64,000 nucleotides of DNA from Desulfococcus multivorans (GTDB lineage: Bacteria > Desulfobacterota > Desulfobacteria > Desulfobacterales > Desulfococcaceae), in contig NZ_CP015381.1 of the NCBI RefSeq assembly GCF_001854245.1, positions 4,251,001 to 4,315,000 of the forward strand. The letters run 5' to 3'. Under the pieces are notes generated by a model that was not told the DNA's origin, did no database searches, and was given only the letters and a program-made list of their open reading frames with translations. Below, one piece after another: positions 1-64,000 of this stretch (its first letter is position 1; the number at the start of each line of letters is the position of its first letter). The translations under genes and the position numbers were made by a program.

Positions 1-122
1 TTGTTGAGTTTGGTCGCTCTAACCGGGATAAGGTTCAAAATGCATTTTTTTTGCTCAGATGTCACTCAATTTTTTGAAAAAGTTACGACTGACGAGAGGA
101 ATAACAAGATGAAGGAAACCCC

Positions 123-509
123 ATGAAGGAAATCCACGAAATATACGTCAAAACCCATTTTTCCGCCGCGCATTGTCTGGAAGGCTATCCCGGCGACTGT
201 GCACGGCTCCACGGACACAACTGGATCATCGAGGTCCATGTCCGCTGTGAAAGGCTCAACGAGATCGGCATCGGCATCGATTTCCGCGATATCAAGACAG
301 CGGTCAAGGAAGTCCTTCAGGGGCTCGACCATTTCAATTTGAACGAACTGCCGGCCTTCAAGTCGGTCAACCCCACGTCGGAGAACATCGCCCGATTTCT
401 TTATAAAGAGCTGAGCTGGATATTGAATGCCGATGGGATCAAGGTTTCGAAAGTCAAGGTTTGTGAGACTCCCGGAGCTGGGGCCTATTACTGGGAGGAG
501 GAGGATTGA
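123..509 (+). CDS. queD: 6-carboxy-5,6,7,8-tetrahydropterin synthase QueD
   Basis: QueD converts dihydroneopterin triphosphate to 6-carboxytetrahydropterin, the first committed step towards preQ0 and queuosine. The 128-aa length is normal for the family. Zinc-binding histidines fit H17, H30 and H32 (segments SAAHC and RLHGHNW) and the catalytic cysteine is C26 in GDCARLHGH. The ATG follows a GAAGGAAA Shine-Dalgarno-like stretch. It is first in a queD-queE-queC operon; its TGA overlaps the queE TTG start, so the two are probably translationally coupled. Assignment is firm from motifs and neighbours. Confidence 0.95.
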   Translation: MKEIHEIYVKTHFSAAHCLEGYPGDCARLHGHNWIIEVHVRCERLNEIGIGIDFRDIKTAVKEVLQGLDHFNLNELPAFKSVNPTSENIARFLYKELSWILNADGIKVSKVKVCETPGAGAYYWEEED

Positions 510-1144
510 CCCTCACCGTCAACGAAATTTTTTTCAGCATCCAGGGCGAATCCTCGTTTGCAGGCCGCCCGTGTGTCTTTATCCGTCTCACCGGTTGTAA
601 TCTGCGGTGCGCTTATTGCGATACGCGATATGCCTATTACGACGGCGTGGCCCTTGATATTCCGGATATCCTTCAACGAGTGGCCGATTACCAGTGCCCA
701 TTGGTCGAGGTGACCGGCGGTGAGCCCTTAATCCAGGCGGAGACGCCGCTTTTAATCGGAGAACTCATCGAAAGGGACTTTACCGTACTATTAGAGACGA
801 ACGGAACGCAGGATATCAGCCGGATCGACGACCGATGTATCCGGATCGTCGACGTCAAATGTCCCACTAGCGGCGAGGCCGACAAAAACGATCTCGACAA
901 CTTCGATCGTCTATCGTCGCACGACGAAATCAAATTCGTCATTGGAAACCGGGAGGATTACGAATTTGCAAGGACGATTGCCGGTAGGCTTTCGGGCCGG
1001 CCCAACCCGGTACACTTCTCGCCGGTCTTCGGTCGGCTTGCACCGGACCAAATGGCGGCATGGATACTGGAGGACCGCCTCAATGTCCGTCTCCAACCGC
1101 AACTCCACAAAATCATCTGGAACCCCGAACAGCGGGGTGTATGA
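506..1144 (+). CDS. queE: 7-carboxy-7-deazaguanine synthase QueE (radical SAM)
   Basis: QueE is the radical SAM enzyme that rearranges 6-carboxytetrahydropterin into 7-carboxy-7-deazaguanine. The cluster motif CNLRCAYC (C31, C35, C38) is the CxxxCxxC radical SAM signature, preceded by the family N-terminus EIFFSIQGES. A glycine-rich SAM-binding segment VTGGEPL lies near residue 72. Length 212 aa is typical. The start is TTG at 506, which overlaps the queD stop (TTGA); the preceding GGAGGAGGA inside the queD end is a strong ribosome site and decides this start. Confidence 0.95.
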   Translation: MTLTVNEIFFSIQGESSFAGRPCVFIRLTGCNLRCAYCDTRYAYYDGVALDIPDILQRVADYQCPLVEVTGGEPLIQAETPLLIGELIERDFTVLLETNGTQDISRIDDRCIRIVDVKCPTSGEADKNDLDNFDRLSSHDEIKFVIGNREDYEFARTIAGRLSGRPNPVHFSPVFGRLAPDQMAAWILEDRLNVRLQPQLHKIIWNPEQRGV

Positions 1145-1156
1145 AAGGCAGTTCGC

Positions 1157-1852
1157 ATGGAAACACCCCGTAAGGCCATCGTCCTTTCCAGCGGCGGCCT
1201 CGACTCTACGACGGTCATGGCCATTGCCAAATCAGAGGGATACGACATCTACAGCCTCAGTTTCAGTTACGGACAGCGCCATTCTGCGGAACTGGACGCC
1301 GCAAATCGCGTGGCCGACACCATCGGCGTAAAAAAGCATTTAGTGATCAACGTGGATATGAGGCTCATCGGCGGATCGGCCCTGACCGACGACATTGCCG
1401 TGCCCAAAGACAGAAATGAGAGCGACATGGCCGGTGAGATCCCGGTAACCTATGTTCCGGCCCGGAATACCATCTTCCTATCCTACGCCCTCGGCTGGGC
1501 CGAGGTGGTCGGGGCCTCCGACATCTTCATCGGCGTCAATGCCGTCGACTACAGCGGATATCCGGACTGCCGACCCGAGTTTATCGCAGCCTTCGAAGCA
1601 CTGGCCAATCTCGCCACCAAAGCGGGCGTGGAGGGGCATAAGATCCGAATCCGGTCGCCACTCATCCACCTGACCAAGGCCGAAATCATCCGGAAAGGCA
1701 CAAAACTGGGTGTGGATTATAGCCTCACCTTGAGCTGCTATGACCCTTCGCCTGAAGGAAAGGCCTGCGGGCGATGTGACAGTTGTCTCTTACGGAAAAA
1801 AGGCTTTCTGGCGGCTGGCGTTGACGATCCGACGGCCTATATGGCGTCGTAG
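1157..1852 (+). CDS. queC: 7-cyano-7-deazaguanine synthase QueC
   Basis: QueC uses ATP and ammonia to turn 7-carboxy-7-deazaguanine into preQ0. The PP-loop SSGGLDSTT lies at residues 11-19 and the C-terminal zinc site has four cysteines (CYDP...CGRCDSC, about 195-215). It lies 12 nt after queE and completes the preQ0 operon. It ends only 11 bp before an IS630-type insertion, so any original downstream operon partner has been separated from it. Length 231 aa is normal. Confidence 0.95.
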
Positions 1853-1863
1853 AGAGGATGATA

Positions 1864-2977
1864 TTAACCCGGCAATTAAAAAACCGAACATACTGCATAG
1901 TGAATTTTAGGATCCTTGAAGTACTTCATCACTCGATTCGGCAGTTTTTGAAGCTTCCGCAAGTGTGATATCGCTTTTTTCTTCAACTGCTTTTTAGTTC
2001 TTGCCGGCACGCCTGAATGGACGCCGGCCTTGAGATCACAGTTGAGGTATTCATCCGGATTCAGCTCAGGGGAATAAGACGGCAAAAAGAACACTTCAAT
2101 CCGTACCTTGTGTTCTGATAGCCAATCCCGGACTACATCGCTGTGATGGACTTTCAGATTGTCGAGGATCAGATATACTTTTCTGTCTGCATCCTTTATG
2201 AGACGCTCCATGAATTTGATCAATGTTTCTGAATTCATTCTATTCTCATACACCATGAAACGGACCTTGCCTTGATTCGTAACGGTGGAAATCAGATTGA
2301 CCCGTTCGCATCTGGGGTGAAGAGATATGGCCGGCGTCTGGCCCCGAGGCGCATAGCTTCTGCCATGATAACTGTCATTACAGAGGCCGGTTTCATCCCC
2401 CCAGTGGATTTCGGCGTTTTCCGACCGGGCTCTTTTTTCAATGGCAGGATACTCCTCTTTAAGCCATTTTTTGACAGCCTTGGGGTTCTGCTTGTAAGCT
2501 CGCCTAAGCGGTTTCTGTGGTGTAAAACCCCATCGTTTCAGGTATTCGCCGACGGTTCGTATTGGCATATCGACGGAAAATCGTTCTTTGATCAGTTGTT
2601 GGACCGCGATGCGAGTCCAGAGAGCGAAAGGCAGTTTGAGCTGATCCGGACATTTATCGTAAATTGTCTTCCGGACCTCTTTTTCCTGGTCCGGAGTCAG
2701 AGTTCGGCAACCCCCATAGGGTCGACCACGCTTTTTTATCTGGATCGCTTTTGCTCCCTCGCGTTCATACCTTTTGCACCATCCACAAATAGTCGTAAAA
2801 TGGACGCCAATAATTTCGGAAATCTCTTTGTATGTCCTTCCGGATTTGCGAAGACGAATTGCCTGATTTCGAAGCTGTTGCTGTACTTCCGGCGCAAGTT
2901 TGCGTGCATCAATTTTTTCCATGCACACTCTATAGCATATTCTTCAATTTTTTTATATCTTTAATTGCCGGGTTAAT
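1864..2977. mobile_element. IS630-family insertion sequence, complete
   Basis: The ends are perfect 17-bp inverted repeats, TTAACCCGGCAATTAAA at 1864-1880 and its complement at 2961-2977, flanked on both sides by TA (1862-1863 and 2978-2979). TA duplication is the target preference known for the IS630/Tc1/mariner superfamily. One leftward transposase fills the element. It inserted between queC and the scar of the neighbouring tRNA-Met island, about 90 bp outside that island. Perfect ends and an intact gene suggest recent arrival (inference). Confidence 0.92.
1876..2928 (-). CDS. IS630-family transposase
   Basis: The N-terminal third holds a helix-turn-helix region (segments RKSGRTYKEISEIIGVHFTT and GWCKRY) that should bind the inverted repeats. 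The C-terminal two thirds carry a DDE catalytic domain: first Asp in HWGDETG, second in LILDNLKVHHS, and the Glu in NPDEYLN after SYSPELNPDE. Length 350 aa is usual for full-length IS630 transposases and no frameshift is seen. The ATG lies about 35 bp inside the right inverted repeat. Confidence 0.93.
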   Translation of the reverse strand: MCMEKIDARKLAPEVQQQLRNQAIRLRKSGRTYKEISEIIGVHFTTICGWCKRYEREGAKAIQIKKRGRPYGGCRTLTPDQEKEVRKTIYDKCPDQLKLPFALWTRIAVQQLIKERFSVDMPIRTVGEYLKRWGFTPQKPLRRAYKQNPKAVKKWLKEEYPAIEKRARSENAEIHWGDETGLCNDSYHGRSYAPRGQTPAISLHPRCERVNLISTVTNQGKVRFMVYENRMNSETLIKFMERLIKDADRKVYLILDNLKVHHSDVVRDWLSEHKVRIEVFFLPSYSPELNPDEYLNCDLKAGVHSGVPARTKKQLKKKAISHLRKLQKLPNRVMKYFKDPKIHYAVCSVF

Positions 2978-3067
2978 ACTGTTGGATTGTACCGGACAAT
3001 AAAAAAATGAAAGAACCTGATTTCTCAAGCCTTTTGGGATGGTGTTGGACGCTGTTGGAAGGAGGGT

Positions 3068-3084
3068 TGGTGGCGATGCAGGGA
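3068..3084. repeat. Left attachment site (copy of the tRNA-Met 3' end)
   Basis: TGGTGGCGATGCAGGGA is identical to 16665-16681, the CCA end and acceptor/T-arm start of tRNA-Met read in reverse. After one mismatch the next four bases (TTGA) also match. The bases after that (GGACTTGAACC) resemble another T-arm but do not form a tRNA, so this is a scar of the original 3' end. Confidence 0.85.
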
Positions 3085-3167
3085 CTTGAGGACTTGAACC
3101 TTACTTGTAGCTAAGCGCTTTAAATCCTTGCTGTTCGTCGCTTCCGACCGTCATGCCTTTATTTAAT

Positions 3168-3200
3168 GTGTGTAAGAAATATGCCTGAAAAGTGTGTAAG
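3168..3200 (+). promoter_or_regulatory. Left pair of candidate integrase arm-type sites
   Basis: GTGTGTAAG occurs at 3168-3176 and again at 3192-3200, start-to-start distance 24 bp, in the same direction. The right end of the element has the same motif pair with the same 24-bp spacing. Placement 85-130 bp from the att core fits arm-type binding sites of a tyrosine integrase. This role is inferred. Confidence 0.6.
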
Positions 3201-3250
3201 TTAAATTGGCCTGAATGTCAAGAGGCGAAGCCTCCTCAAGAGGCGAACTT

Positions 3251-3322
3251 CCAGGCTAACCTCCAGGCTAACCTCCAGGCTAACCTCCAGGCTAACCTCC
3301 AGGCTAACCTCCAGGCTAACTT
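3251..3322 (+). repeat. 12-bp tandem repeat, six copies
   Basis: CCAGGCTAACCT starts at 3251, 3263, 3275, 3287, 3299 and 3311. It directly follows two GAGGC-GAA-GCCTC hairpin units at 3220 and 3238. No gene reads through it convincingly. Confidence 0.85.
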
Positions 3323-3493
3323 CCATTTTGGCGCAAAAATCTGAAAGGGTATATCGTAGGGGGGCGGAAAGAATTCCCCCCGGTGGGGGTGGTCGTGCTC
3401 GCGAGATCTCGTACATACGCGGCTCTTGCTGCCGGGGGGATACCCCTCGCTCTTGCAGGAACCACACAAGCCTAGGAAGCTGCGCATCTCTCA

Positions 3494-3830
3494 GCGCTGG
3501 CGCATCTCGTGCATGCGTTGCGCTCACCTGCATCTATTAAGGAGGGGGGCGATCCTTGGAGAAGCTGCGCTTCCTTGGAGAAGCGCTGGCGCATCTCGTG
3601 CATGCGTTGCGCTCACCTGCATCTATTAAGGAGGGGGGTGATCCTTGGAGAAGCGCTGGCGCATCTCGTGCATGCGTTGCGCTCACCTGCATCTATTAAG
3701 GAGGGGGGTGATCCTTGGAGAAGCTGCGCTTCCTTGGAGAAGCGCTGGCGCATCTCGTGCATGCGTTGCGCTCACCTGCATCTATTAAGGAGGGGGGTGA
3801 TCCTTGGAGAAGCGCTGGCGCTTCCTTGGA
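3494..3830 (+). repeat. Higher-order tandem repeat with alternating 89- and 70-bp units
   Basis: The segment starting GCGCTGGCGCATCTCGTGC begins at 3494, 3583, 3653 and 3742, with a partial copy at 3812. Start-to-start distances are 89, 70, 89 and 70 bp. The 19-bp difference is a hairpin insert containing GAAGC-TGC-GCTTC (3561-3573 and 3720-3732), present in every second unit. The whole is therefore two copies of a 159-bp double unit plus a partial unit. Confidence 0.85.
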
Positions 3831-3897
3831 GAGGGTCCTTGGTGTCTACCCAGGCAGCTGAGATGCCAGGACAGGTGAACCACTGACCGCCAACCTC

Positions 3898-3939
3898 AAG
3901 AGGCGAAACTGCCTCCTCAAGAGGCGAAACTGCCTCCAC
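3898..3939 (+). repeat. Hairpin repeat, two 21-bp units with a six-base loop
   Basis: Two adjacent units contain GAGGC-GAAACT-GCCTC. They share the stem of the 18-bp units at 4347 and 5246 but have a longer loop, so the stem is kept while the loop differs. Confidence 0.75.
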
Positions 3940-4346
3940 CGCAAGAGCAGCAAGCTGCTTATCGCTTCTGTAAGCCACGAATAACCTACGTTATACCAAC
4001 CAGCCATCCTCATTAATAGACATATCCGGATTACTGAGAGCACCATCAAGCGACGATCTCTTTGTTTTAATGTCCAGGCATTCGATTTCATGTCAGAAGC
4101 CTCACCTCTTTTTGTTTGACCTGGAGATATGTTTACTTAATGTTTATTGTTAGTTAGCTTATTAGTTAACATAAGGCCTATTATCAGACGTTAATGTTAT
4201 CTTCTTGATTTAATTCTGAATTCCTGTTTCACCGTCCAACTATCCCATATTGGCACGAATTTAGTAATTCCAATATGTTAATATCTGCTGCCTATTCTAA
4301 AGGCAGACAGTCAAGGCAGACAGTCAAGGTAGACACCAGCAGCTCC

Positions 4347-4508
4347 AAGAGGCGAAGCCTCCTCAAGAGGCGAAGCCTCCTCAAGAGGCGAAGCCTCCTC
4401 AAGAGGCGAAGCCTCCTCAAGAGGCGAAGCCTCCTCAAGAGGCGAAGCCTCCTCAAGAGGCGAAGCCTCCTCAAGAGGCGAAGCCTCCTCAAGAGGCGAA
4501 GCCTCCTC
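4347..4508 (+). repeat. Hairpin repeat, nine 18-bp units (GAA loop)
   Basis: Nine perfect copies of AAGAGGCGAAGCCTCCTC run from 4347 to 4508. Each contains GAGGC-GAA-GCCTC, a 5-bp stem with a three-base loop. There are no unique spacers, so this is not a CRISPR array. Related units lie at 3220, 3898, 5246, 7894, 9463 and 15904. Confidence 0.92.
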
Positions 4509-4700
4509 CGTGAAGCTCTCTCAGCAGCTTGCTGAAGCTTTCGTGAAGCTTTCGTGAAGCTTTCGTGAAGCTTTCGTGAAGCTCTCAGCTGCCACAGAAC
4601 CGACGATCTTTTTGAGGACATACCCTTCTATAGGGAGACAGACATCAGCAGCTTGCTGAAGCTTTCGTGAAGCTTGCTGAAGCTTTCGTGAAGCTTTCTT
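4503..4700 (+). repeat. GTGAAGCTTTC-type short tandem repeats
   Basis: After the nine hairpin units the sequence changes to repeats of GTGAAGCTTTC (four adjacent units around 4537-4580) and similar units around 4645-4700. They contain the short palindromes GAAGCTTC/GAAAGCTTTC. No gene is supported here. Confidence 0.7.
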
Positions 4701-4915
4701 AGATGCCCTTGGGGATTGACCGAGGCAGCTCCGAAGGAGATGCTGAGACTGGCATCAGCTGGTGAAGCTGTAATGTAGCTTCCATGTTGATTGATTCCGA
4801 TTAGAACCTTCCTTGGAGAAGCTACGCTTCCTTGTAAACAGTTGATTTTACCATATTTTAGATACCCCTCAGTATAGGATATAATCAATGCAAAGGGGGG
4901 ACTTTAGGGGGGTAA

Positions 4916-4990
4916 GTTAAACATTAAGTTAAACTGAAAGTTAAACTGAAAGTTAAACTGAAAGTTAAACATTAAGTTAACCTCTTAGTT
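4916..4990 (+). repeat. AT-rich GTTAAACTGAAA direct repeats
   Basis: AGTTAAACTGAAAGTTAAAC-type units repeat about every 12 bp, then grade into AT-rich variants of AGTTAAC up to about 5070. Array and AT-richness resemble an origin or regulatory binding array, but no function can be read from the sequence alone. Confidence 0.6.
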
Positions 4991-5245
4991 TTCTCTTTTA
5001 TTTTTATCAATAAATAAAACATCTCTTAGTTAACATTAAAGATAACTCTTAGTTAACTAAAAGATAACCTTAGGCTTCACCCAAGTTATCCTTGGTTTTA
5101 GCATATATATTTGCTTCTCCTTTCTCTTTCTATCGATCAGGTAGTCAGGGTGGGTCCTCTTCCAGCCCACCTTGGCTACCCCCCTTTTCGAACATGCATA
5201 AAAACCAATAAGTTACCCAATAAGTTTACCAATAAAATAACCCTC

Positions 5246-5317
5246 AAGAGGCACAGCCTCCTCAAGAGGCACAGCCTCCTCAAGAGGCACAGCCTCCTCA
5301 AGAGGCACAGCCTCCTC
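5246..5317 (+). repeat. Hairpin repeat, four 18-bp units (ACA loop)
   Basis: Four copies of AAGAGGCACAGCCTCCTC contain GAGGC-ACA-GCCTC. They have the same stem as the array at 4347 but a different loop. A fifth, broken unit begins at 5318, where AAAAAGGAG provides the ribosome site of the next gene. Confidence 0.9.
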
Positions 5318-5334
5318 AAAAAGGAGTAACACAA

Positions 5335-5757
5335 ATGCCAGAATACAGAACCAAGGTCCAACTTCAGGCCCGCCTGGAAAAAGGTCCTTCTCGGCGAATA
5401 ACTTTCTCTTTGACAAAAACCCCATCAGCCACCCTCGATGCATGCCACAGGCTCATCGGTGAAAACTTATCAATCAGGACGAGTACCTCAGTTATCCTGA
5501 TGCGAGCGTTCGAGTGCTACAAAGAGCACCTGGAGAAGCTTCCGGATGCAACAGACGTTATTGAAGCGCTGAATATTGAGAAAAGTAAGCTTTTTGCTGC
5601 CGCCAACCGGAGCACAGATCAGTTCGATTTCGACAAACGTTCGTACTACAGGTACGATCGCAAAATGAGAATGAAGAGAAAAACGGAGAGAAAAACGGAG
5701 AGAAAGGAGAATGACAATAACAATGGCCTCATCAAAGAAGAAGCAGCCACAGAGTAA
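5335..5757 (+). CDS. Hypothetical island protein
   Basis: I do not recognise this 140-aa protein. The centre (residues 20-60, RRITFSLTKTPSATLDACHR then a segment ending AFECYKEH) could be a small helical fold of ribbon-helix-helix type, but that is a guess. The C-terminus is highly basic (MRMKRKTERKTER) and followed by an Asn-rich tail. The ATG has a strong AAAAAGGAG site 9 nt upstream that comes from the edge of the hairpin array at 5246-5317. It is the first gene of the rightward series in the island and overlaps the next gene by about 35 bp. Confidence 0.65.
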   Translation: MPEYRTKVQLQARLEKGPSRRITFSLTKTPSATLDACHRLIGENLSIRTSTSVILMRAFECYKEHLEKLPDATDVIEALNIEKSKLFAAANRSTDQFDFDKRSYYRYDRKMRMKRKTERKTERKENDNNNGLIKEEAATE

Positions 5758-6100
5758 ACAAAAGGTTAGCATCCAAGACGTGGATGTTGATGCAGAACGT
5801 GAAAAGGTATTCGACCTTTATTTCAACACCGTTGATCTTTGTCAGACCGCAGTTAAACAAGCCAAGGCAGGGGATGCCAAATTCAATGGGTCTTTGCTCC
5901 GTGAGATCGTAGGCTTCCTGAAGCAGAGCGCAGGAATCCTTAAAGAGATCGAGCAATTCAAGCGTCAGGCTGCTGTCAATGCTGCGATTAGCGCCACGCC
6001 TTCAGAAGAAGATGCCAATCTCCTTGCAGAGTTCGAGGAGATTGAAAGAAATTCGGAATGGTCGGATAAATATGATCCAATGTCTCTGCCTCTCGAATAA
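5723..6100 (+). CDS. Hypothetical island protein
   Basis: Unrecognised, about 125 aa, mostly predicted helical: Lys/Gln-rich start, a middle rich in alternating charged and hydrophobic residues (residues 25-85) and an acidic end (EEDANLLAEFEEIERNSEW). The ATG at 5711 sits only one base after GGAG, so I prefer the ATG at 5723, which gives the long 13-nt spacing also seen at other genes of this island. It overlaps the end of the preceding gene. Confidence 0.62.
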   Translation: MASSKKKQPQSKQKVSIQDVDVDAEREKVFDLYFNTVDLCQTAVKQAKAGDAKFNGSLLREIVGFLKQSAGILKEIEQFKRQAAVNAAISATPSEEDANLLAEFEEIERNSEWSDKYDPMSLPLE

Positions 6101-6453
6101 TATTGAGTTAAGAGTTTGAGCCACTGTTGTGTTTTGAGTAGCGCATCCAGTGGCTCTTCCTGGCCTACCTGGTGGATTCACAGATGGGACCTGATTTAAC
6201 CTGAGGGTGATATCAGAGAGCACTGTGATGAAGCCCGGTAGATACCCAGGAAGTGAACATGAAGTGAACATTACAATTTTGTCAGATTATGATACCTGAT
6301 GATAGGCCAAACCTATCATTGTCTTACAAAATTGTAACATTCATGCATGCGTTTGAATTGTAGTCATCTTAACCTAAAATCAAAATTCATGTTCACAAAC
6401 AGACAAACCTCATCCATCATAAAATCCATCATAAAATAACAGGAGGCATCACA
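6101..6453. other. Gene-free stretch with a long imperfect palindrome
   Basis: No gene is seen. The main feature is an inverted repeat: GAACATTACAATTTTGT at 6266-6282 pairs with ACAAAATTGTAACATTC at 6326-6342 with two mismatches, and an inner hairpin pairs 6299-6306 with 6312-6319 around a CCAAA loop. It could be an operator or a transcribed structure for the following gene. The ribosome site AGGAGG at 6442 precedes that gene. Confidence 0.6.
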
Positions 6454-7125
6454 ATGGTTTCACCTCTATGGCAACACCTCCGTGAAAAATACGGAGGAGG
6501 TCAGTGTTCAATCCCAGGTTGCGGAGCAGAACGCTTTGAGATTTCCCAATATTGTCAAAAACACGCTTTAAAAAAGCAGTACTGGGGCCATCCCGAGGCC
6601 GCCTTCGTTCCCCTTAGTTATTACAAAACCGAGATCCTTGAGGTAACCAAGGTTATTATAAAAAACCGGCAGCATGTATCCGTCAATGCCGCTTTAAACT
6701 TCCTTAATGAATACATCGAGACGTCCAAACGTGTAGCGTCAGGTGAACTCCCGGCTAACCTCTTTCCTGTACCGGCACCCGAATTTATTATGTCTATCGG
6801 AGATTCACGGCTATTAAATAAGAACGGCATCAGGGATTTGGAGCCTCTCTTGATCAGGATGGCTGGCCTTCATTTGTACTGTGATCGTAATGAAGGCGGA
6901 CCAAACGTCAGGGATCATAATCACAGAATCCATCTCATGGGGCATGTTCTGCTCTGGTATGCTAAACCAAGTAGATTAAAGGGGAGGGGCATCCCCCGTC
7001 GCAAGGTTGGGGCATATATTTATGAGAATTTAAGTAAATTCCTGATCAATGTTGCACGGTCAGTAGGGAGAGAGATCGAAGGAGCCATTAGGTTTCAAAA
7101 GGTTCAGGAGATGGACCTGAAATAA
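6454..7125 (+). CDS. Hypothetical protein with N-terminal Cys/His zinc-finger-like motif
   Basis: A 223-aa protein I cannot assign. Residues 18-37 read CSIPGCG...YCQKHA, a Cys-x4-Cys plus Cys-x2-His pattern that suggests a small zinc site of a kind common in phage-encoded proteins. The rest has no motif I know; a basic stretch (KPSRLKGRGIPRRK) lies near 170-185, compatible with nucleic-acid binding. The start has a clear AGGAGG site 7 nt upstream. It follows a palindrome-bearing intergenic region and precedes an HNH-like gene. Confidence 0.7.
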   Translation: MVSPLWQHLREKYGGGQCSIPGCGAERFEISQYCQKHALKKQYWGHPEAAFVPLSYYKTEILEVTKVIIKNRQHVSVNAALNFLNEYIETSKRVASGELPANLFPVPAPEFIMSIGDSRLLNKNGIRDLEPLLIRMAGLHLYCDRNEGGPNVRDHNHRIHLMGHVLLWYAKPSRLKGRGIPRRKVGAYIYENLSKFLINVARSVGREIEGAIRFQKVQEMDLK

Positions 7126-7161
7126 GAGATTTCAAAGAAAGAAAGGAGAGAGAGATAAATT

Positions 7162-7938
7162 ATGCCAGCATTAAAAGACGAAACAGGGAACGTATATGGC
7201 CGCCTTACTGTAATTGCCAGAGCGGAGAGGCCTGAGGGATTGAAAAACACAAATGCTTACTGGCGGTGCCGCTGTGAATGTGGAAGGGAAGTGGTTGTTA
7301 ATGGGGGGGATTTGCGGCGTGGAAACACATCCTCGTGTGGCTGTTACCAAAAGGATAGAACCTCCGAGACAAAGTCAAAGTCTGAGGTCCCTCTATATGG
7401 CCTCTGTGCGCAATTTCCTAAAGAGTACACTGTGTGGTACCGTATGGTTGATCGCACGACTAATCCTGGTAATGGAGACTTCGCGACCTACGGACTCGAA
7501 GGTATTAGATGCTGTCCTCGGTGGCGGCGCAGTTTCAAAAATTTCCTTGAAGACATGGGGCCACGCCCGAAGGGGGGTCTTGGTGAAATCCATCTTGATC
7601 GTACGGATGGCGACGGCCCGTATGCACCCTGGAACTGTAAATGGGTGAGTCAAAGAGAGAATATGCTTAACAGAACAAGCACGGTCTGGTTGCAAGACCC
7701 ACTGGACGGTGAATTTTTATGTCAGAAGGATATGGCGCGCAAATTTGGATTGAAGCCTGTAACCCTCCAGGCACGTCTGAACAGACTCGGGTGGCCCCTG
7801 GAGAAAGCCCTTATGACTCCAGTCGATAAGCGAATGGCCACGAAGCATAAAAGTGAACCTCAAGCCAAAGAAGCGAAGCTTCCTAAACCCCAAGAGGCCA
7901 TGCCTCCCCAACCTAAGATTCTTCAGCCTTCCCTCTAA
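7162..7938 (+). CDS. HNH/homing-endonuclease-like protein, copy 1
   Basis: 258 aa. Residues 12-65 form a zinc-ribbon-like module (GRLTVIARAE, then C36/C38/C40 and C59/C61 in SSCGC) widespread in phage proteins. Residues 109-171 (YGLEGIRCC, WRRSFKNFLEDMGPRP, LDRTDGDGPYAPWNCKW, ENMLN) match the phage HNH-like endonuclease core. A third block (QKDMARKFGLKPVTLQARLN, 189-208) looks like a DNA-binding helix-turn-helix. The C-terminal 40 residues are a low-complexity tail whose DNA includes island hairpins (7870-7882 and 7894-7906). A paralogue sits at 13609. Activity is not proven: the usual catalytic histidines are not obvious. Confidence 0.65.
   Translation: MPALKDETGNVYGRLTVIARAERPEGLKNTNAYWRCRCECGREVVVNGGDLRRGNTSSCGCYQKDRTSETKSKSEVPLYGLCAQFPKEYTVWYRMVDRTTNPGNGDFATYGLEGIRCCPRWRRSFKNFLEDMGPRPKGGLGEIHLDRTDGDGPYAPWNCKWVSQRENMLNRTSTVWLQDPLDGEFLCQKDMARKFGLKPVTLQARLNRLGWPLEKALMTPVDKRMATKHKSEPQAKEAKLPKPQEAMPPQPKILQPSL
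7870..7906 (+). repeat. Two hairpin units inside the 3' end of an HNH-like gene
   Basis: GAAGC-GAA-GCTTC lies at 7870-7882 and GAGGC-CAT-GCCTC at 7894-7906, both inside coding sequence. They encode part of the Lys/Pro-rich tail that the paralogue at 13609 lacks. Confidence 0.75.
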
Positions 7939-8068
7939 GAGCACATCAGATATCAACTGAGAGCCTCCAGAATCCACGATCTTTTCCCTCCCGTACCCTA
8001 CCTTCCCTCCCAGGAGATCGTCTCTTCCTGAGCGTCAACCACCTACCATAACAGGAACAAATAAGCAT

Positions 8069-8338
8069 ATGAGCGTCATCCATACCTGTATCACCGGCCC
8101 AGACAATAAGATTGAAGAACGTGAGCTCACCCTCGGCAAGGCCATCAGATTGCACTGCCTCGAATGCCTCGGTTTTAGCCCTGATGAGGTTAGCCGGTGT
8201 AGCCACCAGATTTGTCCGCTTCATCCATTCCGCTTCGGTAGAGATCCCAGTCACACGAGGGAGATGACCGATGAGCAGAAGGCCGCTACAGCTGCGCGTC
8301 TCAAGGCCGCAAGACAGACAGCCAAGATTGAAGATTGA
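8069..8338 (+). CDS. Small Cys-rich phage-type protein
   Basis: 89 aa. The core LGKAIRLHCLECLGFSPDEVSRC...ICPLHPFRFGRDP has Cys-x2-Cys, then two further Cys, and ends in a PxRFGR-type motif. I associate this architecture with small zinc proteins found in phages and islands of anaerobic proteobacteria; function unknown. The ATG follows AGGA by 12 nt. The protein at 9279 has a similar arrangement of cysteines and may be a distant relative. Confidence 0.7.
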   Translation: MSVIHTCITGPDNKIEERELTLGKAIRLHCLECLGFSPDEVSRCSHQICPLHPFRFGRDPSHTREMTDEQKAATAARLKAARQTAKIED

Positions 8339-8400
8339 AAACTTTTAACTAATAATCAAACTCAAACTCTAACTCATTAAGAGAAAGGAAAGCACAAACA

Positions 8401-9261
8401 ATGTCCAACGACAACAACAACAACGTCTATAAGACTGGCAAAGGCAATTCTTACAGCATGAACCTCAATCGTCTCTCCGGCGGAGCGCTTGAAATCCAAG
8501 CAAATAACATCAATGACACCCAAGTTGATGATGACCGGCCCTTCCCCAGCATGATTGGTGTCTCAGCCGAGGTTTCCGCCGATGGCAAGGTAAGTTTCGG
8601 TAAAGGGCTCCAAACGTACAACGGCGCCTCACTCGCGTCCAACCTTCAAGGAGACATCCTGTCAACTGCAAAGACAAAATGGGGAACACCTGTCTCCGAT
8701 CTGAGCAAATATTCCGATAACGAGGTCATTGTTACGGTACAAGGCACGCAGTGTACGCTCAAAACTGCTCTCCAGGTAGGCCTTGTACACAAAGATTCCA
8801 ACGGCAGTGTGGTTGATCCGACTGCCAGCAGAGAAGCTTCTCCACAGCCTCCGCAGAAGACGCTCGAAGTTGACCTCGCGGGGAACTCCAGGCAAAATCT
8901 CAATGCTGTCTACCAGCGCTTGGGGTCCGGGATTGCAGATAACACGATCGTGAGTTTGATCAACGCAGCGATAAATGAGGATGGGACAAAGGCTGACCGG
9001 ACGCTTGAATCTGCCTCCAAAGCTTTAGGCATCAATGCCAGCGCAACCAAGCAGATCTTTCAGAACGCCATTAGCGATGTCGAAAAGAACGCCACGGCAT
9101 TTGGCGAGAAACACCTGGGTCTTCCGATGAAAGAGGTTTTCGAGCATCTAACCACGTGCAGCAAGATGTACCGTACAAGCGTCTATATCCGCCTCCTGAA
9201 CAGCGATCTCTCGGTTTTTCCTGAGTTAGCCGAAAATCATAAACTTAAGAACAAGTTCTAA
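8401..9261 (+). CDS. Hypothetical island protein with Asn-rich N-terminus
   Basis: Unrecognised, 286 aa, no signal peptide or membrane segment. It starts MSNDNNNN, encoded by a CAA-type repeat (about 8405-8424), followed by a beta-rich half (residues 20-135, many Val/Thr/Gly), a Pro-rich linker (PQPPQKTLEV, 148-157) and a helical half (165-286). AAGGAAAG lies about 13 nt before the ATG. The two-part layout could be a structural or DNA-binding protein, but nothing decides it. Confidence 0.68.
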   Translation: MSNDNNNNVYKTGKGNSYSMNLNRLSGGALEIQANNINDTQVDDDRPFPSMIGVSAEVSADGKVSFGKGLQTYNGASLASNLQGDILSTAKTKWGTPVSDLSKYSDNEVIVTVQGTQCTLKTALQVGLVHKDSNGSVVDPTASREASPQPPQKTLEVDLAGNSRQNLNAVYQRLGSGIADNTIVSLINAAINEDGTKADRTLESASKALGINASATKQIFQNAISDVEKNATAFGEKHLGLPMKEVFEHLTTCSKMYRTSVYIRLLNSDLSVFPELAENHKLKNKF

Positions 9262-9278
9262 GAAAAGGAGAGCGAAGC

Positions 9279-9464
9279 ATGTCCGATCTAAAGAGAACCC
9301 CTACGGAGGAGCGAGGTAAGCCTCAGTCGATGAAGCTTAAAACCAAGGAAGAAATTCTAAAAAGATGCCTTGCCTGTAAAGGCGGCGCGGTTACAAAGAT
9401 AATGCGATGTAAAACAGATCTTTGTGTCAATTACGATTTTCGTGAAGCCGCCCTGGGTGGATGA
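9279..9464 (+). CDS. Small Cys-rich island protein
   Basis: 61 aa with four cysteines in RCLACKGG...MRCKTDLCVNYDF, a spacing similar to the protein at 8069 (Cys-x2-Cys, then Cys and Cys-x5-Cys), which suggests a zinc site. A good GGAG site lies 8-9 nt before the ATG. The stop codon runs directly into an inverted pair of GAGGC hairpin units (9463-9493), so the gene end may have been shaped by that insertion (inference). Function unknown. Confidence 0.62.
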   Translation: MSDLKRTPTEERGKPQSMKLKTKEEILKRCLACKGGAVTKIMRCKTDLCVNYDFREAALGG

Positions 9465-9493
9465 GGCTTCGCCTCTTGAGGAGGCTTCGCCTC
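9463..9493 (-). repeat. Two hairpin units overlapping a stop codon
   Basis: GAGGC-TTC-GCCTC occurs at 9463-9475 and 9481-9493. The loop is the complement of the GAA loop at 4347, so these are the same repeat in the opposite direction. The first unit begins within the TGA stop of the small gene ending at 9464. Confidence 0.85.
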
Positions 9494-9582
9494 TTGCGGT
9501 GATATGAAATAGAAGTAGTATAAAACAACAACAACAAATAAGGGTGGGGGTTAACGTAGTCCAATACGTTATCCCTGCCTTT

Positions 9583-9611
9583 TTTTTATTGAACATGCAG
9601 GGCTACCTCAT
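9583..9611 (+). repeat. 28-bp direct repeat, copy A
   Basis: A segment reading TTTTATTGAACATGCAGGGC and on to CTACCTCAT recurs at 10024-10051, where it forms the last codons of the gene at 9689. Here it is non-coding. It marks a duplication or rearrangement inside the island. Confidence 0.8.
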
Positions 9612-9688
9612 GTTAGCTATGTTCTTAAATTCATTCATCTTCTTATTTTCCCTCATTATAGGTACAAAGAACTGCACTGAGATATAAC

Positions 9689-10054
9689 GTGCAGCGAGAA
9701 TCCCAGATCAGCCAGCAGCAAGCGTCTCGGGTTATGCAAGCCAAGGTGGCGTTCGACAATTTAAAATCCACACCAACTGGTGTGAATTTTCCAACGCATG
9801 AATCTCAGATCCGCCCAATGGCTACCACCACCCTCAACGCTAACCCTGAACTCCAGGCCACCATAGACAATCTAAAATCGATGCCCATGGGCATCAAAAA
9901 TTTACCTACCCACGAACGCCAGATCCGACCCATGGACAATCTAAAATCGGTGCCCATGGGCACCAAAAATTTACCTACCCACGAATTCCAGATCCCCCCT
10001 GCGAAGAATACCTCTTTCGAGAGTTTTATTGAACATGCAGGGCTACCTCATTAA
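9689..10054 (+). CDS. Mosaic repeat protein derived from the neighbouring ParB-like-motif gene
   Basis: 121 aa, GTG start at 9689 (ATG at 9734 is an alternative; neither has a clear ribosome site). Three copies of a motif of about 25 residues occur: DNLKSTPTGVNFPTHESQIR (23-42), DNLKSMPMGIKNLPTHERQI (60-79) and DNLKSVPMGTKNLPTHEFQI (83-102). The gene at 10506 has the matching LPIYERQVRPL. The end, PAKNTSFESFIE (104-115), is identical in DNA and frame to residues 12-23 of that neighbour (35 bp, 9998-10032 versus 10539-10573), and the final codons repeat 9583-9611. It may be a decoy, a regulator or debris; coding status is uncertain. Confidence 0.45.
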   Translation: MQRESQISQQQASRVMQAKVAFDNLKSTPTGVNFPTHESQIRPMATTTLNANPELQATIDNLKSMPMGIKNLPTHERQIRPMDNLKSVPMGTKNLPTHEFQIPPAKNTSFESFIEHAGLPH

Positions 10055-10075
10055 CAATAAGGAGCATTAAGACCA

Positions 10076-10462
10076 ATGAAGAAAAACATCACCACCAGCA
10101 ATAACAATAACAATAACGACACCACCAGATGGGCACCTCGCAAGGAAGAGTTCACCAAGTCGATAATCTCAAAGCTCGGCTTCAACCCACTTGAGGCCAC
10201 TGAGAGGCACCTCAAGAATAAGAACAGCGCGCTGTACATGCACCCTGGTAAATTCGCCGAGGATGCCGTTCCGATCGAGGTTGTAGACGCACTCCGCGAA
10301 TTAATGACTCTTGACAGGGATAGTCTACTGATGACAGCGCGGGGAATCCTGCCGCTGAAAGTTACGGCAAACTTGCTCTTTTATGTCATCTCGATCTGGG
10401 CGGCATTACGTGATGAAGAGTTGCTGGCTGATATCGATCCGACAGACACGCCGATGCAGTAA
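10076..10462 (+). CDS. Hypothetical island protein with poly-Asn N-terminus
   Basis: Unrecognised, 128 aa. The N-terminus MKKNITTSNNNNNND is encoded by an AAT/AAC repeat (10099-10118). The remainder is mixed helical with a hydrophobic segment near 100-112 (VTANLLFYVISIWAAL), possibly buried rather than membrane. TAAGGAG lies 11 nt before the ATG. Its stop lies 43 bp before the ParB-like-motif gene, so the two are probably co-transcribed. Confidence 0.65.
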   Translation: MKKNITTSNNNNNNDTTRWAPRKEEFTKSIISKLGFNPLEATERHLKNKNSALYMHPGKFAEDAVPIEVVDALRELMTLDRDSLLMTARGILPLKVTANLLFYVISIWAALRDEELLADIDPTDTPMQ

Positions 10463-10505
10463 CCAAATCCTAACACGAACATCAAATAGAAAGGTACTAA
10501 ACAAA

Positions 10506-11111
10506 ATGAAAAATATGTTTCTCGACGCCTTAAAGATCCCTGCGAAGAATACCTCTTTCGAGAGTTTTATTGAGCGTCTTGTTGTAGAGAATCGTGAACT
10601 GAGAAGTAAGCTCATGAATCAGCAAATGATCATCGATTATCTTATTAAGAATGCAGGGGAAGGCGCCATAAAAGCCTGCACCATCAACGACGAAGACGAA
10701 GACGAATTCATCATTGAATATGAACCACCCTGGTTTGTGCAGGTAGGCCAGGCGCTGTCTCACCTGAAGGAGGCACTCCTTACTGAGTTCCCTTGTGCGG
10801 AGCAAGGACCGCTACCCAGATGGGGGGAGACGTGCAAGGAACTCAGCATCAGCCAATCCTACGCCAACCGGCTGATCGCCGCCGCCGAGGTATATGTAGC
10901 TCTGAGATCCGCAGGAATCGATGAAGATGATCTCCCGATATATGAGCGTCAGGTTCGCCCTCTCGTCAGATTCAAGCAGGATCCGTCCATTCTGAAGTAT
11001 CTCTGGGAGGAGGCGCTGGTGATTGCAGAAGACATCGAATTCAATTCTCTTCCAAGGGCTGGGGTCGTGGAGTATGTCGTGGGCAACTTCGAGAGGAACG
11101 GGCGGAAGTAG
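10506..11111 (+). CDS. ParB-like-motif DNA-binding protein (putative)
   Basis: 201 aa from the ATG at 10506, which has AAGG about 11 nt upstream; the in-frame extension to 10383 overlaps the previous gene and is rejected. Residues 23-48 look like a coiled coil, 60-72 are acidic, 103-130 (GETCKELSISQSYANRLIAA) look like a helix-turn-helix, and 143-153 read LPIYERQVRPL. As I recall, HTH followed by LPxxExQxRPL occurs in ParB-like and regulatory proteins of phages and plasmids; this is memory, not a search. It could act at the parS-like site at 14493 or at the island arrays, which is speculative. A strong terminator follows. Confidence 0.6.
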   Translation: MKNMFLDALKIPAKNTSFESFIERLVVENRELRSKLMNQQMIIDYLIKNAGEGAIKACTINDEDEDEFIIEYEPPWFVQVGQALSHLKEALLTEFPCAEQGPLPRWGETCKELSISQSYANRLIAAAEVYVALRSAGIDEDDLPIYERQVRPLVRFKQDPSILKYLWEEALVIAEDIEFNSLPRAGVVEYVVGNFERNGRK

Positions 11112-11134
11112 AATAAGTAGTAATTGATTAAACC

Positions 11135-11174
11135 AGGGGGTGCCTTCTTATTGAGAGGGTGCCCTCTTTTTTTT
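11135..11174 (+). terminator. Rho-independent terminator
   Basis: Bases 11135-11148 pair with 11154-11167 through a 14-bp stem that uses several G-U pairs, around the loop TATTG, followed by an eight-base T run (11167-11174). It separates the ParB-like-motif gene from the P-loop gene. Confidence 0.8.
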
Positions 11175-11196
11175 GTTTAAGAAAGGAGTTAGAAAT

Positions 11197-12504
11197 ATGA
11201 CAAAAGTAACCGTAAAAGTTATTGACGCAATTATGGGCAAAGGCAAAACGTCCTGGGCAATCCAGCATATGAACGAGAATGCTTCGGAGGACAACCCATT
11301 CATCTACATCACGCCGTTCTTGGATGAGATCAAGGATCGGATCATCCCTGAGTGCAAGGCCAGCAAGTTCGCTCAACCGGAAGTCCACATTGTTAGGGGT
11401 AAGAGACAGAACAAATCCGACAGCCTGAAGGCGCTTCTCGTTGAAGGCAGGAACATTGCCAGCACCCACAAGCTTTTCTCCAGGGTTGACCGAGAAGCCT
11501 TGGATCTGATCAAGCTCCGAGGCTACACGCTGATCTTGGATGAGGTCATGTCTGTGCTTGAGCCGCTGGATGTCCCAGAGGCCGATTTCAAGGCGATGAT
11601 GGGGCACGATGTGCTGAGGATCGATGAGGATGATCCGATCTACCAAGGGTCAATCAGGAAGCTCATGCCGGGTTCAACGATGAAGGACGTATCTGCCTTC
11701 AGGTACTACGTTGATCTCGCAGAGATGGATCGTTTGGTTTTAGCAAATGGAAAGGCGATGCTGTGGTTGTTCCCGCATGAGATCTTCGAGACGTTCAGGG
11801 ATATTTATTGCATGACGTACATGTTCGAAGGTCAGATCCAGAAGGCTTATTATGACCTGTTTGGAGTGAAGTACGAATACTTTGATGTCCAAGGTTCACG
11901 AGATGCTGGCTTTAAGCTTGTCCCCGGTGTGGACGGAAGAGACACAGAGATGAATGCCCTGGAGATGATTTCCGGTCTGATCGATCTTATCCCCGAGGAT
12001 GACCGCCTGAACTGCGTCGGGGATGAACCTGGGGCGCTGTCCTTGAGTTGGTATCAGCGGCAGACACCGGCGGTGATTGATCTGCTGAGGAAGAATCTCG
12101 GCAACTATTTTAAGCACAAGACAAAAGGTGGCGCTCGTTCCAGACTGTGGGCTACCTATTCGAAGTTCGTGAGGCCGCTTGAAGGCAATGGGTACATGAG
12201 TTCGAATAAGGACACCAGCGCTCACCTTGCGTTTAACGCCAAAGCGACCAACAAGTACAGAACGAGGTTCAACCTTGCTTATTGTTGCAATGTCCACCTC
12301 AAGCCGGAGATCACCCGGTTCTTTGATTTTCACGGTGTTAAGATCGATGAGGAGCAGTACGCATTGTCGGTCCTGATCCAGTGGGTCTGGAGATCCAGAA
12401 TCAGAGAGAACAAGTCGGTCACTCTTTATCTGCCCTCAAGCCGAATGAGAGGGTTGCTGCATCGATGGCTCAGCGGTGAGTTCCTGAAATCTAAAATAAG
12501 CTAA
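11197..12504 (+). CDS. P-loop ATPase, phage helicase-like
   Basis: 435 aa from the ATG at 11197, chosen because GGAG lies 8 nt upstream. Walker A is MGKGKTS (13-19) and Walker B LILDEV (112-117), preceded by FIYITPFLDEIKDRI (35-49), a segment I know from phage DEAD/DEAH-like helicase-family proteins. C-terminal motifs (QWVWRSRIRENK near 395-406) are compatible with a helicase motif VI-like arginine region. It is the only island gene with a recognisable energy-using role and is the best candidate for replication or DNA processing. It follows a terminator, so it is transcribed separately. Confidence 0.72.
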   Translation: MTKVTVKVIDAIMGKGKTSWAIQHMNENASEDNPFIYITPFLDEIKDRIIPECKASKFAQPEVHIVRGKRQNKSDSLKALLVEGRNIASTHKLFSRVDREALDLIKLRGYTLILDEVMSVLEPLDVPEADFKAMMGHDVLRIDEDDPIYQGSIRKLMPGSTMKDVSAFRYYVDLAEMDRLVLANGKAMLWLFPHEIFETFRDIYCMTYMFEGQIQKAYYDLFGVKYEYFDVQGSRDAGFKLVPGVDGRDTEMNALEMISGLIDLIPEDDRLNCVGDEPGALSLSWYQRQTPAVIDLLRKNLGNYFKHKTKGGARSRLWATYSKFVRPLEGNGYMSSNKDTSAHLAFNAKATNKYRTRFNLAYCCNVHLKPEITRFFDFHGVKIDEEQYALSVLIQWVWRSRIRENKSVTLYLPSSRMRGLLHRWLSGEFLKSKIS

Positions 12505-12516
12505 CCATTGCAAACC

Positions 12517-12571
12517 CCCGGTTATCAAGGCTTCACATATGGTTATACCCCATGAGGTCTTGGTAACCGGG
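12517..12571. repeat. 13-bp inverted repeat after the P-loop gene
   Basis: CCCGGTTATCAAG (12517-12529) and CTTGGTAACCGGG (12559-12571) are complementary except for one position. The arms are 29 bp apart. There is no T run, so an operator or processing structure is as likely as a terminator. Confidence 0.6.
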
Positions 12572-12667
12572 CTTGCGCTGGCTACCTGCGCAAACAGGAA
12601 GAAAACCTCAGTAAAATCAGCGGTTTACGAGCGTCACTCGGTATATGAAAACTGAAAAGTTAACCTC

Positions 12668-12780
12668 TAAGCTAATCCAAAAGACGACTGAAAGCTGACA
12701 TTAAGCTAATCCAAAAGACGACTGAAAGCTGACCTCTAAGCTAATCCAAAAGACGACTGAAAGCTGACATTAAGCTAATC
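12668..12780 (+). repeat. Iteron-like 34-35-bp direct repeats
   Basis: TAAGCTAATCCAAAAGACGA followed by CTGAAAGCTGAC starts at 12668, 12702 and 12737; a fourth truncated copy starts at 12771. Spacing is 34, 35 and 34 bp, about three helical turns, which would place a bound protein on the same face of the DNA. Placement in a gene-free stretch after the P-loop gene resembles a replication-origin iteron array; this role is inferred. Confidence 0.75.
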
Positions 12781-12917
12781 AAGAGCACGCCGAAAGAACC
12801 ATGCAGATGGAGGTCTGAATTAAGAGAGTTCAAAGAGAGCACCATTATGAACCCCCGGTTACCAAGGGTTTGCAAGGACGAGCTTTATGAATCCGCTATT
12901 CATAAGGGTTTACAGAG

Positions 12918-12952
12918 TTGGGAGATTTTTGCTCCCAAATCGTCTTTTTTTT
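12918..12952 (+). terminator. Rho-independent terminator
   Basis: TTGGGAG (12918-12924) pairs with CTCCCAA (12932-12938) around a seven-base loop, followed after a short linker by eight T residues (12945-12952). It would end transcription from the P-loop gene and the array region. Confidence 0.65.
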
Positions 12953-13608
12953 CCTCGCAAACCCTTGACTGGCGCGGGTTCGCATTAGTGACCCGGAAGG
13001 GGGTAGACTTATTGTGAACTTTAATTTTGGCCTTTTAGTTTAGCTTTTTAGTTAGCTTTGATTTTAGCTGTTGGATGCACTCAATGACCGACCTGAGCGA
13101 TAGCGAAGGGAGACAGGCATCATTCAGGTGAACGTTGGTGAACAATAAAATTGTTGAAGATTCTTCAAATACAAAAAGTAAGCAGGGGCAGCAAGGCCAA
13201 AGTCAACACAGTGTCATCCGACAGTTACGAGCCCTCGCGTTCGCTCGGGATAATGATGACATCGTTGTTGAAATTATGTTCGCACACCTCCGGTGGGGGA
13301 TTAGACACCAAAGGCTGGAGTCCGGGAGAAGCTAAGGTGCAGTTTCCTTGGATATTTTCCTTGGTGTCTACAATCCCGCTTCGCGGAAAGGTTTTATGGA
13401 TAAATCAGCATTGAGATGTTCGCCCACGCTTACCCATAAGATGAAAACTCACCGTGCCTTCGGCCCGGCTCGAACAAGGATTTCATCATAAATTCTAACA
13501 TGTAGTTAACTATCAATAAACACAAACAATAATCAATTAGAAGGCCTGAAGATTCCTTAATGGTGTCTCAACGGTCTTCCTTACGCTTAAGAAAGGATAA
13601 GATAAACT

Positions 13609-14310
13609 ATGGCAGCATTAAAGGATTTAACAGGACAGACATTTGGCCGACTTACTGTGATCGCCAGGGCGGAGAAGCCTGATGGATTGAAGGACACAAG
13701 TGCTTACTGGAAATGCAAATGTCTTTGTGGAAATGAAGTGGTTGTCCGAGGGAGGAATCTGCGGCGTGGAAACACATCCTCGTGCGGATGTTACCAAAAG
13801 GACAGAGTCTCCGAGACAAAGTCAAAGTCTGAGGTCCCTCTATATGGCCTTCAGGCACGCTTTCCAAGAGAATACCAGGTGTGGTACTACATGATCCGGC
13901 GTACGACTGATCCTTCTAATCCAGACTTCGCGGCCTACGGGCTCGATGGGATACGTTGCTGTTCGCGGTGGCGACGGAGTTTCGCTGCTTTCATTGAAGA
14001 CATGGGACCACGTCCGGAGGGCGGTCTTAATGAAATACACCTCGATCGGATCGACGGCGATCAAGGCTACACTCCGTGGAACTGCCGATGGGTTTCTGCG
14101 CGAGAGAATGTTCTTAATCGTATCATCACGGTCTGGATTACGGACCCATTCGACGGCGAAATATTATGCCAGGCAGATATGGCGCGCAAATTTGGATTGA
14201 AGCCTAAAACCCTCCAGACACGTCTGAACATACTCGGATGGCCCCTGGAGAAGGCCCTCACAACTCCGGCAGGACCCTCCAGGATGCCCTCAGCCGAATC
14301 CCTGAGATAG
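13609..14310 (+). CDS. HNH/homing-endonuclease-like protein, copy 2
   Basis: 233 aa, paralogue of the protein at 7162 with nearly the same block order: zinc-ribbon-like part (GRLTVIARAE, CKCLCGNEVVV, SSCGC), HNH-like core (YGLDGIRCC, WRRSFAAFIEDMGPRP, LDRIDGDQGYTPWNCRW, ENVLN) and helix-turn-helix (QADMARKFGLKPKTLQTRLN). It lacks the long hairpin-encoded tail of copy 1. Parts of the DNA (for instance around 13752-13850) are nearly identical between the copies while other parts have drifted, which suggests an old duplication with local gene conversion. AAGGA precedes the ATG with long spacing. Confidence 0.66.
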   Translation: MAALKDLTGQTFGRLTVIARAEKPDGLKDTSAYWKCKCLCGNEVVVRGRNLRRGNTSSCGCYQKDRVSETKSKSEVPLYGLQARFPREYQVWYYMIRRTTDPSNPDFAAYGLDGIRCCSRWRRSFAAFIEDMGPRPEGGLNEIHLDRIDGDQGYTPWNCRWVSARENVLNRIITVWITDPFDGEILCQADMARKFGLKPKTLQTRLNILGWPLEKALTTPAGPSRMPSAESLR

Positions 14311-14440
14311 TCTCCACAATCACTCCTGACCACATCTCCTGCGTGTCTCCTCCGCGCATCACAGTGCATCACAGCGCATAATCCCCCACCTGTCTGGAAA
14401 AGATTCGCGTAGCGCATTCCTGGTCAGAATCTCACTTGTA

Positions 14441-14450
14441 AACCCCCGGT
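14441..14450 (+). repeat. AACCCCCGGT motif, third copy
   Basis: The same ten bases occur at 12513-12522 and 12850-12859. All three copies lie in gene-free stretches of the island's right half and each is followed by AT-rich sequence. Function unknown. Confidence 0.5.
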
Positions 14451-14492
14451 ATCATTGATGATTCACCACCCTTAATGGGTTATAGGAGGGAA

Positions 14493-14508
14493 TGTTCCAC
14501 GTGGAACA
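14493..14508. promoter_or_regulatory. parS-like ParB-binding site
   Basis: TGTTCCACGTGGAACA is a perfect 16-bp palindrome and fits the conserved bacterial parS consensus (TGTTNCACGTGNAACA type). Chromosomal parS sites load ParB and cluster near the origin. Here the site lies inside a mobile element, 65 bp before a small gene, with no recognisable parA or parB beside it. It may capture host ParB. Confidence 0.75.
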
Positions 14509-14572
14509 ATTATAGATAATTGCAGACAACAAATAACAAACAACAATAAGAAAAAGGAGAAACAATAACAAC

Positions 14573-14818
14573 ATGGATAAAATCAGTATCGATGTTTACG
14601 AAGGTATCCAGACCCCCAAGCATTTGTTCGACGTAACCTTGGACAATAAGCAGCTTTCATCCTTAACGTTCAGCTGCTCACTCAACCGCAATGCTCTTCC
14701 AATCGAAACTGCATATCATCTCCGAGACGTTGAAGCTAAACTGCGAGATGTCCTCCAAGACATCAAGGCCATTCTCAGGAAACACAAGGGAAAATACGAC
14801 GATATCCGGAAAGCTTAA
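14573..14818 (+). CDS. Small hypothetical island protein
   Basis: 81 aa, unrecognised: a beta-rich first half (ISIDVYEGIQ, LFDVTLDNKQ, LTFSCSL) and an amphipathic helical second half (AYHLRDVEAKLRDVLQDIKA). AAGGAG lies 13 nt before the ATG in a CAA/AAT-rich leader (14524-14572), as at several other island genes. It is the last rightward gene, the first after the parS-like site, and converges with the integrase gene 2 bp away. A small partner or regulator is possible but not shown. Confidence 0.65.
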   Translation: MDKISIDVYEGIQTPKHLFDVTLDNKQLSSLTFSCSLNRNALPIETAYHLRDVEAKLRDVLQDIKAILRKHKGKYDDIRKA

Positions 14819-14820
14819 TC

Positions 14821-16530
14821 TCAGTCCTTGCCTGTCCATCTACCGTCCTTGAGATGGCTCAGATCCAACTGATAGTTCAGCTTCTCAGCCATCACTTCAA
14901 ATAGATCCTTCACCCTATATCCCTTAGCATAACGCCGGGAGGTCTGTGTCTTCCCAGCTCTCCCGGTCAGCTCCTCGATAACACTCTCAGGGACCATGTT
15001 CTTATACAGGTGGTCGGTCATAGTGTGCCTGAACGAATGGAACACCTTCTTCGGGGAATCAATCCCGATGACCTTCTTTCGGTAAGATCCAAACCATCTG
15101 GAAGCATAATGCCCGTAAGATCCGGACTGCTTCTTCAGCTCTTGGAAAACACGTTTTCGTCCATCAGCTGGCTTTTGCACAAATCCAGGAAAATCAAGGT
15201 TGTATTGCAGCAGCACCGGGTGAAGGGGAACGAGCCTGGCTGAAGATTCATTCTTAATCTTCTTGTCCTTATTGTCATTGATGTCCAGCACCCATACACC
15301 ATCAACCTGATAAACGTCCTCGGTGTATAGCTGGCATAGTTCCTCCAGGCGACACCCGGTATATAACCCCAGGATAGGCAACCAAAACTGGAAAGGCTTC
15401 ATTGTGGCTACATCAGGGTATCTGAAGATCAGCGTGAGGTCCTCCTCTGAGAACACCTCACGCTGATCCCGTGCCTTCTTCTTCTTGGGTGGCTTAAGCC
15501 CTTCAGCTGGATTGAGATCCATGTACCCGAGCCTTACGCCGTGCCTGAATACCGCCTCCGCTGTCAGAAGGTACGACCGGACGGTTGTCATATCGAGTAA
15601 TGAGGTTTCAGGATTCACAGGTGGTAAATCCTCGTTGTTAAGGTTTTGGTATTCCTTAAGCCTACCAAAGCCAGCCGGAAGGCTCTCCAGCAGCTTCTTG
15701 AAATTGAGCATCTGCTGCCGACAGATGGTCCTCACCGGAGTGTCCTCACCCAGGTACCGGGTCAGAGCGTTGAAATATGGGGTATAGTTCCTGACGGTGC
15801 TATCAGTCCAGCGACCGGCCTTCACTCTTTCGTCCTGGTATTCATCGATCAGACCACGGAGGGTTATCGATGGTTTCATGGTAGGAGGCTTAAGATTCAC
15901 TAAGAGGCTCTGCCTCCTCAAGGCTTCTCCTGTGACCTCCCTTGAGGATAAACCACAGATTTCCTCGACCACCTCCTCGTCTGTACTGTCGTATCTGCCG
16001 AAAGTGCGCTCCTTTTCAACTTCAAGGACCTTGATGGAAGCTTTCAGCATACCCCGGCAAAGCTCCCGGTAAGCCTCGGAATCCTTGTCTATTTCTATGC
16101 CGTGTTCTTTCAGAATAAGGTCCACTCGATGCTCCATAGCCTGGACATGCTGTAGCTTCCCTAAGGCCTCCCTGTGCAGGGTCTGGACTGAATCTAAGGC
16201 CTCATACCGTTCATCGAGGAAGTCCTCATTGAGTGGCCTCTCAGTGAGCGTCCGGGTGGCTTCCTCTTCGGCCAGGGTATCACGGATCCACCCAGCGATG
16301 AGGCGGTTAATCTGAATTTTATCCATGTGCACCCTCTCCTTTCTTCTCAATTCTCTGACCAACCGCCGGATCTTCAAGGCGAGCTCCTGAGCCATCACCT
16401 TGGCAACACCGATGCGGCCTGTCCTGAGGCTGTACCGTATCTCTTTTCTGCCTATGATACTCTGGAGGTCTGCTGGGATTCTGTACCGGAAACAATATGA
16501 GTGACGATTCCTGACGAGATAACGCGCCAT
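14821..16530 (-). CDS. Tyrosine recombinase / island integrase
   Basis: 569 aa. The N-terminus (YLVRNRHSYCFRYRIPADL) is of the kind seen in phage-type integrases with a DUF6538-like start, followed by a core-binding domain (about 220-345) and a catalytic domain (350-550). Catalytic residues: R394 in TGCRLEE, H498 and R501 in HSFRH, Y534 in SRRYAKG. The position usually held by His (LTGH) is R524 (LTGR). A GGGAGGTGAG ribosome site precedes the ATG. The coding sequence contains one island hairpin (15904-15916), read as part of LRRQSLLVN (204-212). It lies 135 bp from its tRNA-Met target and should carry out integration and excision. Confidence 0.93.
   Translation of the reverse strand: MARYLVRNRHSYCFRYRIPADLQSIIGRKEIRYSLRTGRIGVAKVMAQELALKIRRLVRELRRKERVHMDKIQINRLIAGWIRDTLAEEEATRTLTERPLNEDFLDERYEALDSVQTLHREALGKLQHVQAMEHRVDLILKEHGIEIDKDSEAYRELCRGMLKASIKVLEVEKERTFGRYDSTDEEVVEEICGLSSREVTGEALRRQSLLVNLKPPTMKPSITLRGLIDEYQDERVKAGRWTDSTVRNYTPYFNALTRYLGEDTPVRTICRQQMLNFKKLLESLPAGFGRLKEYQNLNNEDLPPVNPETSLLDMTTVRSYLLTAEAVFRHGVRLGYMDLNPAEGLKPPKKKKARDQREVFSEEDLTLIFRYPDVATMKPFQFWLPILGLYTGCRLEELCQLYTEDVYQVDGVWVLDINDNKDKKIKNESSARLVPLHPVLLQYNLDFPGFVQKPADGRKRVFQELKKQSGSYGHYASRWFGSYRKKVIGIDSPKKVFHSFRHTMTDHLYKNMVPESVIEELTGRAGKTQTSRRYAKGYRVKDLFEVMAEKLNYQLDLSHLKDGRWTGKD
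15904..15916 (-). repeat. Hairpin unit inside the integrase gene (TCT loop)
   Basis: GAGGC-TCT-GCCTC, flanked by AA and CTCAAGG as in the tandem units, lies within the integrase coding sequence and keeps the frame. It falls in the linker before the core-binding domain, where an insertion would be tolerated. Confidence 0.75.
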
Positions 16531-16546
16531 AACGTCTCACCTCCCA

Positions 16547-16592
16547 TAAGCTTATCGCCCCTTAAAAGTGTGTAAAAAGGGGATAAGCTTTG
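16547..16592. repeat. Inverted repeat upstream of the integrase gene
   Basis: AAGCTTATCGCCCCTT and AAGGGGATAAGCTT form an inverted repeat (one extra base in the left arm) around a GTGTGTAA motif. Just upstream of the integrase start it could be the operator of an autoregulated integrase or an accessory recombination site. Confidence 0.55.
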
Positions 16593-16600
16593 TGTGTAAG
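16568..16600 (+). promoter_or_regulatory. Right pair of candidate integrase arm-type sites
   Basis: GTGTGTAA at 16568-16575 and GTGTGTAAG at 16592-16600 are 24 bp apart start to start, exactly as at 3168 and 3192. They lie 65 bp from the att core. Confidence 0.6.
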
Positions 16601-16664
16601 GCAAGACGCTGGCCACAAACAAGAATGTCTATGATCTTGAAATCACAGGCATCTTTTGGCGTAG

Positions 16665-16741
16665 TGGTGGCGATGCAGGGATTTGAACCCCGGACACTAC
16701 GGATATGAGCCGTATGCTCTAACCAACTGAGCTACATCGCC
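16665..16741 (-). tRNA. tRNA-Met (anticodon CAT), element insertion target
   Basis: The reverse strand folds as a complete tRNA: a 7-bp acceptor stem (GGCGATG with CATCGCC), D-arm AGCTCAGTTGGTTAGAGC, anticodon loop CTCATAT giving CAT, T-arm with GGTTCAAATCC, discriminator A and encoded CCA. The sequence resembles elongator tRNA-Met; a lysidine-modified tRNA-Ile2 also has a CAT gene sequence and cannot be fully excluded. Its 3' end is the right copy of the island direct repeat. The gene stays intact after insertion. Confidence 0.93.
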
Positions 16742-16879
16742 GTTCAGGAAGCCAAGGAATAGATTTGGAAAGGATAATCCGCTACATACCTTTGCGGATG
16801 TTGCTTTTGGGGATCGTCCAAAAGCGCGGTAGTATTTAGCAGGCGGCAAAGATAAAGTCAAGAAGAAAAACACAGTTTT

Positions 16880-19720
16880 TTATCCGTCGGCGGGAACCGA
16901 TTCTTTTACCGCAATGGTGAACTCCTCCAGAGTTTCGGGTAAATTATCAAAAACAATCATATACGGCAGTATTTCCCCGGATGGGACATCGATGTTGCTG
17001 TTCTGCGCGCCGGCCTTGTTGCCAAGCCGGGCCTTGAGTTCATTCGGCGGCAGCGAATTCAATTCTGCGTCCGTCAAGGTGTTGCCGCAATAGACGGTCT
17101 CGACGCCGGCGGGCTCTTTTCCGGAAGAAAACAGCCTGCCGGTCACCTGAATGTGGCTCCGAGGCATAGCGTATCCGTTCTGGACACTGCCGCTGACGAC
17201 AAACAGCGTTCCCACCCATTGATTTTCAACAAATCGCTCTTGAATCGTATGCGCCAGGGTGACAATCTCGCCGGCACGATCGTTCGGCGCAGGCAAATAG
17301 TCTTTCAGAAGCGGAATGTTGTACAATATGTTTTTGGCATTGTCGCTTTTAAACAGTCCGAAAGAATAGGCACCGAACAATAGAGCGCCCAAAAGCATCG
17401 ACAACAGGATCAGGACAGGCATCCTCTTACGCGGGCGGCCCATCAACCCATCATCATCGGCGACAGCGAAGCCGTTATGATCTATGGCGGTTTTTTCAGT
17501 CGCGTTTCGATCACTCCGTTTTTCTTTCAGTTCCTCAAACTCATCCGTTGGAATCCCCATGTCAAAAGCGTCAATGAAATCGTCATCCCGATCAACCGCT
17601 TCATCGATGCGCGCACCAACCGCCGGCGAAGGGTGTTTCGCCTCTGGGACATCGGAATGCCGAAGCGTGTCTTCAAATGTTGAAGATGGTGTTTTAAGGT
17701 CGAAAGCGATGTCGACATCGCCGTTTTCATGATTCGCCGGATTTGTCGTGGTCGCCAGTGCATCGGGCGCCTCTTTGAATTTTTCCGGATCCATATTGAA
17801 CAGGAATTCTTCATTGAATTCCAAGTCACCCCCCAACACTTCGAGGATATCGTCTTCGTCTTTCACAGACGGGAGAACGGATTCAGCAGGCGCTTGATCC
17901 ATAGAAGCATTATCCGCAGAAGCATTATCCGCTTCTTCAAAATCCAGCTCCAGAGAGAACTCGCCCTCCTCATCCAAGGCAATATCCGTCGCGGCAGGAT
18001 CTCCCGCGGGCACATTCTCATCCGACCCCGGAATCCGGTCGTCCGCATCCGCCGACTCGAGCGTCAATTCCACGGGAACGTCTTCTTCCTCGTCCACGAG
18101 GGTGTCCGCCGCGACCGGCCCTTCCGTGAACGAATCTTCGTCCTGCCCGGAAAGCGGGGAAGCCTCATCGGCCAGGTCAAGGTCCAGTTCCAGGGAAAAG
18201 TCCGCCTCATCATCCACGGCGATGTCCGTCGCGGAAAGATCTCCTTCGGGCACATTCTCTTCCGACCCCGGAGTCCGGTCGTTCGCATCCGCCGAATCGA
18301 GCGTCAATTCCACGGGAACGTCTTCTTCCTCGTCCACGAGGATGTCCGCCGCGACCGGCCCTTCCGTGAACGAACCTTCGTCCTGCCCGGAAAGCGGGGA
18401 ATCCTCATCGGCCAGGTCAAGGTCCAATTCCAGGGAAAAGTCTCCCGCATCATCTGAAGCGATGTCGGTTGAAGATCGGTCATGGTCGTCGTTCATATCG
18501 ACGGTCAATTCGATGGGGTCGCTTGTTGTGCCGGACAACACCGATGACGCCGGAAAATTTCCGGTCCCGGCTTCATCGAAATCCAGGTCCAAAATCAATT
18601 GTTCATCCGGATCCAGGCCTTTGTTCGACAGGTCTGTATCCAGAACCGGATCCACAGCGGGATCATCCTCCTCGCCGTCGGCCGGAACTGCTGCCGGCCC
18701 AGGTTCTTCGTCGTCAAAATCCAGATCCAGATCCAGATCCAGAAGGAGGTTCTCGTCCAAACCCAGTCCCACATCCTCCGATTCTTCCTCCGATATGTCG
18801 TCCGGCTTCCGCATCGCTTCACCGTCATCGACCATGACCGTTGCCGGATCATGTTCTTCGTCGTCGAAATCCAGATCCAGATCCAGAAGGAGGTTCTCGT
18901 CCAAACCCAGCCCCGTATCGTCGAAAGACGCATCTTCTTCGATATCATCCGCCGCGTCTTGAAGCGCCTTTTCCAGGTTTCGAAAATCCATGGCCGGCCG
19001 CCCCAAACCATCTTCATCAGCGTCGAGATCCTCGTCATCGATGTCCAGATGCAGTTCATCATCTTCCGAAAGTCTTCTGCCCGAGCCTTTATCGATGGTT
19101 TTCATGAGATCCACGTCCATAAACAGATCCAATAAGCCGTCCCTGTCAACAGCGTCGATCCGGTCGTCCAACTCGAAAGGCAATGCGGTATCGGCGTCAA
19201 TTCCCATGTGCTCCAGATCGAAATCGAAAAGCAGCTCCTTTTCAGCATCGGCACCATTCCTGACATCCGTATCGTCAAGGTCGTCCAGGCTGAACATTTC
19301 GGTCTTTTCATCCGTCATTCCATCGGCTTTCGGGCGCGCTTCTCCCCCAAGCGATAAGCCGGAACCGTCTTCTGTTCCCGGAAGGCCGCCGATGACGACG
19401 CCGGATCCCTTCCCGCTCAGGAGACGGTCATTGGCGCCAGGGTCGGGACGCCCGAGTTCGGGAGACCTGGACATCTTTTTTTTCTTTTGTTTTTTCCCCG
19501 GCATGTTGGTTCGCGAGGATCTGGCTTCCTTCTCGGAAATATCGGGATTCCGGGTAGCGGATCGGGCGGTGGGGGATTTTTCGGAATGCTGCTCGATGAG
19601 CGGCCCGGGGACTTCCAGGACGGCGTTACAGCGGATACATCGAATTTTCGAATCGACAAGCTGTTCAGGATAATGATCCGGATCAAATTGGGCGTCGCAG
19701 TAGTCACAGGTTATGATCAT
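16880..19720 (-). CDS. Zinc-ribbon, highly acidic membrane protein with DUF3426-like C-terminus
   Basis: 946 aa from the ATG at 19720, which has GGGGGAGGG just upstream; the longer in-frame start at 19876 would overlap hpt and is rejected. Residues 1-45 are an MJ0042-type zinc ribbon (ITCDYCDAQF...IRCIRCNAVLEV). Residues about 100-760 are extremely rich in Asp, Glu and Leu and contain repeats such as LDENLLLDLDLDFDDEE and a duplicated block of about 65 residues (EEDVPVELTL...DFSLELDLDLADE). One membrane helix follows (VLILLSMLLGALLFGAYSFG), then a C-terminal domain like DUF3426. Likely a cytoplasmic sensor or scaffold anchored in the membrane; function unknown. Last gene of the leftward run. 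Confidence 0.8.
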   Translation of the reverse strand: MIITCDYCDAQFDPDHYPEQLVDSKIRCIRCNAVLEVPGPLIEQHSEKSPTARSATRNPDISEKEARSSRTNMPGKKQKKKKMSRSPELGRPDPGANDRLLSGKGSGVVIGGLPGTEDGSGLSLGGEARPKADGMTDEKTEMFSLDDLDDTDVRNGADAEKELLFDFDLEHMGIDADTALPFELDDRIDAVDRDGLLDLFMDVDLMKTIDKGSGRRLSEDDELHLDIDDEDLDADEDGLGRPAMDFRNLEKALQDAADDIEEDASFDDTGLGLDENLLLDLDLDFDDEEHDPATVMVDDGEAMRKPDDISEEESEDVGLGLDENLLLDLDLDLDFDDEEPGPAAVPADGEEDDPAVDPVLDTDLSNKGLDPDEQLILDLDFDEAGTGNFPASSVLSGTTSDPIELTVDMNDDHDRSSTDIASDDAGDFSLELDLDLADEDSPLSGQDEGSFTEGPVAADILVDEEEDVPVELTLDSADANDRTPGSEENVPEGDLSATDIAVDDEADFSLELDLDLADEASPLSGQDEDSFTEGPVAADTLVDEEEDVPVELTLESADADDRIPGSDENVPAGDPAATDIALDEEGEFSLELDFEEADNASADNASMDQAPAESVLPSVKDEDDILEVLGGDLEFNEEFLFNMDPEKFKEAPDALATTTNPANHENGDVDIAFDLKTPSSTFEDTLRHSDVPEAKHPSPAVGARIDEAVDRDDDFIDAFDMGIPTDEFEELKEKRSDRNATEKTAIDHNGFAVADDDGLMGRPRKRMPVLILLSMLLGALLFGAYSFGLFKSDNAKNILYNIPLLKDYLPAPNDRAGEIVTLAHTIQERFVENQWVGTLFVVSGSVQNGYAMPRSHIQVTGRLFSSGKEPAGVETVYCGNTLTDAELNSLPPNELKARLGNKAGAQNSNIDVPSGEILPYMIVFDNLPETLEEFTIAVKESVPADG

Positions 19721-19742
19721 ACCCTCCCCCTGGAAGTGTTTG

Positions 19743-20261
19743 CTAAAATTTAAGATGAAAAATTCCCGGCAACTCTCTGTAATTTTCGGCGTAGTCAAGT
19801 CCGTATCCGACCAGAAACCCCGCATTGACCACGCAGCAGGCATAATCCACGAGGATATCGGTTTCTCGCCGTTCACGTTTGTCGATCAGGGCGCAGATCT
19901 TCACGGTCTTTGCACCGAAGCCCTTGATGTGCTCTACAAGATAGGAAAGCGTCAAACCCGTATCGACGATGTCTTCGACGATCAGGACATTTTTCCCTTC
20001 GATATCAAGCTCGATATCCTTATTCAATTTAATATTACCGGAAGACGAGGTTTCAGCGCCGTAACTGGAGGCCTCGACGAAATCGATCTGGACGGGAATC
20101 GTCATGTGGCGACAGAGGTCTGACAGAAAAATGAAAGCCCCTTTCAAGACACCGACGAGAACGAGGTCACGACCCTTGTAATCGTCGCAGATTTTTCCGG
20201 CGACGCCGACGACGAGTTCTTCGATCCGCTCACGGGTTAAAACAGGGATAAATTCCGGCAT
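19743..20261 (-). CDS. hpt: Hypoxanthine phosphoribosyltransferase
   Basis: Salvages hypoxanthine and guanine with PRPP. The PRPP-binding motif is NVLIVEDIVDTGLT, an early LKGAFIF loop and the C-terminal GFLVGYGLDYAE are both typical. About 172 aa from the ATG at 20261; a TTG three codons earlier (20270) is possible. It stands 22 bp upstream of the zinc-ribbon gene and probably shares its transcript. Confidence 0.93.
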   Translation of the reverse strand: MPEFIPVLTRERIEELVVGVAGKICDDYKGRDLVLVGVLKGAFIFLSDLCRHMTIPVQIDFVEASSYGAETSSSGNIKLNKDIELDIEGKNVLIVEDIVDTGLTLSYLVEHIKGFGAKTVKICALIDKRERRETDILVDYACCVVNAGFLVGYGLDYAENYRELPGIFHLKF

Positions 20262-20463
20262 AATATTCAATGCGTTCCAAATTGTTCCAGGTTGGCATCA
20301 ACAGCCCGATGGCTGCCTGACAATCGACCGGCGAGCATTAATGTCCCGCCGATCTTTGTATCGCGGTCGGCCTGTGGTTGGAAAAAACAGGGATTACAGT
20401 GCATCGCCCTGTCGACGAGGAATAACTTAAAGAATAGGAATTTGTCAATTCTTTTGGGATTTC

Positions 20464-21384
20464 TCAGATGCCGGTCTCCCTCAGCTTTTCCACCAATGCT
20501 TTCTGTTCGGCCGTCAGATGTGAGGGCATCTCTACATGGACGGTGACATAGAGATTTCCCCGATGGGACCCCCTCATGGCCGGCAGTCCTTTGTCGGCGA
20601 GTCGCATTTTGGTTTTGTGCCGCGTACCCGGAGGGATTCTCAGGCTGAGTTCACCGCCTTCAAGGGTGGGCACGGATACGGTCGTACCCAGCAGGGCATC
20701 GGTCAGTCGAATCTCTCTGACGACATGGATGTCATGGCCTTCGCTGGTGAAAACCGGATCCTCGACGACCTTGGATTTGATAAAAAGGTCCCCGGAAGGG
20801 CCGCCGTAAGGGCTGGGGTCGCCCTTTCCCGGTATCCGAAGCTTTTTTCCGGTGATCATTCCCTTGGGGATCTTTACGGTGAGTTGTTCGCTCCGACCGC
20901 CGTGCTGAAAACTTACGGTTTTGCTCGTCCCGGAGGCCACCTCCCGAAGGGTGAGGGGAAGTTCGTAAACCAGGTCCGATCCTTTGGCCGATGGCTGGGG
21001 GCCGGACCCCGCGCCGAAAGGCGAACCGCCACTAAACGAGAAGCGCCTGCCGCCACCCCGCCCCCCCATGAAGGAAAAGCTCTGACCGCCAAATCCCAGA
21101 TCCTCGAAAATGCTCGAAAAATCGAATCCCCGGAAGATATCCTCCTGGGAAAACCGTTGATGGAAATCAGTCGAGCCATAGGTATCGTACTGTTTTCGCT
21201 TTTCCTTGTCGCTGAGGACGGCGTAGGCCTCGCTGATTTTCTTGAACTTTTCCTCCGCGGCCTTGTCGCCCTTGGTATGGTCCGGATGATATTTCATCGC
21301 CAGCTTCCGGTAAGCCTTTTTAATTTCATCATCGGAGGCGTTTCGATTGACCCCCAGTTCTTTGTAGTAATCAGTCTCGGCCAT
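20464..21384 (-). CDS. CbpA-type DnaJ co-chaperone
   Basis: 306 aa. N-terminal J domain ([23 protein letters not shown] in [10 protein letters not shown]) stimulates DnaK. A Gly/Phe-rich linker ([19 protein letters not shown], about 95-125) is followed by a DnaJ C-terminal substrate domain. The four CxxCxGxG zinc repeats of true DnaJ are absent, so this is a CbpA-like class B J protein. GAGGGAG precedes the ATG. dnaK is not in the window. Confidence 0.9.
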
Positions 21385-21513
21385 TTGGTGTTACTCCCTC
21401 TAAAGCGATTGACAACCTGCCATGACAACTTTTCAAATAATACCATGATGTAAATTAAGTATAAACACGATTTCATCAAGAGGTGCGGCCCCGATCCATT
21501 CCGGATTGCAGAT

Positions 21514-22308
21514 TCAGGACCGCAGACGGTCAAGGCGCAGCCGTTCGCGGTCGTCAAAGAGGCGCCGCGCCCCGAGGGTTACCGCCAGAATCGTGCCGAA
21601 TCCCGTTCCGCCGGCGATCAGGAACATGATCAGGATCTGGTATTTGACCGCTTCCATCGGGAGGGTTCCCGAAAGAATCTGGCCCGTCATCATTCCGGGA
21701 AGGCTGACAAGACCGACAACGCTCATGGAATTGATGATGGGGATCAATCCGCTGCGGATACTCTCCCGCCGGATCTCCTCAATGGCCTCGGACCATCGGT
21801 GCCCCAGGGTCAGGCGCGCCTCGATGATCGTCCTCTGGTCCCAGGCGACGGCGGTCAGACGGTCGAGACCGACGGCGATGCCGCTCATCGTGTTGCCGAG
21901 AATCATGCCCAGCAGCGGGACGGCATATTGAGGATGGTACCAGGGACGGATATCGATGACCACTGTCAGAGCCAGTATCGTGACGCAAAAGGATGAAATG
22001 AACATGGAAAGGGTCCCCACCCCGATGCTCCATGCCCCCGTAAACCGGCGTTTCTGTCGCCGCATGATTTCAACACCCGCAGCCCCGACCATCACCGCAG
22101 CGACCGCTGCGAGGCCTGCCGGGTGCATGTAATCAAAGAGCGCTTTCAGCACCATGCCGACCAGGGAAAGCTGCAGCACCGTTCGACTTCCGGCGAAGAG
22201 CAACTGCCGTGAGAGATGCAGCTTCATGGGGATCGAGAGGAGGGCAAGAGCGATCACCAGAAGCGCTGAAATGGACAGGTCTACAGGGGAGAGGGATATG
22301 ACGTGCAT
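21514..22308 (-). CDS. fetB: FetB/UPF0014-family ABC transporter permease
   Basis: 264 aa with about seven hydrophobic segments; the family signatures GSRTVLQLSLVG and GLVSLPGMMTGQIL are visible. In E. coli FetAB exports iron and protects against peroxide; the same role here is an inference. It sits 7 bp after the ATPase gene fetA and ends the operon. AGGTGA lies upstream of the ATG. Confidence 0.85.
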   Translation of the reverse strand: MHVISLSPVDLSISALLVIALALLSIPMKLHLSRQLLFAGSRTVLQLSLVGMVLKALFDYMHPAGLAAVAAVMVGAAGVEIMRRQKRRFTGAWSIGVGTLSMFISSFCVTILALTVVIDIRPWYHPQYAVPLLGMILGNTMSGIAVGLDRLTAVAWDQRTIIEARLTLGHRWSEAIEEIRRESIRSGLIPIINSMSVVGLVSLPGMMTGQILSGTLPMEAVKYQILIMFLIAGGTGFGTILAVTLGARRLFDDRERLRLDRLRS

Positions 22309-22315
22309 GGCGTGT

Positions 22316-22924
22316 TCACCTTTGGCGCTTAGCCGCTTGCATCAGGGCGCCGCTCTTGATCCTGAAGTGAACGGCGGCAACCCTGCGGATCTGATCCGGA
22401 TCATGCGTCACCCAGATCACCGGCGTATTCCGGTGCAGTCGATAGGATCCGATGAGGGATTCCACTCTCGCCGCATTGTCGTCATCCAGGTTTGCGGTCG
22501 GTTCGTCCAGGAGAAGGGCTTCCGGCTTTCCCGACAGCAGCCGGAGCAGGGAAAGGCGCTGCCGCTCCCCGCTGGACAACCGGTTGATATCCCACGACAA
22601 CACATCCGCATCGAATCCAAGGCGCCTGAATTCCGCAGCATCGATCTGGATGAAATGCGCCCCGACCGTCTCCTCCCACCAGGCGCTCTCGGCAGGCAGG
22701 AACCCAACCTTTTTGCGCCATGCGTGGGCCGGCATCGTCCGGGCGTACGCGCCGTTCAAGGAAATCTCCCCGGTATGGGGAATCAGGTCGGCGACGGCCC
22801 GGAGCAGGCGTGTCTTTCCCGAGCCCGATGGGCCCGTCAATCCGGCGCATTGACCGGGACCGATCCTGAAGGAAACGGGTTTCATCCCGGAGAAGCACAG
22901 GTTTTCCACCGAGAGCCCGGCCAT
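22316..22924 (-). CDS. fetA: FetA-like ABC transporter ATPase
   Basis: About 202 aa from the ATG at 22924, chosen for the GAGGAG site; a start at 22957 is possible but has no ribosome site. Walker A is GPSGSGKTRLL, the signature LSSGERQRLSLLRLL, Walker B ALLLDEPTANLD and the H-loop WVTHDPDQ. It pairs with the adjacent permease as a half-size exporter. Confidence 0.87.
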   Translation of the reverse strand: MAGLSVENLCFSGMKPVSFRIGPGQCAGLTGPSGSGKTRLLRAVADLIPHTGEISLNGAYARTMPAHAWRKKVGFLPAESAWWEETVGAHFIQIDAAEFRRLGFDADVLSWDINRLSSGERQRLSLLRLLSGKPEALLLDEPTANLDDDNAARVESLIGSYRLHRNTPVIWVTHDPDQIRRVAAVHFRIKSGALMQAAKRQR

Positions 22925-22963
22925 GCCCGTCTCCTCTGCAACGGAAGCATCACCCATTGGGCA

Positions 22964-23284
22964 TCACGCCGAATCCAGGGAGGCCAGATAGGCGTCCCAT
23001 TCCATGGGCAACAACTGTTTTTTTCGGTTGTTGCACGCCTTGCAGGCGGGAACGACATTGCCCTTGGTGCTTCTGCCGCCCCGGGAGATCGGAACGATAT
23101 GGTCCATGGTCAGATATTTGGGTGCTACGGCGCTGCCGCAATAATGGCATCGGCCCTTGGCCAGCTGCCGCTTCCACCACTGGGAGGAGCGAATTTCCCT
23201 CGCCTTTCGTCGCTCCCTGCGAATATCGGAATCCTCGAGATGTGCGGCAAAGGGATCGATGCCGTTTCGGGTTCTGCGTGTCAT
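22964..23284 (-). CDS. Small HNH endonuclease
   Basis: 106 aa from the ATG at 23284, which overlaps the stop of the upstream ATP-grasp gene as ATGA. The zinc/HNH core is complete: CHYCGS (Cys-x2-Cys), LTMDHIVPISRGG (His-Asp-His region) and NVVPACKACNNRKK (second Cys pair and final catalytic Asn). This is a free-standing HNH nuclease of the type common in bacterial chromosomes. The tight overlap with the ATP-grasp gene and the 39-bp gap to fetA suggest co-transcription, though a link in function is not evident. Confidence 0.85.
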   Translation of the reverse strand: MTRRTRNGIDPFAAHLEDSDIRRERRKAREIRSSQWWKRQLAKGRCHYCGSAVAPKYLTMDHIVPISRGGRSTKGNVVPACKACNNRKKQLLPMEWDAYLASLDSA

Positions 23285-24147
23285 GCGGACTGCGGGCTTC
23301 CCATCGGCGGCCCCGCCTCGATGCCGTCGATCCATCGTTCGATTTCGGCGATCAGCATCCGGTAGTAGGCCCGGCTTCCGCCAAGCCCTCGCCGACCAAA
23401 AAAATAGTTGATTTCAAGAAACACGGGATCGGCTCCCGGGGGCTGCAGCGGCGATAGGATATCGAACCCCGCCAGGTTGATGCCGGCCGCGTCGCAGAAA
23501 CGCCTTACCGACGCTCCCGCGGCTTTCTGAAATGCCGAATCCGACGCCGTATCGATGACGCCGCCGGCGGCGAGGCCGGCAACCGCCGTCTCCGAATTTT
23601 TCAGAACCCGCCAGTAAATGACCGTCCGCGCGCCGATGACCACAACCCGAAGCACCCGGTTGCCCGCGGGAATATATTCCTGGACAAGAAAGCCTTTCTG
23701 TCCGGTCCGCTCATAGCGCCGCGCCGTATCCAATGCGTCGTTCAGGGCCTCCGGAGATGGAATCCACAGGACATTCCGCCCTTCCCCGCCCCAGTCGAAT
23801 TTGAAAACGAACGGAAACCTCACGGCAATTCGGCTTGCCCCGGTGTTCAACGCGTCGGTGAAGATCTCAAGCGACGGGTAGAACTCCGTCGAGGGATGGG
23901 GTACGCCGCTCCGATGGAAAAGGCGGATCTGGCCGCTTTTACGGGGATAGGCGAACCGAACGTCGTAGTTGGGGAATACATGGGCACAGTTTTCCCGTGC
24001 CATTCGATACAACGCCTGACCGCAGCCCTGGGGCAGTATGACCGCCCGGGCGGATCGAATGGCCCCGAGGTCGGTTTTATCGGGTTCCCGGCCGGCACAT
24101 AAAATCTGTCTATCCCCTGAAAAACAGGGATGATACGAAAGAATCAT
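23281..24147 (-). CDS. ATP-grasp family protein
   Basis: 288 aa with the ATP-grasp layout: FPFVFKFDWGGEGRNVLWI (ATP-binding Lys and glycine loop, about 109-127), GFLVQEYIPAGNRVLRVVVIG (151-171) and the metal site DPVFLEINYFFGRRGLGG (246-263). It resembles RimK/glutathione-synthetase-type ligases, which join an amino acid or peptide to a carboxyl group. The substrate is unknown. It begins 6 bp after era and overlaps the HNH gene by 4 bp. Confidence 0.75.
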   Translation of the reverse strand: MILSYHPCFSGDRQILCAGREPDKTDLGAIRSARAVILPQGCGQALYRMARENCAHVFPNYDVRFAYPRKSGQIRLFHRSGVPHPSTEFYPSLEIFTDALNTGASRIAVRFPFVFKFDWGGEGRNVLWIPSPEALNDALDTARRYERTGQKGFLVQEYIPAGNRVLRVVVIGARTVIYWRVLKNSETAVAGLAAGGVIDTASDSAFQKAAGASVRRFCDAAGINLAGFDILSPLQPPGADPVFLEINYFFGRRGLGGSRAYYRMLIAEIERWIDGIEAGPPMGSPQSA

Positions 24148-24153
24148 CCGATG

Positions 24154-25059
24154 TCAGTAGCCGAACTTTCTCAACGCCCGGGTATCCCGACTCCAGTTCT
24201 TCTGCACCCGGACGAATAATTTCAAAAACACCCGGGTGCCCATCATGCGCTCCAGTTCCTCCCGGGCCGCCCGGCCGATCTGCTTCAGCTTCGCCCCCTC
24301 GCGGCCGATCACGATGGCCTTCTGGGAGGACCGCTCCACATGAATGGTGGCGTGAATGCTCACCAGCCCCTCTTTTTCCTTGAAGGATTCAACAGTGACC
24401 GCCGTGGCGTAGGGGATCTCCTGTCCGGTCAGGCGGAACACCTTTTCGCGGATCATCTCCGCCGCGATAAACCGTTCGGGCATATCGGTCACGGCATCCT
24501 CGGGGAAAAAGGGCGGACCCTCGGGCATCAGATCCGCCATCTCCCGGATCAAGGCGTCCACCTGATGCCCGTGCTTGGCGGATATGGGGACGACGGCCTG
24601 AAAAGGATAGGTCGTCCGCCAGTGGTCGATGGCCTGGAGAACCGTTTCGGACCGCACCTGATCGGTTTTGTTCAACGCCAGCACCGCAGGGCGCTGCTGC
24701 TGTCGAATTTTTTCCAACAGGAATGTCTCGGCATCGGGGTCGGGGGATTTGAGGTCGACCATGAACAGAATCAGGTCGGCATCCGCCATAGCCGCGAGCG
24801 CTACGTCCACCATCCGGACGTTGAGGGCCTGAGTAGCTTTGTGAACGCCGGGCGTATCGAGGAAGATCAGCTGAGCGTCTTTTTGGTGCAGCACTCCAAG
24901 AATACGGTTTCGCGTCGTCTGGGCTTTTCTGGAGGTAATGGAAACCTTCTCGCCCAGCATCCGGTTGAGCAGGGTCGATTTCCCAACGTTGGGAGCCCCG
25001 GCCAACATCACAAAGCCGGACCTGAAGCCTTTGAAACGGTTGCCCCGATCTTCTCTCAT
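24154..25059 (-). CDS. era: GTPase Era
   Basis: 301 aa from the ATG at 25059, which overlaps the engB stop (ATGA) and has GGAGGAGGAAGG upstream; the longer frame to 25275 lies inside engB and is rejected. G1 is GAPNVGKST, G3 DTPGVHKA, G4 NKTD. The C-terminal KH domain contains IGREGAKLKQIGRAAREELE. Era acts in 16S rRNA maturation and 30S assembly. It is coupled to engB, another ribosome-related GTPase. Confidence 0.95.
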   Translation of the reverse strand: MREDRGNRFKGFRSGFVMLAGAPNVGKSTLLNRMLGEKVSITSRKAQTTRNRILGVLHQKDAQLIFLDTPGVHKATQALNVRMVDVALAAMADADLILFMVDLKSPDPDAETFLLEKIRQQQRPAVLALNKTDQVRSETVLQAIDHWRTTYPFQAVVPISAKHGHQVDALIREMADLMPEGPPFFPEDAVTDMPERFIAAEMIREKVFRLTGQEIPYATAVTVESFKEKEGLVSIHATIHVERSSQKAIVIGREGAKLKQIGRAAREELERMMGTRVFLKLFVRVQKNWSRDTRALRKFGY

Positions 25060-25658
25060 CGTCCTTCCTCCTCCTGAGTCCCGGCAACACCCGCCACGGC
25101 CGCCCATACCGCCTCCCGACCCTTTCGGGTCTGGGCGGAAAAGAGGATGAGATCCTCGACGTCGACGCCCAGGGCGCCGGCAACCGCCTCCCGCTGCCGG
25201 AGCTGTCGGGTCCGGGAGAGTTTGTCCGTCTTGGTCAACACCAGGATGCCGGGGATATGGTACTGCTTCAGCCACGCTATAAAATCGAATTCTTCATGAC
25301 GCGGCATCCGCCGGATATCCATGATCAGGACGACGCCGGCCAGGGTTTCCCGATTGGAGAGATAGGTTTCGATCATGGGGCCCCAGGTTTTTTTGACGGC
25401 CAGCGGTACCTTGGCGTACCCGTACCCCGGAAGATCCACCAGCGAGTATGTCCCGTTCACCTCGAAAAAATTGACCAGCTGGGTTCGTCCAGGCGTTCCG
25501 CTGGTCTTGACCAGACGCTTCCGGTTGACCAGGGTGTTGATGAGAGACGATTTTCCCACGTTGGATCGCCCGGCGAAGGCGATTTCCGGCAGCACCCCCG
25601 GCGGATATTGAGAGGGCTTTACGGCGCTGGTCACGAACTCGGCGGATCGGATGATCAT
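25056..25658 (-). CDS. engB: GTPase EngB/YihA
   Basis: 200 aa. G1 GRSNVGKSS, the family segment SGTPGRTQLVNFFEVN, G3 DLPGYGYAKVP and G4 TKTDKL are all present. EngB is involved in 50S subunit assembly and division. Its start overlaps the upstream aminotransferase stop and its end overlaps era, so the three genes are translationally coupled. Confidence 0.95.
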   Translation of the reverse strand: MIIRSAEFVTSAVKPSQYPPGVLPEIAFAGRSNVGKSSLINTLVNRKRLVKTSGTPGRTQLVNFFEVNGTYSLVDLPGYGYAKVPLAVKKTWGPMIETYLSNRETLAGVVLIMDIRRMPRHEEFDFIAWLKQYHIPGILVLTKTDKLSRTRQLRQREAVAGALGVDVEDLILFSAQTRKGREAVWAAVAGVAGTQEEEGR

Positions 25659-26833
25659 TGTGCGCCTTCCGGTTTCAGGAGCGGTCCGGAATTCAGGTAT
25701 GTCTCGAGCCGGTTCATGCCCTCGGCGATGTTCTCCAGCGAACTGGCGTAGGAAAACCGCAGGTAACCCTCGCCGTGACGGCCGAAATCGATGCCCGGTG
25801 CGACCCCCACATGAGCCTTCTCAAGAATGTCGAACGCCAGCCTGTAGGAATCGGAGGACAGATGACGGGCGTTGGCGAACACATAGAAAGCACCCGTCGG
25901 CGGAACGGTGATCCCGAAGCCCAGGGACTTCAGCCGATCGATCATGAACAGCCGTCGTTTATTGTAGGTCTCCTTCATGCGGGCGATGTCAGGGCCGGCT
26001 TCCTTCAGGGCCGCGATGCCCGCTTTCTGGATCACGGCGTTGGCTGAAATGAAAAAGTTCTGCTGAATCTTCTGAATCGGCCGGATAAATGAAGGCGGCG
26101 CGATGAGATAGCCCAGCCTGAGGCCGGTCATGGCATGAAGCTTTGAAAAGCCGTTCAGGACAAAGGCGTTGTCCGTATACTCCAGGATGGAATGCTCCGT
26201 CCCTTCGTAAACCAGGCCGTGGTAGATTTCATCGGAAATGACAAAGGGCCCTTCAGGCCCGGCCATGGCAGCGATGGCTGCCGTGCGTTCGGCCGACAAC
26301 AGGTTCCCTGTCGGGTTGGACGGTGAATTGATGAAGATGCCCCGGGTCTTTTCGGTGATCTTGTCCTGAATCGCCTCGGGCCGGTACTGAAAGCCGTCTT
26401 CCTCAAAAACAGGTACGGTGACCGGTTCCCCGTCCACGAATTTGATGAAGTTGGGGTAGCAGGCATAGTGGGGATCCGAGATGATGACCTGATCTCCGGG
26501 ATTCAGCAGCGCCGCGAAGAGCGCGAACATGACCGGCGATGTGCCCGACCCGACGACCACCTGACCCGGGTCGACGGAAACATTGTAAGTATTGCCGTAA
26601 TACTCGCAGATGGCTTCTCGCAGCTCCACGAGACCCAGGCTATGGGTATAGTGGGTGTGGCCGTTTTTGAGCGCCCTGCAGCAGGCGTCGTTGACGCACC
26701 GGGGGGTATCGAAATCCGGCTCTCCCACCTCCAGATGGATGATGTGGGTCCCGGCCCGTTCCATCTCGTTGGCCCGCTCCAGGACATCCATGACGATAAA
26801 TGACGAAATGCCGTCGAGTCTGCGAGAAATCAT
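25655..26833 (-). CDS. Class I/II PLP-dependent aminotransferase
   Basis: 392 aa. Landmarks of fold-type I: VGSGTSPVMFALFAALLNPG, the INSPSNPTGN loop, VISDEIYHGLVY (Asp and Tyr contacting PLP) and NGFSKLHAMTGLRLGY with the Schiff-base Lys. The sequence resembles aspartate/aromatic-type aminotransferases. The substrate is not decided; hisG and hisI just upstream would fit a histidinol-phosphate role, but this protein does not look like typical HisC. Confidence 0.87.
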   Translation of the reverse strand: MISRRLDGISSFIVMDVLERANEMERAGTHIIHLEVGEPDFDTPRCVNDACCRALKNGHTHYTHSLGLVELREAICEYYGNTYNVSVDPGQVVVGSGTSPVMFALFAALLNPGDQVIISDPHYACYPNFIKFVDGEPVTVPVFEEDGFQYRPEAIQDKITEKTRGIFINSPSNPTGNLLSAERTAAIAAMAGPEGPFVISDEIYHGLVYEGTEHSILEYTDNAFVLNGFSKLHAMTGLRLGYLIAPPSFIRPIQKIQQNFFISANAVIQKAGIAALKEAGPDIARMKETYNKRRLFMIDRLKSLGFGITVPPTGAFYVFANARHLSSDSYRLAFDILEKAHVGVAPGIDFGRHGEGYLRFSYASSLENIAEGMNRLETYLNSGPLLKPEGAQ

Positions 26834-26842
26834 CTTTTTTCC

Positions 26843-27718
26843 TTATACGACTTTGTTCAAAGGGTACTCGATGATCCCTTCAGCCCCGTTTTTGAGGAGC
26901 TGGGGAATCAGGTCTCGCACCACGCTGCCGTCCACCACCGATTCCACCGAAAGCCAATCAGAGTTGTAGAGATGGGCGATGGTGGGTGCGTTCAGGCTGG
27001 GCAGCAGCGGAATAATCCGATCGATACATTTTTCAGGGACGTTCATCTTGATCCCCACCAGTTTCTCACCCCTCAGAGCGCCTTGGAGCAGCAACGCGAT
27101 CTGCTCTATCTTGTCCCGCTTCCGGGGCTTCTTCCAGGCCTCGTGATTGACGATGAGCTGCGTGTTGGTCTGCATCAGTTCGTGGATGATCTTGAGGCCG
27201 TGGGCGCGGATGGTGGTTTCCGTCTCCGTGACCTCCACGATGGCGTCGGCAAGGCCCGAGACCACCTTGGCTTCGGTGGCGCCCCAGGAAAACTCGACCT
27301 TGACGTCGATGTTCTTTTCAGCGAAATACCGTTTGGTAAAGGCCACCAGTTCCGTGGCGATTTTTTTGCCCTGGAGATCATGGAGGGTCTTGATGTCGGA
27401 GTCATAGGGCACCGCGAGAACCCATCGGGCCGGACGGGCGCTGACCTTGGAATAGACGAGATCCGCCACCACGTGAACATCCGAGCTGTTTTCGGCGATC
27501 CAGTCCTTGCCGGTCAGACCGGCATCCAGGGTGCCGTTTTCCACATAACGGGACATTTCCTGAGCCCGGCAGATGGCGCAGTCGATGGCCTCATCATTGA
27601 TTTCGGGAAAATAGCTTCTCCCGTTGACGTTGATCTTCCAGCCGGAGCGTTTGAACAAATCGATGGTGGCGTTCTGGAGGCTTCCCTTGGGAACGCCGAG
27701 TTTGAGCCGCTCTATCAT
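26843..27718 (-). CDS. hisG: ATP phosphoribosyltransferase HisG, long form
   Basis: First step of histidine synthesis, PRPP plus ATP. At 291 aa it is the long form with a C-terminal ACT-like regulatory domain (about 215-290), so it needs no HisZ and should be inhibited by histidine. The N-terminus [11 protein letters not shown] and [20 protein letters not shown] are typical. It overlaps hisI by 4 bp. Confidence 0.94.
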
Positions 27719-28095
27719 TTTTTATATACCTCCCTGGGATCAAATACGGGCTCCCCGACAATGGTAACCCGCCCGTCTTCGATTTTCTGGTAAAAACAGC
27801 TGCGATGTCCGGTATGGCACGCGGCGCCGCCGACCTGCTCGACCTTGAGCAGAACGGTGTCGTCATCGCAGTCGATGCGGATCTCCTTCACGCGCTGAAC
27901 ATGTCCGGAGGTTTTCCCCTTGATCCACAATGTGTTTCTCGAACGGCTGTGATACGAAGCCAACCCGGTTTTCAGGGTGTGCGTCCAGGCCTCCTCGTCC
28001 ATGAACGCCAGCATCAGCACCTCGCCGGTCATGTAGTCCTGAACGACGGCGGGCACCAGGCCGCCCATCTTTTCAAAATTCAACCTTATCATCAA
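27715..28095 (-). CDS. hisI: Phosphoribosyl-AMP cyclohydrolase HisI
   Basis: Third step of histidine synthesis. 126 aa, the cyclohydrolase domain alone without the HisE pyrophosphohydrolase. Metal and zinc motifs are visible in [31 protein letters not shown] and [10 protein letters not shown]. It is the first gene of the leftward run and overlaps hisG. Confidence 0.95.
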
Positions 28096-28423
28096 CTATC
28101 CTCTCATAACAGGTCGCCGTCATCATCCAGATTGCCGGAGACGCCACGCCATGAACATGAGCCTGTCTCCCGGGCTTCGATCCGACGGCGAACGATCACC
28201 CCAAGCGGTTCCTATTCGATGACCGCTTGACAGTTCACACCGTTTTACTTCATAGTTATCATGTGATTTATTCTTCATGAATCAAAACTGATATTTGTAA
28301 CCAGATCGACCCATAAAGTCAATTTCTTTTTTTATTCCCATTGCAAGTCGCTTGCCTAACCTTTGTATATCTGATAGCAGAAGTTCTGACAACATCATCA
28401 ACATGAAAGCGAAGGACGCCGCT
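28096..28423. promoter_or_regulatory. Divergent intergenic region between hisI and the PBP gene
   Basis: The clearest candidate is a rightward sigma-70-type promoter: TTGACA at 28227-28232 and CATAGT at 28251-28256 with 18-bp spacing. The DNA from 28240 to 28350 is AT-rich. No further gene is seen. Confidence 0.45.
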
Positions 28424-30778
28424 ATGGTTTACGGAGATCAGAACGCTTCGAAAATCGGGAGATTCATCGGCCGGTTGTTCCGATGGGCAATCCTCCTTTT
28501 TTTTCTCGGCGTGATCGGGTCGGGAATCTTTTTGTTTGGCCTGTACAAATATTTCAGTGAAGACCTTCCCCAGATTTCATCCCTCAAGGACTATCGCCCC
28601 CCCGTCATCTCAACGGTCTATTCCGACGACAACCGGGTGATCGCCGAATTTTTCAAGGAGCGGCGCATCGTCATCCCTTACCCGGAAATCCCCGAAATGC
28701 TCGTCAACGCTTTTATCGCCGCCGAGGATTCCCGTTTTTTCGAGCACAAGGGCGTCGACCTCGTCAGCATCATCCGGGCGGCCATCAAGAACGTCGAGGC
28801 GGGTACCGTCGTCCAGGGGGGCAGCACCATCACCCAGCAGGTCACCAAGTCGTTTCTCCTCTCCCCTGAAAAAAAATTCAGCCGGAAGATCAAGGAGGCC
28901 ATCCTGGCCTATCGCATCGACAACGCCTTCTCCAAGGAAGAAATCCTCTTTCTCTATCTCAACCAGATCTATCTGGGCCATGGCGCATACGGTGTTGCGG
29001 CCGCCGCGGAAAACTACTTCGGAAAATCCGTCCGGGAGCTCTCCCTTGCCGAGTGCACCATCCTTGCCGGCCTTCCTCAAGCACCCAGCCGCTATTCACC
29101 CTACAAGCACCTGGATCGTGCCAAGGAGCGTCAACGCTACGTCCTCAAGCGGATGATCGAGGAAGGATACATCACCCAGACGGACGCCGACGAGGCCTTT
29201 TCCACCCCTCTGGAGATCCGCTCCCGGCAGAATCTCTACCTTGAAACCGCGCCCTACTACACCGAATACATTCGCCAATACATCGAAAACCAATACGGAG
29301 CGGACGCCCTCTATCGGGAGGGTCTTAAAATCTATACCGCCGTCAACATCGAGATGCAGGAGGCCGCCCAGAAGGCTGTCGACCGGGGACTGAGAGCCCT
29401 CGACAAGCGCCACTCCGGATATCGGGGGCCTGTCGATCATCTGGCGCCCGGTGACGTTCCCGGATTCCTGAAAGCGCTGTCGGAAACCGACGGCACCGAT
29501 GCTCTGAACCGGGGAGACATCGTCAAAGGGGTGGTAAGCGGCATCTCCGAAGAAAAAAAGGAAATCATCGTCGAAACCGGAGCGGGTACGGGTATAATAC
29601 CGTTTAACAGTCTGTCATGGGCCTTGCGGGGACAGAAGGATGGACGCACCGCAAAACTCTTCACCCCGGGAGACGTCGTGTGGGTTCGTTCGGCAAAGAA
29701 AGGCGCTTTACAGGAATCGCGGGAGCTGCGGCTGGAACAGGCGCCCCAGGCCCAGTCCGCGCTCCTGTGCATCGAGGCCGGTACAGGGTTCGCCAAGGCC
29801 ATGGTGGGCGGATCCGATTTCAAGAAAAGTCAGTTCAACCGGGCCGTCCAGTCCAAGCGCCAGCCCGGATCCGCCTTCAAGCCGATCATCTACGCCGCCG
29901 CCCTGGACAAGGGGTACACCCCGGCTTCGCAGATCTCCGACAATGTTTTTGTTTACCGGGACCGGAACATCACATGGAAGCCCCAGAACTACGATCGGAA
30001 AATACACGGCAAAAACTCTCTCCGCACGGCGCTGGCCCACTCGCGAAACCTGTCCACCATCAATCTCCTGGACAAGATCGGCGTCGACTACGCCATCAAC
30101 TATGCCCGGAAGCTGGGAATCGAATCGGATCTCAGTCGCAACCTCTCCATCGCCCTGGGATCCTCGGGAGTCTCCCTGCTCGAACTCGTGACCGCCTACA
30201 GCGTATTCGCCAACCAGGGATATCGGGTGGACCCCATCTTCATCACGGGCATCCTCGACCGCGACGGTCGGGAGGTCGAGGGCATCAACTTCGACAGTGA
30301 ACCGGTCCTCGACAGCGCGACGGCCTATCTCATGACGAGCCTCATGGAAAGCGTCGTCAAGGAAGGGACCGGCAAGAACGTTCTCGCCCTCAACCGCCCG
30401 GTTGCGGGAAAGACCGGTACCACCAACAATCTCAACGACGCCTGGTTCATGGGATACACAGCGGAATACATCGCCGGCGTCTGGGTCGGCCATGACCAGG
30501 AGCAATCCCTCGGTCCAAAGGAGACCGGCGGCCGAGCGGCAAGCCCCATATGGCTCGATTTCATGCAGACCGTCCACGAAGGAAGACCGGTGAAGGACTT
30601 CACCGTTCCCAATGGCGTCGTCTTTTCCAGGATCGATGCGGAAACCGGTCTGCTGCCGGTGCCGGGAACGGCCCGAACCCGTTTCGAATGTTTCAAGGAA
30701 GGAACCGTTCCCACTCGATATTCGAGAAGAGCCGACGCCGTAACCGAGAAAGAGCAGTTCTTCAAAATGGATATGTAG
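28424..30778 (+). CDS. Class A penicillin-binding protein (PBP1A-like)
   Basis: 784 aa from the ATG at 28424, preferred for AAGGA 7 nt upstream; in-frame starts at 28403 and 28352 lack one. One N-terminal membrane helix (AILLFFLGVIGSGIFLFGLY) is followed by a family 51 glycosyltransferase domain (catalytic Glu in AAEDSRFFEHKG; GGSTITQQ; LNQIYLGHGAYGV). The transpeptidase domain has SxxK in QPGSAFKP, SxN in SRNLSTIN and KTG in AGKTGTTNN. It polymerises and cross-links peptidoglycan in the periplasm. A lytic transglycosylase gene follows 19 bp later. Confidence 0.94.
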   Translation: MVYGDQNASKIGRFIGRLFRWAILLFFLGVIGSGIFLFGLYKYFSEDLPQISSLKDYRPPVISTVYSDDNRVIAEFFKERRIVIPYPEIPEMLVNAFIAAEDSRFFEHKGVDLVSIIRAAIKNVEAGTVVQGGSTITQQVTKSFLLSPEKKFSRKIKEAILAYRIDNAFSKEEILFLYLNQIYLGHGAYGVAAAAENYFGKSVRELSLAECTILAGLPQAPSRYSPYKHLDRAKERQRYVLKRMIEEGYITQTDADEAFSTPLEIRSRQNLYLETAPYYTEYIRQYIENQYGADALYREGLKIYTAVNIEMQEAAQKAVDRGLRALDKRHSGYRGPVDHLAPGDVPGFLKALSETDGTDALNRGDIVKGVVSGISEEKKEIIVETGAGTGIIPFNSLSWALRGQKDGRTAKLFTPGDVVWVRSAKKGALQESRELRLEQAPQAQSALLCIEAGTGFAKAMVGGSDFKKSQFNRAVQSKRQPGSAFKPIIYAAALDKGYTPASQISDNVFVYRDRNITWKPQNYDRKIHGKNSLRTALAHSRNLSTINLLDKIGVDYAINYARKLGIESDLSRNLSIALGSSGVSLLELVTAYSVFANQGYRVDPIFITGILDRDGREVEGINFDSEPVLDSATAYLMTSLMESVVKEGTGKNVLALNRPVAGKTGTTNNLNDAWFMGYTAEYIAGVWVGHDQEQSLGPKETGGRAASPIWLDFMQTVHEGRPVKDFTVPNGVVFSRIDAETGLLPVPGTARTRFECFKEGTVPTRYSRRADAVTEKEQFFKMDM

Positions 30779-30797
30779 ACCGGAGAATCAGGCCGTT

Positions 30798-32480
30798 TTG
30801 AAAGAAAACATTATACGACGCTCCCTCCGCAAAACCGCGGCCATCCTGAATATTGGGTTTGCGCCGCTGATGCTCATTCTCGTTCTGTTGAACCTTCCCG
30901 CCAAAGAGATCGCTCCACCCTCGGTCCTCTGGGAGGCAACAACAACGATGCGCTTTCCGGAGCAGGTGATCTATCGCGTCCAGAGGCCCTTCAAAGGCGA
31001 CCTGGAGGAGCTCCGGAAAAAACGGATCATTCGGGCCCTCGTCAGTTACAGCCGCACCCATTTCTTTATCGATAACGGCGTACCCCGAGGATTCGAATAC
31101 GAATTGCTTCAGAATTATGAAAAATATCTGAATCGAAACATTCGACGACGCGACCGCCAGATCAAGCTCATCTACATCCCGGTCCCCTTCGAGCGGGTTC
31201 TCGATGCCCTCCGAGACGGCCGCGGGGACATCGCCGCCGCCGGCCTTACCATACCAACAGAGGATCGTGAAAAAATCGCCTTCAGCATCCCCTACATCCC
31301 TGAAATCCACAAGGTGATCGTGCATCACCGGGCCATTGACGACATCCGGATCATCGAGGATCTCTCCGATCGGAAGGTCCATGTTCTCAAAGGCCGGGGG
31401 CACCTGCCCTGTCTCAGGCGGCTGAATCAACTGTTTTCCCGGGAAGGGCTTCCTCCCATGCAAATCGCCTTTCCGGACGGAAGGCTGGTGACGGAAGATC
31501 TCCTCGAATTCGTCAACGCCGGCGTCATGCCGGTCGCGGTGACGGACGAACACATTGCCCGGGTCTGGGCCGAGGTGCTCCCCAACATCATCGTCAGATC
31601 GGACCTGACCGTCAACGTGGGCGGCAGTATCGCCTGGGCCGTCCGGAAGGAGAACCCACAGCTCCTGGCCAGTATCGACAGCTTCCTGAAAGACAACAGC
31701 ACGGGATCGTTTCTGGGCAACCTTCTGTTCAAGCGGTATTATCATGATGCCAGGTGGATCAAAAACCCGGTTTCGGAATCGGCCCAGAAAAGGCTCGAGG
31801 AGGTCATGAATCTCTTCAGAAAGTATGGCGACCGCTACGGCTTCGACTGGATCGCCATCGCCGCCCAGGCATACCAGGAGTCGGAATTGGACCATCGCAA
31901 GCGCAGCCACAAGGGCGCTGTGGGGATCATGCAGGTCATGCCCCACACCGCATCGAGCCGACTCATCGGTATCCCCGACATCCACCAGCTGGAAAACAAT
32001 ATCCACGCAGGGGTAAAATACCTTCACCACTTGCGCCACCATTACTTCAACGATCCGGCCATCCCCCCGGCAGCCCAGGTCGACTTTTCCTGGGCCGCCT
32101 ACAACGCCGGCCCGTTAAAAATCATCCAGTTGCGTAAAGCAGCCGAAAAGCGAGGGCTCGATCCCAACCGATGGTTCCTCAACGTTGAACAGACAGCGCC
32201 GCGGGAAACCGTCGAATATGTCGCCAACATCAACAAATACTACATAGCCTACAAATTCTATTTCCAATCCATGACAGATCGCGGCGATCTCGCGATGCTT
32301 CGCCTCGAGGCGAACACCATCGCTCATGAATTGCACAATTTGCCCCAGACAGGCGCGGGCCATGCCCCCGATTCCAGGAACCATCGTTCATGGCATCTCC
32401 CAATGCCACAGCGCCCCCTGAAAGCATCGTCCCCTGGCCGTGAACCATTTTTTCGGGAAAGGAGAAATTGTGAATCCTGA
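30798..32480 (+). CDS. mltF: MltF-like lytic transglycosylase with solute-binding domain
   Basis: 560 aa. TTG start, then a hydrophobic segment (IGFAPLMLILVLLNLP). Residues about 75-300 resemble an SBP_bac_3 solute-binding domain and 340-480 an SLT domain: AIAAQAYQESELDH (catalytic Glu), GAVGIMQVMPHTA, NIHAGVKYL. This is the MltF architecture, in which the first domain regulates the lytic activity. It cleaves peptidoglycan at the MurNAc-GlcNAc bond. Coupling to a PBP gene suggests paired synthesis and turnover. Confidence 0.9.
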   Translation: MKENIIRRSLRKTAAILNIGFAPLMLILVLLNLPAKEIAPPSVLWEATTTMRFPEQVIYRVQRPFKGDLEELRKKRIIRALVSYSRTHFFIDNGVPRGFEYELLQNYEKYLNRNIRRRDRQIKLIYIPVPFERVLDALRDGRGDIAAAGLTIPTEDREKIAFSIPYIPEIHKVIVHHRAIDDIRIIEDLSDRKVHVLKGRGHLPCLRRLNQLFSREGLPPMQIAFPDGRLVTEDLLEFVNAGVMPVAVTDEHIARVWAEVLPNIIVRSDLTVNVGGSIAWAVRKENPQLLASIDSFLKDNSTGSFLGNLLFKRYYHDARWIKNPVSESAQKRLEEVMNLFRKYGDRYGFDWIAIAAQAYQESELDHRKRSHKGAVGIMQVMPHTASSRLIGIPDIHQLENNIHAGVKYLHHLRHHYFNDPAIPPAAQVDFSWAAYNAGPLKIIQLRKAAEKRGLDPNRWFLNVEQTAPRETVEYVANINKYYIAYKFYFQSMTDRGDLAMLRLEANTIAHELHNLPQTGAGHAPDSRNHRSWHLPMPQRPLKASSPGREPFFRERRNCES

Positions 32481-33552
32481 CATCAAAGAATCCATCTCGT
32501 TAAAATTTGTTATTATCCTGGCATCTTTCGTTATCATTGTCGCAGGAATGCGGGCTGCGGCGTCGCTCCTGGTGCCGTTTTTTCTCGCCGTCTTTCTGGC
32601 AGTGATCTGCACCTCGCCTCTCTCCTGGCTTCGACGCATCGGCGCGCCCACGCCGCTTGCGGTGATTCTCGTGGCCGTCTGCATCCTGGGCATGGGGTTT
32701 CTGGTGTCCGTCTTTATCGGCAAAGCCCTGAAGGACTTTACCATGAGCCTGCCCGACTACCAGAAAATATTCGAGGCAAAGGCCGTGGGAATAATGGCAT
32801 GGCTCGAGAGCCACGGTATCGACACCGCCCAGTTCGCCGGAACGGACATCATCGAAACAGGATCCGTCATGAAGATCATCGGGGGATTTCTGGGCGGTCT
32901 GAGCGCTATTTTGACCAACATGTTCGTGATTCTTCTCACGGTAATTTTCATCCTTCTCGAGGCGGCGGGGATGCCGCAGAAACTGCGAAGCGCCCTGGGA
33001 GACACCGATGAGTCCTTATCGGGATTTTCCCGGTTCACGGAAAGCGTCAAGCGGTACCTTGCCGTCAAGACCTGGTGCAGCCTCCTGACCGGTGTCCTGG
33101 TGGCGGTGATGCTCAAGGCCCTCGGCGTCAAACAGCCTTATTTGTGGGGATTCACGGCATTTCTGCTCAATTACATCCCCAACATCGGCTCCGCCGTCGC
33201 CGCCGTCCCGGGCATCCTGATGGCCCTCATCCAGTTCGACCTGCCCCACGCCCTGTATATCGCAGTCGGGTATGCCGCCATCAACATCGGCGTCAGCTAT
33301 TTCATCGAGCCCAGACTGATGGGCAGCCGCCTGGGTCTTTCCACCCTGGTGGTGTTCATCTCGCTGGTCTTCTGGGCATGGGTGCTGGGGCCGGTGGGCA
33401 TGCTGCTCTCGATCCCGCTGACCATGACCGTCAAGATCGCCCTGGAGAGCAGTCCGGACACGCGATGGGTCGCCGTCCTTCTGGGGCCTGCAAAAATCGT
33501 CGGAAACCCGCAGCCGCCGTTGGAATCCGGGACATCGACCGCCAACCAGTGA
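32470..33552 (+). CDS. AI-2E family transporter, copy 1
   Basis: 360 aa from the GTG at 32470, which has AAAGGAG 6 nt upstream and overlaps the mltF stop. Several membrane segments and the family motif LWGFTAFLLNYIPNIGSAVA (near residue 225) place it in the AI-2E/PerM family. Members export various substrates, including sodium in some cases; the substrate here is unknown. It converges with a second member of the family. Confidence 0.85.
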   Translation: MNPDIKESISLKFVIILASFVIIVAGMRAAASLLVPFFLAVFLAVICTSPLSWLRRIGAPTPLAVILVAVCILGMGFLVSVFIGKALKDFTMSLPDYQKIFEAKAVGIMAWLESHGIDTAQFAGTDIIETGSVMKIIGGFLGGLSAILTNMFVILLTVIFILLEAAGMPQKLRSALGDTDESLSGFSRFTESVKRYLAVKTWCSLLTGVLVAVMLKALGVKQPYLWGFTAFLLNYIPNIGSAVAAVPGILMALIQFDLPHALYIAVGYAAINIGVSYFIEPRLMGSRLGLSTLVVFISLVFWAWVLGPVGMLLSIPLTMTVKIALESSPDTRWVAVLLGPAKIVGNPQPPLESGTSTANQ

Positions 33553-33595
33553 CCGCAATGCTTCTAAGGGCTGCGGATGCCGTTCCGCCACTTGT

Positions 33596-34720
33596 TCAGG
33601 TATCGATGCTGCTTGCGGAGGCCGGCTTGACCGAGGCGAGGAACCGGCGATAATAGACCAGCAGAAGGTAGGTCAGAGGAAGGGCGATGATAAGCCCCAG
33701 AAGCCCCAGAAGCTTTCCCCAAATGGACAGGGAGAGCATGATCATGGCCGGGTTGAGCCCGGTGACCCGGCCCATGATCCTGGGGACCAGTATGGCGTCC
33801 TGGATCAGCTGGACCACGCCAAAAACCGCAGTGGTCGTTCCCAGTACCAACCAGATGTCGGTGTTGCTCTCGAGGGCGTGGATAACGGCCAGAACAAATG
33901 CCGGAACGAAGCCGATGATCTGAAGGTAGGGGACCATGTTGAGCAGCCCCACAAACATACCCAGAAGCATGCCAAGGGGCAGCCCCACCCAGACGAAGCC
34001 CACCGAAAACAAGATACCGCACATAAAGGCCACGGCGGTCTGGCCACGAAAATACCGACTCATCGCCGATTCGAAATCCGCCACGAACCCTGTCACCGCC
34101 TCGCGATAATTCGGTGGAATCAGCTCCTTCCAACCGGCACTGACCTTCTCGTAATCGAGCAGGAGGAAAACCACGTAGAGCGCCACCACCCCCAGTCCGA
34201 TGATTCCGAGCAAAAAGCTTGCCGTCCCGGTGATCAGTCCCCAGACCCCCGGAAGAAGCCGCCGTGACACCGCTTCGAAAATTTTCCAGAAATTGTCGGT
34301 TCGAAAAAAATCCTGAATCTCGGGGCGGCCGGCAGCCGTCTTGACGGCCTCCCAGATATCCCTCGGCAGCAGCTGATCCGCCCGCCGGGCCAGGTCCGTG
34401 TCGTTGACCAGCCTGGAGAGGAGCCGTCCCATATGGCTGATCTCACTTACGACAATGGGGATGATCACCGCCGCCATGGCTCCCAGGACGAAAAAGACTA
34501 TCAAGAGACTGATCAACACCGCGGCCAGACGGTTTTTGATCCGTTTCTGAACCCACGACACCAAGGGGTTCATCATATAGGCCAGCAACAGCGCGACGGC
34601 AAAGGGGATCAGGGCATCGCTCAGATAGTTGAGGAGCCAGATAATCCCCCAGAGAAACCCCATGGAGATGAGCGCGCGAACGACGCGATCGAAGGTGTAG
34701 GGACGGTGGTTCAATGCCAT
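33596..34720 (-). CDS. AI-2E family transporter, copy 2
   Basis: 374 aa with eight or so membrane segments; VGLLNMVPYLQIIGFVPAFV is the family's conserved region and PRIMGRVTGLNPAMIMLSL follows it. It is related to the neighbour at 32470 but quite divergent, and the two converge with a gap of 43 bp. The substrate is unknown. Confidence 0.85.
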   Translation of the reverse strand: MALNHRPYTFDRVVRALISMGFLWGIIWLLNYLSDALIPFAVALLLAYMMNPLVSWVQKRIKNRLAAVLISLLIVFFVLGAMAAVIIPIVVSEISHMGRLLSRLVNDTDLARRADQLLPRDIWEAVKTAAGRPEIQDFFRTDNFWKIFEAVSRRLLPGVWGLITGTASFLLGIIGLGVVALYVVFLLLDYEKVSAGWKELIPPNYREAVTGFVADFESAMSRYFRGQTAVAFMCGILFSVGFVWVGLPLGMLLGMFVGLLNMVPYLQIIGFVPAFVLAVIHALESNTDIWLVLGTTTAVFGVVQLIQDAILVPRIMGRVTGLNPAMIMLSLSIWGKLLGLLGLIIALPLTYLLLVYYRRFLASVKPASASSIDT

Positions 34721-34782
34721 GATGTCATGATGCCCCTCGAAAATTCATGGACCACTGCGAGATGAACCGCATCCACCGATGT

Positions 34783-37002
34783 TCAGAGCCCCAGAACGTG
34801 CTTGATGTCCGATAAGACTTTCTGCTCGGGTGCATCCAGTTCCAGGTCTGCCGAGGCGATGCTGTTGGCGATCTCAAAGGCCTCGATCCGGTCGGTGGTC
34901 TCCGGAAGAAGCGTCGCCAGGGTCTGTATCGCAAGATCCGGATCCTTCTCAAGGACGGCCGACTGCTGCTTGACGAGCCATTTGAGCCGATCGGGCGCAA
35001 GGTCCATCAGGCGGTCGTTAACCTGAATGATCCGGGTCGCCACGGTATATTGGCGACGATCCGTCGCCTTGTTGGCCCCGGCCACCGCCAGGATGATCCG
35101 AACCACCGCCTCGGCAAATCCCCCGCGTTCCATGACCTGCAGCCAGAGTTCCCGGCGGATTGCCGCCTCTTCAGCCGACAGTTCCCGGACAAGTTCACGT
35201 CCGGACTCGGTGTGCGTTTCGGGAAAAAGGGTTTTCATCCAGACATTGTCGTAGATCGCGCGAAACAGTGTTTCCTGGGCCGTGTCCCGAATGTCGCGCC
35301 AACAATCGAGAAAGATCTTCGTCGACTCCGACACGTACCGTTCCCACACCATAAACGGATTTTCAGGGGCCGTCGGTTGGCGGTTCGCCTTGACCTGAGG
35401 TGCCAGACGAGCGGCGATGCCCATCATGGGGTTCAGGTCGGAAAAGATATAACGCTGCACCCTGAGGGGATGGAGTTGGCGAATGACCTCGGCCGTCCAT
35501 TCGTCAACGACGAGACGGACCCACGGACTTACGAAGGTTCGATAGAGCCTGTCGTTGAAACGGGAGACGGCGGCCACCGGTCGGAAAGCCGCCTCTTCCG
35601 CCAGTCCGTCGTCCAGGGCCAGGATGTCGGCCATGCCCCGCTCGACGAATTCCACGTTGAAGCCGTCGGATTCGCCCCCGGACGGTTTTTCCGTGATGAT
35701 CATCTCATAAAGCCCCGGTCTGAGATAGTCGAGCATTTCCAGGGTGCCGATGATTTCGCGATGCTCTTTTTTGGCGACGCTGCCGGACACGAAGATTCCC
35801 AGATGTCCAATGCGCTCGTGAACGACATAGACGATCACCTGGCCGTTCCGCCTGATCTCGTCCACCGAGCCGTAAACCTTGACGATCCAGTTCAGGGCCT
35901 GCTGGGGCGGGGTAATGTTGTCTCCCTGGGACGCGAAAACGACGATGGGGTCCCTGAGGTTCTTGAGATGAATGGCCTTACCCTCCTGGAGCCTGAGATA
36001 CCCCTGCTCCAGTTCGTTCCCCACGAAAAGACTGTCCACGATGAAATGGATCTCCTCCGCATTCATCTTGAAAAAGCCGCCCCACCACTTTTCGAAATTC
36101 AGATATCGCTCCGCCTCCGTATCCACATTGGCCCAGACGTTGTACTGCTTGGTCCAGATGGTGTTGGCGGGATTGAGGTCCTCGAACCCCGCCACCAGAC
36201 TCGCCCCGTCGAATTTGCCGTTGCCGAGATCGCTCCAGAGAGATGTCAGCCAGACACCGCCCGTAAGCCCTCCCTTGTAACGCATGGGGTTGGCCCCTTC
36301 CACGCCGCCCCAATAGGAAAGCGGAGAGCCGTTGAAGACCAGCGGCCCGGTGACATCGGGTCGGTCCGCCCCGATCAGGGCGGCGGCCCAGCCCGCCTGA
36401 CAATTGCCGATCACGGCGGGTTTTTCCGCCTCGGGATGTCGGCGGGCCACCTCTTCCAGGAAACGCACCTCGGCCGCCTGAACGTCGGCAAGGGTCTGGC
36501 CCGGAGCAGGGTCGGTAAAAAACAGAATGAAATAGACGGGATGCCCCTGATTCAAGGCCATGCCGATCTGGGAATCGATCTTGGAGCCCCCGATCCCCGG
36601 ACCATGGCCGGCGCGCGGGTCGATGATCACAATGGGCCGCCGTTTGTTGGCGGATCGGTGTTCTCCGGACGGTGGTTTCCGCCGATCGCCCTGGGCAGGC
36701 GCCGCGCTTCCGGTTTCGTCGGCGTGCCGGCGGTCGCGGATCCGAACAATGGCATAGTTGACCGGCCTGGGCAGCGTCCTGCCGTCCAGAACCCAGTCGT
36801 AGTCGAACACGAGCACCGGCGGCTGTCCGGCCCTGACATGTTCCATATAGAGGTTTCCTCGTTGGCGAAGGATCTCCGCAAACAGGATGCCGCGCTGTAT
36901 GAAATCGGTCTGATAGGCAAAGGCCGCCTCAACCCATTCCGGCATCGCGGTTAAAAAAGAAGGCCATGCAGTTATATCATCAGCCCCGTTTACGTGCTTC
37001 AT
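34783..37002 (-). CDS. DUF3141-type alpha/beta hydrolase, PHA-synthase-like
   Basis: 739 aa from the ATG at 37002 (AAAGGAG upstream). Residues near 220-235 read AVIGNCQAGWAAA: a GxCxxG nucleophile elbow with Cys instead of Ser, as in polyhydroxyalkanoate synthases. Further fold landmarks are VIIDPRAGHGPG, PLVFNGSPLSYW, VVFASQGDNITPP (acid position) and HERIGHLGIFV (His). I place it in the DUF3141 family from memory. Together with the downstream CoA-transferase-family enzyme it may act in acyl-CoA or polyester metabolism; this is an inference. Confidence 0.75.
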   Translation of the reverse strand: MKHVNGADDITAWPSFLTAMPEWVEAAFAYQTDFIQRGILFAEILRQRGNLYMEHVRAGQPPVLVFDYDWVLDGRTLPRPVNYAIVRIRDRRHADETGSAAPAQGDRRKPPSGEHRSANKRRPIVIIDPRAGHGPGIGGSKIDSQIGMALNQGHPVYFILFFTDPAPGQTLADVQAAEVRFLEEVARRHPEAEKPAVIGNCQAGWAAALIGADRPDVTGPLVFNGSPLSYWGGVEGANPMRYKGGLTGGVWLTSLWSDLGNGKFDGASLVAGFEDLNPANTIWTKQYNVWANVDTEAERYLNFEKWWGGFFKMNAEEIHFIVDSLFVGNELEQGYLRLQEGKAIHLKNLRDPIVVFASQGDNITPPQQALNWIVKVYGSVDEIRRNGQVIVYVVHERIGHLGIFVSGSVAKKEHREIIGTLEMLDYLRPGLYEMIITEKPSGGESDGFNVEFVERGMADILALDDGLAEEAAFRPVAAVSRFNDRLYRTFVSPWVRLVVDEWTAEVIRQLHPLRVQRYIFSDLNPMMGIAARLAPQVKANRQPTAPENPFMVWERYVSESTKIFLDCWRDIRDTAQETLFRAIYDNVWMKTLFPETHTESGRELVRELSAEEAAIRRELWLQVMERGGFAEAVVRIILAVAGANKATDRRQYTVATRIIQVNDRLMDLAPDRLKWLVKQQSAVLEKDPDLAIQTLATLLPETTDRIEAFEIANSIASADLELDAPEQKVLSDIKHVLGL

Positions 37003-37042
37003 CAAAATTCTCCTTTTGTATTCTGTCGTCACCCACCCGTCG

Positions 37043-38536
37043 TCAGCGGGAATGCATGTCTCCCGTGGCCATGAAGCGCTCGTGGAAACCAAAGGCTTCG
37101 GCCAGTATATGGGGTTCATGCCCGCCGGCACCGCGAACGGCCCGTTGGTAGTAATCCCAGAGCAGATCGCGATAATCCGGATGAGCGCATTTCCTGATCA
37201 CCGCCTCCGCTACCTGACGGGGTGCCAGGGGTCGGGTGTCCACCAGACCGTGCTCGGTTACGATCACATCCACCGAGTGTTCATTGTGATCCACATGGGA
37301 AACCATCGGGACAACGGCGGAGATCTTGCCGCCTTTGGCCGTGCTGGGGGTGACGACAAACGACAGCGCCCCGTTTCTGAGAAAGTCCCCCGAACCGCCG
37401 ATGCCGTTCATCAGGTGGGACCCCATGACATGGGTGGAGTTGACGTGGCCGTAAATGTCGACTTCGATGGCCGTGTTGATGGCGATCACCCCCAACCGCC
37501 GCACCACCTCGGGTGAATTGGAAATCTCCACCGGACGAAGAACGATCTTTTCCTTGTACCGATAGAGTTCGTTGAAAAACCGGGTCCGCGCCTTGTGGGA
37601 AAGGGTCATGGCCGACCCCGAGGCCGCCCGGACCTTGCCCATGTCGATGAGATCGAGGACGGCGTCCTGGAGCACCTCGGAATAGATGTCGATGGTGTGG
37701 AAGAAATCGTTTTCGAGAAATCCGCTCAACACCGCGTTTGCGACATCCCCGACCCCGGACTGCCACGGCAGAAACGACGGCATACGGTCCCGCTTGATTT
37801 CGTGCTCGACGAAATCAAGGATGTGCTCCGCAATCCGCCGTGAAACGGTGTCAGGCTCGGTGAAGACCGCGCAGCTGTCCTCTTCGCGGCTGAAGAGAAT
37901 CGCCGTCACCTTTTGAGGGTCCATCTCGATGAACGGTTTCCCGATACGGTCGCCCGACCGGTAAATCGGGATGGGCATTCGGTACGGCGGGTCCTCAGGG
38001 ATGAAGATATCGTGGATGCCCTCCAGGTCCGGCGGCTCGGAGGAAATCTCGATGATGATCTTTTCCGCCTCCCGGACATAGGTGGGGGTGTTTCCCACGG
38101 ACATGGTGGGGATCAGGTGCCCCTTCCGGGTGATGGCGACAGCCTCAACGACGGCTACGTGAGCCCGCCCCCAGCCGCCGTCCCGGACCTGCGACGAAAG
38201 GCGGGAGAGGTGATCATCCTTGAAGCGGATCTCGTCGGCGTTGATCCGATTCCGCATGGTCCGGTTGCTCATGTAGGGCCGGCGCCAGCTCACAAGACCG
38301 GCCTCGGCGAGGACGCCGTCGACGGCGTCGCCGGTGGAGGCCCCGGCAAAGAGGTTGATCCTGAAGCGTTCTCCCTTTTCCGCCCGTCGCACCAGGGCCT
38401 GAGGGATCAATTTGGGATACCCGGCCGTAAAACCCGAAATAAACACATTTGTCCCGTTTTGAATGTGAACACACGCCGCATCCGCATCGGTAATCTTGTC
38501 CATGAGCGGCTTGAAGCGAATCCGATCCCTCAACAT
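37043..38536 (-). CDS. Acetyl-CoA hydrolase/transferase family protein (succinate:CoA transferase type)
   Basis: 497 aa from the ATG at 38536 with GGGAGGATG upstream. The family's catalytic Glu should be in NTAIEVDIYGHVNSTHVMG and the oxyanion loop is GIGGSGDFLRNG. N-terminal FISGFTAGYPKLIPQAL is also typical. Such enzymes move CoA between acetate, propionate and succinate; members of this family in anaerobes serve in propionate or acetate activation. Substrate is undecided. It lies 40 bp upstream of the DUF3141 gene in the same direction. Confidence 0.88.
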   Translation of the reverse strand: MLRDRIRFKPLMDKITDADAACVHIQNGTNVFISGFTAGYPKLIPQALVRRAEKGERFRINLFAGASTGDAVDGVLAEAGLVSWRRPYMSNRTMRNRINADEIRFKDDHLSRLSSQVRDGGWGRAHVAVVEAVAITRKGHLIPTMSVGNTPTYVREAEKIIIEISSEPPDLEGIHDIFIPEDPPYRMPIPIYRSGDRIGKPFIEMDPQKVTAILFSREEDSCAVFTEPDTVSRRIAEHILDFVEHEIKRDRMPSFLPWQSGVGDVANAVLSGFLENDFFHTIDIYSEVLQDAVLDLIDMGKVRAASGSAMTLSHKARTRFFNELYRYKEKIVLRPVEISNSPEVVRRLGVIAINTAIEVDIYGHVNSTHVMGSHLMNGIGGSGDFLRNGALSFVVTPSTAKGGKISAVVPMVSHVDHNEHSVDVIVTEHGLVDTRPLAPRQVAEAVIRKCAHPDYRDLLWDYYQRAVRGAGGHEPHILAEAFGFHERFMATGDMHSR

Positions 38537-38639
38537 GACATCCTCCCGCAATATTAATCGACCCTCGGAAACATCGCCTGCGGTTGTCAAAACCGCCTGC
38601 AATTGTTATGAGTGTACATTTTAGTTTCGACGCTCATGA

Positions 38640-38795
38640 GCCGGTGCTGCAAGGGGGACGCATTGCGCCCCGCAGGGTTGCATCAGGGATTCAGGCTCAA
38701 GGGATGCGCTCGCGATCGACGGATCTTTTATCTTCCTTCGGTCCCACGCCCTCAGTCTTCCACCGCTTTCCGGTCAACATCATGAAAGTCGGAAA
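38640..38795. repeat. Dispersed intergenic repeat, copy 1
   Basis: The segment shares blocks with 44341-44476: GCCGGTG at the start, TTGCATCA, GGATTCAGGC, a GGGATGCG block, and near the end CAGTC, then CCGCTT, GTCA, CATCA and GAAAGTCG. Block order and spacing are the same in both. No gene fits it. Confidence 0.6.
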
Positions 38796-38824
38796 TTGAT
38801 ATGATCAGAAAAGGAGAGCACATC

Positions 38825-39319
38825 ATGACAGTGACCCAGCGACGACGGCCGGTGCCGCTGCTGCCGACGACGATATTCCTTCTGTTTCTCTTTGCCGCTC
38901 CCATAGGCTCGGAGGAGATTCAGTTTTCCCGGGGTCAGGCCCTGTATATCCCGGTCTATTCCCACATCTTCATCGGGAACCGGGAAATGTCTTTCAACCT
39001 GTCCGCCAACCTGAGCATCCGGAATACGGACCCCGACCAGTCACTCACCATCACATCGGTACGATACTATGATTCGGATGGCAAGCTGGTCAAGGAGTAT
39101 CTGGCCGACCCCAAACCCCTCAAGCCCATGGGATCGGCCTACTTCTTCATCCCCGCTTCGGACACCAGCGGCGGCTGGGGAGCAAATTTCATCGTCACCT
39201 GGTCATCCAGGATCGCCGTCAATACGCCGATCATCGAATGCGTCATGACCGGTATAAAAGGGAGCCATTCACTCTCCTTCATCACCCGGGGCAAGCCGAT
39301 ACGGGAAAACACGCCCTGA
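38825..39319 (+). CDS. DUF3124 family exported protein
   Basis: 164 aa from the ATG at 38825 (AAAGGAGA 8 nt upstream). An N-terminal signal-like segment (PLLPTTIFLLFLFAAPIGSEE) is followed by a beta-rich domain with LYIPVYSHIFIGNR, LSIRNTDPDQSLTITSVRYY and the C-terminal GWGANFIVTW, which I associate with DUF3124. Probably periplasmic; function unknown. It lies between two leftward blocks and converges with a solute-binding lipoprotein gene. Confidence 0.75.
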   Translation: MTVTQRRRPVPLLPTTIFLLFLFAAPIGSEEIQFSRGQALYIPVYSHIFIGNREMSFNLSANLSIRNTDPDQSLTITSVRYYDSDGKLVKEYLADPKPLKPMGSAYFFIPASDTSGGWGANFIVTWSSRIAVNTPIIECVMTGIKGSHSLSFITRGKPIRENTP

Positions 39320-39338
39320 GAACCGCGGGGCCGGTTCG

Positions 39339-40151
39339 TCAGGGCAGCCGTTCCACCCAGGAGGCGTCTCCAAACCAGGTTTCCTTCAACGCATCCAGTT
39401 GACCGGTGCCCTGATAGATGCCGAGAAAATTTTCCGTCCAGTTGACGAAAAGCGGATCCCCTTTGGGCAGGGCGATACCCAGCGGCTCGAACGACAGTGG
39501 CCGGATCGTCGAGATGAGACCGTTGTCGGGATACCGGAAGACGGAGATGATACAGACGGGATAATCGGCAATCAGGGCCTTTACCGTATCCTTCAGGACC
39601 ATGTCCACCGCCTCGTCGTAATCCCGGGCGGGGACAACGACGGCCTCGGGCATGAACGACGCGACAAACTCCTGGCTCGTCGACCCCTCGAGGACGGTCA
39701 ATGTCATCCCCGGCATATTGAGCTCCGAGGCGTCCTCGATGTCGGCAATGGTTTCCAGCTTGGTCAGCACGGATTTTCCGGAGATGAAATAGGGACCGAC
39801 AAAAGCGTGGCGCAGGTTTCGTTCGGGCGTCATGGTAAGTCCTGAGATCACCATATCCACGTTGCCGGCTGCCAGTGCCGGCAGAAGTTCGGCAAACGGC
39901 ATGGTCCGGACCTTGAGAGGAACGCCCAGGTCATCCGCCATGGCCTGCGCAAGATCGACGTCAAAGCCGATAAGTTGCCCGTCCCGAGTGGTCATGCTGA
40001 AGGGTGGTTGGTTTCCCGAGGTTCCAAGAACCAGTTCCTGCTTCCGCAGAATGTTATCGATCGTCGGGGCGGCCGGATAAGACATGTTGGCACATGCGGA
40101 CAACAGGACCGATACCAGGAGCAACAGCATCAGCAACGCAAATTTTTTCAT
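39339..40151 (-). CDS. Polar amino-acid-type solute-binding lipoprotein
   Basis: 270 aa. Lipobox LLSAC within the first 20 residues (cleavage before C19). The rest is an SBP_bac_3 domain: GTSGNQPPFSMTTRDGQLIG, FDVDLAQAMADDLGV, DMVISGLTMTPERN (ligand-binding Arg region). No permease or ATPase gene is next to it, so it either feeds a remote ABC transporter or has a sensory role. GGAGAG precedes the ATG. Confidence 0.88.
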   Translation of the reverse strand: MKKFALLMLLLLVSVLLSACANMSYPAAPTIDNILRKQELVLGTSGNQPPFSMTTRDGQLIGFDVDLAQAMADDLGVPLKVRTMPFAELLPALAAGNVDMVISGLTMTPERNLRHAFVGPYFISGKSVLTKLETIADIEDASELNMPGMTLTVLEGSTSQEFVASFMPEAVVVPARDYDEAVDMVLKDTVKALIADYPVCIISVFRYPDNGLISTIRPLSFEPLGIALPKGDPLFVNWTENFLGIYQGTGQLDALKETWFGDASWVERLP

Positions 40152-40232
40152 AGCGACTCTCCGAATCTAAAAGGGGTTATAGGTGACGATTCCGCAAAAA
40201 AAGACTGTCGGCGAACCCGTATGACGATTCCG

Positions 40233-42050
40233 CTACGAAGGCGGCAAGTCTTCGTCAAGGCCTCTGCCGGAAGGGTGCCGGTCTTCAGGGACCCGGGCGT
40301 CGCCGCTGCCGCCTTTTTCGGGGGGTTCATGGAGCGTGTGACTTACCGGTTCAATATGCTGCGACGTCTTGAATATCTTCTCTAAAATCGCCTTTGTCAC
40401 CATGTAGGTGGGCCGGACCCCTTCATCCCCCATGTCGCCGGCGGCAAGGGTCTGCCCGCTGATCAGAGGATTGTCCGAGGCGTAATAGGCGTATCGGACC
40501 TTGACATCCCTGTGGATATGCCCCTTGATAACGGCGGCGCTGATGGCCCGCTGATAATGGCCGCCCTCCATCTCGAGCCCCACCGTGTTCCAGCTCGACT
40601 GGAAGCGCCTCAGCATGTCCCGGTTCTGGAGAGAGGTCCCCAGAACCGTGACCATCGGACCGACATAGATGTCGATATCGTCGTCAAAATCCTCGGGCGT
40701 GAGATCGTTCTGAAAGATATAGTTGTCGGAGGTGCCTTCGATCACATGGGCCGTGGCCAGCATAATGTCGCCCTTGCTCCCGGAAAGGATCCCGGCTTTT
40801 CCCATTATTGAAATCGAGGCCACCGGCATCGGGCGTTCGTGGCTGTTGTCCGAATAGGGGTCCAGAAGGCAGTCCATGACCTCGAAGGCCTGGGCACCGA
40901 AGGCGTAGTCCATGACCAACAGCACCGGTTTTTGAGGATTACCGGCCGGATCAATGGAAAGCTCCGGATGAAACGGCAACCCCTGCAGCCGATCCGTATC
41001 GATGATCTGGCAGTCGATGTGGCTGCCGGATTGGTCGTGAATCTCGCACATGCCGCAATCCCGGGCAAAGCCCCGGATCTGATCGCTCTCATCACGGATC
41101 TTCATGATGAAATCGTAGAGCCCCAGCCTTTTCACGTCCTCATCCGCCTCTTTGAAAGCATATCCGTACAACAGATTGACCGTACTGTGAAGATTGGCGC
41201 TGATCACATGAACAGGCCGGTCCTGGAGCCCCAGCGCCGTCATTGTCGCTCTGATGTCGTCGGCCCACTGCTGCCCGTATCTCTGGTGGCCGATGATGTT
41301 CATCAGTGACGGAGTAAAGTATATGACCAGAGACTCCTCTCTGGATCCTTCCTTCGCGGCGATGGTGTTCCCGAGATGGTAGATCAAAGAAAAGAAGGAT
41401 TCTTTCCACTTGGAAAGCTGCTTGTTCCTTTCAAAATGTTCATAGGACTGGCGGGTCTCACGGTAGGATCGCCCCAGGATGATGCTCAGATTCCAGATGG
41501 CCTGGTCCAATTCCCTGCCGCTCAGGCTGACGGCGCTTTGGCGAAACCGCTGGACGATCTTTTCCAGGTCGTTCCATTCAATGGTGATGTTGCCCGCCTC
41601 GTCCGTCATCCGGGCATGAATCTTTCGGGCTTCGATGTTCAGAAAGGTGAGATGGGTCAGAATATCGTAGATTTCACTCAGCCCGCGGGTAACGGCGAAG
41701 CAGAACTCCTTTTCGCTGATGCGGTAGCAGGTGCGCCGCCGCTTCAGGGGCTGCACGACCTCGAAGGTGCTGTCGCCGATCTCCTCCTCTTCCGTGAGGA
41801 TGATACGCGTGCACTTTTCGATGCCCCGCGGCAGACGGTCGACCACATACTCGAGGCCCTTCAGCTCGGTGATCCTGGGGTTGTTCATGCTGCCGTATAT
41901 TTCAGGGCTCAGACTGATCAGACATTCGGCCAGTTGCTGCCCCATTTTCTCGGAGGGCATGTAATAGCCTCTCAGCGCCAGGGCATGGGCGATGGTCTTG
42001 AAGGATCGGATCGCCATGCGGGCCTTCTGGGCCCGGGTCAAATCCTGCAT
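40233..42050 (-). CDS. DUF6909-like protein of unknown function
   Basis: 605 aa. No signal peptide. The N-terminal half is helical. The C-terminal half has LVMDYAFGAQAFEVMDCLL, SISIMGKAGILSGSKGDIML and GLEMEGGHYQRAI; the GLEMEG motif resembles the substrate-binding motif of nucleoside phosphorylases, so a phosphorylase-like fold is possible. I associate the family with DUF6909, with moderate certainty. It directly follows pgi in the same direction (38 bp gap), hinting at a sugar-phosphate or nucleoside context. The last 35 residues are low-complexity. Confidence 0.6.
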   Translation of the reverse strand: MQDLTRAQKARMAIRSFKTIAHALALRGYYMPSEKMGQQLAECLISLSPEIYGSMNNPRITELKGLEYVVDRLPRGIEKCTRIILTEEEEIGDSTFEVVQPLKRRRTCYRISEKEFCFAVTRGLSEIYDILTHLTFLNIEARKIHARMTDEAGNITIEWNDLEKIVQRFRQSAVSLSGRELDQAIWNLSIILGRSYRETRQSYEHFERNKQLSKWKESFFSLIYHLGNTIAAKEGSREESLVIYFTPSLMNIIGHQRYGQQWADDIRATMTALGLQDRPVHVISANLHSTVNLLYGYAFKEADEDVKRLGLYDFIMKIRDESDQIRGFARDCGMCEIHDQSGSHIDCQIIDTDRLQGLPFHPELSIDPAGNPQKPVLLVMDYAFGAQAFEVMDCLLDPYSDNSHERPMPVASISIMGKAGILSGSKGDIMLATAHVIEGTSDNYIFQNDLTPEDFDDDIDIYVGPMVTVLGTSLQNRDMLRRFQSSWNTVGLEMEGGHYQRAISAAVIKGHIHRDVKVRYAYYASDNPLISGQTLAAGDMGDEGVRPTYMVTKAILEKIFKTSQHIEPVSHTLHEPPEKGGSGDARVPEDRHPSGRGLDEDLPPS

Positions 42051-42088
42051 GCAGATTTCTCCCGATGGGGTTTCAAAAAAAGTCTCGT

Positions 42089-43747
42089 TCAGCTGCCCCG
42101 CCGCATCGCCTTGAAGGCGTTGATCAGGCCGTTGGTGGAGCTGTCGTGAACGGTCACGACCCGATCTTCCGTCAGCTCAGGCAGGATCTTCCGAGCCAAC
42201 TGCTTCCCCAGTTCCACGCCCCATTGGTCGAAGCTGAATATGTTCCAGACGACGCCCTGAACGAAGATCTTATGCTCGTACATGGCGATAAGGCTGCCGA
42301 GCACCCGGGGCGTCAACTTCCGAAACAGGATCGAATTCGTGGGACGGTTGCCGGTAAAGACCTTGTGGGGGCGGATCCGCTCGATCTCGTTATCGCTCAT
42401 GCCGGCCGCCGTCAGCTCCGCCGTCACCTCCGCAGGGGTCTTGCCGTTCATCAGCGCCTCGGTCTGGGCAAAAAAGTTGGAGAGCAGAATAGCGTGATGA
42501 TCGCCCACGGGGTTGTGGCTCACGGCCGGCGCCAGGAAATCCGCGGGAATCATCTGGGTTCCCTGATGGATGAGCTGGTAAAAGGCATGTTGGCCGTTGG
42601 TGCCCGGCTCTCCCCAGATGACGGGGCCGGTGGCGTAATCGACGGGACGACCGTTCCGATCGACGGATTTGCCGTTGCTTTCCATGTTGCCCTGCTGGAA
42701 GTAGGCTGGAAATCGATGCATGTACTGGTCGTAGGGCAGGATCACCTCGCTGCGGGCGCCGAAGAAATTGGTGTACCAAACGCCGATCATGGCCAGAATG
42801 ACCGGGATGTTTTCCCCAAGGGGGACGGCCTTGAAATGACGGTCCATCTCGAAGGCCCCCTCCAGAAGCTCCACAAAGCGCTCGTAACCGACATAGCATG
42901 CAATGGAAAGCCCAATGGCCGACCAGAGAGAGTAGCGTCCGCCGACCCAGTCCCAGAAACCGAACATGTTCTCCTGGTGAATGCCGAAGTCCGTCACTGC
43001 GGCAACGTTGGTGGAGATGGCCACGAAATGCCGGGATACGGCGTCACGAGTGCCGGTCCGCTCCAGGAACCATCCCCGGGCGGTGAAGGCGTTGGTCATG
43101 GTCTCCTGGGTGGTGAAGGTTTTGGAGGCGATCATGAAGAGAACGGTTTCGGGGTTGAGTCCCTTCAGGGTTTCGGCGATGTGGGTGCCGTCCACGTTGG
43201 AAACGAAATGGACCGAAAGCCCTTCCCGGGCATAAGGCTTCAGGCATTCGGTGACCATGACCGGACCCAGATCCGATCCACCGATGCCGATGTTGACGAT
43301 ATCGGTAATGCGTTTTCCGGTGTATCCCCGCCACTCTCCGGAAAAGATCTTTTCGGAGAAGGACGCCATTTTCGCGAGGACGCCGTTGACCTCGGGCATG
43401 ACGTCCTTACCGTCGACCACCACGGGCCGGTTCTCGCGGTTCCGGAGGGCCGTATGCAACACGGCCCGCCCCTCGGTCTCGTTGATGGGTGCGCCCGCAA
43501 ACATGTCGGCGACGGCCTCCGGAACGCCGGTCTCCTCGGCCAGTTGCATCAGAAGCCGAAGGGTCTCCGCCGTGATGATGTTTTTGGAGTAGTCGACGAG
43601 GATGTCGCCGAACCGAATGGAAAACCGGGAAAACCGCTCCGGATCCTGCTCGAAAAGCGTCCGCAGGTGGAGCTGCCTTGCCTCCGGATAGTGGGCGCCA
43701 AGGGCTTCCCATGCCCGGGTCTGCCGTGGGTCGATCTTTTTCAGCAT
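42089..43747 (-). CDS. pgi: Glucose-6-phosphate isomerase
   Basis: 552 aa, the long form. Visible signatures: [14 protein letters not shown], the [14 protein letters not shown] region, the [11 protein letters not shown] loop, [20 protein letters not shown] and the C-terminal [24 protein letters not shown]. Interconverts glucose-6-phosphate and fructose-6-phosphate. AAAGGA lies 9 nt before the ATG. Confidence 0.96.
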
Positions 43748-43820
43748 AAAAGAAGATCCTTTGTTTCCGGGCTGTCGTACGCACCATACCCGGCATCATG
43801 AAACGGTTTGCCGAACCCGT

Positions 43821-44258
43821 TCAACCGCCGCAGGTTTCGGACTGAGATTTAATGGCCAGAAGCAGCTTTCGGGTCAGATGATGAAGTTTGGTGGGCACCC
43901 GAACCAGGCGGCTGATCCAGAGCATCAGGCCGCGAAAGCGCTCGACGCTGGTAAGAATCACCCGACCGTCCCGCTCCTCGAAGATAAAGCGGTGCTCGGC
44001 ATGGACGCCCAGACGGCTTCCAGCCCAGACGACCTCCTTTTCCGGCTCGCACTTGACGATCTCAGGTGCGATCTTGAGGGGAATGCGGTAAGGCCTCAGG
44101 GTGAATGTAAAACAGGTGCCGGGGGCCATCCCGTCGCCCTCGATAAGGCAGCAGTTTTCACACACCGTGTTCCAGTGCTCCCACTCCTCCATCCGGGAAA
44201 AGACCCGCCAGACGACCGAAAGGGGCGCATGGATTTCGATGGATTCCTCGATGATCAT
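43821..44258 (-). CDS. SRPBCC-superfamily protein
   Basis: About 145 aa from the ATG at 44258, preferred for GAGGG upstream over the start at 44279. The pattern IEIHAPLSVVWRVFSRMEEWEHWN is the START/polyketide-cyclase N-terminal signature, and a C-terminal helix follows. Such proteins bind lipids or other hydrophobic molecules. No specific ligand can be named. Confidence 0.8.
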   Translation of the reverse strand: MIIEESIEIHAPLSVVWRVFSRMEEWEHWNTVCENCCLIEGDGMAPGTCFTFTLRPYRIPLKIAPEIVKCEPEKEVVWAGSRLGVHAEHRFIFEERDGRVILTSVERFRGLMLWISRLVRVPTKLHHLTRKLLLAIKSQSETCGG

Positions 44259-44340
44259 GTCAGTCCCTCGCAATGCCATTCTTTATGGCAGATTTGAGGA
44301 GCGGGATCAATACCGTTATTCACGCGATGTTGGGCTTTCA

Positions 44341-44476
44341 GGCGCCGGTGAAGTCAGGGAGAAGTCACGCCCCACGCAATTGCATCAAGGATTCAGGCCT
44401 AAGGGGATGCGGCCGCAGCAATCGTCGCGGTTGTTCCCTTCAGCCGCTTCTCAGTCACCATCACGAAAGTCGAAAA
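44341..44476. repeat. Dispersed intergenic repeat, copy 2
   Basis: It matches 38640-38795 in block order, about 20 bp shorter. Both copies end with a CATCA-GAAAGTCG segment. It may be a small non-autonomous element or a structured RNA element; neither is proven. Confidence 0.6.
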
Positions 44477-44479
44477 AGC

Positions 44480-44517
44480 GTTAATGGTTGATATTAACAC
44501 CTGTTCAAACCTGAACA
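44480..44517. promoter_or_regulatory. Candidate operator: two adjacent palindromes
   Basis: GTTAAT...ATTAAC (44480-44485 with 44493-44498) and TGTTCA-AACC-TGAACA (44502-44517) lie side by side upstream of the Fe-S operon. The second is flanked by ACACC and GGTGT. It looks like a regulator-binding site; the regulator is not in the window. Confidence 0.4.
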
Positions 44518-44664
44518 CATTTTTGGTGTCGATAAAAACGTATCCCTTTAATAATCAAAATATTGTATGAGAATATAGAGAGTGGCATCAAATTTGCTGA
44601 CGGTATATCCGAACAAAAGACCCTATACCCTATTTCCGAAACCTTATCGGTAAACAAGGCGCTT

Positions 44665-45693
44665 ATGAGCAACAAAATATCGCGACGATCCTTTCTCAAA
44701 GGAACCGTTGCCGCGGCAACCGTATCGACGGTCGGATCCTTTTCCCTGCCGTCGGCCGTCAGGGGCGCGACCCCCGATGAGTTGGCAACCCTTATCGATA
44801 TCCGGAAATGCATCGGGTGCGAGGCGTGTGTCGAAGCCTGTCGGGATGCCAACAGCGCTGCGTTTCCGGAACCTCGAAAGCCGTTCCCGAAAATGGTTCC
44901 CGGCAGCGTCAGGATCGAAGACTGGTCCGAAAACCGCGAGGTAAGAGACCGGCTGACGCCCTACAACTGGCTTTTTATCCAGACGGCGGAGGTGACGGTA
45001 AACGGCGAGACGACCACCCTCACGATTCCTCGGCGCTGCATGCACTGCCAGAACCCGCCGTGCGCGAATCTCTGCCCATGGGGGGCCGCCCGGAAGCTCA
45101 AAAACGGCACCACGGTGATTGCGCCGGACATCTGCCTCGGCGGGAAGAAATGTCAGGTCGTCTGTCCGTGGAACATTCCCCAACGGCAGACGGGCGTCGG
45201 CCTCTACCTCGATCTCCTGCCGGCCTATGCCGGAAACGGCGTCATGTACAAATGCCATCGCTGCCACCAACGGATGGCCGAAGGCGAGATGCCGGCCTGC
45301 ATCACGGCATGTCCGGAGGACGTTCAGAAAATCGGACCGCGGGCCGATATCGTCCGGGAGGCTCGGGCCATTGCCCGGGAGATCAACGGGTATGTATACG
45401 GGGAGGCGGAAAACGGCGGCACCAACACCCTGTATGTCTCCCCGGTACCCTTTGCAGAATTGAACCGGGCCTTACAGCAGGGACCTGGAAAACCCCATTT
45501 TGAAGCGGTCCCCGACATGATGGCCGATGCCGACCACCTGGCCGGGGCTATGCTCGTCGCCCCGCTGGCAGGGGTTGCAGGCGCTTTGCTCAAATTTTTC
45601 GGCAAAGGGAAAAACCCTCCTGCCTCGAAAGATCCCTCGACAGAAATCCGCGCGTCACGGAATGACGCACATGCGACGCCCGAGGAGCACTGA
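44665..45693 (+). CDS. Tat-exported four-cluster ferredoxin-type Fe-S protein
   Basis: 342 aa from the ATG at 44665. Twin-arginine signal SRRSFLKGT followed by a hydrophobic stretch. Four Cys groups fit four 4Fe-4S clusters: CIGCEACVEAC, CMHCQNPPCANLCPWG, the CLGGKKCQVVCPW group and CHRCHQRM...CITACPE. This is the layout of DmsB/NrfC/HybA-type electron-transfer subunits. A C-terminal hydrophobic helix (AGAMLVAPLAGVAGALLKFF) may anchor it outside the membrane. Its partners here are a zinc ribbon and a small membrane protein; no molybdopterin or other catalytic subunit is nearby. Confidence 0.85.
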   Translation: MSNKISRRSFLKGTVAAATVSTVGSFSLPSAVRGATPDELATLIDIRKCIGCEACVEACRDANSAAFPEPRKPFPKMVPGSVRIEDWSENREVRDRLTPYNWLFIQTAEVTVNGETTTLTIPRRCMHCQNPPCANLCPWGAARKLKNGTTVIAPDICLGGKKCQVVCPWNIPQRQTGVGLYLDLLPAYAGNGVMYKCHRCHQRMAEGEMPACITACPEDVQKIGPRADIVREARAIAREINGYVYGEAENGGTNTLYVSPVPFAELNRALQQGPGKPHFEAVPDMMADADHLAGAMLVAPLAGVAGALLKFFGKGKNPPASKDPSTEIRASRNDAHATPEEH

Positions 45694-45695
45694 AC

Positions 45696-45878
45696 ATGGC
45701 GATAAACAACTACAAATGCCGGATATGCCATCAATATTTTGAAATTCGGACGGCAGATGACAATGCAGTTCCAGACATCGCCTGCCCCAAATGCCGGAGC
45801 AGAGAGGTCGAAAAAGTCGAGAAAAAGACAGGCATTTCGACCACCCTGTTCCCCGCCCTCGGCGGACGCTTCACCTGA
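45696..45878 (+). CDS. Small zinc-ribbon protein
   Basis: 60 aa with CRICHQYF and CPKCRS, two Cys pairs making a rubredoxin/FmdB-like zinc or iron site. It starts 3 bp after the stop of the Fe-S gene. Role unknown; a maturation or electron-transfer helper of the neighbouring module is possible. Confidence 0.7.
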   Translation: MAINNYKCRICHQYFEIRTADDNAVPDIACPKCRSREVEKVEKKTGISTTLFPALGGRFT

Positions 45879-45939
45879 GCCCGCTGAGCACCGGCGGCGG
45901 TCGCCGCCCGGAACCGTTTTCATCCAAGGAATCATCTTC

Positions 45940-46389
45940 ATGAGGTACCACCGCATCAAAGCCATATACATAACCATGCTGTTCTTTATGGGTCTCACGG
46001 GTCTCGCCCAGATGCCCATCTTCAAACGCTACCATATCGCCGACATCCCCGGCCTGGGGTGGTTGGCGGACTTCTACCTGACCCACCGCCTCCACTACCT
46101 CGGGGCGATTCTTCTGCTGGCCTTCTTCGCCTATATCGGCCTGGACTATTTGCTTGAGCGACGAAAACGATACCGTTTGACAGGCGCCGCCCGAGTCCGC
46201 CTGATCCTGATTTGCTGCATCACCACCACCGGGGTTTTCCGGGTGCTCAAGAACCTGCCCGATGTCGGCTTTTCACCCGGTTTCACGCTGTTCATCGACA
46301 TCGCCCACCTGTCCTCCATGATGGGCCTGGTGCTTGCAGGAAGCGTTTTCCTGGTGATGAAACAGGTATGGATTGCTCCGCGGGCCTGA
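45940..46389 (+). CDS. Small membrane protein, possible cytochrome-b-like anchor
   Basis: 149 aa from the ATG at 45940 (AAGGA about 10 nt upstream); the longer frame to 45739 overlaps the zinc-ribbon gene. Four hydrophobic segments (about 9-25, 55-70, 85-100, 115-135) contain several His residues (THRLHYLGAILLL, IDIAHLSSMMGL), compatible with haem binding as in diheme anchor subunits of formate-dehydrogenase-like or cytochrome b561-like type. It probably holds the Tat Fe-S protein to the membrane and passes electrons to quinone; this is an inference. Confidence 0.65.
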   Translation: MRYHRIKAIYITMLFFMGLTGLAQMPIFKRYHIADIPGLGWLADFYLTHRLHYLGAILLLAFFAYIGLDYLLERRKRYRLTGAARVRLILICCITTTGVFRVLKNLPDVGFSPGFTLFIDIAHLSSMMGLVLAGSVFLVMKQVWIAPRA

Positions 46390-46470
46390 CCCCCTTGCCG
46401 ACAAGGGAAAATTTCAGGCTTGCATTTTAGCGATAATCCTGTATGAAGAACAAAATCTGTTCTCACGTTT

Positions 46471-46696
46471 GTTGCCGGTGCCCTCTTTTTCGAGGGATAA
46501 TAGGGAACACGGTGAAATTCCGTGACGCTGGACCAGCGCTGTAAGCGGGAACCGAGGCTGCAAAATGTCACTGATCCGAGAGGATCGGGAAGGCGCGGCC
46601 GAGGGTAGGAACGTTCAGATAACGATTTACGATAAGGCTGATCGAAACCGTTGTCCGGGCGTCTGATGATCCGCAAGTCAGAAGACCTGCCGCAAC
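46471..46696 (+). promoter_or_regulatory. Cobalamin riboswitch
   Basis: Conserved core GGGAACACGGTGAAATTCCG (46503-46522) and B12 box AAGTCAGAAGACCTGCC (46675-46691) are present in the right order, and the ends pair as helix P1 (GTTGC 46471-46475 with GCAAC 46692-46696). A terminator follows 23 bp later, so cobamide binding should stop transcription of the downstream bzaF-like gene and cobT. Confidence 0.92.
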
Positions 46697-46718
46697 AACC
46701 ACACGGTATATCGTCCAC

Positions 46719-46763
46719 AAAACCGTGTCACAGGGTGTTTCCCTGTGACACGGTTTTTTTTTT
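46719..46763 (+). terminator. Riboswitch-controlled rho-independent terminator
   Basis: AACCGTGTCACAGGG (46721-46735) pairs perfectly with CCCTGTGACACGGTT (46741-46755) around TGTTT, followed by a run of T to 46763. It lies between the riboswitch and the first gene, the expected place for an expression platform. Confidence 0.92.
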
Positions 46764-46795
46764 GAGGAAAACACCAGATTGATGGGAGCACACAA

Positions 46796-48115
46796 ATGAA
46801 GACACAGATCGAACTGGCCAGAGAAGGGGTCGTGACCCCACAGATGGAGATTGTCGCCCGAAATGAAAACAGCGAACCCGGAGATATCCGGCGACAGGTG
46901 GCCCTGGGCGAGGTCGTCATCGCCCACCACCCTCAGCGAAAGCACCAGCGGGTGGTGGGGATCGGATCGGGCTTGAGAACCAAAGTGAACGGTTCCATCG
47001 GCACATCCTCGGATATCTGCGACATCGACCTGGAAGTCAAAAAAGCCCGGGCGGTCCAGGAAGAAGGTGCCGACACCCTGATGGAGCTGTCGGCCGGCGG
47101 CGATCTCGACGCGGTACGCCGGGCCGTCCTGGCCGATTGCGATCTGCCGGTGGGCAACGTTCCCCTTTACCAGGCCTTCTGCGAGGCGGCCCGTAAGTAC
47201 CGGAATCCCAACAAGCTGGACCCCGAATATCTCTTCGAACTCATCGAACGGCAGCTGGCCGACGGCATCTCCTTCATGGCCATCCACTGCGGTATCAATC
47301 AATTCAGTATCGAACGTCTCAAAAAACAGGGCTTCCGATACGGCGGGCTGGTTTCCAAGGGCGGCACCTTCATGGTCTCGTGGATGGAATACAACCAGAA
47401 GGAAAACCCCCTCTACGAGCAATTCGACCGGGTCTGCGCCCTGATGAAAAAGTACGACGCCGTCCTCTCCCTGGGCAACGGGATCCGGGCCGGCGCCATC
47501 CACGACAGCCACGACCGGGCCCAGATGGCGGAGATGATCATCAACTGCGAACTGGCCGAGCTGGGACGCGAGATGGGCTGTCAGATGATGGTCGAGGGAC
47601 CGGGGCATGTGCCCCTGGACGAGATCGCGGGCAACATCATGCTGGAAAAACGGATGAGCGGCAACGCACCCTACTATGTCCTGGGACCACTGCCCGCCGA
47701 CTGCGGGGCCGGCTACGACCACGTCACCGCGGCCATCGGAGCGGCAAACGCCGCCCGGCACGGCGCCGATCTTATATGTTACATCACCCCGGCCGAGCAT
47801 CTGGCCCTGCCCAACGAGGCCGACGTCCGGGAAGGGGTCCGGATCACGCGCCTGGCGGTCCACATCGGCGACGTTGCCAAATACCCCAAACGCCGGGAGC
47901 AGGAGAAGCAGGTCTCCCTGGCCCGTCGGGACACCCGCTGGGAAGATCAGCTCAGGTTGCTGATGTTCCCGGACCGCGCCGAGGAGATTCGAAAAAGCCG
48001 GAGTCCGGAAAACGAAAAAACCTGCACCATGTGCGGGAATTTCTGCGCCATGGAACGGGGCCTGTCGCTTTTCGAAAAGGATATCAGGGGAGACAAGATT
48101 TCGCTGTCGCTGTGA
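46796..48115 (+). CDS. bzaF: BzaF-like 5-hydroxybenzimidazole synthase (ThiC paralogue)
   Basis: 439 aa, radical SAM of the ThiC family: REGVVTPQM, KVNGSIGTSSDI, MELSAGGDL, EGPGHVPLDEI and ITPAEHLALP match. Thiamine ThiC converts aminoimidazole ribotide to the thiamine pyrimidine; the paralogue BzaF converts the same substrate to 5-hydroxybenzimidazole, the cobamide lower ligand in some anaerobes. Three things favour BzaF: the cobalamin riboswitch, cobT directly downstream, and a C-terminal cluster motif CTMCGNFC with Cys-x2-Cys-x3-Cys spacing, one residue shorter than in ThiC. ThiC itself cannot be excluded without a tree. Confidence 0.82.
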   Translation: MKTQIELAREGVVTPQMEIVARNENSEPGDIRRQVALGEVVIAHHPQRKHQRVVGIGSGLRTKVNGSIGTSSDICDIDLEVKKARAVQEEGADTLMELSAGGDLDAVRRAVLADCDLPVGNVPLYQAFCEAARKYRNPNKLDPEYLFELIERQLADGISFMAIHCGINQFSIERLKKQGFRYGGLVSKGGTFMVSWMEYNQKENPLYEQFDRVCALMKKYDAVLSLGNGIRAGAIHDSHDRAQMAEMIINCELAELGREMGCQMMVEGPGHVPLDEIAGNIMLEKRMSGNAPYYVLGPLPADCGAGYDHVTAAIGAANAARHGADLICYITPAEHLALPNEADVREGVRITRLAVHIGDVAKYPKRREQEKQVSLARRDTRWEDQLRLLMFPDRAEEIRKSRSPENEKTCTMCGNFCAMERGLSLFEKDIRGDKISLSL

Positions 48116-48214
48116 GAACGACGCCCCGAACACCAACGCTGCACGCCGGTTCCTTTTCCCACAGGATATGCGGATGTGTGATCAACACCACCAATGAAGA
48201 ACGGAGAAACAGGC

Positions 48215-49273
48215 ATGAGACTACTGGAACATACGATTCAACGCATCACGGCGCCCAACGCCGATGCATACGGCGCCGCCAGAGAGCGGCTCAGAAACCA
48301 GGCCCGCCCGGCGGGGAGCCTTGGCATCCTGGAGGAGGTGGGGGCTCGTCTGGCCGGCATTTTCGGTACGATCGACGTTCGTCTCGACAGGAAGATTGTG
48401 ATCACCTGCGCCGGAGACCATGGGATCTGCGCCGAGGGCGTAAGCCGTTTCCCCCAAAAGGTGACCCCCCAAATGGTCTACAATTTCGTGGGCGGCGGTG
48501 CGTCCGTCAGTGTCCTGGCCCGCCATGCCGGAGCGGAAGTCCGGGTGGCGGATCTGGGGGTTGACTGGGATTTCGCGCCGGATTTACCTATTTACCACAA
48601 AAAGGTCCGAAAAGGCACGGCCAACTTCGCCGCGGTGCCGGCCATGACACGGGAGGAGGCTGTCCGCAGCATCGAGGCCGGCATCGAAATCGTCGACGAA
48701 CTGACGGCCGAAGGTCCGGTGCATCTTATCGGCACGGGGGACATGGGCATCGGCAACACCTCGCCCTCCACCGCCATCATCGCGGCCTATTCGAACATTC
48801 CCGTGCCGGAGTTGACCGGTCGGGGAACCGGAATCGACGATGACGGACTCCGGAAAAAGATCGCGGCCATCGAAAAGGGTCTCGCGCTGCACCGGCCCGA
48901 TCCCAAGGACCCTGTGGGCGTCCTCGAAAAGGTCGGCGGGCTTGAGATCGGCGGCCTGGCCGGGCTGGTCATCGGCGCTGCGGCCCACGGCATTCCCGTG
49001 GTCTGCGACGGCCTCATCGCCACCGCCGGCGCCCTGATCGCCTGCGAGCTCGCACCGTCGGCCCGGCCCTATCTTTTCGCCGGCCACAACAGCGTAGAGG
49101 TCGGCCACCGTTACATGCTCGAACATCTGGGCCTTCAGCCTCTACTTCACCTGGAATTCCGCCTGGGAGAAGGCACCGGCGCCGCCCTGGCCATGACGCT
49201 CATGGACGCCGCAACCCGCATCCTGGCCGAAATCAAAACCTTTGCGGAGGTCGGGATCAACGACGCCCAGTAA
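48215..49273 (+). CDS. cobT: Nicotinate-nucleotide-dimethylbenzimidazole phosphoribosyltransferase CobT
   Basis: 352 aa from the ATG at 48215 (GGAG upstream; an ATG at 48194 is less likely). CobT activates the lower ligand base to its alpha-ribotide. Visible: ARPAGSLGILEE, CAGDHGICAEGVS, GTGDMGIGNTSPS and RLGEGTGAALAM with the catalytic Glu. Following the bzaF-like gene under one riboswitch, it should accept 5-hydroxybenzimidazole. Confidence 0.95.
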   Translation: MRLLEHTIQRITAPNADAYGAARERLRNQARPAGSLGILEEVGARLAGIFGTIDVRLDRKIVITCAGDHGICAEGVSRFPQKVTPQMVYNFVGGGASVSVLARHAGAEVRVADLGVDWDFAPDLPIYHKKVRKGTANFAAVPAMTREEAVRSIEAGIEIVDELTAEGPVHLIGTGDMGIGNTSPSTAIIAAYSNIPVPELTGRGTGIDDDGLRKKIAAIEKGLALHRPDPKDPVGVLEKVGGLEIGGLAGLVIGAAAHGIPVVCDGLIATAGALIACELAPSARPYLFAGHNSVEVGHRYMLEHLGLQPLLHLEFRLGEGTGAALAMTLMDAATRILAEIKTFAEVGINDAQ

Positions 49274-49337
49274 AGATCGCCTTTCCCGAAGAGCGGATCG
49301 CTTCGAACCCCTGAAGGCGGCACCGCGGAGGGATCGC

Positions 49338-49363
49338 CCCCGCTCCGGACAGCCGGAGCGGGG
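49338..49363. terminator. Hairpin between convergent cobT and glnA
   Basis: CCCCGCTCCGG (49338-49348) pairs perfectly with CCGGAGCGGGG (49353-49363) around ACAG. There is no long T run on either side, so it is a hairpin at a convergent gene border rather than a textbook terminator. Confidence 0.55.
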
Positions 49364-49383
49364 ACAAAAGGAAAGATTGCGGA

Positions 49384-50802
49384 CTAAATATCGAAATAGA
49401 GAAAGAATTCATGAGGATGGGGACGCAAATTTACAGCGTTCACCTCCTTGGTGGTCTTGTAGCTGATCCATTTTTCAATGACGTCGGGGGTAAAAACATC
49501 ACCTTTGAGCAAAAACTCGTGGTCGGCCTTGAGGGCGGCCAGGGCCTCCGGCAGCGAGCCCGGCGCGGAGGGAATTTCCGCCAGCTCTTCCGGCGGCAGG
49601 CCATAGATGTCCTTGTCGAGGGGAGACCCGGGATCGATCTTGTTTTCGATGCCGTCCAAGGCCGCCATGAGAACGGCCGAGAAGGCCAGGTAGCCGTTGC
49701 AGGACGGATCGGGCGTTCTGAATTCGATGCGCTTGGCCTTTGGCGAAGCTGAATACATGGGAATTCGGACGGCGGCGCTGCGATTCCGACTGGAGTAGGC
49801 CAGGTTGACCGGCGCCTCGAATCCGGGCACCAACCGCTTATAGGAATTGGTGGTCGGGTTGGTGAAAGCGCACACCGCCGAACAGTGTTTCAGAATGCCG
49901 CCGATGGCCCAGAGGGCTTCCTGGGAGACGCCGGCGTATTTATCACCCGCAAAGAGGGGGGTGCCGTCTTTCCATATGCTGAGATGCGTGTGCATACCGC
50001 TCCCATTGTCTTCGAACAGGGGTTTGGGCATGAATGTGACCGTATGACCGTGTTTGTATGCGACGTTCTTGAGAACATACTTGAACCAGACCATCTGATC
50101 GCCCATCTGCAGCAGCGGGGCGAACCGCATGTCGATCTCCGACTGACCCGCGGTGGCCACCTCGTGATGCTGACATTCGACGACAATCCCGAGATCCTGA
50201 AGGGTCAGCATCATCTCGGAACGGAGGTCCTGGAATTTGTCCATGGGCGGCACGGGAAAGTAGGCCTCCTTGTGGCGAGGTTTATAGGCCTGATTCGGCA
50301 TTTCGTCGCGACCCGAGTTCCAGATGCCCTCCACTGAGTCGACCTCGTAAAAGGCACTGTTGCTGCGTGATTCGAACTGCACGTTGTCAAAAATGAAAAA
50401 CTCCGCTTCGGGTCCGATAAAGGCCGTATCTCCAATACCGGTGCTTCTGAGGTAGGCCTCGGCCTTCTGAGCGATATGCCGGGGGTCGCGGCTGTAAGGC
50501 TCTCGAGTGATGGGATCGGCAATATTGCCGATGAGCACGAGGGTCGGATCGGCGAAAAAAGGATCCATCCTGGCGGTGGCGGGATCCGGAATGACCAGCA
50601 TGTCCGATGCATTGATGGGCTGCCAGCCGCGAATACTCGATCCGTCGAAGCCGTAGCCGTCCTCGAAAGTGGAAACATCCAGTTCACTGATGGGCACGGA
50701 AAAATGCTGCCACACGCCGGGGAAATCCATAAATCGGATATCAACCACTTTGACCTTGTTTTCCTTTGCCATTGCGATGACGTTTTCAGGTGTCATTGTC
50801 AT
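49384..50802 (-). CDS. glnA: Glutamine synthetase type I
   Basis: 472 aa. Signatures: [51 protein letters not shown] and the segment [12 protein letters not shown], whose Tyr corresponds to the adenylylation site of GSI-beta. It assimilates ammonia into glutamine. The neighbouring glnD (PII uridylyltransferase) fits control by the PII and adenylylation cascade. AAGGAGATG precedes the ATG. glnB is not in the window. Confidence 0.96.
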
Positions 50803-50839
50803 TTACATCTCCTTATTCATGTTCATGGGTATATTGAAA

Positions 50840-53503
50840 TCAACCGATAATGCGCGATCGTTCAGGCTTTCCGTTTCGACTGTCCGAGGCTTCCGACAGG
50901 ACCGTCATGAGGGCCGTTTCGAGGGCCGCCACCTGTTCGGGGCTGTCCGCCTTCTGGCCGTCGAAGTCCCGGACATAGAAGACATCCACCACCTGATCGG
51001 CATTCGTTGCAATCTTCGCCACCCAGACATCCAGGCGACATTTGAACAGTGCATCCGTAATTTTGTACAACAGCCCCGGAAAATCGTAGGTGAAGACCTC
51101 GACGATGGTGAAAAAACTGGAGCTTTCATTGTCCACATTCACCCGAGGCGACTTTTCGGGTCGCCAGGGCTTGTCTACGGCATAGGTCTTCATCTTTTCC
51201 GATAGCGCCGCCTCGAGATCGAGGCTTCCCAACAACGCCGATTCCAGGTCGGCTTCAGCATGCTCCCATTTCCGGGTTTCATAAAAACTGTCGGGCGGCG
51301 GCTTGACCTCGAAAACATCCAGGGCGATATTGTTGCGCCATGTATAGACCTGGGCCGCCAGGATATCCATGCCGTTCAGGGTGAACACACCGGAGATCCG
51401 GGCAAAGAGACCGGGGCAATCCCGGGCGCAGATGGTCACGGTCCGGGTCTTGAGACCGATGGATTTCTCTACCGTCCAGACGAAGTGAGCCTTCCCGAGG
51501 CGGTTGTAAAGGGCGATATGCCGGGCGATATTCTCCCTGGACGTATTCAGGAGGTACCGCGGCGGCATCATCCGGAACAACGCATCCATCGATTCACGGG
51601 TTCCCGGATGTTCCGAAAGGGTCAGTACGTAGTTCCGCTTCTCTTCGATCAGCGCCAAGGCACCTGCGGAGGTCAACTCCCCCTCCCTGAACAGGCTCGA
51701 AACGTTCAGGAAAAGCGCCTCGAGCAGCGCGGCGGTCCATCCGCTCCAGGCTTTGGGGCCGGTGGCGACGGAATCCGCCACCGACAGCAAATAGAGCATT
51801 TTCAGACGGTCGGTGTCACCAATCCTTCGGGCACAGACGAGGGCGGTCTCCTCGTCCTGTATATCCCGTCGCGTCGCGATCTTGATCAGGAAGAGGTGCT
51901 CCCGCACCAGAAAGGCAACGGTCTCGATCATTTCCGGCGGATATCCTCTTTCCGAAAGGATTTCCCGGATCATCTCCGCCCCTTTTTCGGAGTGATTCCC
52001 GCTGGACATACCTTTGCCGATATCGTGGAGCAGCCCGGCCCAGATGAGGGCGATGCGCTCCCGACGGGTCAGATCCTCGTAGATCTGCCCGCAAAGGGGC
52101 TTGGTGGTGGGATCGTCCGGCGTACCGAATTTTTTGAGCGTCTGCACCGTTCGCAAAAGGTGCCGATGCACCGGGTAGAGATGATACTCATCATATTGAA
52201 TCCGGTTGACGATCTCATTGAACTGGGGAATAAACGCTTCCAGAAAACCCGTTTCCGACATGGCCTCCAGGACATTGAACTTGATCACCGGTGTCAGGAG
52301 GATCTTCTCAAAGGCCGACCGGACAGACTCGGATTCACGAAATCGGCCGTCGACGCAGTAAAGAAACTCCCTGACGAGCCGTCGGGCCTCGATGCTGAGG
52401 GGCATCTTGAGACGGGCACTCTCCTCGAAAATCCTCATGAGGATCTCCGACTGTTTGGGGATCATTTTGGAAGACACGAAATTGAGCATCCCATCGACGA
52501 TCGCGATACCTTCGGCGTTCACTTTTTCAAGAGATTTCAGACTGCGCCGCTTGGCTTTTCCCTTCTCCAATTCGTAGACCACCAGCTGCTGCTGCTGCTT
52601 CAGAAAACCCATGTGCCGGTGCAGCACCCCCAGAAAGCGCTCGACGGGCTGCTGTCCGTCCCGGTAAACATACCCCAAATCAGCGGCCAACCGCTCCTGA
52701 TAGATGAAATAGAGCTGATCGCATTTCCGGCCGGACAGGTAGTGAAGGTGATTCCGTACCTGCCAGATAAATGCCAGTGCCTGGCTCAGCGCCTGGTATT
52801 CCTTGTAGGAAAGACAGCCGTGATACTCCAGGTCCCGCGGTTGGGTAAGCTGGTTTCGGATACGGGCCACCCAGAGCATGGTATGGTAATCCCGCAGGCC
52901 GCCCTGCCCCTCCTTCAGATTCGGTTCCAGAAGATAAGTGGAGTCGCCGAAACTCTGGTGGCGCTCCTGGTTCCGCTTGACAACCCGTCCGATCACACCG
53001 TCCGGATCATCATAGATGACCTTTTCCCGAAACAAATCCAGAAGTTTCGAGTAGAGATGGGACATGCCGCAGATGAACCGGGCATCCAGAAAGGCCGTCA
53101 GCGTTTCGATGTCCTCGATGGCCGCGGTGATACACTCATCAAGGGAACGGGTCGCATGACCGACCTCCACACCGATGTCCCACAGGGGATAGATGATCTC
53201 CTCGATCAGTGCTGCCGCCGCTTCCGGGACCTCCCGATCGAACAGAATGAGCAGGTCCACATCGGAATGGATGCACTGCTCCTCCCGACCGTATCCACCG
53301 AGGGCGACGACGGCATAGGGGTTCCGTCGGATGTCCAGCTTTGGTCCGATCACACTGTTTTCATAGGATGCGCGAAAATACGCGTCGAAGCAACGGGTAT
53401 AGCGGCGCACAAAATCCGGAACCTCCCCTTTCAGAAAATCCGCAATCAGGAATTTCTGTTGTCGTGCCAACGTGTTCAACGGATTATCGGATTTATGTCT
53501 CAT
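50840..53503 (-). CDS. glnD: Protein-PII uridylyltransferase / uridylyl-removing enzyme GlnD
   Basis: About 887 aa from the ATG at 53503; a TTG at 53518 is an alternative and neither has a clear ribosome site. Domains in order: nucleotidyltransferase (ALGGYGREEQCIHSDVDLLI, Gly and Asp-x-Asp near 70-90), GlnD-specific helical region, HD domain (LLHDIGKGMSSG, near 505), then two ACT domains (about 690-770 and 800-875) that sense glutamine. It lies 37 bp upstream of glnA in the same direction. Confidence 0.94.
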   Translation of the reverse strand: MRHKSDNPLNTLARQQKFLIADFLKGEVPDFVRRYTRCFDAYFRASYENSVIGPKLDIRRNPYAVVALGGYGREEQCIHSDVDLLILFDREVPEAAAALIEEIIYPLWDIGVEVGHATRSLDECITAAIEDIETLTAFLDARFICGMSHLYSKLLDLFREKVIYDDPDGVIGRVVKRNQERHQSFGDSTYLLEPNLKEGQGGLRDYHTMLWVARIRNQLTQPRDLEYHGCLSYKEYQALSQALAFIWQVRNHLHYLSGRKCDQLYFIYQERLAADLGYVYRDGQQPVERFLGVLHRHMGFLKQQQQLVVYELEKGKAKRRSLKSLEKVNAEGIAIVDGMLNFVSSKMIPKQSEILMRIFEESARLKMPLSIEARRLVREFLYCVDGRFRESESVRSAFEKILLTPVIKFNVLEAMSETGFLEAFIPQFNEIVNRIQYDEYHLYPVHRHLLRTVQTLKKFGTPDDPTTKPLCGQIYEDLTRRERIALIWAGLLHDIGKGMSSGNHSEKGAEMIREILSERGYPPEMIETVAFLVREHLFLIKIATRRDIQDEETALVCARRIGDTDRLKMLYLLSVADSVATGPKAWSGWTAALLEALFLNVSSLFREGELTSAGALALIEEKRNYVLTLSEHPGTRESMDALFRMMPPRYLLNTSRENIARHIALYNRLGKAHFVWTVEKSIGLKTRTVTICARDCPGLFARISGVFTLNGMDILAAQVYTWRNNIALDVFEVKPPPDSFYETRKWEHAEADLESALLGSLDLEAALSEKMKTYAVDKPWRPEKSPRVNVDNESSSFFTIVEVFTYDFPGLLYKITDALFKCRLDVWVAKIATNADQVVDVFYVRDFDGQKADSPEQVAALETALMTVLSEASDSRNGKPERSRIIG

Positions 53504-53914
53504 ATCGACCGCTATCAACCCTCGCTTGAAAGGCGCCTTGCCTTTGTTATCACTATAGCGATTATAAGCAAGTATGACGCCAATTGCTAATAAGTTTTTT
53601 TTGCTTTTTATTTCAAAAAGTTAAAATTTAAATGCACTCAAGAAAAAATTAAAGCCATACAATTATGTAATATTTTTCCCGTTTTTATGACAAAAATGTT
53701 TTTCCGGGTGCTCAAATCGCGACAGCCGACATCCAATTTAACAGACGGCGCATGCAGGAAGCGGCCCTATTTCAAACCAACTTCTCCTTGACACCCCGTC
53801 GGCCGGGATGCTACAAATTGTCGGCATACAAAATACTGTTTCTATTGCAAAACAAACTACCGGATATCATTACGTACATTCAATTACCGATCAGCATAAC
53901 GGAGGGCTTGGAAC
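53504..53914. promoter_or_regulatory. Divergent region between glnD and biotin carrier, with promoter
   Basis: The first 200 bases are AT-rich with no gene. A sigma-70-type promoter for the biotin carrier is likely: TTGACA at 53788-53793 and TACAAA at 53812-53817, spacing 18 bp. GGAGGG at 53901 is the downstream ribosome site. Confidence 0.5.
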
Positions 53915-54130
53915 ATGACAGAAGAAATCTTAGCACCCCTTGCGGGAAAAATCGTCAAAATAAATCTTGAGGTCGGCGCGAAGGTAGAGGAGGACGACGA
54001 GGCCCTGATCATCGAGGCCATGAAGATGGAAACCCCGGTCTTCGTCCCGTGCGACGGCACGGTCAAAGAGGTTCGCGTCAAGGAGGGCGACTCGGTGGAG
54101 GAGGAAGACGTCCTTGCGATAATCACGTAA
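53915..54130 (+). CDS. Biotin carboxyl carrier / biotin-attachment protein
   Basis: 71 aa, a single biotinyl domain with the EAMKM motif (Lys to be biotinylated), followed by the second half-motif DGTVKEVRVKEGDSVEEEDV. Free-standing small biotin carriers serve acyl-CoA carboxylases or decarboxylases in anaerobes. No carboxylase subunits are next to it, so its partner is elsewhere. GGAGGG lies about 9 nt before the ATG. Confidence 0.9.
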   Translation: MTEEILAPLAGKIVKINLEVGAKVEEDDEALIIEAMKMETPVFVPCDGTVKEVRVKEGDSVEEEDVLAIIT

Positions 54131-54187
54131 ATCCGAACGTACATCGATGAAATCTGATCCTACAGGCATAGACGATCCTCCCGCAGA

Positions 54188-55120
54188 TCATTTAGGCCCG
54201 ATGAAACGGGCGGCCATGGCCGTCCATCCGTCTTTTTCCCGAACATCCAACACCTCGAATCCAATGTCGGCCATCCTGTCGGCCACCTTACGGCGATTTT
54301 CCGAGATAATCCCCGAACAGATAAAGATGCCCCCCGCTGAAAGCACCTTCGGGATGTCTTCCAAAAGAAGGAGGATGACCTCGCTCAGGATGTTGGCCGC
54401 CACCACGTCAAAGGTTCGGGAGACACCCGCCAGGAGGTCCCCGGCATGAATCTCGGCCGATCCGGGTCCGAACCCGTTTTTGGAGAGATTTTCCCGGGCC
54501 ACGTCGACGGCAACGCCGTCTTTGTCCACGCCGACCATGAGGCCCGCCCCCAGTTTTCCGGCGGCGATCATAAGAATCCCCGAACCGGTACCCACATCAA
54601 GAAAACGTATCCCCGGCGCCAGCCAGGTTTCAAGCAGCCGTATGCAGAGAACGGTGGTAGGGTGGGTTCCGGTGCCGAAGGCCATCCCCGGATCGATCTC
54701 AAGTATGATTTCGTCCGGCGATGTCGGGGTGTAGTCGCGCCATGTGGGTTTAACAACAATTTTGTCGGAGATTTTTTCCGGCCGGAAATATGCCTTCCAG
54801 GACTCGGCCCAGTCCTCTTCGTCCAGTTCCTGAAAAAGAAGTCTGGTCGTGATTCCGGTCCGCCGACCCAGGACACGCAATCCTTCTTCCAGAGAAGATA
54901 TCTTTTGCGCACCGTCGGCGTTTCCCGGAAAATAGCCGCTTACGGCATCGACCTCGGGCAAGGGCAGCGCATCCGTTGCCCATCCCTCTTCCGGCGACAT
55001 GTTCGGACTTTCCACAACCACTCCCTGAAGGCCGAGATCGTAAAAAACGTCTGAAATCAGGTCGGCGCCCAGAACAGCGTCATGGAATTCGAAAACCACT
55101 TTAACCTGGGTCCACTTCAT
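54188..55120 (-). CDS. prmA: Ribosomal protein L11 methyltransferase
   Basis: 310 aa. SAM-binding motif FLDVGTGSGILMIAAGKLGA, upstream AFGTGTHPTT and downstream VAANILSEVILLLL are the PrmA signatures. It trimethylates L11. Its start overlaps the stop of the upstream radical SAM gene (ATGA), so the two are coupled. Confidence 0.93.
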   Translation of the reverse strand: MKWTQVKVVFEFHDAVLGADLISDVFYDLGLQGVVVESPNMSPEEGWATDALPLPEVDAVSGYFPGNADGAQKISSLEEGLRVLGRRTGITTRLLFQELDEEDWAESWKAYFRPEKISDKIVVKPTWRDYTPTSPDEIILEIDPGMAFGTGTHPTTVLCIRLLETWLAPGIRFLDVGTGSGILMIAAGKLGAGLMVGVDKDGVAVDVARENLSKNGFGPGSAEIHAGDLLAGVSRTFDVVAANILSEVILLLLEDIPKVLSAGGIFICSGIISENRRKVADRMADIGFEVLDVREKDGWTAMAARFIGPK

Positions 55121-56460
55121 TCCGCCCTACCCTTTATCTTCTTCCAAGTCTCCCTGGGAGGATTGAAATATCCATATCCGAGATCCGGAAAAGCCCGCCG
55201 GATCCGTCTCAGAGCCTCGCGCATCCCCATAGGAACCCCGTGAACCGCCGCCCGGTTCATGGTCCTCCAGTACTTGACGGGATCATAGTTCAGGTTCCGC
55301 CACTGGACATAATGTATCGGATGCGTCCGCCTGAAGGCCAGAAAAGCCGCCACCTCCTCGGGCGTGTCGGTGAATCCCGGGCAGTTCAGGTAATTCAGGG
55401 CCACAAACCGGCCGTGCGCCAGCGCGATATCGATGCTTGCCAGAACATCGGTGAAGGCATAACCCCTGGGACGGTAATAGGCGTCGTAGCACGTCTTCCG
55501 AACGCTGTTCATGGAGACGCGGATGCTGTCGAGACCGGCGTCGAACAAATCCGCCAGGACGTCCGGAAGACTTGCATTGGTGTTCATGTTGATGGTGCCC
55601 CGATCGGTTTCCCTGCGAATCAGGCGAATGGCCGGGGCGATGACATGGGCCGCGAAGAGCGGGTCTCCCTCGCATCCCTGGCCGAAACTGACCACGCTGT
55701 TGTCAACCCGTCGAATGTGAGCCAGGGCCACCTCGGCGATCTCCTCGGGAGATGGGGTGAAGTCGATGCGTTCCTGGCTGCAGGACACCCCGTCCTCCGG
55801 TTGAAGAGAGATGCATCCCAGGCACCGGGCGTTGCAGGTCCGGGAAGCGGGCAGGGGGGCTTCGTAGCGGCCCAGAAAAAAGTTCTTGCCGGCCGGGCAT
55901 CCATACTCGAGGGCGCAACGTTCCAGATGCCGGCGAAGGCGGTTTTCAGGCAAAAGCGCCTGCATGCGCCGAACCCCGGCCACAACCTTATCCCGGGGCA
56001 TTTGTCGGATATCCTGCCGAGGCTCCCGATCAACACGGATGACGGCCGATCGAAATCCCCCGCCGTGCCACCCCACGGCGCCGTAGGAAAAAAGCGGCAG
56101 GACATCTCCGGGGTCCCGCTCCCGATAGGCGCTGATATAGGTATTGACGTATCCGGGGGAATTGAAGGCCGCCACGGGATAAATCGGCTCCCCGGGAGCA
56201 TAGGGGTTCTCGTCAATCATCTCCGGCGCTTCGGCGACGAGATTGAAGACCAACGGCCGCCGGTGGGGGAGGTACATCAACTCTCCACCATGGGGCATGG
56301 GAAGGGTGTTCTCGGTGGTGAGCGGAACGACCCTGTCGCCCGCCATACCGGCTGCGGCGTATCCTTCCAACTCGAAGATCTCCCCGGCGGCATCGGCGAC
56401 CATGGCCGTTACAGGCTTCGCAGGGGGTTTTCCTTTTTTTCGTCGTAACTGTCTCTTCAT
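55117..56460 (-). CDS. Radical SAM protein of unknown substrate
   Basis: About 447 aa from the ATG at 56460; a start at 56493 is possible and the ribosome site is weak for both. The cluster motif is SRTCNARCLGC (Cys-x3-Cys-x2-Cys) near residue 205, with SFGQGCEGDPL as the SAM glycine loop. The N-terminal 190 residues form an extra domain (PMPHGGELMYLPHRRPLV, FSYGAVGWHGGGFRSAVIRV). No known pathway marker is present. It is coupled to prmA by overlap; a role in protein or translation modification is a guess. Confidence 0.7.
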   Translation of the reverse strand: MKRQLRRKKGKPPAKPVTAMVADAAGEIFELEGYAAAGMAGDRVVPLTTENTLPMPHGGELMYLPHRRPLVFNLVAEAPEMIDENPYAPGEPIYPVAAFNSPGYVNTYISAYRERDPGDVLPLFSYGAVGWHGGGFRSAVIRVDREPRQDIRQMPRDKVVAGVRRMQALLPENRLRRHLERCALEYGCPAGKNFFLGRYEAPLPASRTCNARCLGCISLQPEDGVSCSQERIDFTPSPEEIAEVALAHIRRVDNSVVSFGQGCEGDPLFAAHVIAPAIRLIRRETDRGTINMNTNASLPDVLADLFDAGLDSIRVSMNSVRKTCYDAYYRPRGYAFTDVLASIDIALAHGRFVALNYLNCPGFTDTPEEVAAFLAFRRTHPIHYVQWRNLNYDPVKYWRTMNRAAVHGVPMGMREALRRIRRAFPDLGYGYFNPPRETWKKIKGRAE

Positions 56461-56713
56461 TTTTTTATTATACCACATCAAGGGCGGCAACACCGGAAAA
56501 ATCTGAATGGCGCCTTCTGCGATTGTTTATGTGCTGAAAAACAGGCATAATTCAGTTGAAACCAGAGTCCGCTCAGTGATATATGCTTTCCCTATCTTTC
56601 GCTTTTCGTTATGTTTGGCCGTAAAACGGCTGGAAACCGAGGGGGAATCCTGCGGGTATGCCCCGCCCCTTCGGGGGGATAACCGCGCCGCTGATCACAA
56701 CCAGGAATCACGG

Positions 56714-58132
56714 ATGCCGCTGACCGACGCACAACAAAACCTGTTGAGAAGACTACCGGGAATCGACCGCATTCTCGAACAGACCCGTGTTGACCCGTTT
56801 TTCGAAGCGGTGCCGAAACCCTTGTTGACCCGAATCTGCAGGGAGGTGGTGGAAGATCTGCGGAAGGCCGTCATCGACGGAAGGCCGCCCGTCGATGAAA
56901 ACGATATGACCGACGCCGGGATCACGGCCAGGGTCAAGCAGCACCTTGGCCGCACCCTGAAGCCCAACCTGATACCCGTTGTCAATGCCACCGGCGTCGT
57001 GGTCCACACCAATCTGGGACGCTCCCTGCTGGCAGATGAGGCCGTGAAAAATGTCGCCCGCATTTCACGCCGGTACACCAATCTCGAGTTCGACCTGGTC
57101 AGAGGCACCCGAGGTCTTCGCTACAGCGCCATCGAGGGGATCCTCTGTGAACTCACCGGCGCCGAAGCGGCAATGGCGGTCAACAACAACGCCGCCGCCG
57201 TGCTCCTCTGCCTCGATACCCTGGCCCGGGGAAAGGAGGCTGTCGTTTCCCGGGGAGAGCTCGTGGAAATCGGCGGTTCCTTTCGGATACCCGACGTCAT
57301 GGTCCGCAGCGGTGCCCGGCTCCGGGAGGTGGGCACCACCAACCGGACCCACCTCCGGGACTACGAACAGGCCATCGGCGACGACACCGGGCTTCTGCTC
57401 AAGGTTCACACCAGCAATTTCAGCGTGGTGGGATTCACCAAGGCCGTACCCGCCCGAGAACTGGTCGAACTGGGCCACAAACGCGGCATACCGGTCATGG
57501 AGGACCTGGGCAGCGGCACCCTCGTCGATCTCTCCGTCTACGGCATGATCAAGGAGCCCACCGTTCAGGAGTCGGTTGCCGCCGGCATCGATGTCGTCAC
57601 CTTCAGCGGCGACAAGCTCCTCGGCGGTCCTCAGGCGGGACTGATTGTTGGAAAACGGGCGATTCTCGACGCCGTCCGGCAGAACCCTCTGACCCGGGCC
57701 CTCAGAATCGACAAGATGACCCTGGCCGCCCTGGAGACCACCCTCCGGATCTATCGAGACCCCAGAAAGGCCGTCCAGGCCATTCCAACGCTCCGGATGC
57801 TCATCATCCCGTTGTCGGAGATCCAACAACGGGCCGAGCGTTTTACGGCATTGATGACCGCGAGCCGTTCCGAGCGCCTGCGCCTCTCCATTCTCGATGG
57901 GTTCTCCAGGGTCGGCGGGGGCGCTCTTCCGCTTCAGGAACTGCCCACCAGGTGCGTGAGCCTGGCAATCGACGGTATATCCACGGCCGCCATCGAGCGA
58001 CGGATGCGCAGACACATCCCGCCCGTGATCGGCCGCATCGAAGCCGATCGCTTTATTCTGGACTTCAGAACCGTGGGGGAAGACGACATCGACATTATCG
58101 CATCCGCCGTCGGAAACCTGCTGGAAAAATGA
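56714..58132 (+). CDS. selA: L-seryl-tRNA(Sec) selenium transferase SelA
   Basis: 472 aa from the ATG at 56714 (AGGA about 8 nt upstream); the frame is open back to 56507 but the homologous start LRRLPGIDRILE fits 56714. PLP Lys is in FSGDKLLGGPQAG; TNLGRSLL and NNNAAAVLL are typical. SelA converts seryl-tRNA(Sec) to selenocysteinyl-tRNA, so the organism should make selenoproteins. selB and selC are not seen here; the next gene is coupled by ATGA overlap. Confidence 0.95.
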   Translation: MPLTDAQQNLLRRLPGIDRILEQTRVDPFFEAVPKPLLTRICREVVEDLRKAVIDGRPPVDENDMTDAGITARVKQHLGRTLKPNLIPVVNATGVVVHTNLGRSLLADEAVKNVARISRRYTNLEFDLVRGTRGLRYSAIEGILCELTGAEAAMAVNNNAAAVLLCLDTLARGKEAVVSRGELVEIGGSFRIPDVMVRSGARLREVGTTNRTHLRDYEQAIGDDTGLLLKVHTSNFSVVGFTKAVPARELVELGHKRGIPVMEDLGSGTLVDLSVYGMIKEPTVQESVAAGIDVVTFSGDKLLGGPQAGLIVGKRAILDAVRQNPLTRALRIDKMTLAALETTLRIYRDPRKAVQAIPTLRMLIIPLSEIQQRAERFTALMTASRSERLRLSILDGFSRVGGGALPLQELPTRCVSLAIDGISTAAIERRMRRHIPPVIGRIEADRFILDFRTVGEDDIDIIASAVGNLLEK

Positions 58133-59520
58133 CCCGAAACACCCGAAAAATCTACACCCGGACCGGACATCGTCAGGCTTTTCTGCTGCATGAAACCAGA
58201 GATCTTCAGAAAGCGTCCCGTCCGGCTGAGCGCCGAACAGCCGTCGGCATTCGGGAGCTTTCCGCGAGATTCCCGCACATGTCCGTGGGAAAAGCCCTCA
58301 TCGAGGCGGCGCTCCATCAACTGGAACCGACGCCCGCCTTCGGCGTCATGCTGATCCGTGTAGACGATTTTTTCGATGTCCAGGATGCCGCCGGCGACGA
58401 GGCTGCGATATCCCTGCTCCTGGACGCCGCCGTCGTCGTCGACGAGGTCACCCGGGCCGAGGATGCCCTATGGGGCATGATCGAGCAGGATCTGATCGGC
58501 ATTTTTCTCCCGGAAAAAACCGAGGACGACTGCAAAAATATCGCCGAAGAAATCCGGCGGATCTTCTCCCTGGTCCGCGAAGCCACATTGACCATGGGTG
58601 TCACGGAATACCCCATGGACGAATACGGCCCTATCGACACCCTCAAAAACGCCCGAAAAGCCTTGAACCACGCCCGGCATTACGGCCCCGGCGGCATCGC
58701 GGTATTTGATGCGACAAGCCTCAACATCAACGCCGACCGCCTTTTCCAGGAGGGAAACATTCACGGCGCCGCAGAGGAACTCAAAGCCGCCCTCCGGCTG
58801 AATCCCGGAGACGCCGACATCCGCAACAGCCTGGGGGTCTGCTACGCCGCCCTGGGGGCGTTCAACCGAGCGCTTCGGGAATTCAGGGCCGCCGTCGGAC
58901 TATGTCCGGAAAGCATTATGCCCGTTCACAACATCGGTCTTGTGCACGAGATGATGGGAGAGCCCCAAAAAGCGCTCAGACATCTGATCGAAGCCGATCG
59001 TCTTCTCGGATCCGACCCGAACGCCGGGGCGGTTTTTGAGCTGCCGTTTCAGATCGGTAGAATTTACCTTCAGGAGGGGCTTCCGGAAAAGGCCGAACCG
59101 TATCTGGTCCGGGCTTCGGCCCTCAATCCCGCCTCCGGCGCCGCCTGCCGAAAGCTGGGGGAATGTCTTGCGGCCCGAGGCGACACCAACGGCGCCGTCA
59201 GGGCTTTCAGCAACGCCGTCAAACGCAACCCCAACGACGCCGCAGCCCTGTCCGAGTTGGGCATCCTCTTCCACCAGCAGGGTGAAAATCCTGACATCGC
59301 CCTTCTGTTCTGCCGGCACAGCGTCGACATCGCGCCCCGAAACGGCCTTTTCCATCAACGCCTGGGCGAGCTCTGCCTTGCCCAGAACCGCCGCGACGAA
59401 GCCCTCGTCGCCCTGGAGCGCGCCCATGAACTCGGATGCGATTCCCGGGCGCTGATCGACCGGATCAGGGAATTGAACGCCTGGACGGAACAGACCTCCG
59501 GAAAAAAGGAAACCGCATGA
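58129..59520 (+). CDS. TPR protein with degenerate GGDEF-like N-terminal domain
   Basis: 463 aa from the ATG overlapping the selA stop. Residues about 60-195 look like a nucleotide-cyclase (GGDEF-type) fold: VMLIRVDDFFDVQDAAGDEA, WGMIEQDLIGIFLPE, NARKALNHARHYGPGG, but the GGDEF motif itself is replaced (MIEQD), so it is probably inactive. Residues 205-450 contain about seven TPR repeats (for example NPGDADIRNSLGVCYAALG). Likely a protein-interaction scaffold. Its 3' end overlaps gmhA. Confidence 0.75.
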   Translation: MTRNTRKIYTRTGHRQAFLLHETRDLQKASRPAERRTAVGIRELSARFPHMSVGKALIEAALHQLEPTPAFGVMLIRVDDFFDVQDAAGDEAAISLLLDAAVVVDEVTRAEDALWGMIEQDLIGIFLPEKTEDDCKNIAEEIRRIFSLVREATLTMGVTEYPMDEYGPIDTLKNARKALNHARHYGPGGIAVFDATSLNINADRLFQEGNIHGAAEELKAALRLNPGDADIRNSLGVCYAALGAFNRALREFRAAVGLCPESIMPVHNIGLVHEMMGEPQKALRHLIEADRLLGSDPNAGAVFELPFQIGRIYLQEGLPEKAEPYLVRASALNPASGAACRKLGECLAARGDTNGAVRAFSNAVKRNPNDAAALSELGILFHQQGENPDIALLFCRHSVDIAPRNGLFHQRLGELCLAQNRRDEALVALERAHELGCDSRALIDRIRELNAWTEQTSGKKETA

Positions 59521-60107
59521 AAGAGATGATCCTGGCCAGCCTGAAGGCGAGCCTTCACACCAAAGAAAAAAGCGTCCTTACCCACACGGACGATCTGCTG
59601 GCGGCGACGGAAAATATCCGGCAGTCCCTCGTTGCCGGCGGCAAGCTCCTCATATTCGGAAACGGGGGCAGCGCCGCCGATGCCCAGCATATTGCGGCGG
59701 AATTCGTCAATCGTTTCCTGAAAGAGCGTCGCCCCCTGGCGGCTATGGCCCTTACCACCGACACCTCTGTGATCACCAGTATCGGCAACGACTACCATTT
59801 CGACCAGATCTTCCAGAAACAGGTCGAAGCCCTGGGACGGATCGGCGATATCGCCGTGGGCATCAGCACCAGCGGAAATTCCCCCAACGTGGTTCTCGCC
59901 ATGGAAACCGCCCGGAAAATGGGACTCTTCACCATCGGCTTCACCGGCAGGGGCGGGGCCATCGCCACGCTGTCCGATATCCTTTTCACGGTCCCCTCGG
60001 ACGTCACCGCACGGATTCAGGAGACCCACATCACCCTGGCCCATATTTTGTGTGAACTGGTGGAAGAGCGGATGTTCGGCGGTGTCGGTGCCGCAGCTCA
60101 ACCCTGA
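59517..60107 (+). CDS. gmhA: Phosphoheptose isomerase (SIS domain)
   Basis: 196 aa from the ATG overlapping the previous stop. SIS-domain landmarks: LIFGNGGSAADAQHIAAEFV, GISTSGNSPNVV and QETHITLAHILCELVE, as in GmhA. It makes D-glycero-D-manno-heptose 7-phosphate for lipopolysaccharide inner core. No other heptose gene is adjacent. Confidence 0.92.
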   Translation: MKEMILASLKASLHTKEKSVLTHTDDLLAATENIRQSLVAGGKLLIFGNGGSAADAQHIAAEFVNRFLKERRPLAAMALTTDTSVITSIGNDYHFDQIFQKQVEALGRIGDIAVGISTSGNSPNVVLAMETARKMGLFTIGFTGRGGAIATLSDILFTVPSDVTARIQETHITLAHILCELVEERMFGGVGAAAQP

Positions 60108-60215
60108 AGGAAGCGAAAATTGCAAAGGCGTGTTGATTTTACGCCCGCAAATGATTACTTTGGCGGTCGTTGGTCGAACGGCCGATACCCAGACCCGTAC
60201 GGCAAGGAGAAAAAA

Positions 60216-60446
60216 ATGCCTATATACGAATATCACTGTGATCAATGCGACAAAGATTTTGAATGCCTCGTCATCGGCAGCCACCAGGCTGAATGTCCGA
60301 ACTGCAAAAGCACCGACGTCAGGAAGATGATGTCCGCCTGCGGCTTTCTGAGCAAAGGCAGCGGCGGAGAGACGGTCAAGGCATCCGCCGGAGCATCGTC
60401 CTGCAGCGGGTGCACGGCCTCCAGCTGCGCGGGGTGCGGCCACTGA
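60216..60446 (+). CDS. FmdB-type zinc-ribbon protein
   Basis: 76 aa from the ATG at 60216 with AAGGAG upstream; the frame open from 60120 has no ribosome site. Starts MPIYEYHCDQCDKDFECL and has CPNCKS, the FmdB zinc-ribbon signature, then a Cys/Ser/Gly-rich tail (CSGCTASSCAGCGH). Its stop TGA shares its last base with the hemC ATG. Function of the family is not established. Confidence 0.82.
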   Translation: MPIYEYHCDQCDKDFECLVIGSHQAECPNCKSTDVRKMMSACGFLSKGSGGETVKASAGASSCSGCTASSCAGCGH

Positions 60447-61417
60447 TGGCGAGTACGACGACCGCACAGGACAGAACGACGCGACACATCACCATCGGCA
60501 CCCGGGGCAGCCAGTTGGCCCTCTGGCAGGCCAACTGGGCTCGCCGAACCATTATGGAAAAATTTCCCGGCACAGCCGTCGAACTCCTCATCATCAAGAC
60601 CAAGGGCGACAAGATCCTGGACGTCCCCCTGGCCAAGGTCGGCGGCAAGGGGCTTTTCGTCAAGGAGATCGAGGACGCCATGCTGGACGGCAGGATCGAT
60701 GCGGCCGTCCACAGCATGAAGGATATGCCGGCCAAGATCCCACCCGGACTCTGCATCGGCGCCGTTCCCGAGCGGGAGACGCCTCAGGACGCCCTGGTCT
60801 CCCGAAATCGACTTCCCCTGAAGCGTCTTCCCCAGGGCGCACGGGTGGGGACCAGCAGCCTGCGGCGCGGGGCCCAGCTGAAAAGCGTTCGCCCGGACAT
60901 CGAGATCGTGCCGCTCCGCGGGAACCTCGATACACGCCTCAACAAGCTCGACACCGAGAGGTTGGATGCGGTCATCCTGGCGGCAGCCGGTCTGAATCGC
61001 ATGGGCCTGACCGACCGAATCACCGAAATGATCGACACCACCGTCATGCTCCCGGCCGTGGGCCAGGGAGCCCTCTGCATCGAGTGTCGGCAAAACGATC
61101 CCGGCATCGCCCCGGTGATGGCGGCCCTGAATCACGCAGAAACACGAAAGGTGGTCATGGGGGAGCGGGCCTTTCTGAACCGCCTGGAGGGCGGGTGTCA
61201 GGTACCTATCGCCGCCCACGGCACGCTTGAAGGCGACACCTACACGCTGATCGGGCTGGTGGCCGCCCTCGACGGCGGCACCGTCATCCGGGAAACCCTG
61301 TCCGGCCCTGCCGAAGACGCGGAACGCATCGGCGTCTCTCTGGCCGAACACCTCATCGCCAAGGGCGCCGGGCCAATCTTAGAAAGCCTGAAGGAAATTC
61401 ATGAAATCAGCAGGTAA
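60446..61417 (+). CDS. hemC: Porphobilinogen deaminase
   Basis: 323 aa. GTRGSQLALWQANW start, PLAKVGGKGLFVKEIEDAML, VHSMKDMPA and the cofactor Cys in EGGCQVPI are all typical. It builds hydroxymethylbilane from four porphobilinogens. Start overlaps the FmdB-like gene stop and the end overlaps the cobA/hemD gene by 17 bp. Confidence 0.96.
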   Translation: MASTTTAQDRTTRHITIGTRGSQLALWQANWARRTIMEKFPGTAVELLIIKTKGDKILDVPLAKVGGKGLFVKEIEDAMLDGRIDAAVHSMKDMPAKIPPGLCIGAVPERETPQDALVSRNRLPLKRLPQGARVGTSSLRRGAQLKSVRPDIEIVPLRGNLDTRLNKLDTERLDAVILAAAGLNRMGLTDRITEMIDTTVMLPAVGQGALCIECRQNDPGIAPVMAALNHAETRKVVMGERAFLNRLEGGCQVPIAAHGTLEGDTYTLIGLVAALDGGTVIRETLSGPAEDAERIGVSLAEHLIAKGAGPILESLKEIHEISR

Positions 61418-62933
61418 AGTCTATCTGGTGGGCGCAGGGCCGGGTGACCCCGGCCTGATAACGGTCAAGGGTCTGGAGTGCATACGGAATGCCGATGTGA
61501 TCATCTACGATTACCTGGCATCGCCCGCCTTTCTCAAGTATGCCCCGGAGCATGCGGAACAGATCTACGTCGGGAAAAAAGGGGGAGACCATACCCTTTC
61601 CCAGGACGGCATCAACGCCCTGATCGTGGAAAAAGCCAAAGAAGGACGGGTCGTGACCCGACTCAAGGGCGGAGACCCTTTTATTTTCGGCCGGGGCGGT
61701 GAGGAGGCCGAGGTTCTGGTGGCCGCCGGGATCCCCTTTGAAGTCGTACCCGGGGTGACATCGGCCATTGCGGCGCCGGCCTACGCAGGCATCCCCCTTA
61801 CCCATCGAGACTTTACCTCGACATTGGCCTTTGTCACCGGCCACGAGGATCCGACCAAGACGGATTCCAGCATCGACTGGGCCTCCCTGGCTCGGGGTAT
61901 CGGCACCCTGGTCTTTTTTATGGGCGTCAAGAACCTCCCCCACATCACCCGAAACCTGATGGACAACGGGATGGCACCCGAAACGCCGGTAGGCCTGATT
62001 CGATGGGGAACTACAACGCGCCAGGAATCCGTGTTCGGCACTCTCGAGAACATCGTGGAACGGGTGAAGGCGGCAGGGCTCAAGGCGCCTTCCATTATCG
62101 TCGTCGGAAACGTCGTCTCCCTTCGGAGCTCCCTCAACTGGTTCGAAAATCGCCCCCTTCTGGGCAAACGGATCGTCGTCACGCGGGCTCGGGAACAGGC
62201 GAGCGATCTGGTGAAGCGTTTGACGGACATGGGTGCCGACTGCATGGAATGCCCGACCATTCAGGTCATCCCCCCCGAAGACTGGGCCCCCCTGGATGCG
62301 GCCGTCAACACCCTGTCCACATACGATTGGATCGTCTTCACCAGCGTCAACGGCGTCAGGTTTTTCTTCCGGAGACTCTTCGAGACCGGGTACGATGTTC
62401 GGGCCCTTCACCGCCTCAGGACCGCCTGTATCGGCCCCGTCACCGCCCGGACCTTGATGGGCTTCGGCCTGAAAACCGACATCCTGCCCGAAAACTACCG
62501 GGCCGAGTCGGTGGTGGACGCCTTCAGGAACGAAAATATCAAGGGGTGCCGCATCCTGCTGCCCCGCGCCATGGAGGCGAGACCCGTCCTGCCTGTGGAG
62601 CTGACGCGAATGGGTGCGACCGTGGACGAGGTCACGGCCTACCGGACGGTCCAGGCCCGGGAAAACGCTGAGCAGCTTGTGGCAGAACTCAAGTCCGGCG
62701 CTATCGACATGGTCACCTTCACCAGTTCTTCCACCGTGCGGAATTTCAAAGCCCTTTTACCCGAGGAGGAGCCTCTCCCCCGAATGATGAACGGCGTCAC
62801 CGTGGCGAGCATCGGGCCCATCACCTCGGACACGGCCCGGGAGCTGGGGTTCACGGTGGACGTCACGGCGTCGACTTACACGATTCCAGGCCTCTGCGAC
62901 GCCATTCTGGCCCACTACCAAACAGCTTCATAG
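61401..62933 (+). CDS. cobA-hemD: Fused uroporphyrinogen-III C-methyltransferase / uroporphyrinogen-III synthase
   Basis: 510 aa. Residues 1-245 are the SAM-dependent methyltransferase (VYLVGAGPGDPGLITVKG, YDYLASP, RLKGGDPFIFGRGGEEAE). Residues about 250-505 are HemD (KRIVVTRAREQASDL, VFTSVNGVRFFF). The fusion makes uroporphyrinogen III and methylates it to precorrin-2, the branch to sirohaem, cobamides and, in sulfate reducers, haem by the sirohaem route. This joins the cobamide genes at 46471-49273 in theme. Confidence 0.95.
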   Translation: MKSAGKVYLVGAGPGDPGLITVKGLECIRNADVIIYDYLASPAFLKYAPEHAEQIYVGKKGGDHTLSQDGINALIVEKAKEGRVVTRLKGGDPFIFGRGGEEAEVLVAAGIPFEVVPGVTSAIAAPAYAGIPLTHRDFTSTLAFVTGHEDPTKTDSSIDWASLARGIGTLVFFMGVKNLPHITRNLMDNGMAPETPVGLIRWGTTTRQESVFGTLENIVERVKAAGLKAPSIIVVGNVVSLRSSLNWFENRPLLGKRIVVTRAREQASDLVKRLTDMGADCMECPTIQVIPPEDWAPLDAAVNTLSTYDWIVFTSVNGVRFFFRRLFETGYDVRALHRLRTACIGPVTARTLMGFGLKTDILPENYRAESVVDAFRNENIKGCRILLPRAMEARPVLPVELTRMGATVDEVTAYRTVQARENAEQLVAELKSGAIDMVTFTSSSTVRNFKALLPEEEPLPRMMNGVTVASIGPITSDTARELGFTVDVTASTYTIPGLCDAILAHYQTAS

Positions 62934-62939
62934 GCGACA

Positions 62940-64000
62940 ATGCCTCTGAATCCTACCGTACCCCGCCCGCCGGACGGCGGACATGGATCCGTACCGACCG
63001 TTCGCGAGGTGGGGGGCATCTACATCCATGTTCCGTTCTGCGTCCGCAAATGCCTCTACTGCGATTTCTATTCCGAAATCGACCGTTCCCGAATTCCCGA
63101 CTACCTTGACGCCCTCGATCAGGAAATCCGCTGCGCCGATCCGCCGGCGGGGCTCATTTTCGATACCCTGTATATCGGGGGCGGAACACCTTCCGTACTG
63201 GCGTCAAACCAAGTCAACCGTATAATGGCTACGGTACGCGAACGATTTGAATTGTGTCCCGATGCGGAGATCACCCTGGAAGCCAACCCCGGGACCCTTA
63301 CCGAAAAGGGGCTTCGGGCGTTACGACGCCTGGGCGTCAATCGCCTCAACATCGGGGTCCAGTCCTTTTCGGACAAAGGACTCCGATTTCTGGGGCGGGT
63401 CCATTCGGCCGAGGATGCCCGGACTTCCGTGCGATGGGCGCAGGATGCCGGTTACGACAGCATCGGCCTCGATCTGATATACGGTCTTCCGGGACAGTCG
63501 GCGGCAGACTGGATCGCGGACATGACGGCTGCCGTCACCCTCGCCCCCCATCATCTCTCCTGCTACATGCTCACCTACGAACCGGGGACGCCGCTGTCGC
63601 GGCTCCTGGAGAAGAGGACATTCAAGCCCCTCTCCGAAAGTCGGGTCGGCACATTGTTTCAAACCACCATCCGATTTCTGGCCGACCACGGTTACACCCA
63701 GTACGAGGTCTCCAATTTCGCCCGTTCGTCGGATAAACAGTCGCGACACAACCGGAAATACTGGTCCATGGCGCCCTACCTGGGCTTCGGCCCCTCCGCC
63801 CACTCGTTCATGCCGCCGGAGCGGTGGTGGAATGTCGGGAGCATCGGACGATACATGGAACTCACCGCAACGGGGCAGCCCGTCGTGGATGCGAAGGAAG
63901 TCGTGGATCGGGAAGGACAAATCATCGAAGGGCTCTATCTGGGGCTGCGGCAGACCGACGGCATCCGGATTCCGGACTTCGAAAACCGGTTCGAGCTCCG
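62940..64000 (+). CDS. hemW: HemW-type radical SAM protein (partial, cut by window end)
   Basis: The ATG at 62940 opens a frame that runs to the window end without a stop (353 codons seen). YIHVPFCVRKCLYCDFYSE carries the CxxxCxxC motif, and TLYIGGGTPSVLA, LEANPGTLTEKGLRALRRLG, NIGVQSFSD and the GLDLIYGLPGQS block are HemW/HemN-family signatures. Absence of a HemN-type N-terminal extension and the neighbours favour HemW, a haem-binding chaperone, over true coproporphyrinogen oxidase. Confidence 0.93.
   Translation, partial: MPLNPTVPRPPDGGHGSVPTVREVGGIYIHVPFCVRKCLYCDFYSEIDRSRIPDYLDALDQEIRCADPPAGLIFDTLYIGGGTPSVLASNQVNRIMATVRERFELCPDAEITLEANPGTLTEKGLRALRRLGVNRLNIGVQSFSDKGLRFLGRVHSAEDARTSVRWAQDAGYDSIGLDLIYGLPGQSAADWIADMTAAVTLAPHHLSCYMLTYEPGTPLSRLLEKRTFKPLSESRVGTLFQTTIRFLADHGYTQYEVSNFARSSDKQSRHNRKYWSMAPYLGFGPSAHSFMPPERWWNVGSIGRYMELTATGQPVVDAKEVVDREGQIIEGLYLGLRQTDGIRIPDFENRFEL

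Follow-up and report, generated by a model that had tools for sequence, protein, structure and literature searches.

The rearranged patch around ORF121, a 121-codon frame in a genomic island of Desulfococcus multivorans, is probably a broken, partial member of a protein family that has a ParB-like DNA-binding domain and, in the linker of most of its genes, a palindrome of its own, so that the patch would hold three predicted binding sites followed by a tail formed by template switching. All positions refer to the window, the whole 64,000-nucleotide stretch that was analysed (G000:C1:4251001-4315000), which belongs to a single-contig genome of 4.46 Mb. The features of the patch and its immediate surroundings are the following:

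9542-9580, + strand: hairpin resembling a terminator, immediately before the patch, with a run of eight T after it (9580-9587)
9584-9611, + strand: 28-bp upstream segment, starting within the T run of the hairpin and repeated at 10024-10051
9662-10054, + strand: open frame, within which ORF121 denotes 9689-10054 (GTG start, 121 amino acids, no ribosome-binding sequence)
9662-9865, + strand: fragment of an LPxNExQxRPL-family gene, by alignment the second half of the HTH, the linker, the motif and the start of the next helix
9769-9784: palindrome 1, CACACCAACTGGTGTG, 7 of 8 pairs, within an extended inverted repeat at 9763-9790
9866-10000, + strand: tandem pair of a 69-bp block of palindrome plus motif (copies 2 and 3), 92% identical
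9880-9895: palindrome 2, GATGCCCATGGGCATC, perfect
9949-9964: palindrome 3, GGTGCCCATGGGCACC, perfect, with one compensated pair relative to palindrome 2
9997-10032, + strand: 36-bp piece of the intact neighbouring gene, an exact match to 10538-10573 in the same frame
10506-11111, + strand: intact neighbour, a 201-residue member of the LPxNExQxRPL family without a linker palindrome, whose predicted structure is similar to the DNA-binding domain of Noc/ParB and to Raf1

The first-pass annotation had described a 121-codon frame with three motif copies, assembled from pieces of neighbouring DNA. The frame exists on the + strand (9689-10054) and all three copies can be located, at 9755-9820 (DNLKSTPTGVNFPTHESQIRPM), 9866-9934 (DNLKSMPMGIKNLPTHERQIRPM) and 9935-10000 (DNLKSVPMGTKNLPTHEFQIPP), the first being more diverged than the consensus proposed at the time. 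The assembly from neighbouring DNA holds for the 55-bp tail, which is made of exact 36- and 28-bp pieces, but not for the body, which comes from another relative: copy 1 and its flanks match the DNA-binding region of the family and are no copy of the neighbouring gene. This relationship, which had escaped the first-pass annotation, extends over residues 1-58 of ORF121 and the in-frame residues upstream, which align to the family HTH, linker, motif and next helix. The alignment score against the intact neighbour was reached in none of 5000 shuffles, and the HTH part alone gave P values of 0.004 against the neighbour and 0.046 against the family locus L014 (the profile match of the fragment, E 1.3e-30, is circular, the fragment being one of the three rows of the profile). 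The family signature consists of an HTH of the form 'A..[RQ]LI.A..V..NL' followed by LPxNExQxRPL; ORF121 has both, with only the second half of the HTH, and a full-length test showed that the N-terminal helices and the C-terminal part are missing, which makes it a fragment.

The differences between the copies carry a record of past selection. Copies 1 and 2 are separated by 19 base differences, of which 13 fall at third codon positions (P about 0.0002 against simple random placement, or roughly 2 in 10,000 trials), with 9 silent and 5 replacing codon changes; since the differences are mostly synonymous, both copies descend from a gene or genes that were subject to selection on the protein. Between copies 2 and 3, on the other hand, four codon changes replace an amino acid and one is silent, the pattern expected for relaxed evolution. 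As for the tail, the identity to residues 12-23 of the intact gene and the shared frame reported in the first pass are correct and its length is 36 rather than 35 bp, while the 28-bp repeat of upstream DNA (10024-10051, equal to 9584-9611) is exact as described. The two pieces, in addition, overlap by 9 bp (TTTTATTGA, 10024-10032), a detail that had gone unrecorded, and the left junction lies at AGATCC, which is common to both partners. By an informal estimate, chance would not come near to producing two exact matches of this length (36 and 28 bp) within 10 kb, and the two joins at short homologies point to replication template switching. The hairpin in whose T run the 28-bp segment starts has a predicted fold of -21.7 kcal/mol (9541-9590, z -4.3); a simple consensus terminator scan did not list it (9542-9580).

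All three motif copies contain, at matching codon columns, a palindrome of 16 nt, a feature that the first-pass annotation had not reported. Four pairs have changed on both arms between palindromes 1 and 2, and one more between 2 and 3, so that 23 of 24 pairs are intact. On the - strand the consensus scan listed palindromes 2 and 3 among its terminator-like hits, a promoter scan of 9400-10600 found no promoter-like site on the + strand, and a search of the hairpins against Rfam returned nothing but sub-threshold matches to potC (E 0.076 and 0.2).

The palindrome is widespread in the family. Members were counted by the motif pattern in the collections searched, which leaves members outside the pattern uncounted; a set of 74 deduplicated members was drawn from 129 loci after setting aside window-derived rows, duplicates, ORFs shorter than 90 amino acids and motifs outside the pattern, and a further 20 external members brought the total to 94. 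Of the 94, 74 have a palindrome with a score of at least 7 within the 45 codons that precede the motif, against a mean of 7.2 and a maximum of 12 in 40 rounds of synonymous-codon shuffling. There are 86 palindromes of this score in those 45 codons and 12 elsewhere in the same ORFs. When the best palindrome was sought from 80 codons before to 45 codons after the motif, it fell inside the 22-codon linker in 62 of the 74 deduplicated members (13 expected under uniform placement), and in 53 of the 74 the codon-shuffle P value for the 28 codons before the motif was 0.05 or lower. The typical form is TGT-NNN-C(C/A)AT(G/T)G-NNN-ACA. Its centre, when even, falls in codon phase 1 in 34 cases and in phase 2 in 20, with 17 more palindromes being odd-centred, and one identical 18-mer, TGTCTCCAATTGGAGACA, is read as SPIGD in L059 and as VSNWRQ in L043; since the codon phase varies and one 18-mer encodes different peptides, the palindrome is conserved as nucleic acid.

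Two or more palindromes occur in 8 of the 74 members, with a maximum of four in a gene on a Tolypothrix plasmid (L129, 1552-2046), where they are evenly spaced, 13 codons apart, before the motif. Given such multi-palindrome members, ORF121 can be seen as an extreme and broken case of a family tendency. The linker palindrome is absent from 20 of the 94 members, including a transposon-borne copy in the host genome (L029), and also from the intact neighbour. No further copy of the site was found near the gene in 39 deduplicated loci at up to 2 mismatches (39 of 82 loci, with even-centred palindromes of score at least 8); ten swap controls were likewise empty, so this result says only that a second nearby copy is rare.

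A reverse search of viral contigs with TGTCTCCMATKGGAGACA returned 26 occurrences in 25 stretches. Seventeen of them lie inside family genes, 13 before the motif by pattern and 4 recognised by eye in members with a diverged motif (L339, L347, L348 and L354); together they represent 13 distinct genes, 9 of which are not in the discovery set. Six of these nine (L351, L352, L353, L339, L348 and L354) obey the residue rule described below, L344 (N at the variable motif residue) and L347 (H) fall outside it, and L340 has R despite the A core of TGTCTCCMATKGGAGACA, although of its several palindromes the strongest, which adjoins the motif, carries C at position 2. The other nine occurrences lie outside family genes. 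The same 18-bp palindrome in other frames (L332, L333, L335, L345 and L349) reads SPIGD, directly preceded by a methionine in all but one of the five, and could be a mark of target sites in genes outside the family. Two further occurrences, L336 and L337, lie on a single viral contig outside recognised family genes.

The bases of the palindrome follow the residues of the protein that its gene encodes. For this comparison half-site positions were numbered outward from the centre and protein columns taken from the family alignment; the code set comprised 59 of the 74 members (57 after near-duplicate removal), the other 15 having no palindrome of score at least 7. Mutual information was highest at residue X of the NEXQ motif and in the HTH helix. 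Members with R at X have C at half-site position 2 without exception (28/28), those with A or S have A in 28 of 29 cases (A 23/24, S 5/5), and the single members with N and W have G; the one exception, L073, also has a CAATTG palindrome. Further associations were found at column 63 (R with G, 17/17; S with C, 9/9; A with C, 7/7), column 67 (R with C, 26/30) and column 66 (Y or H with T, 42/44; N with G, 8/10), and half-site position 3 is C in all 59. Kinship was controlled through disjoint pairs and a hold-out rather than a full tree. The held-out set had 23 rows, 3 stretches of the window and 20 external members, and of these 20, 5 lack a palindrome, 1 has G at X and 14 were tested; all 14, which are 43-71% identical to the nearest discovery member, obey the X rule (a count of 16/16 is reached by adding copies 1 and 2 of ORF121). 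Of the closest disjoint pairs that differ by R versus A/S, 27 of 28 are consistent, and the pair L087/L090 is 96% identical outside the linker and motif, yet has switched between R and A/S together with the core. In leave-one-out prediction, from which members at least 85% identical were also removed, a protein ranked its own site at a median of 2 among 47, and among the top five in 43 of 59 cases.

In ParB and Noc, position 6 of the site, which we take to be the second base from its centre, is presumably A in parS and C in NBS. According to published work, R201 of these proteins has a preference for cytosine at position 6, and the parS-specific proteins favour glycine or other small residues at that residue position (PMC7383237). 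Motif residue X would correspond to ParB/Noc residue 201, whose rule is followed by 56 of the 57 family members with R, A or S and by 14 of 14 held out. Because its bases follow the protein residues by a code that matches the residue-201 rule, the linker palindrome is most likely the binding site of the protein, placed inside its own gene. The patch obeys the same code: copy 1 has S in the motif and an A core, and copy 2 has R and a C core. When the code is applied to the HTH fragment of ORF121 together with its S motif, the site of its own copy 1 comes 12th of 48, and those of copies 2 and 3 come 44th and 37th.

The palindromes could also act as RNA hairpins, in pausing, in RNA binding or as terminators on the - strand, rather than as DNA sites. 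The arms do vary with compensation, hairpins are predicted on the + strand (z -2.5 for copy 1, -1.3 for copy 2 and -0.8 for copy 3), and palindromes 2 and 3 look terminator-like on the other strand. Against this, it is the bases themselves, beyond their pairing, that track the HTH and motif residues, position 3 is an invariant C, and the code is the one by which ParB/Noc recognise DNA (PMC7383237). As the bases follow protein residues beyond what pairing needs, we consider a role as RNA hairpins only improbable.

The comparison with ParB rests on models as well as on the code. A model of member L058 (pLDDT 89.6) matched Spo0J-parS with a Z score of 10.3, ParB with 9.8 and Noc-NBS with 9.6, and the model of the intact neighbour matched Noc (Z 8.7) and Raf1 (Z 10.7). 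Raf1 was also the top VIA match of L058 (Z 11.5), and for helical proteins a Z below 13 can reflect a common arrangement. Foldseek returned nothing at E 0.001 or better (best Raf1, 0.033; Spo0J, 0.24), hhalign gave 0.2% for the family profile against the host ParB, and HTH_ParB matched 1 of 61 members (E 0.08). We therefore use ParB-like as a working description, which the code and the model matches suggest, with Foldseek being weak and the profile missing the host ParB; on these grounds the family protein may work like the DNA-binding domain of ParB. The family resembles ParB/Spo0J and Noc in its predicted HTH with a following helix and its palindrome of about 16 bp, and in having one residue that reads the second base from the centre, R with C and a small residue with A (PMC7383237); the predicted fold may match that of the parS- and NBS-bound domains. 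In contrast to ParB/Noc, the family carries its site within the gene, flanked by the two elements predicted to read it, with no second copy in the 39 loci, and the family differs further in lacking a profile match, a ParB domain (no Pfam ParB domain, and so no N-terminal CTP-binding domain, was detected in the whole intact window protein) and a ParA-type ORF in 79 of 80 viral loci. A ParABS partition module was rejected, since a simple pattern for ParA-type Walker ORFs found one nearby in just 1 of the 80; a member on a Streptomyces plasmid adjoins an AAA-family ATPase.

KorB and SopB share the plasmid setting and a similar domain (Z 5.7 and 6.2 against the solved structures), although the match is weaker than for ParB/Noc. 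The operators of KorB and SopB lie outside their genes. In Bacillus subtilis, parS is found inside spo0J, that is, a ParB site in the gene of its own binder, but it is one among several chromosomal sites, and the arrangement is not known to extend to a whole family or to co-vary. PARCEL repeats are likewise tandem coding repeats with dyad symmetry, linked to mobile elements in some taxa; they differ in being amphipathic, many in membrane-targeted proteins, and the abstract has no mention of a DNA-binding domain or of a recognition code (PMC2996958). Among the open-access papers searched, none contained the family motif strings, and the titles and abstract openings listed did not describe embedded sites of this kind.

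The family is found on cyanobacterial, actinobacterial and Deinococcus plasmids, on viral contigs, in the island and in a transposon-like unit. With a cut-off of E 0.001, profile A3 had a match in 19 of the 395 genomes searched in the phylum, counting the own genome, and some of these matches are weak; 79 plasmid records have a match, mostly cyanobacterial among those named, and the viral relatives are the best 80 of 88 and the best 80 of 168 matches of overlapping scans. No Pfam family covers the members: among 61 segments (of at most 165 residues for members other than the neighbour), 19 families match one member each, the best at E 0.0012, and PHROGs without a known function match at most 19 of the 61. 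On a Gloeothece plasmid (L121, 457-2394) the frame that contains the family domain carries the annotation DNA cytosine methyltransferase, and the gene surrounding L013 looks, by eye, unrelated. The host genome itself has three transposon-like units of 4.46 kb, about 99% identical, which encode, next to a transposase-like gene and an ATPase-like gene (roles assigned by eye), another member of the family, at approximately:

G000:C1:544066-548527
G000:C1:2540562-2545024
G000:C1:3808873-3813334

The island that holds the patch spans about 13.6 kb (3068-16681), with a 17-bp repeat of the 3' end of tRNA-Met at both ends:

3068-3084: left 17-bp repeat, a copy of the tRNA-Met 3' end, at the left island edge
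14821-16530, - strand: tyrosine integrase of the island, adjoining tRNA-Met
16665-16741, - strand: tRNA-Met, the attachment gene, with the right 17-bp repeat at 16665-16681

It contains two HNH-type genes, a large protein that matches phrog_2467 (function unknown) and many small ORFs. The HNH-endonuclease-like genes are two diverged copies (7153-7938 and 13600-14310, about 78% identical DNA in two blocks), one of which was scanned while the other is assigned as its diverged repeat. Tandem short hairpin repeats are abundant at 3241-5319 and 9460-9495 (AGGCGAAGCCT ten times, AGGCACAGCCT four times). A parS-like palindrome, TGTTCCACGTGGAACA, lies at 14493-14508 between the second HNH-like gene and the ORF at 14573; the genome has just two occurrences of its pattern, TGTTYCACGTGRAACA, the one in the island and one at C1:4359984 beside an mnmE-like gene (by eye), and the island may hold a site for the host ParB. 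Searches for relatives gave the own genome and one other in each case: 2 of 58 relatives for the intact 201-residue protein, 2 of 395 phylum genomes for the phrog_2467 protein, and 2 of 395 for the ORF121 protein, whose second match was weak (E 0.003) and in an unrelated-looking gene. ORF121 DNA had no match among phage and plasmid records, and the genomes searched contained no close relative of the island, which is why comparison does not distinguish decay of the patch from its maintenance.

The first-pass annotation had further proposed that ORF121 produces a decoy that competes for the partner of the intact protein. An AGG-containing ribosome-binding sequence precedes the ATG in 12 of 12 other island ORFs checked (start codons were chosen by us and, for two genes, lie later than in the longest frame) and neither of the two candidate starts of ORF121. 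The frame is open, the motifs are similar and 12 residues are identical to the neighbour, but the frame begins inside the HTH, so that the DNA-binding domain is incomplete, the changes between copies 2 and 3 are relaxed, and the body derives from a different relative. A protein decoy was thus discarded for want of a ribosome-binding sequence at either start and of a complete DNA-binding domain, and we hold such a peptide to be very improbable; a decoy made of DNA, that is, of binding sites, is possible.

In another reading, the intact neighbour, 0.5 kb downstream, would bind the three sites as a maintained array that controls the genes at 10076-12504. The sites follow a terminator-like hairpin and lie directly upstream of these genes, the linker of the neighbour has no site of its own, and in-gene arrays of 2 to 4 sites exist elsewhere (L069, L124 and L129). 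Palindromes 2 and 3 also have C second from the centre, as the ERQ residue of the neighbour predicts, and palindrome 3 has the G predicted by its asparagine in column 66. By the full code, however, no palindrome comes higher than 15th of 48 sites for the neighbour (palindrome 3, with palindrome 1 at 24th and palindrome 2 at 28th), half-site position 6 is T in palindromes 2 and 3 where C is expected, and the + strand of 9400-10600 has no promoter-like site. These ranks do not single out the neighbour as the reader of the patch; its binding of the three sites is weakly supported, and we think a maintained array of this kind unlikely.

A stronger contender is that the patch is pure debris, decaying rearranged DNA without a role, whose palindromes were inherited from the parent gene, one of them being repaired by hairpin template switching. 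We give this reading a little less than even weight, and on the origin of the patch it overlaps with the explanation that we prefer. It agrees with the missing ribosome-binding sequence and + strand promoter-like site, the four nonsynonymous changes against one synonymous change between copies 2 and 3, the chimeric tail, and an island rich in short hairpin repeats. Template switching can perfect palindromes without selection. Against it, three palindromes survive, two of them perfect and one with a matched pair change, and the frame is open across the whole patch. Probably, judging from sequence, the patch is either debris or a cluster of sites at the DNA level, and any importance that it has would lie in its DNA rather than in a decoy protein.

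The preferred explanation, a broken member with three predicted sites, would work as follows. A dimer of the family protein would bind the linker palindrome of its own gene, the HTH residues reading the outer bases and motif residue X the second base from the centre, and the binding would probably serve self-regulation or the marking of the replicon. In the island the block of palindrome plus motif would have multiplied to three, after which replication template switching at AGATCC and TTTTATTGA would have appended the 36-bp piece of the neighbour and the 28-bp upstream segment. The remnant would not be usefully translated, and any action would be that of a three-site cluster upstream of the genes at 10076-12504.

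The arrangement also suggests, tentatively, how specificity may change. With the site and the residue that reads it side by side in one short block, a single recombination would swap both, and specificity would change without passing through a mismatched state. ORF121 would then be a snapshot of this process, with copy 1 (S, A core) and copy 2 (R, C core) in one frame, and L087/L090 would represent the same switch in intact genes. The family offers dozens of natural pairs of protein and site in the same gene, 59 here, from which a recognition code can be read by comparison alone, and it may provide a concrete route for the joint change of specificity of a binder and its site, a long-standing question for ParB/parS-like and repressor/operator pairs.
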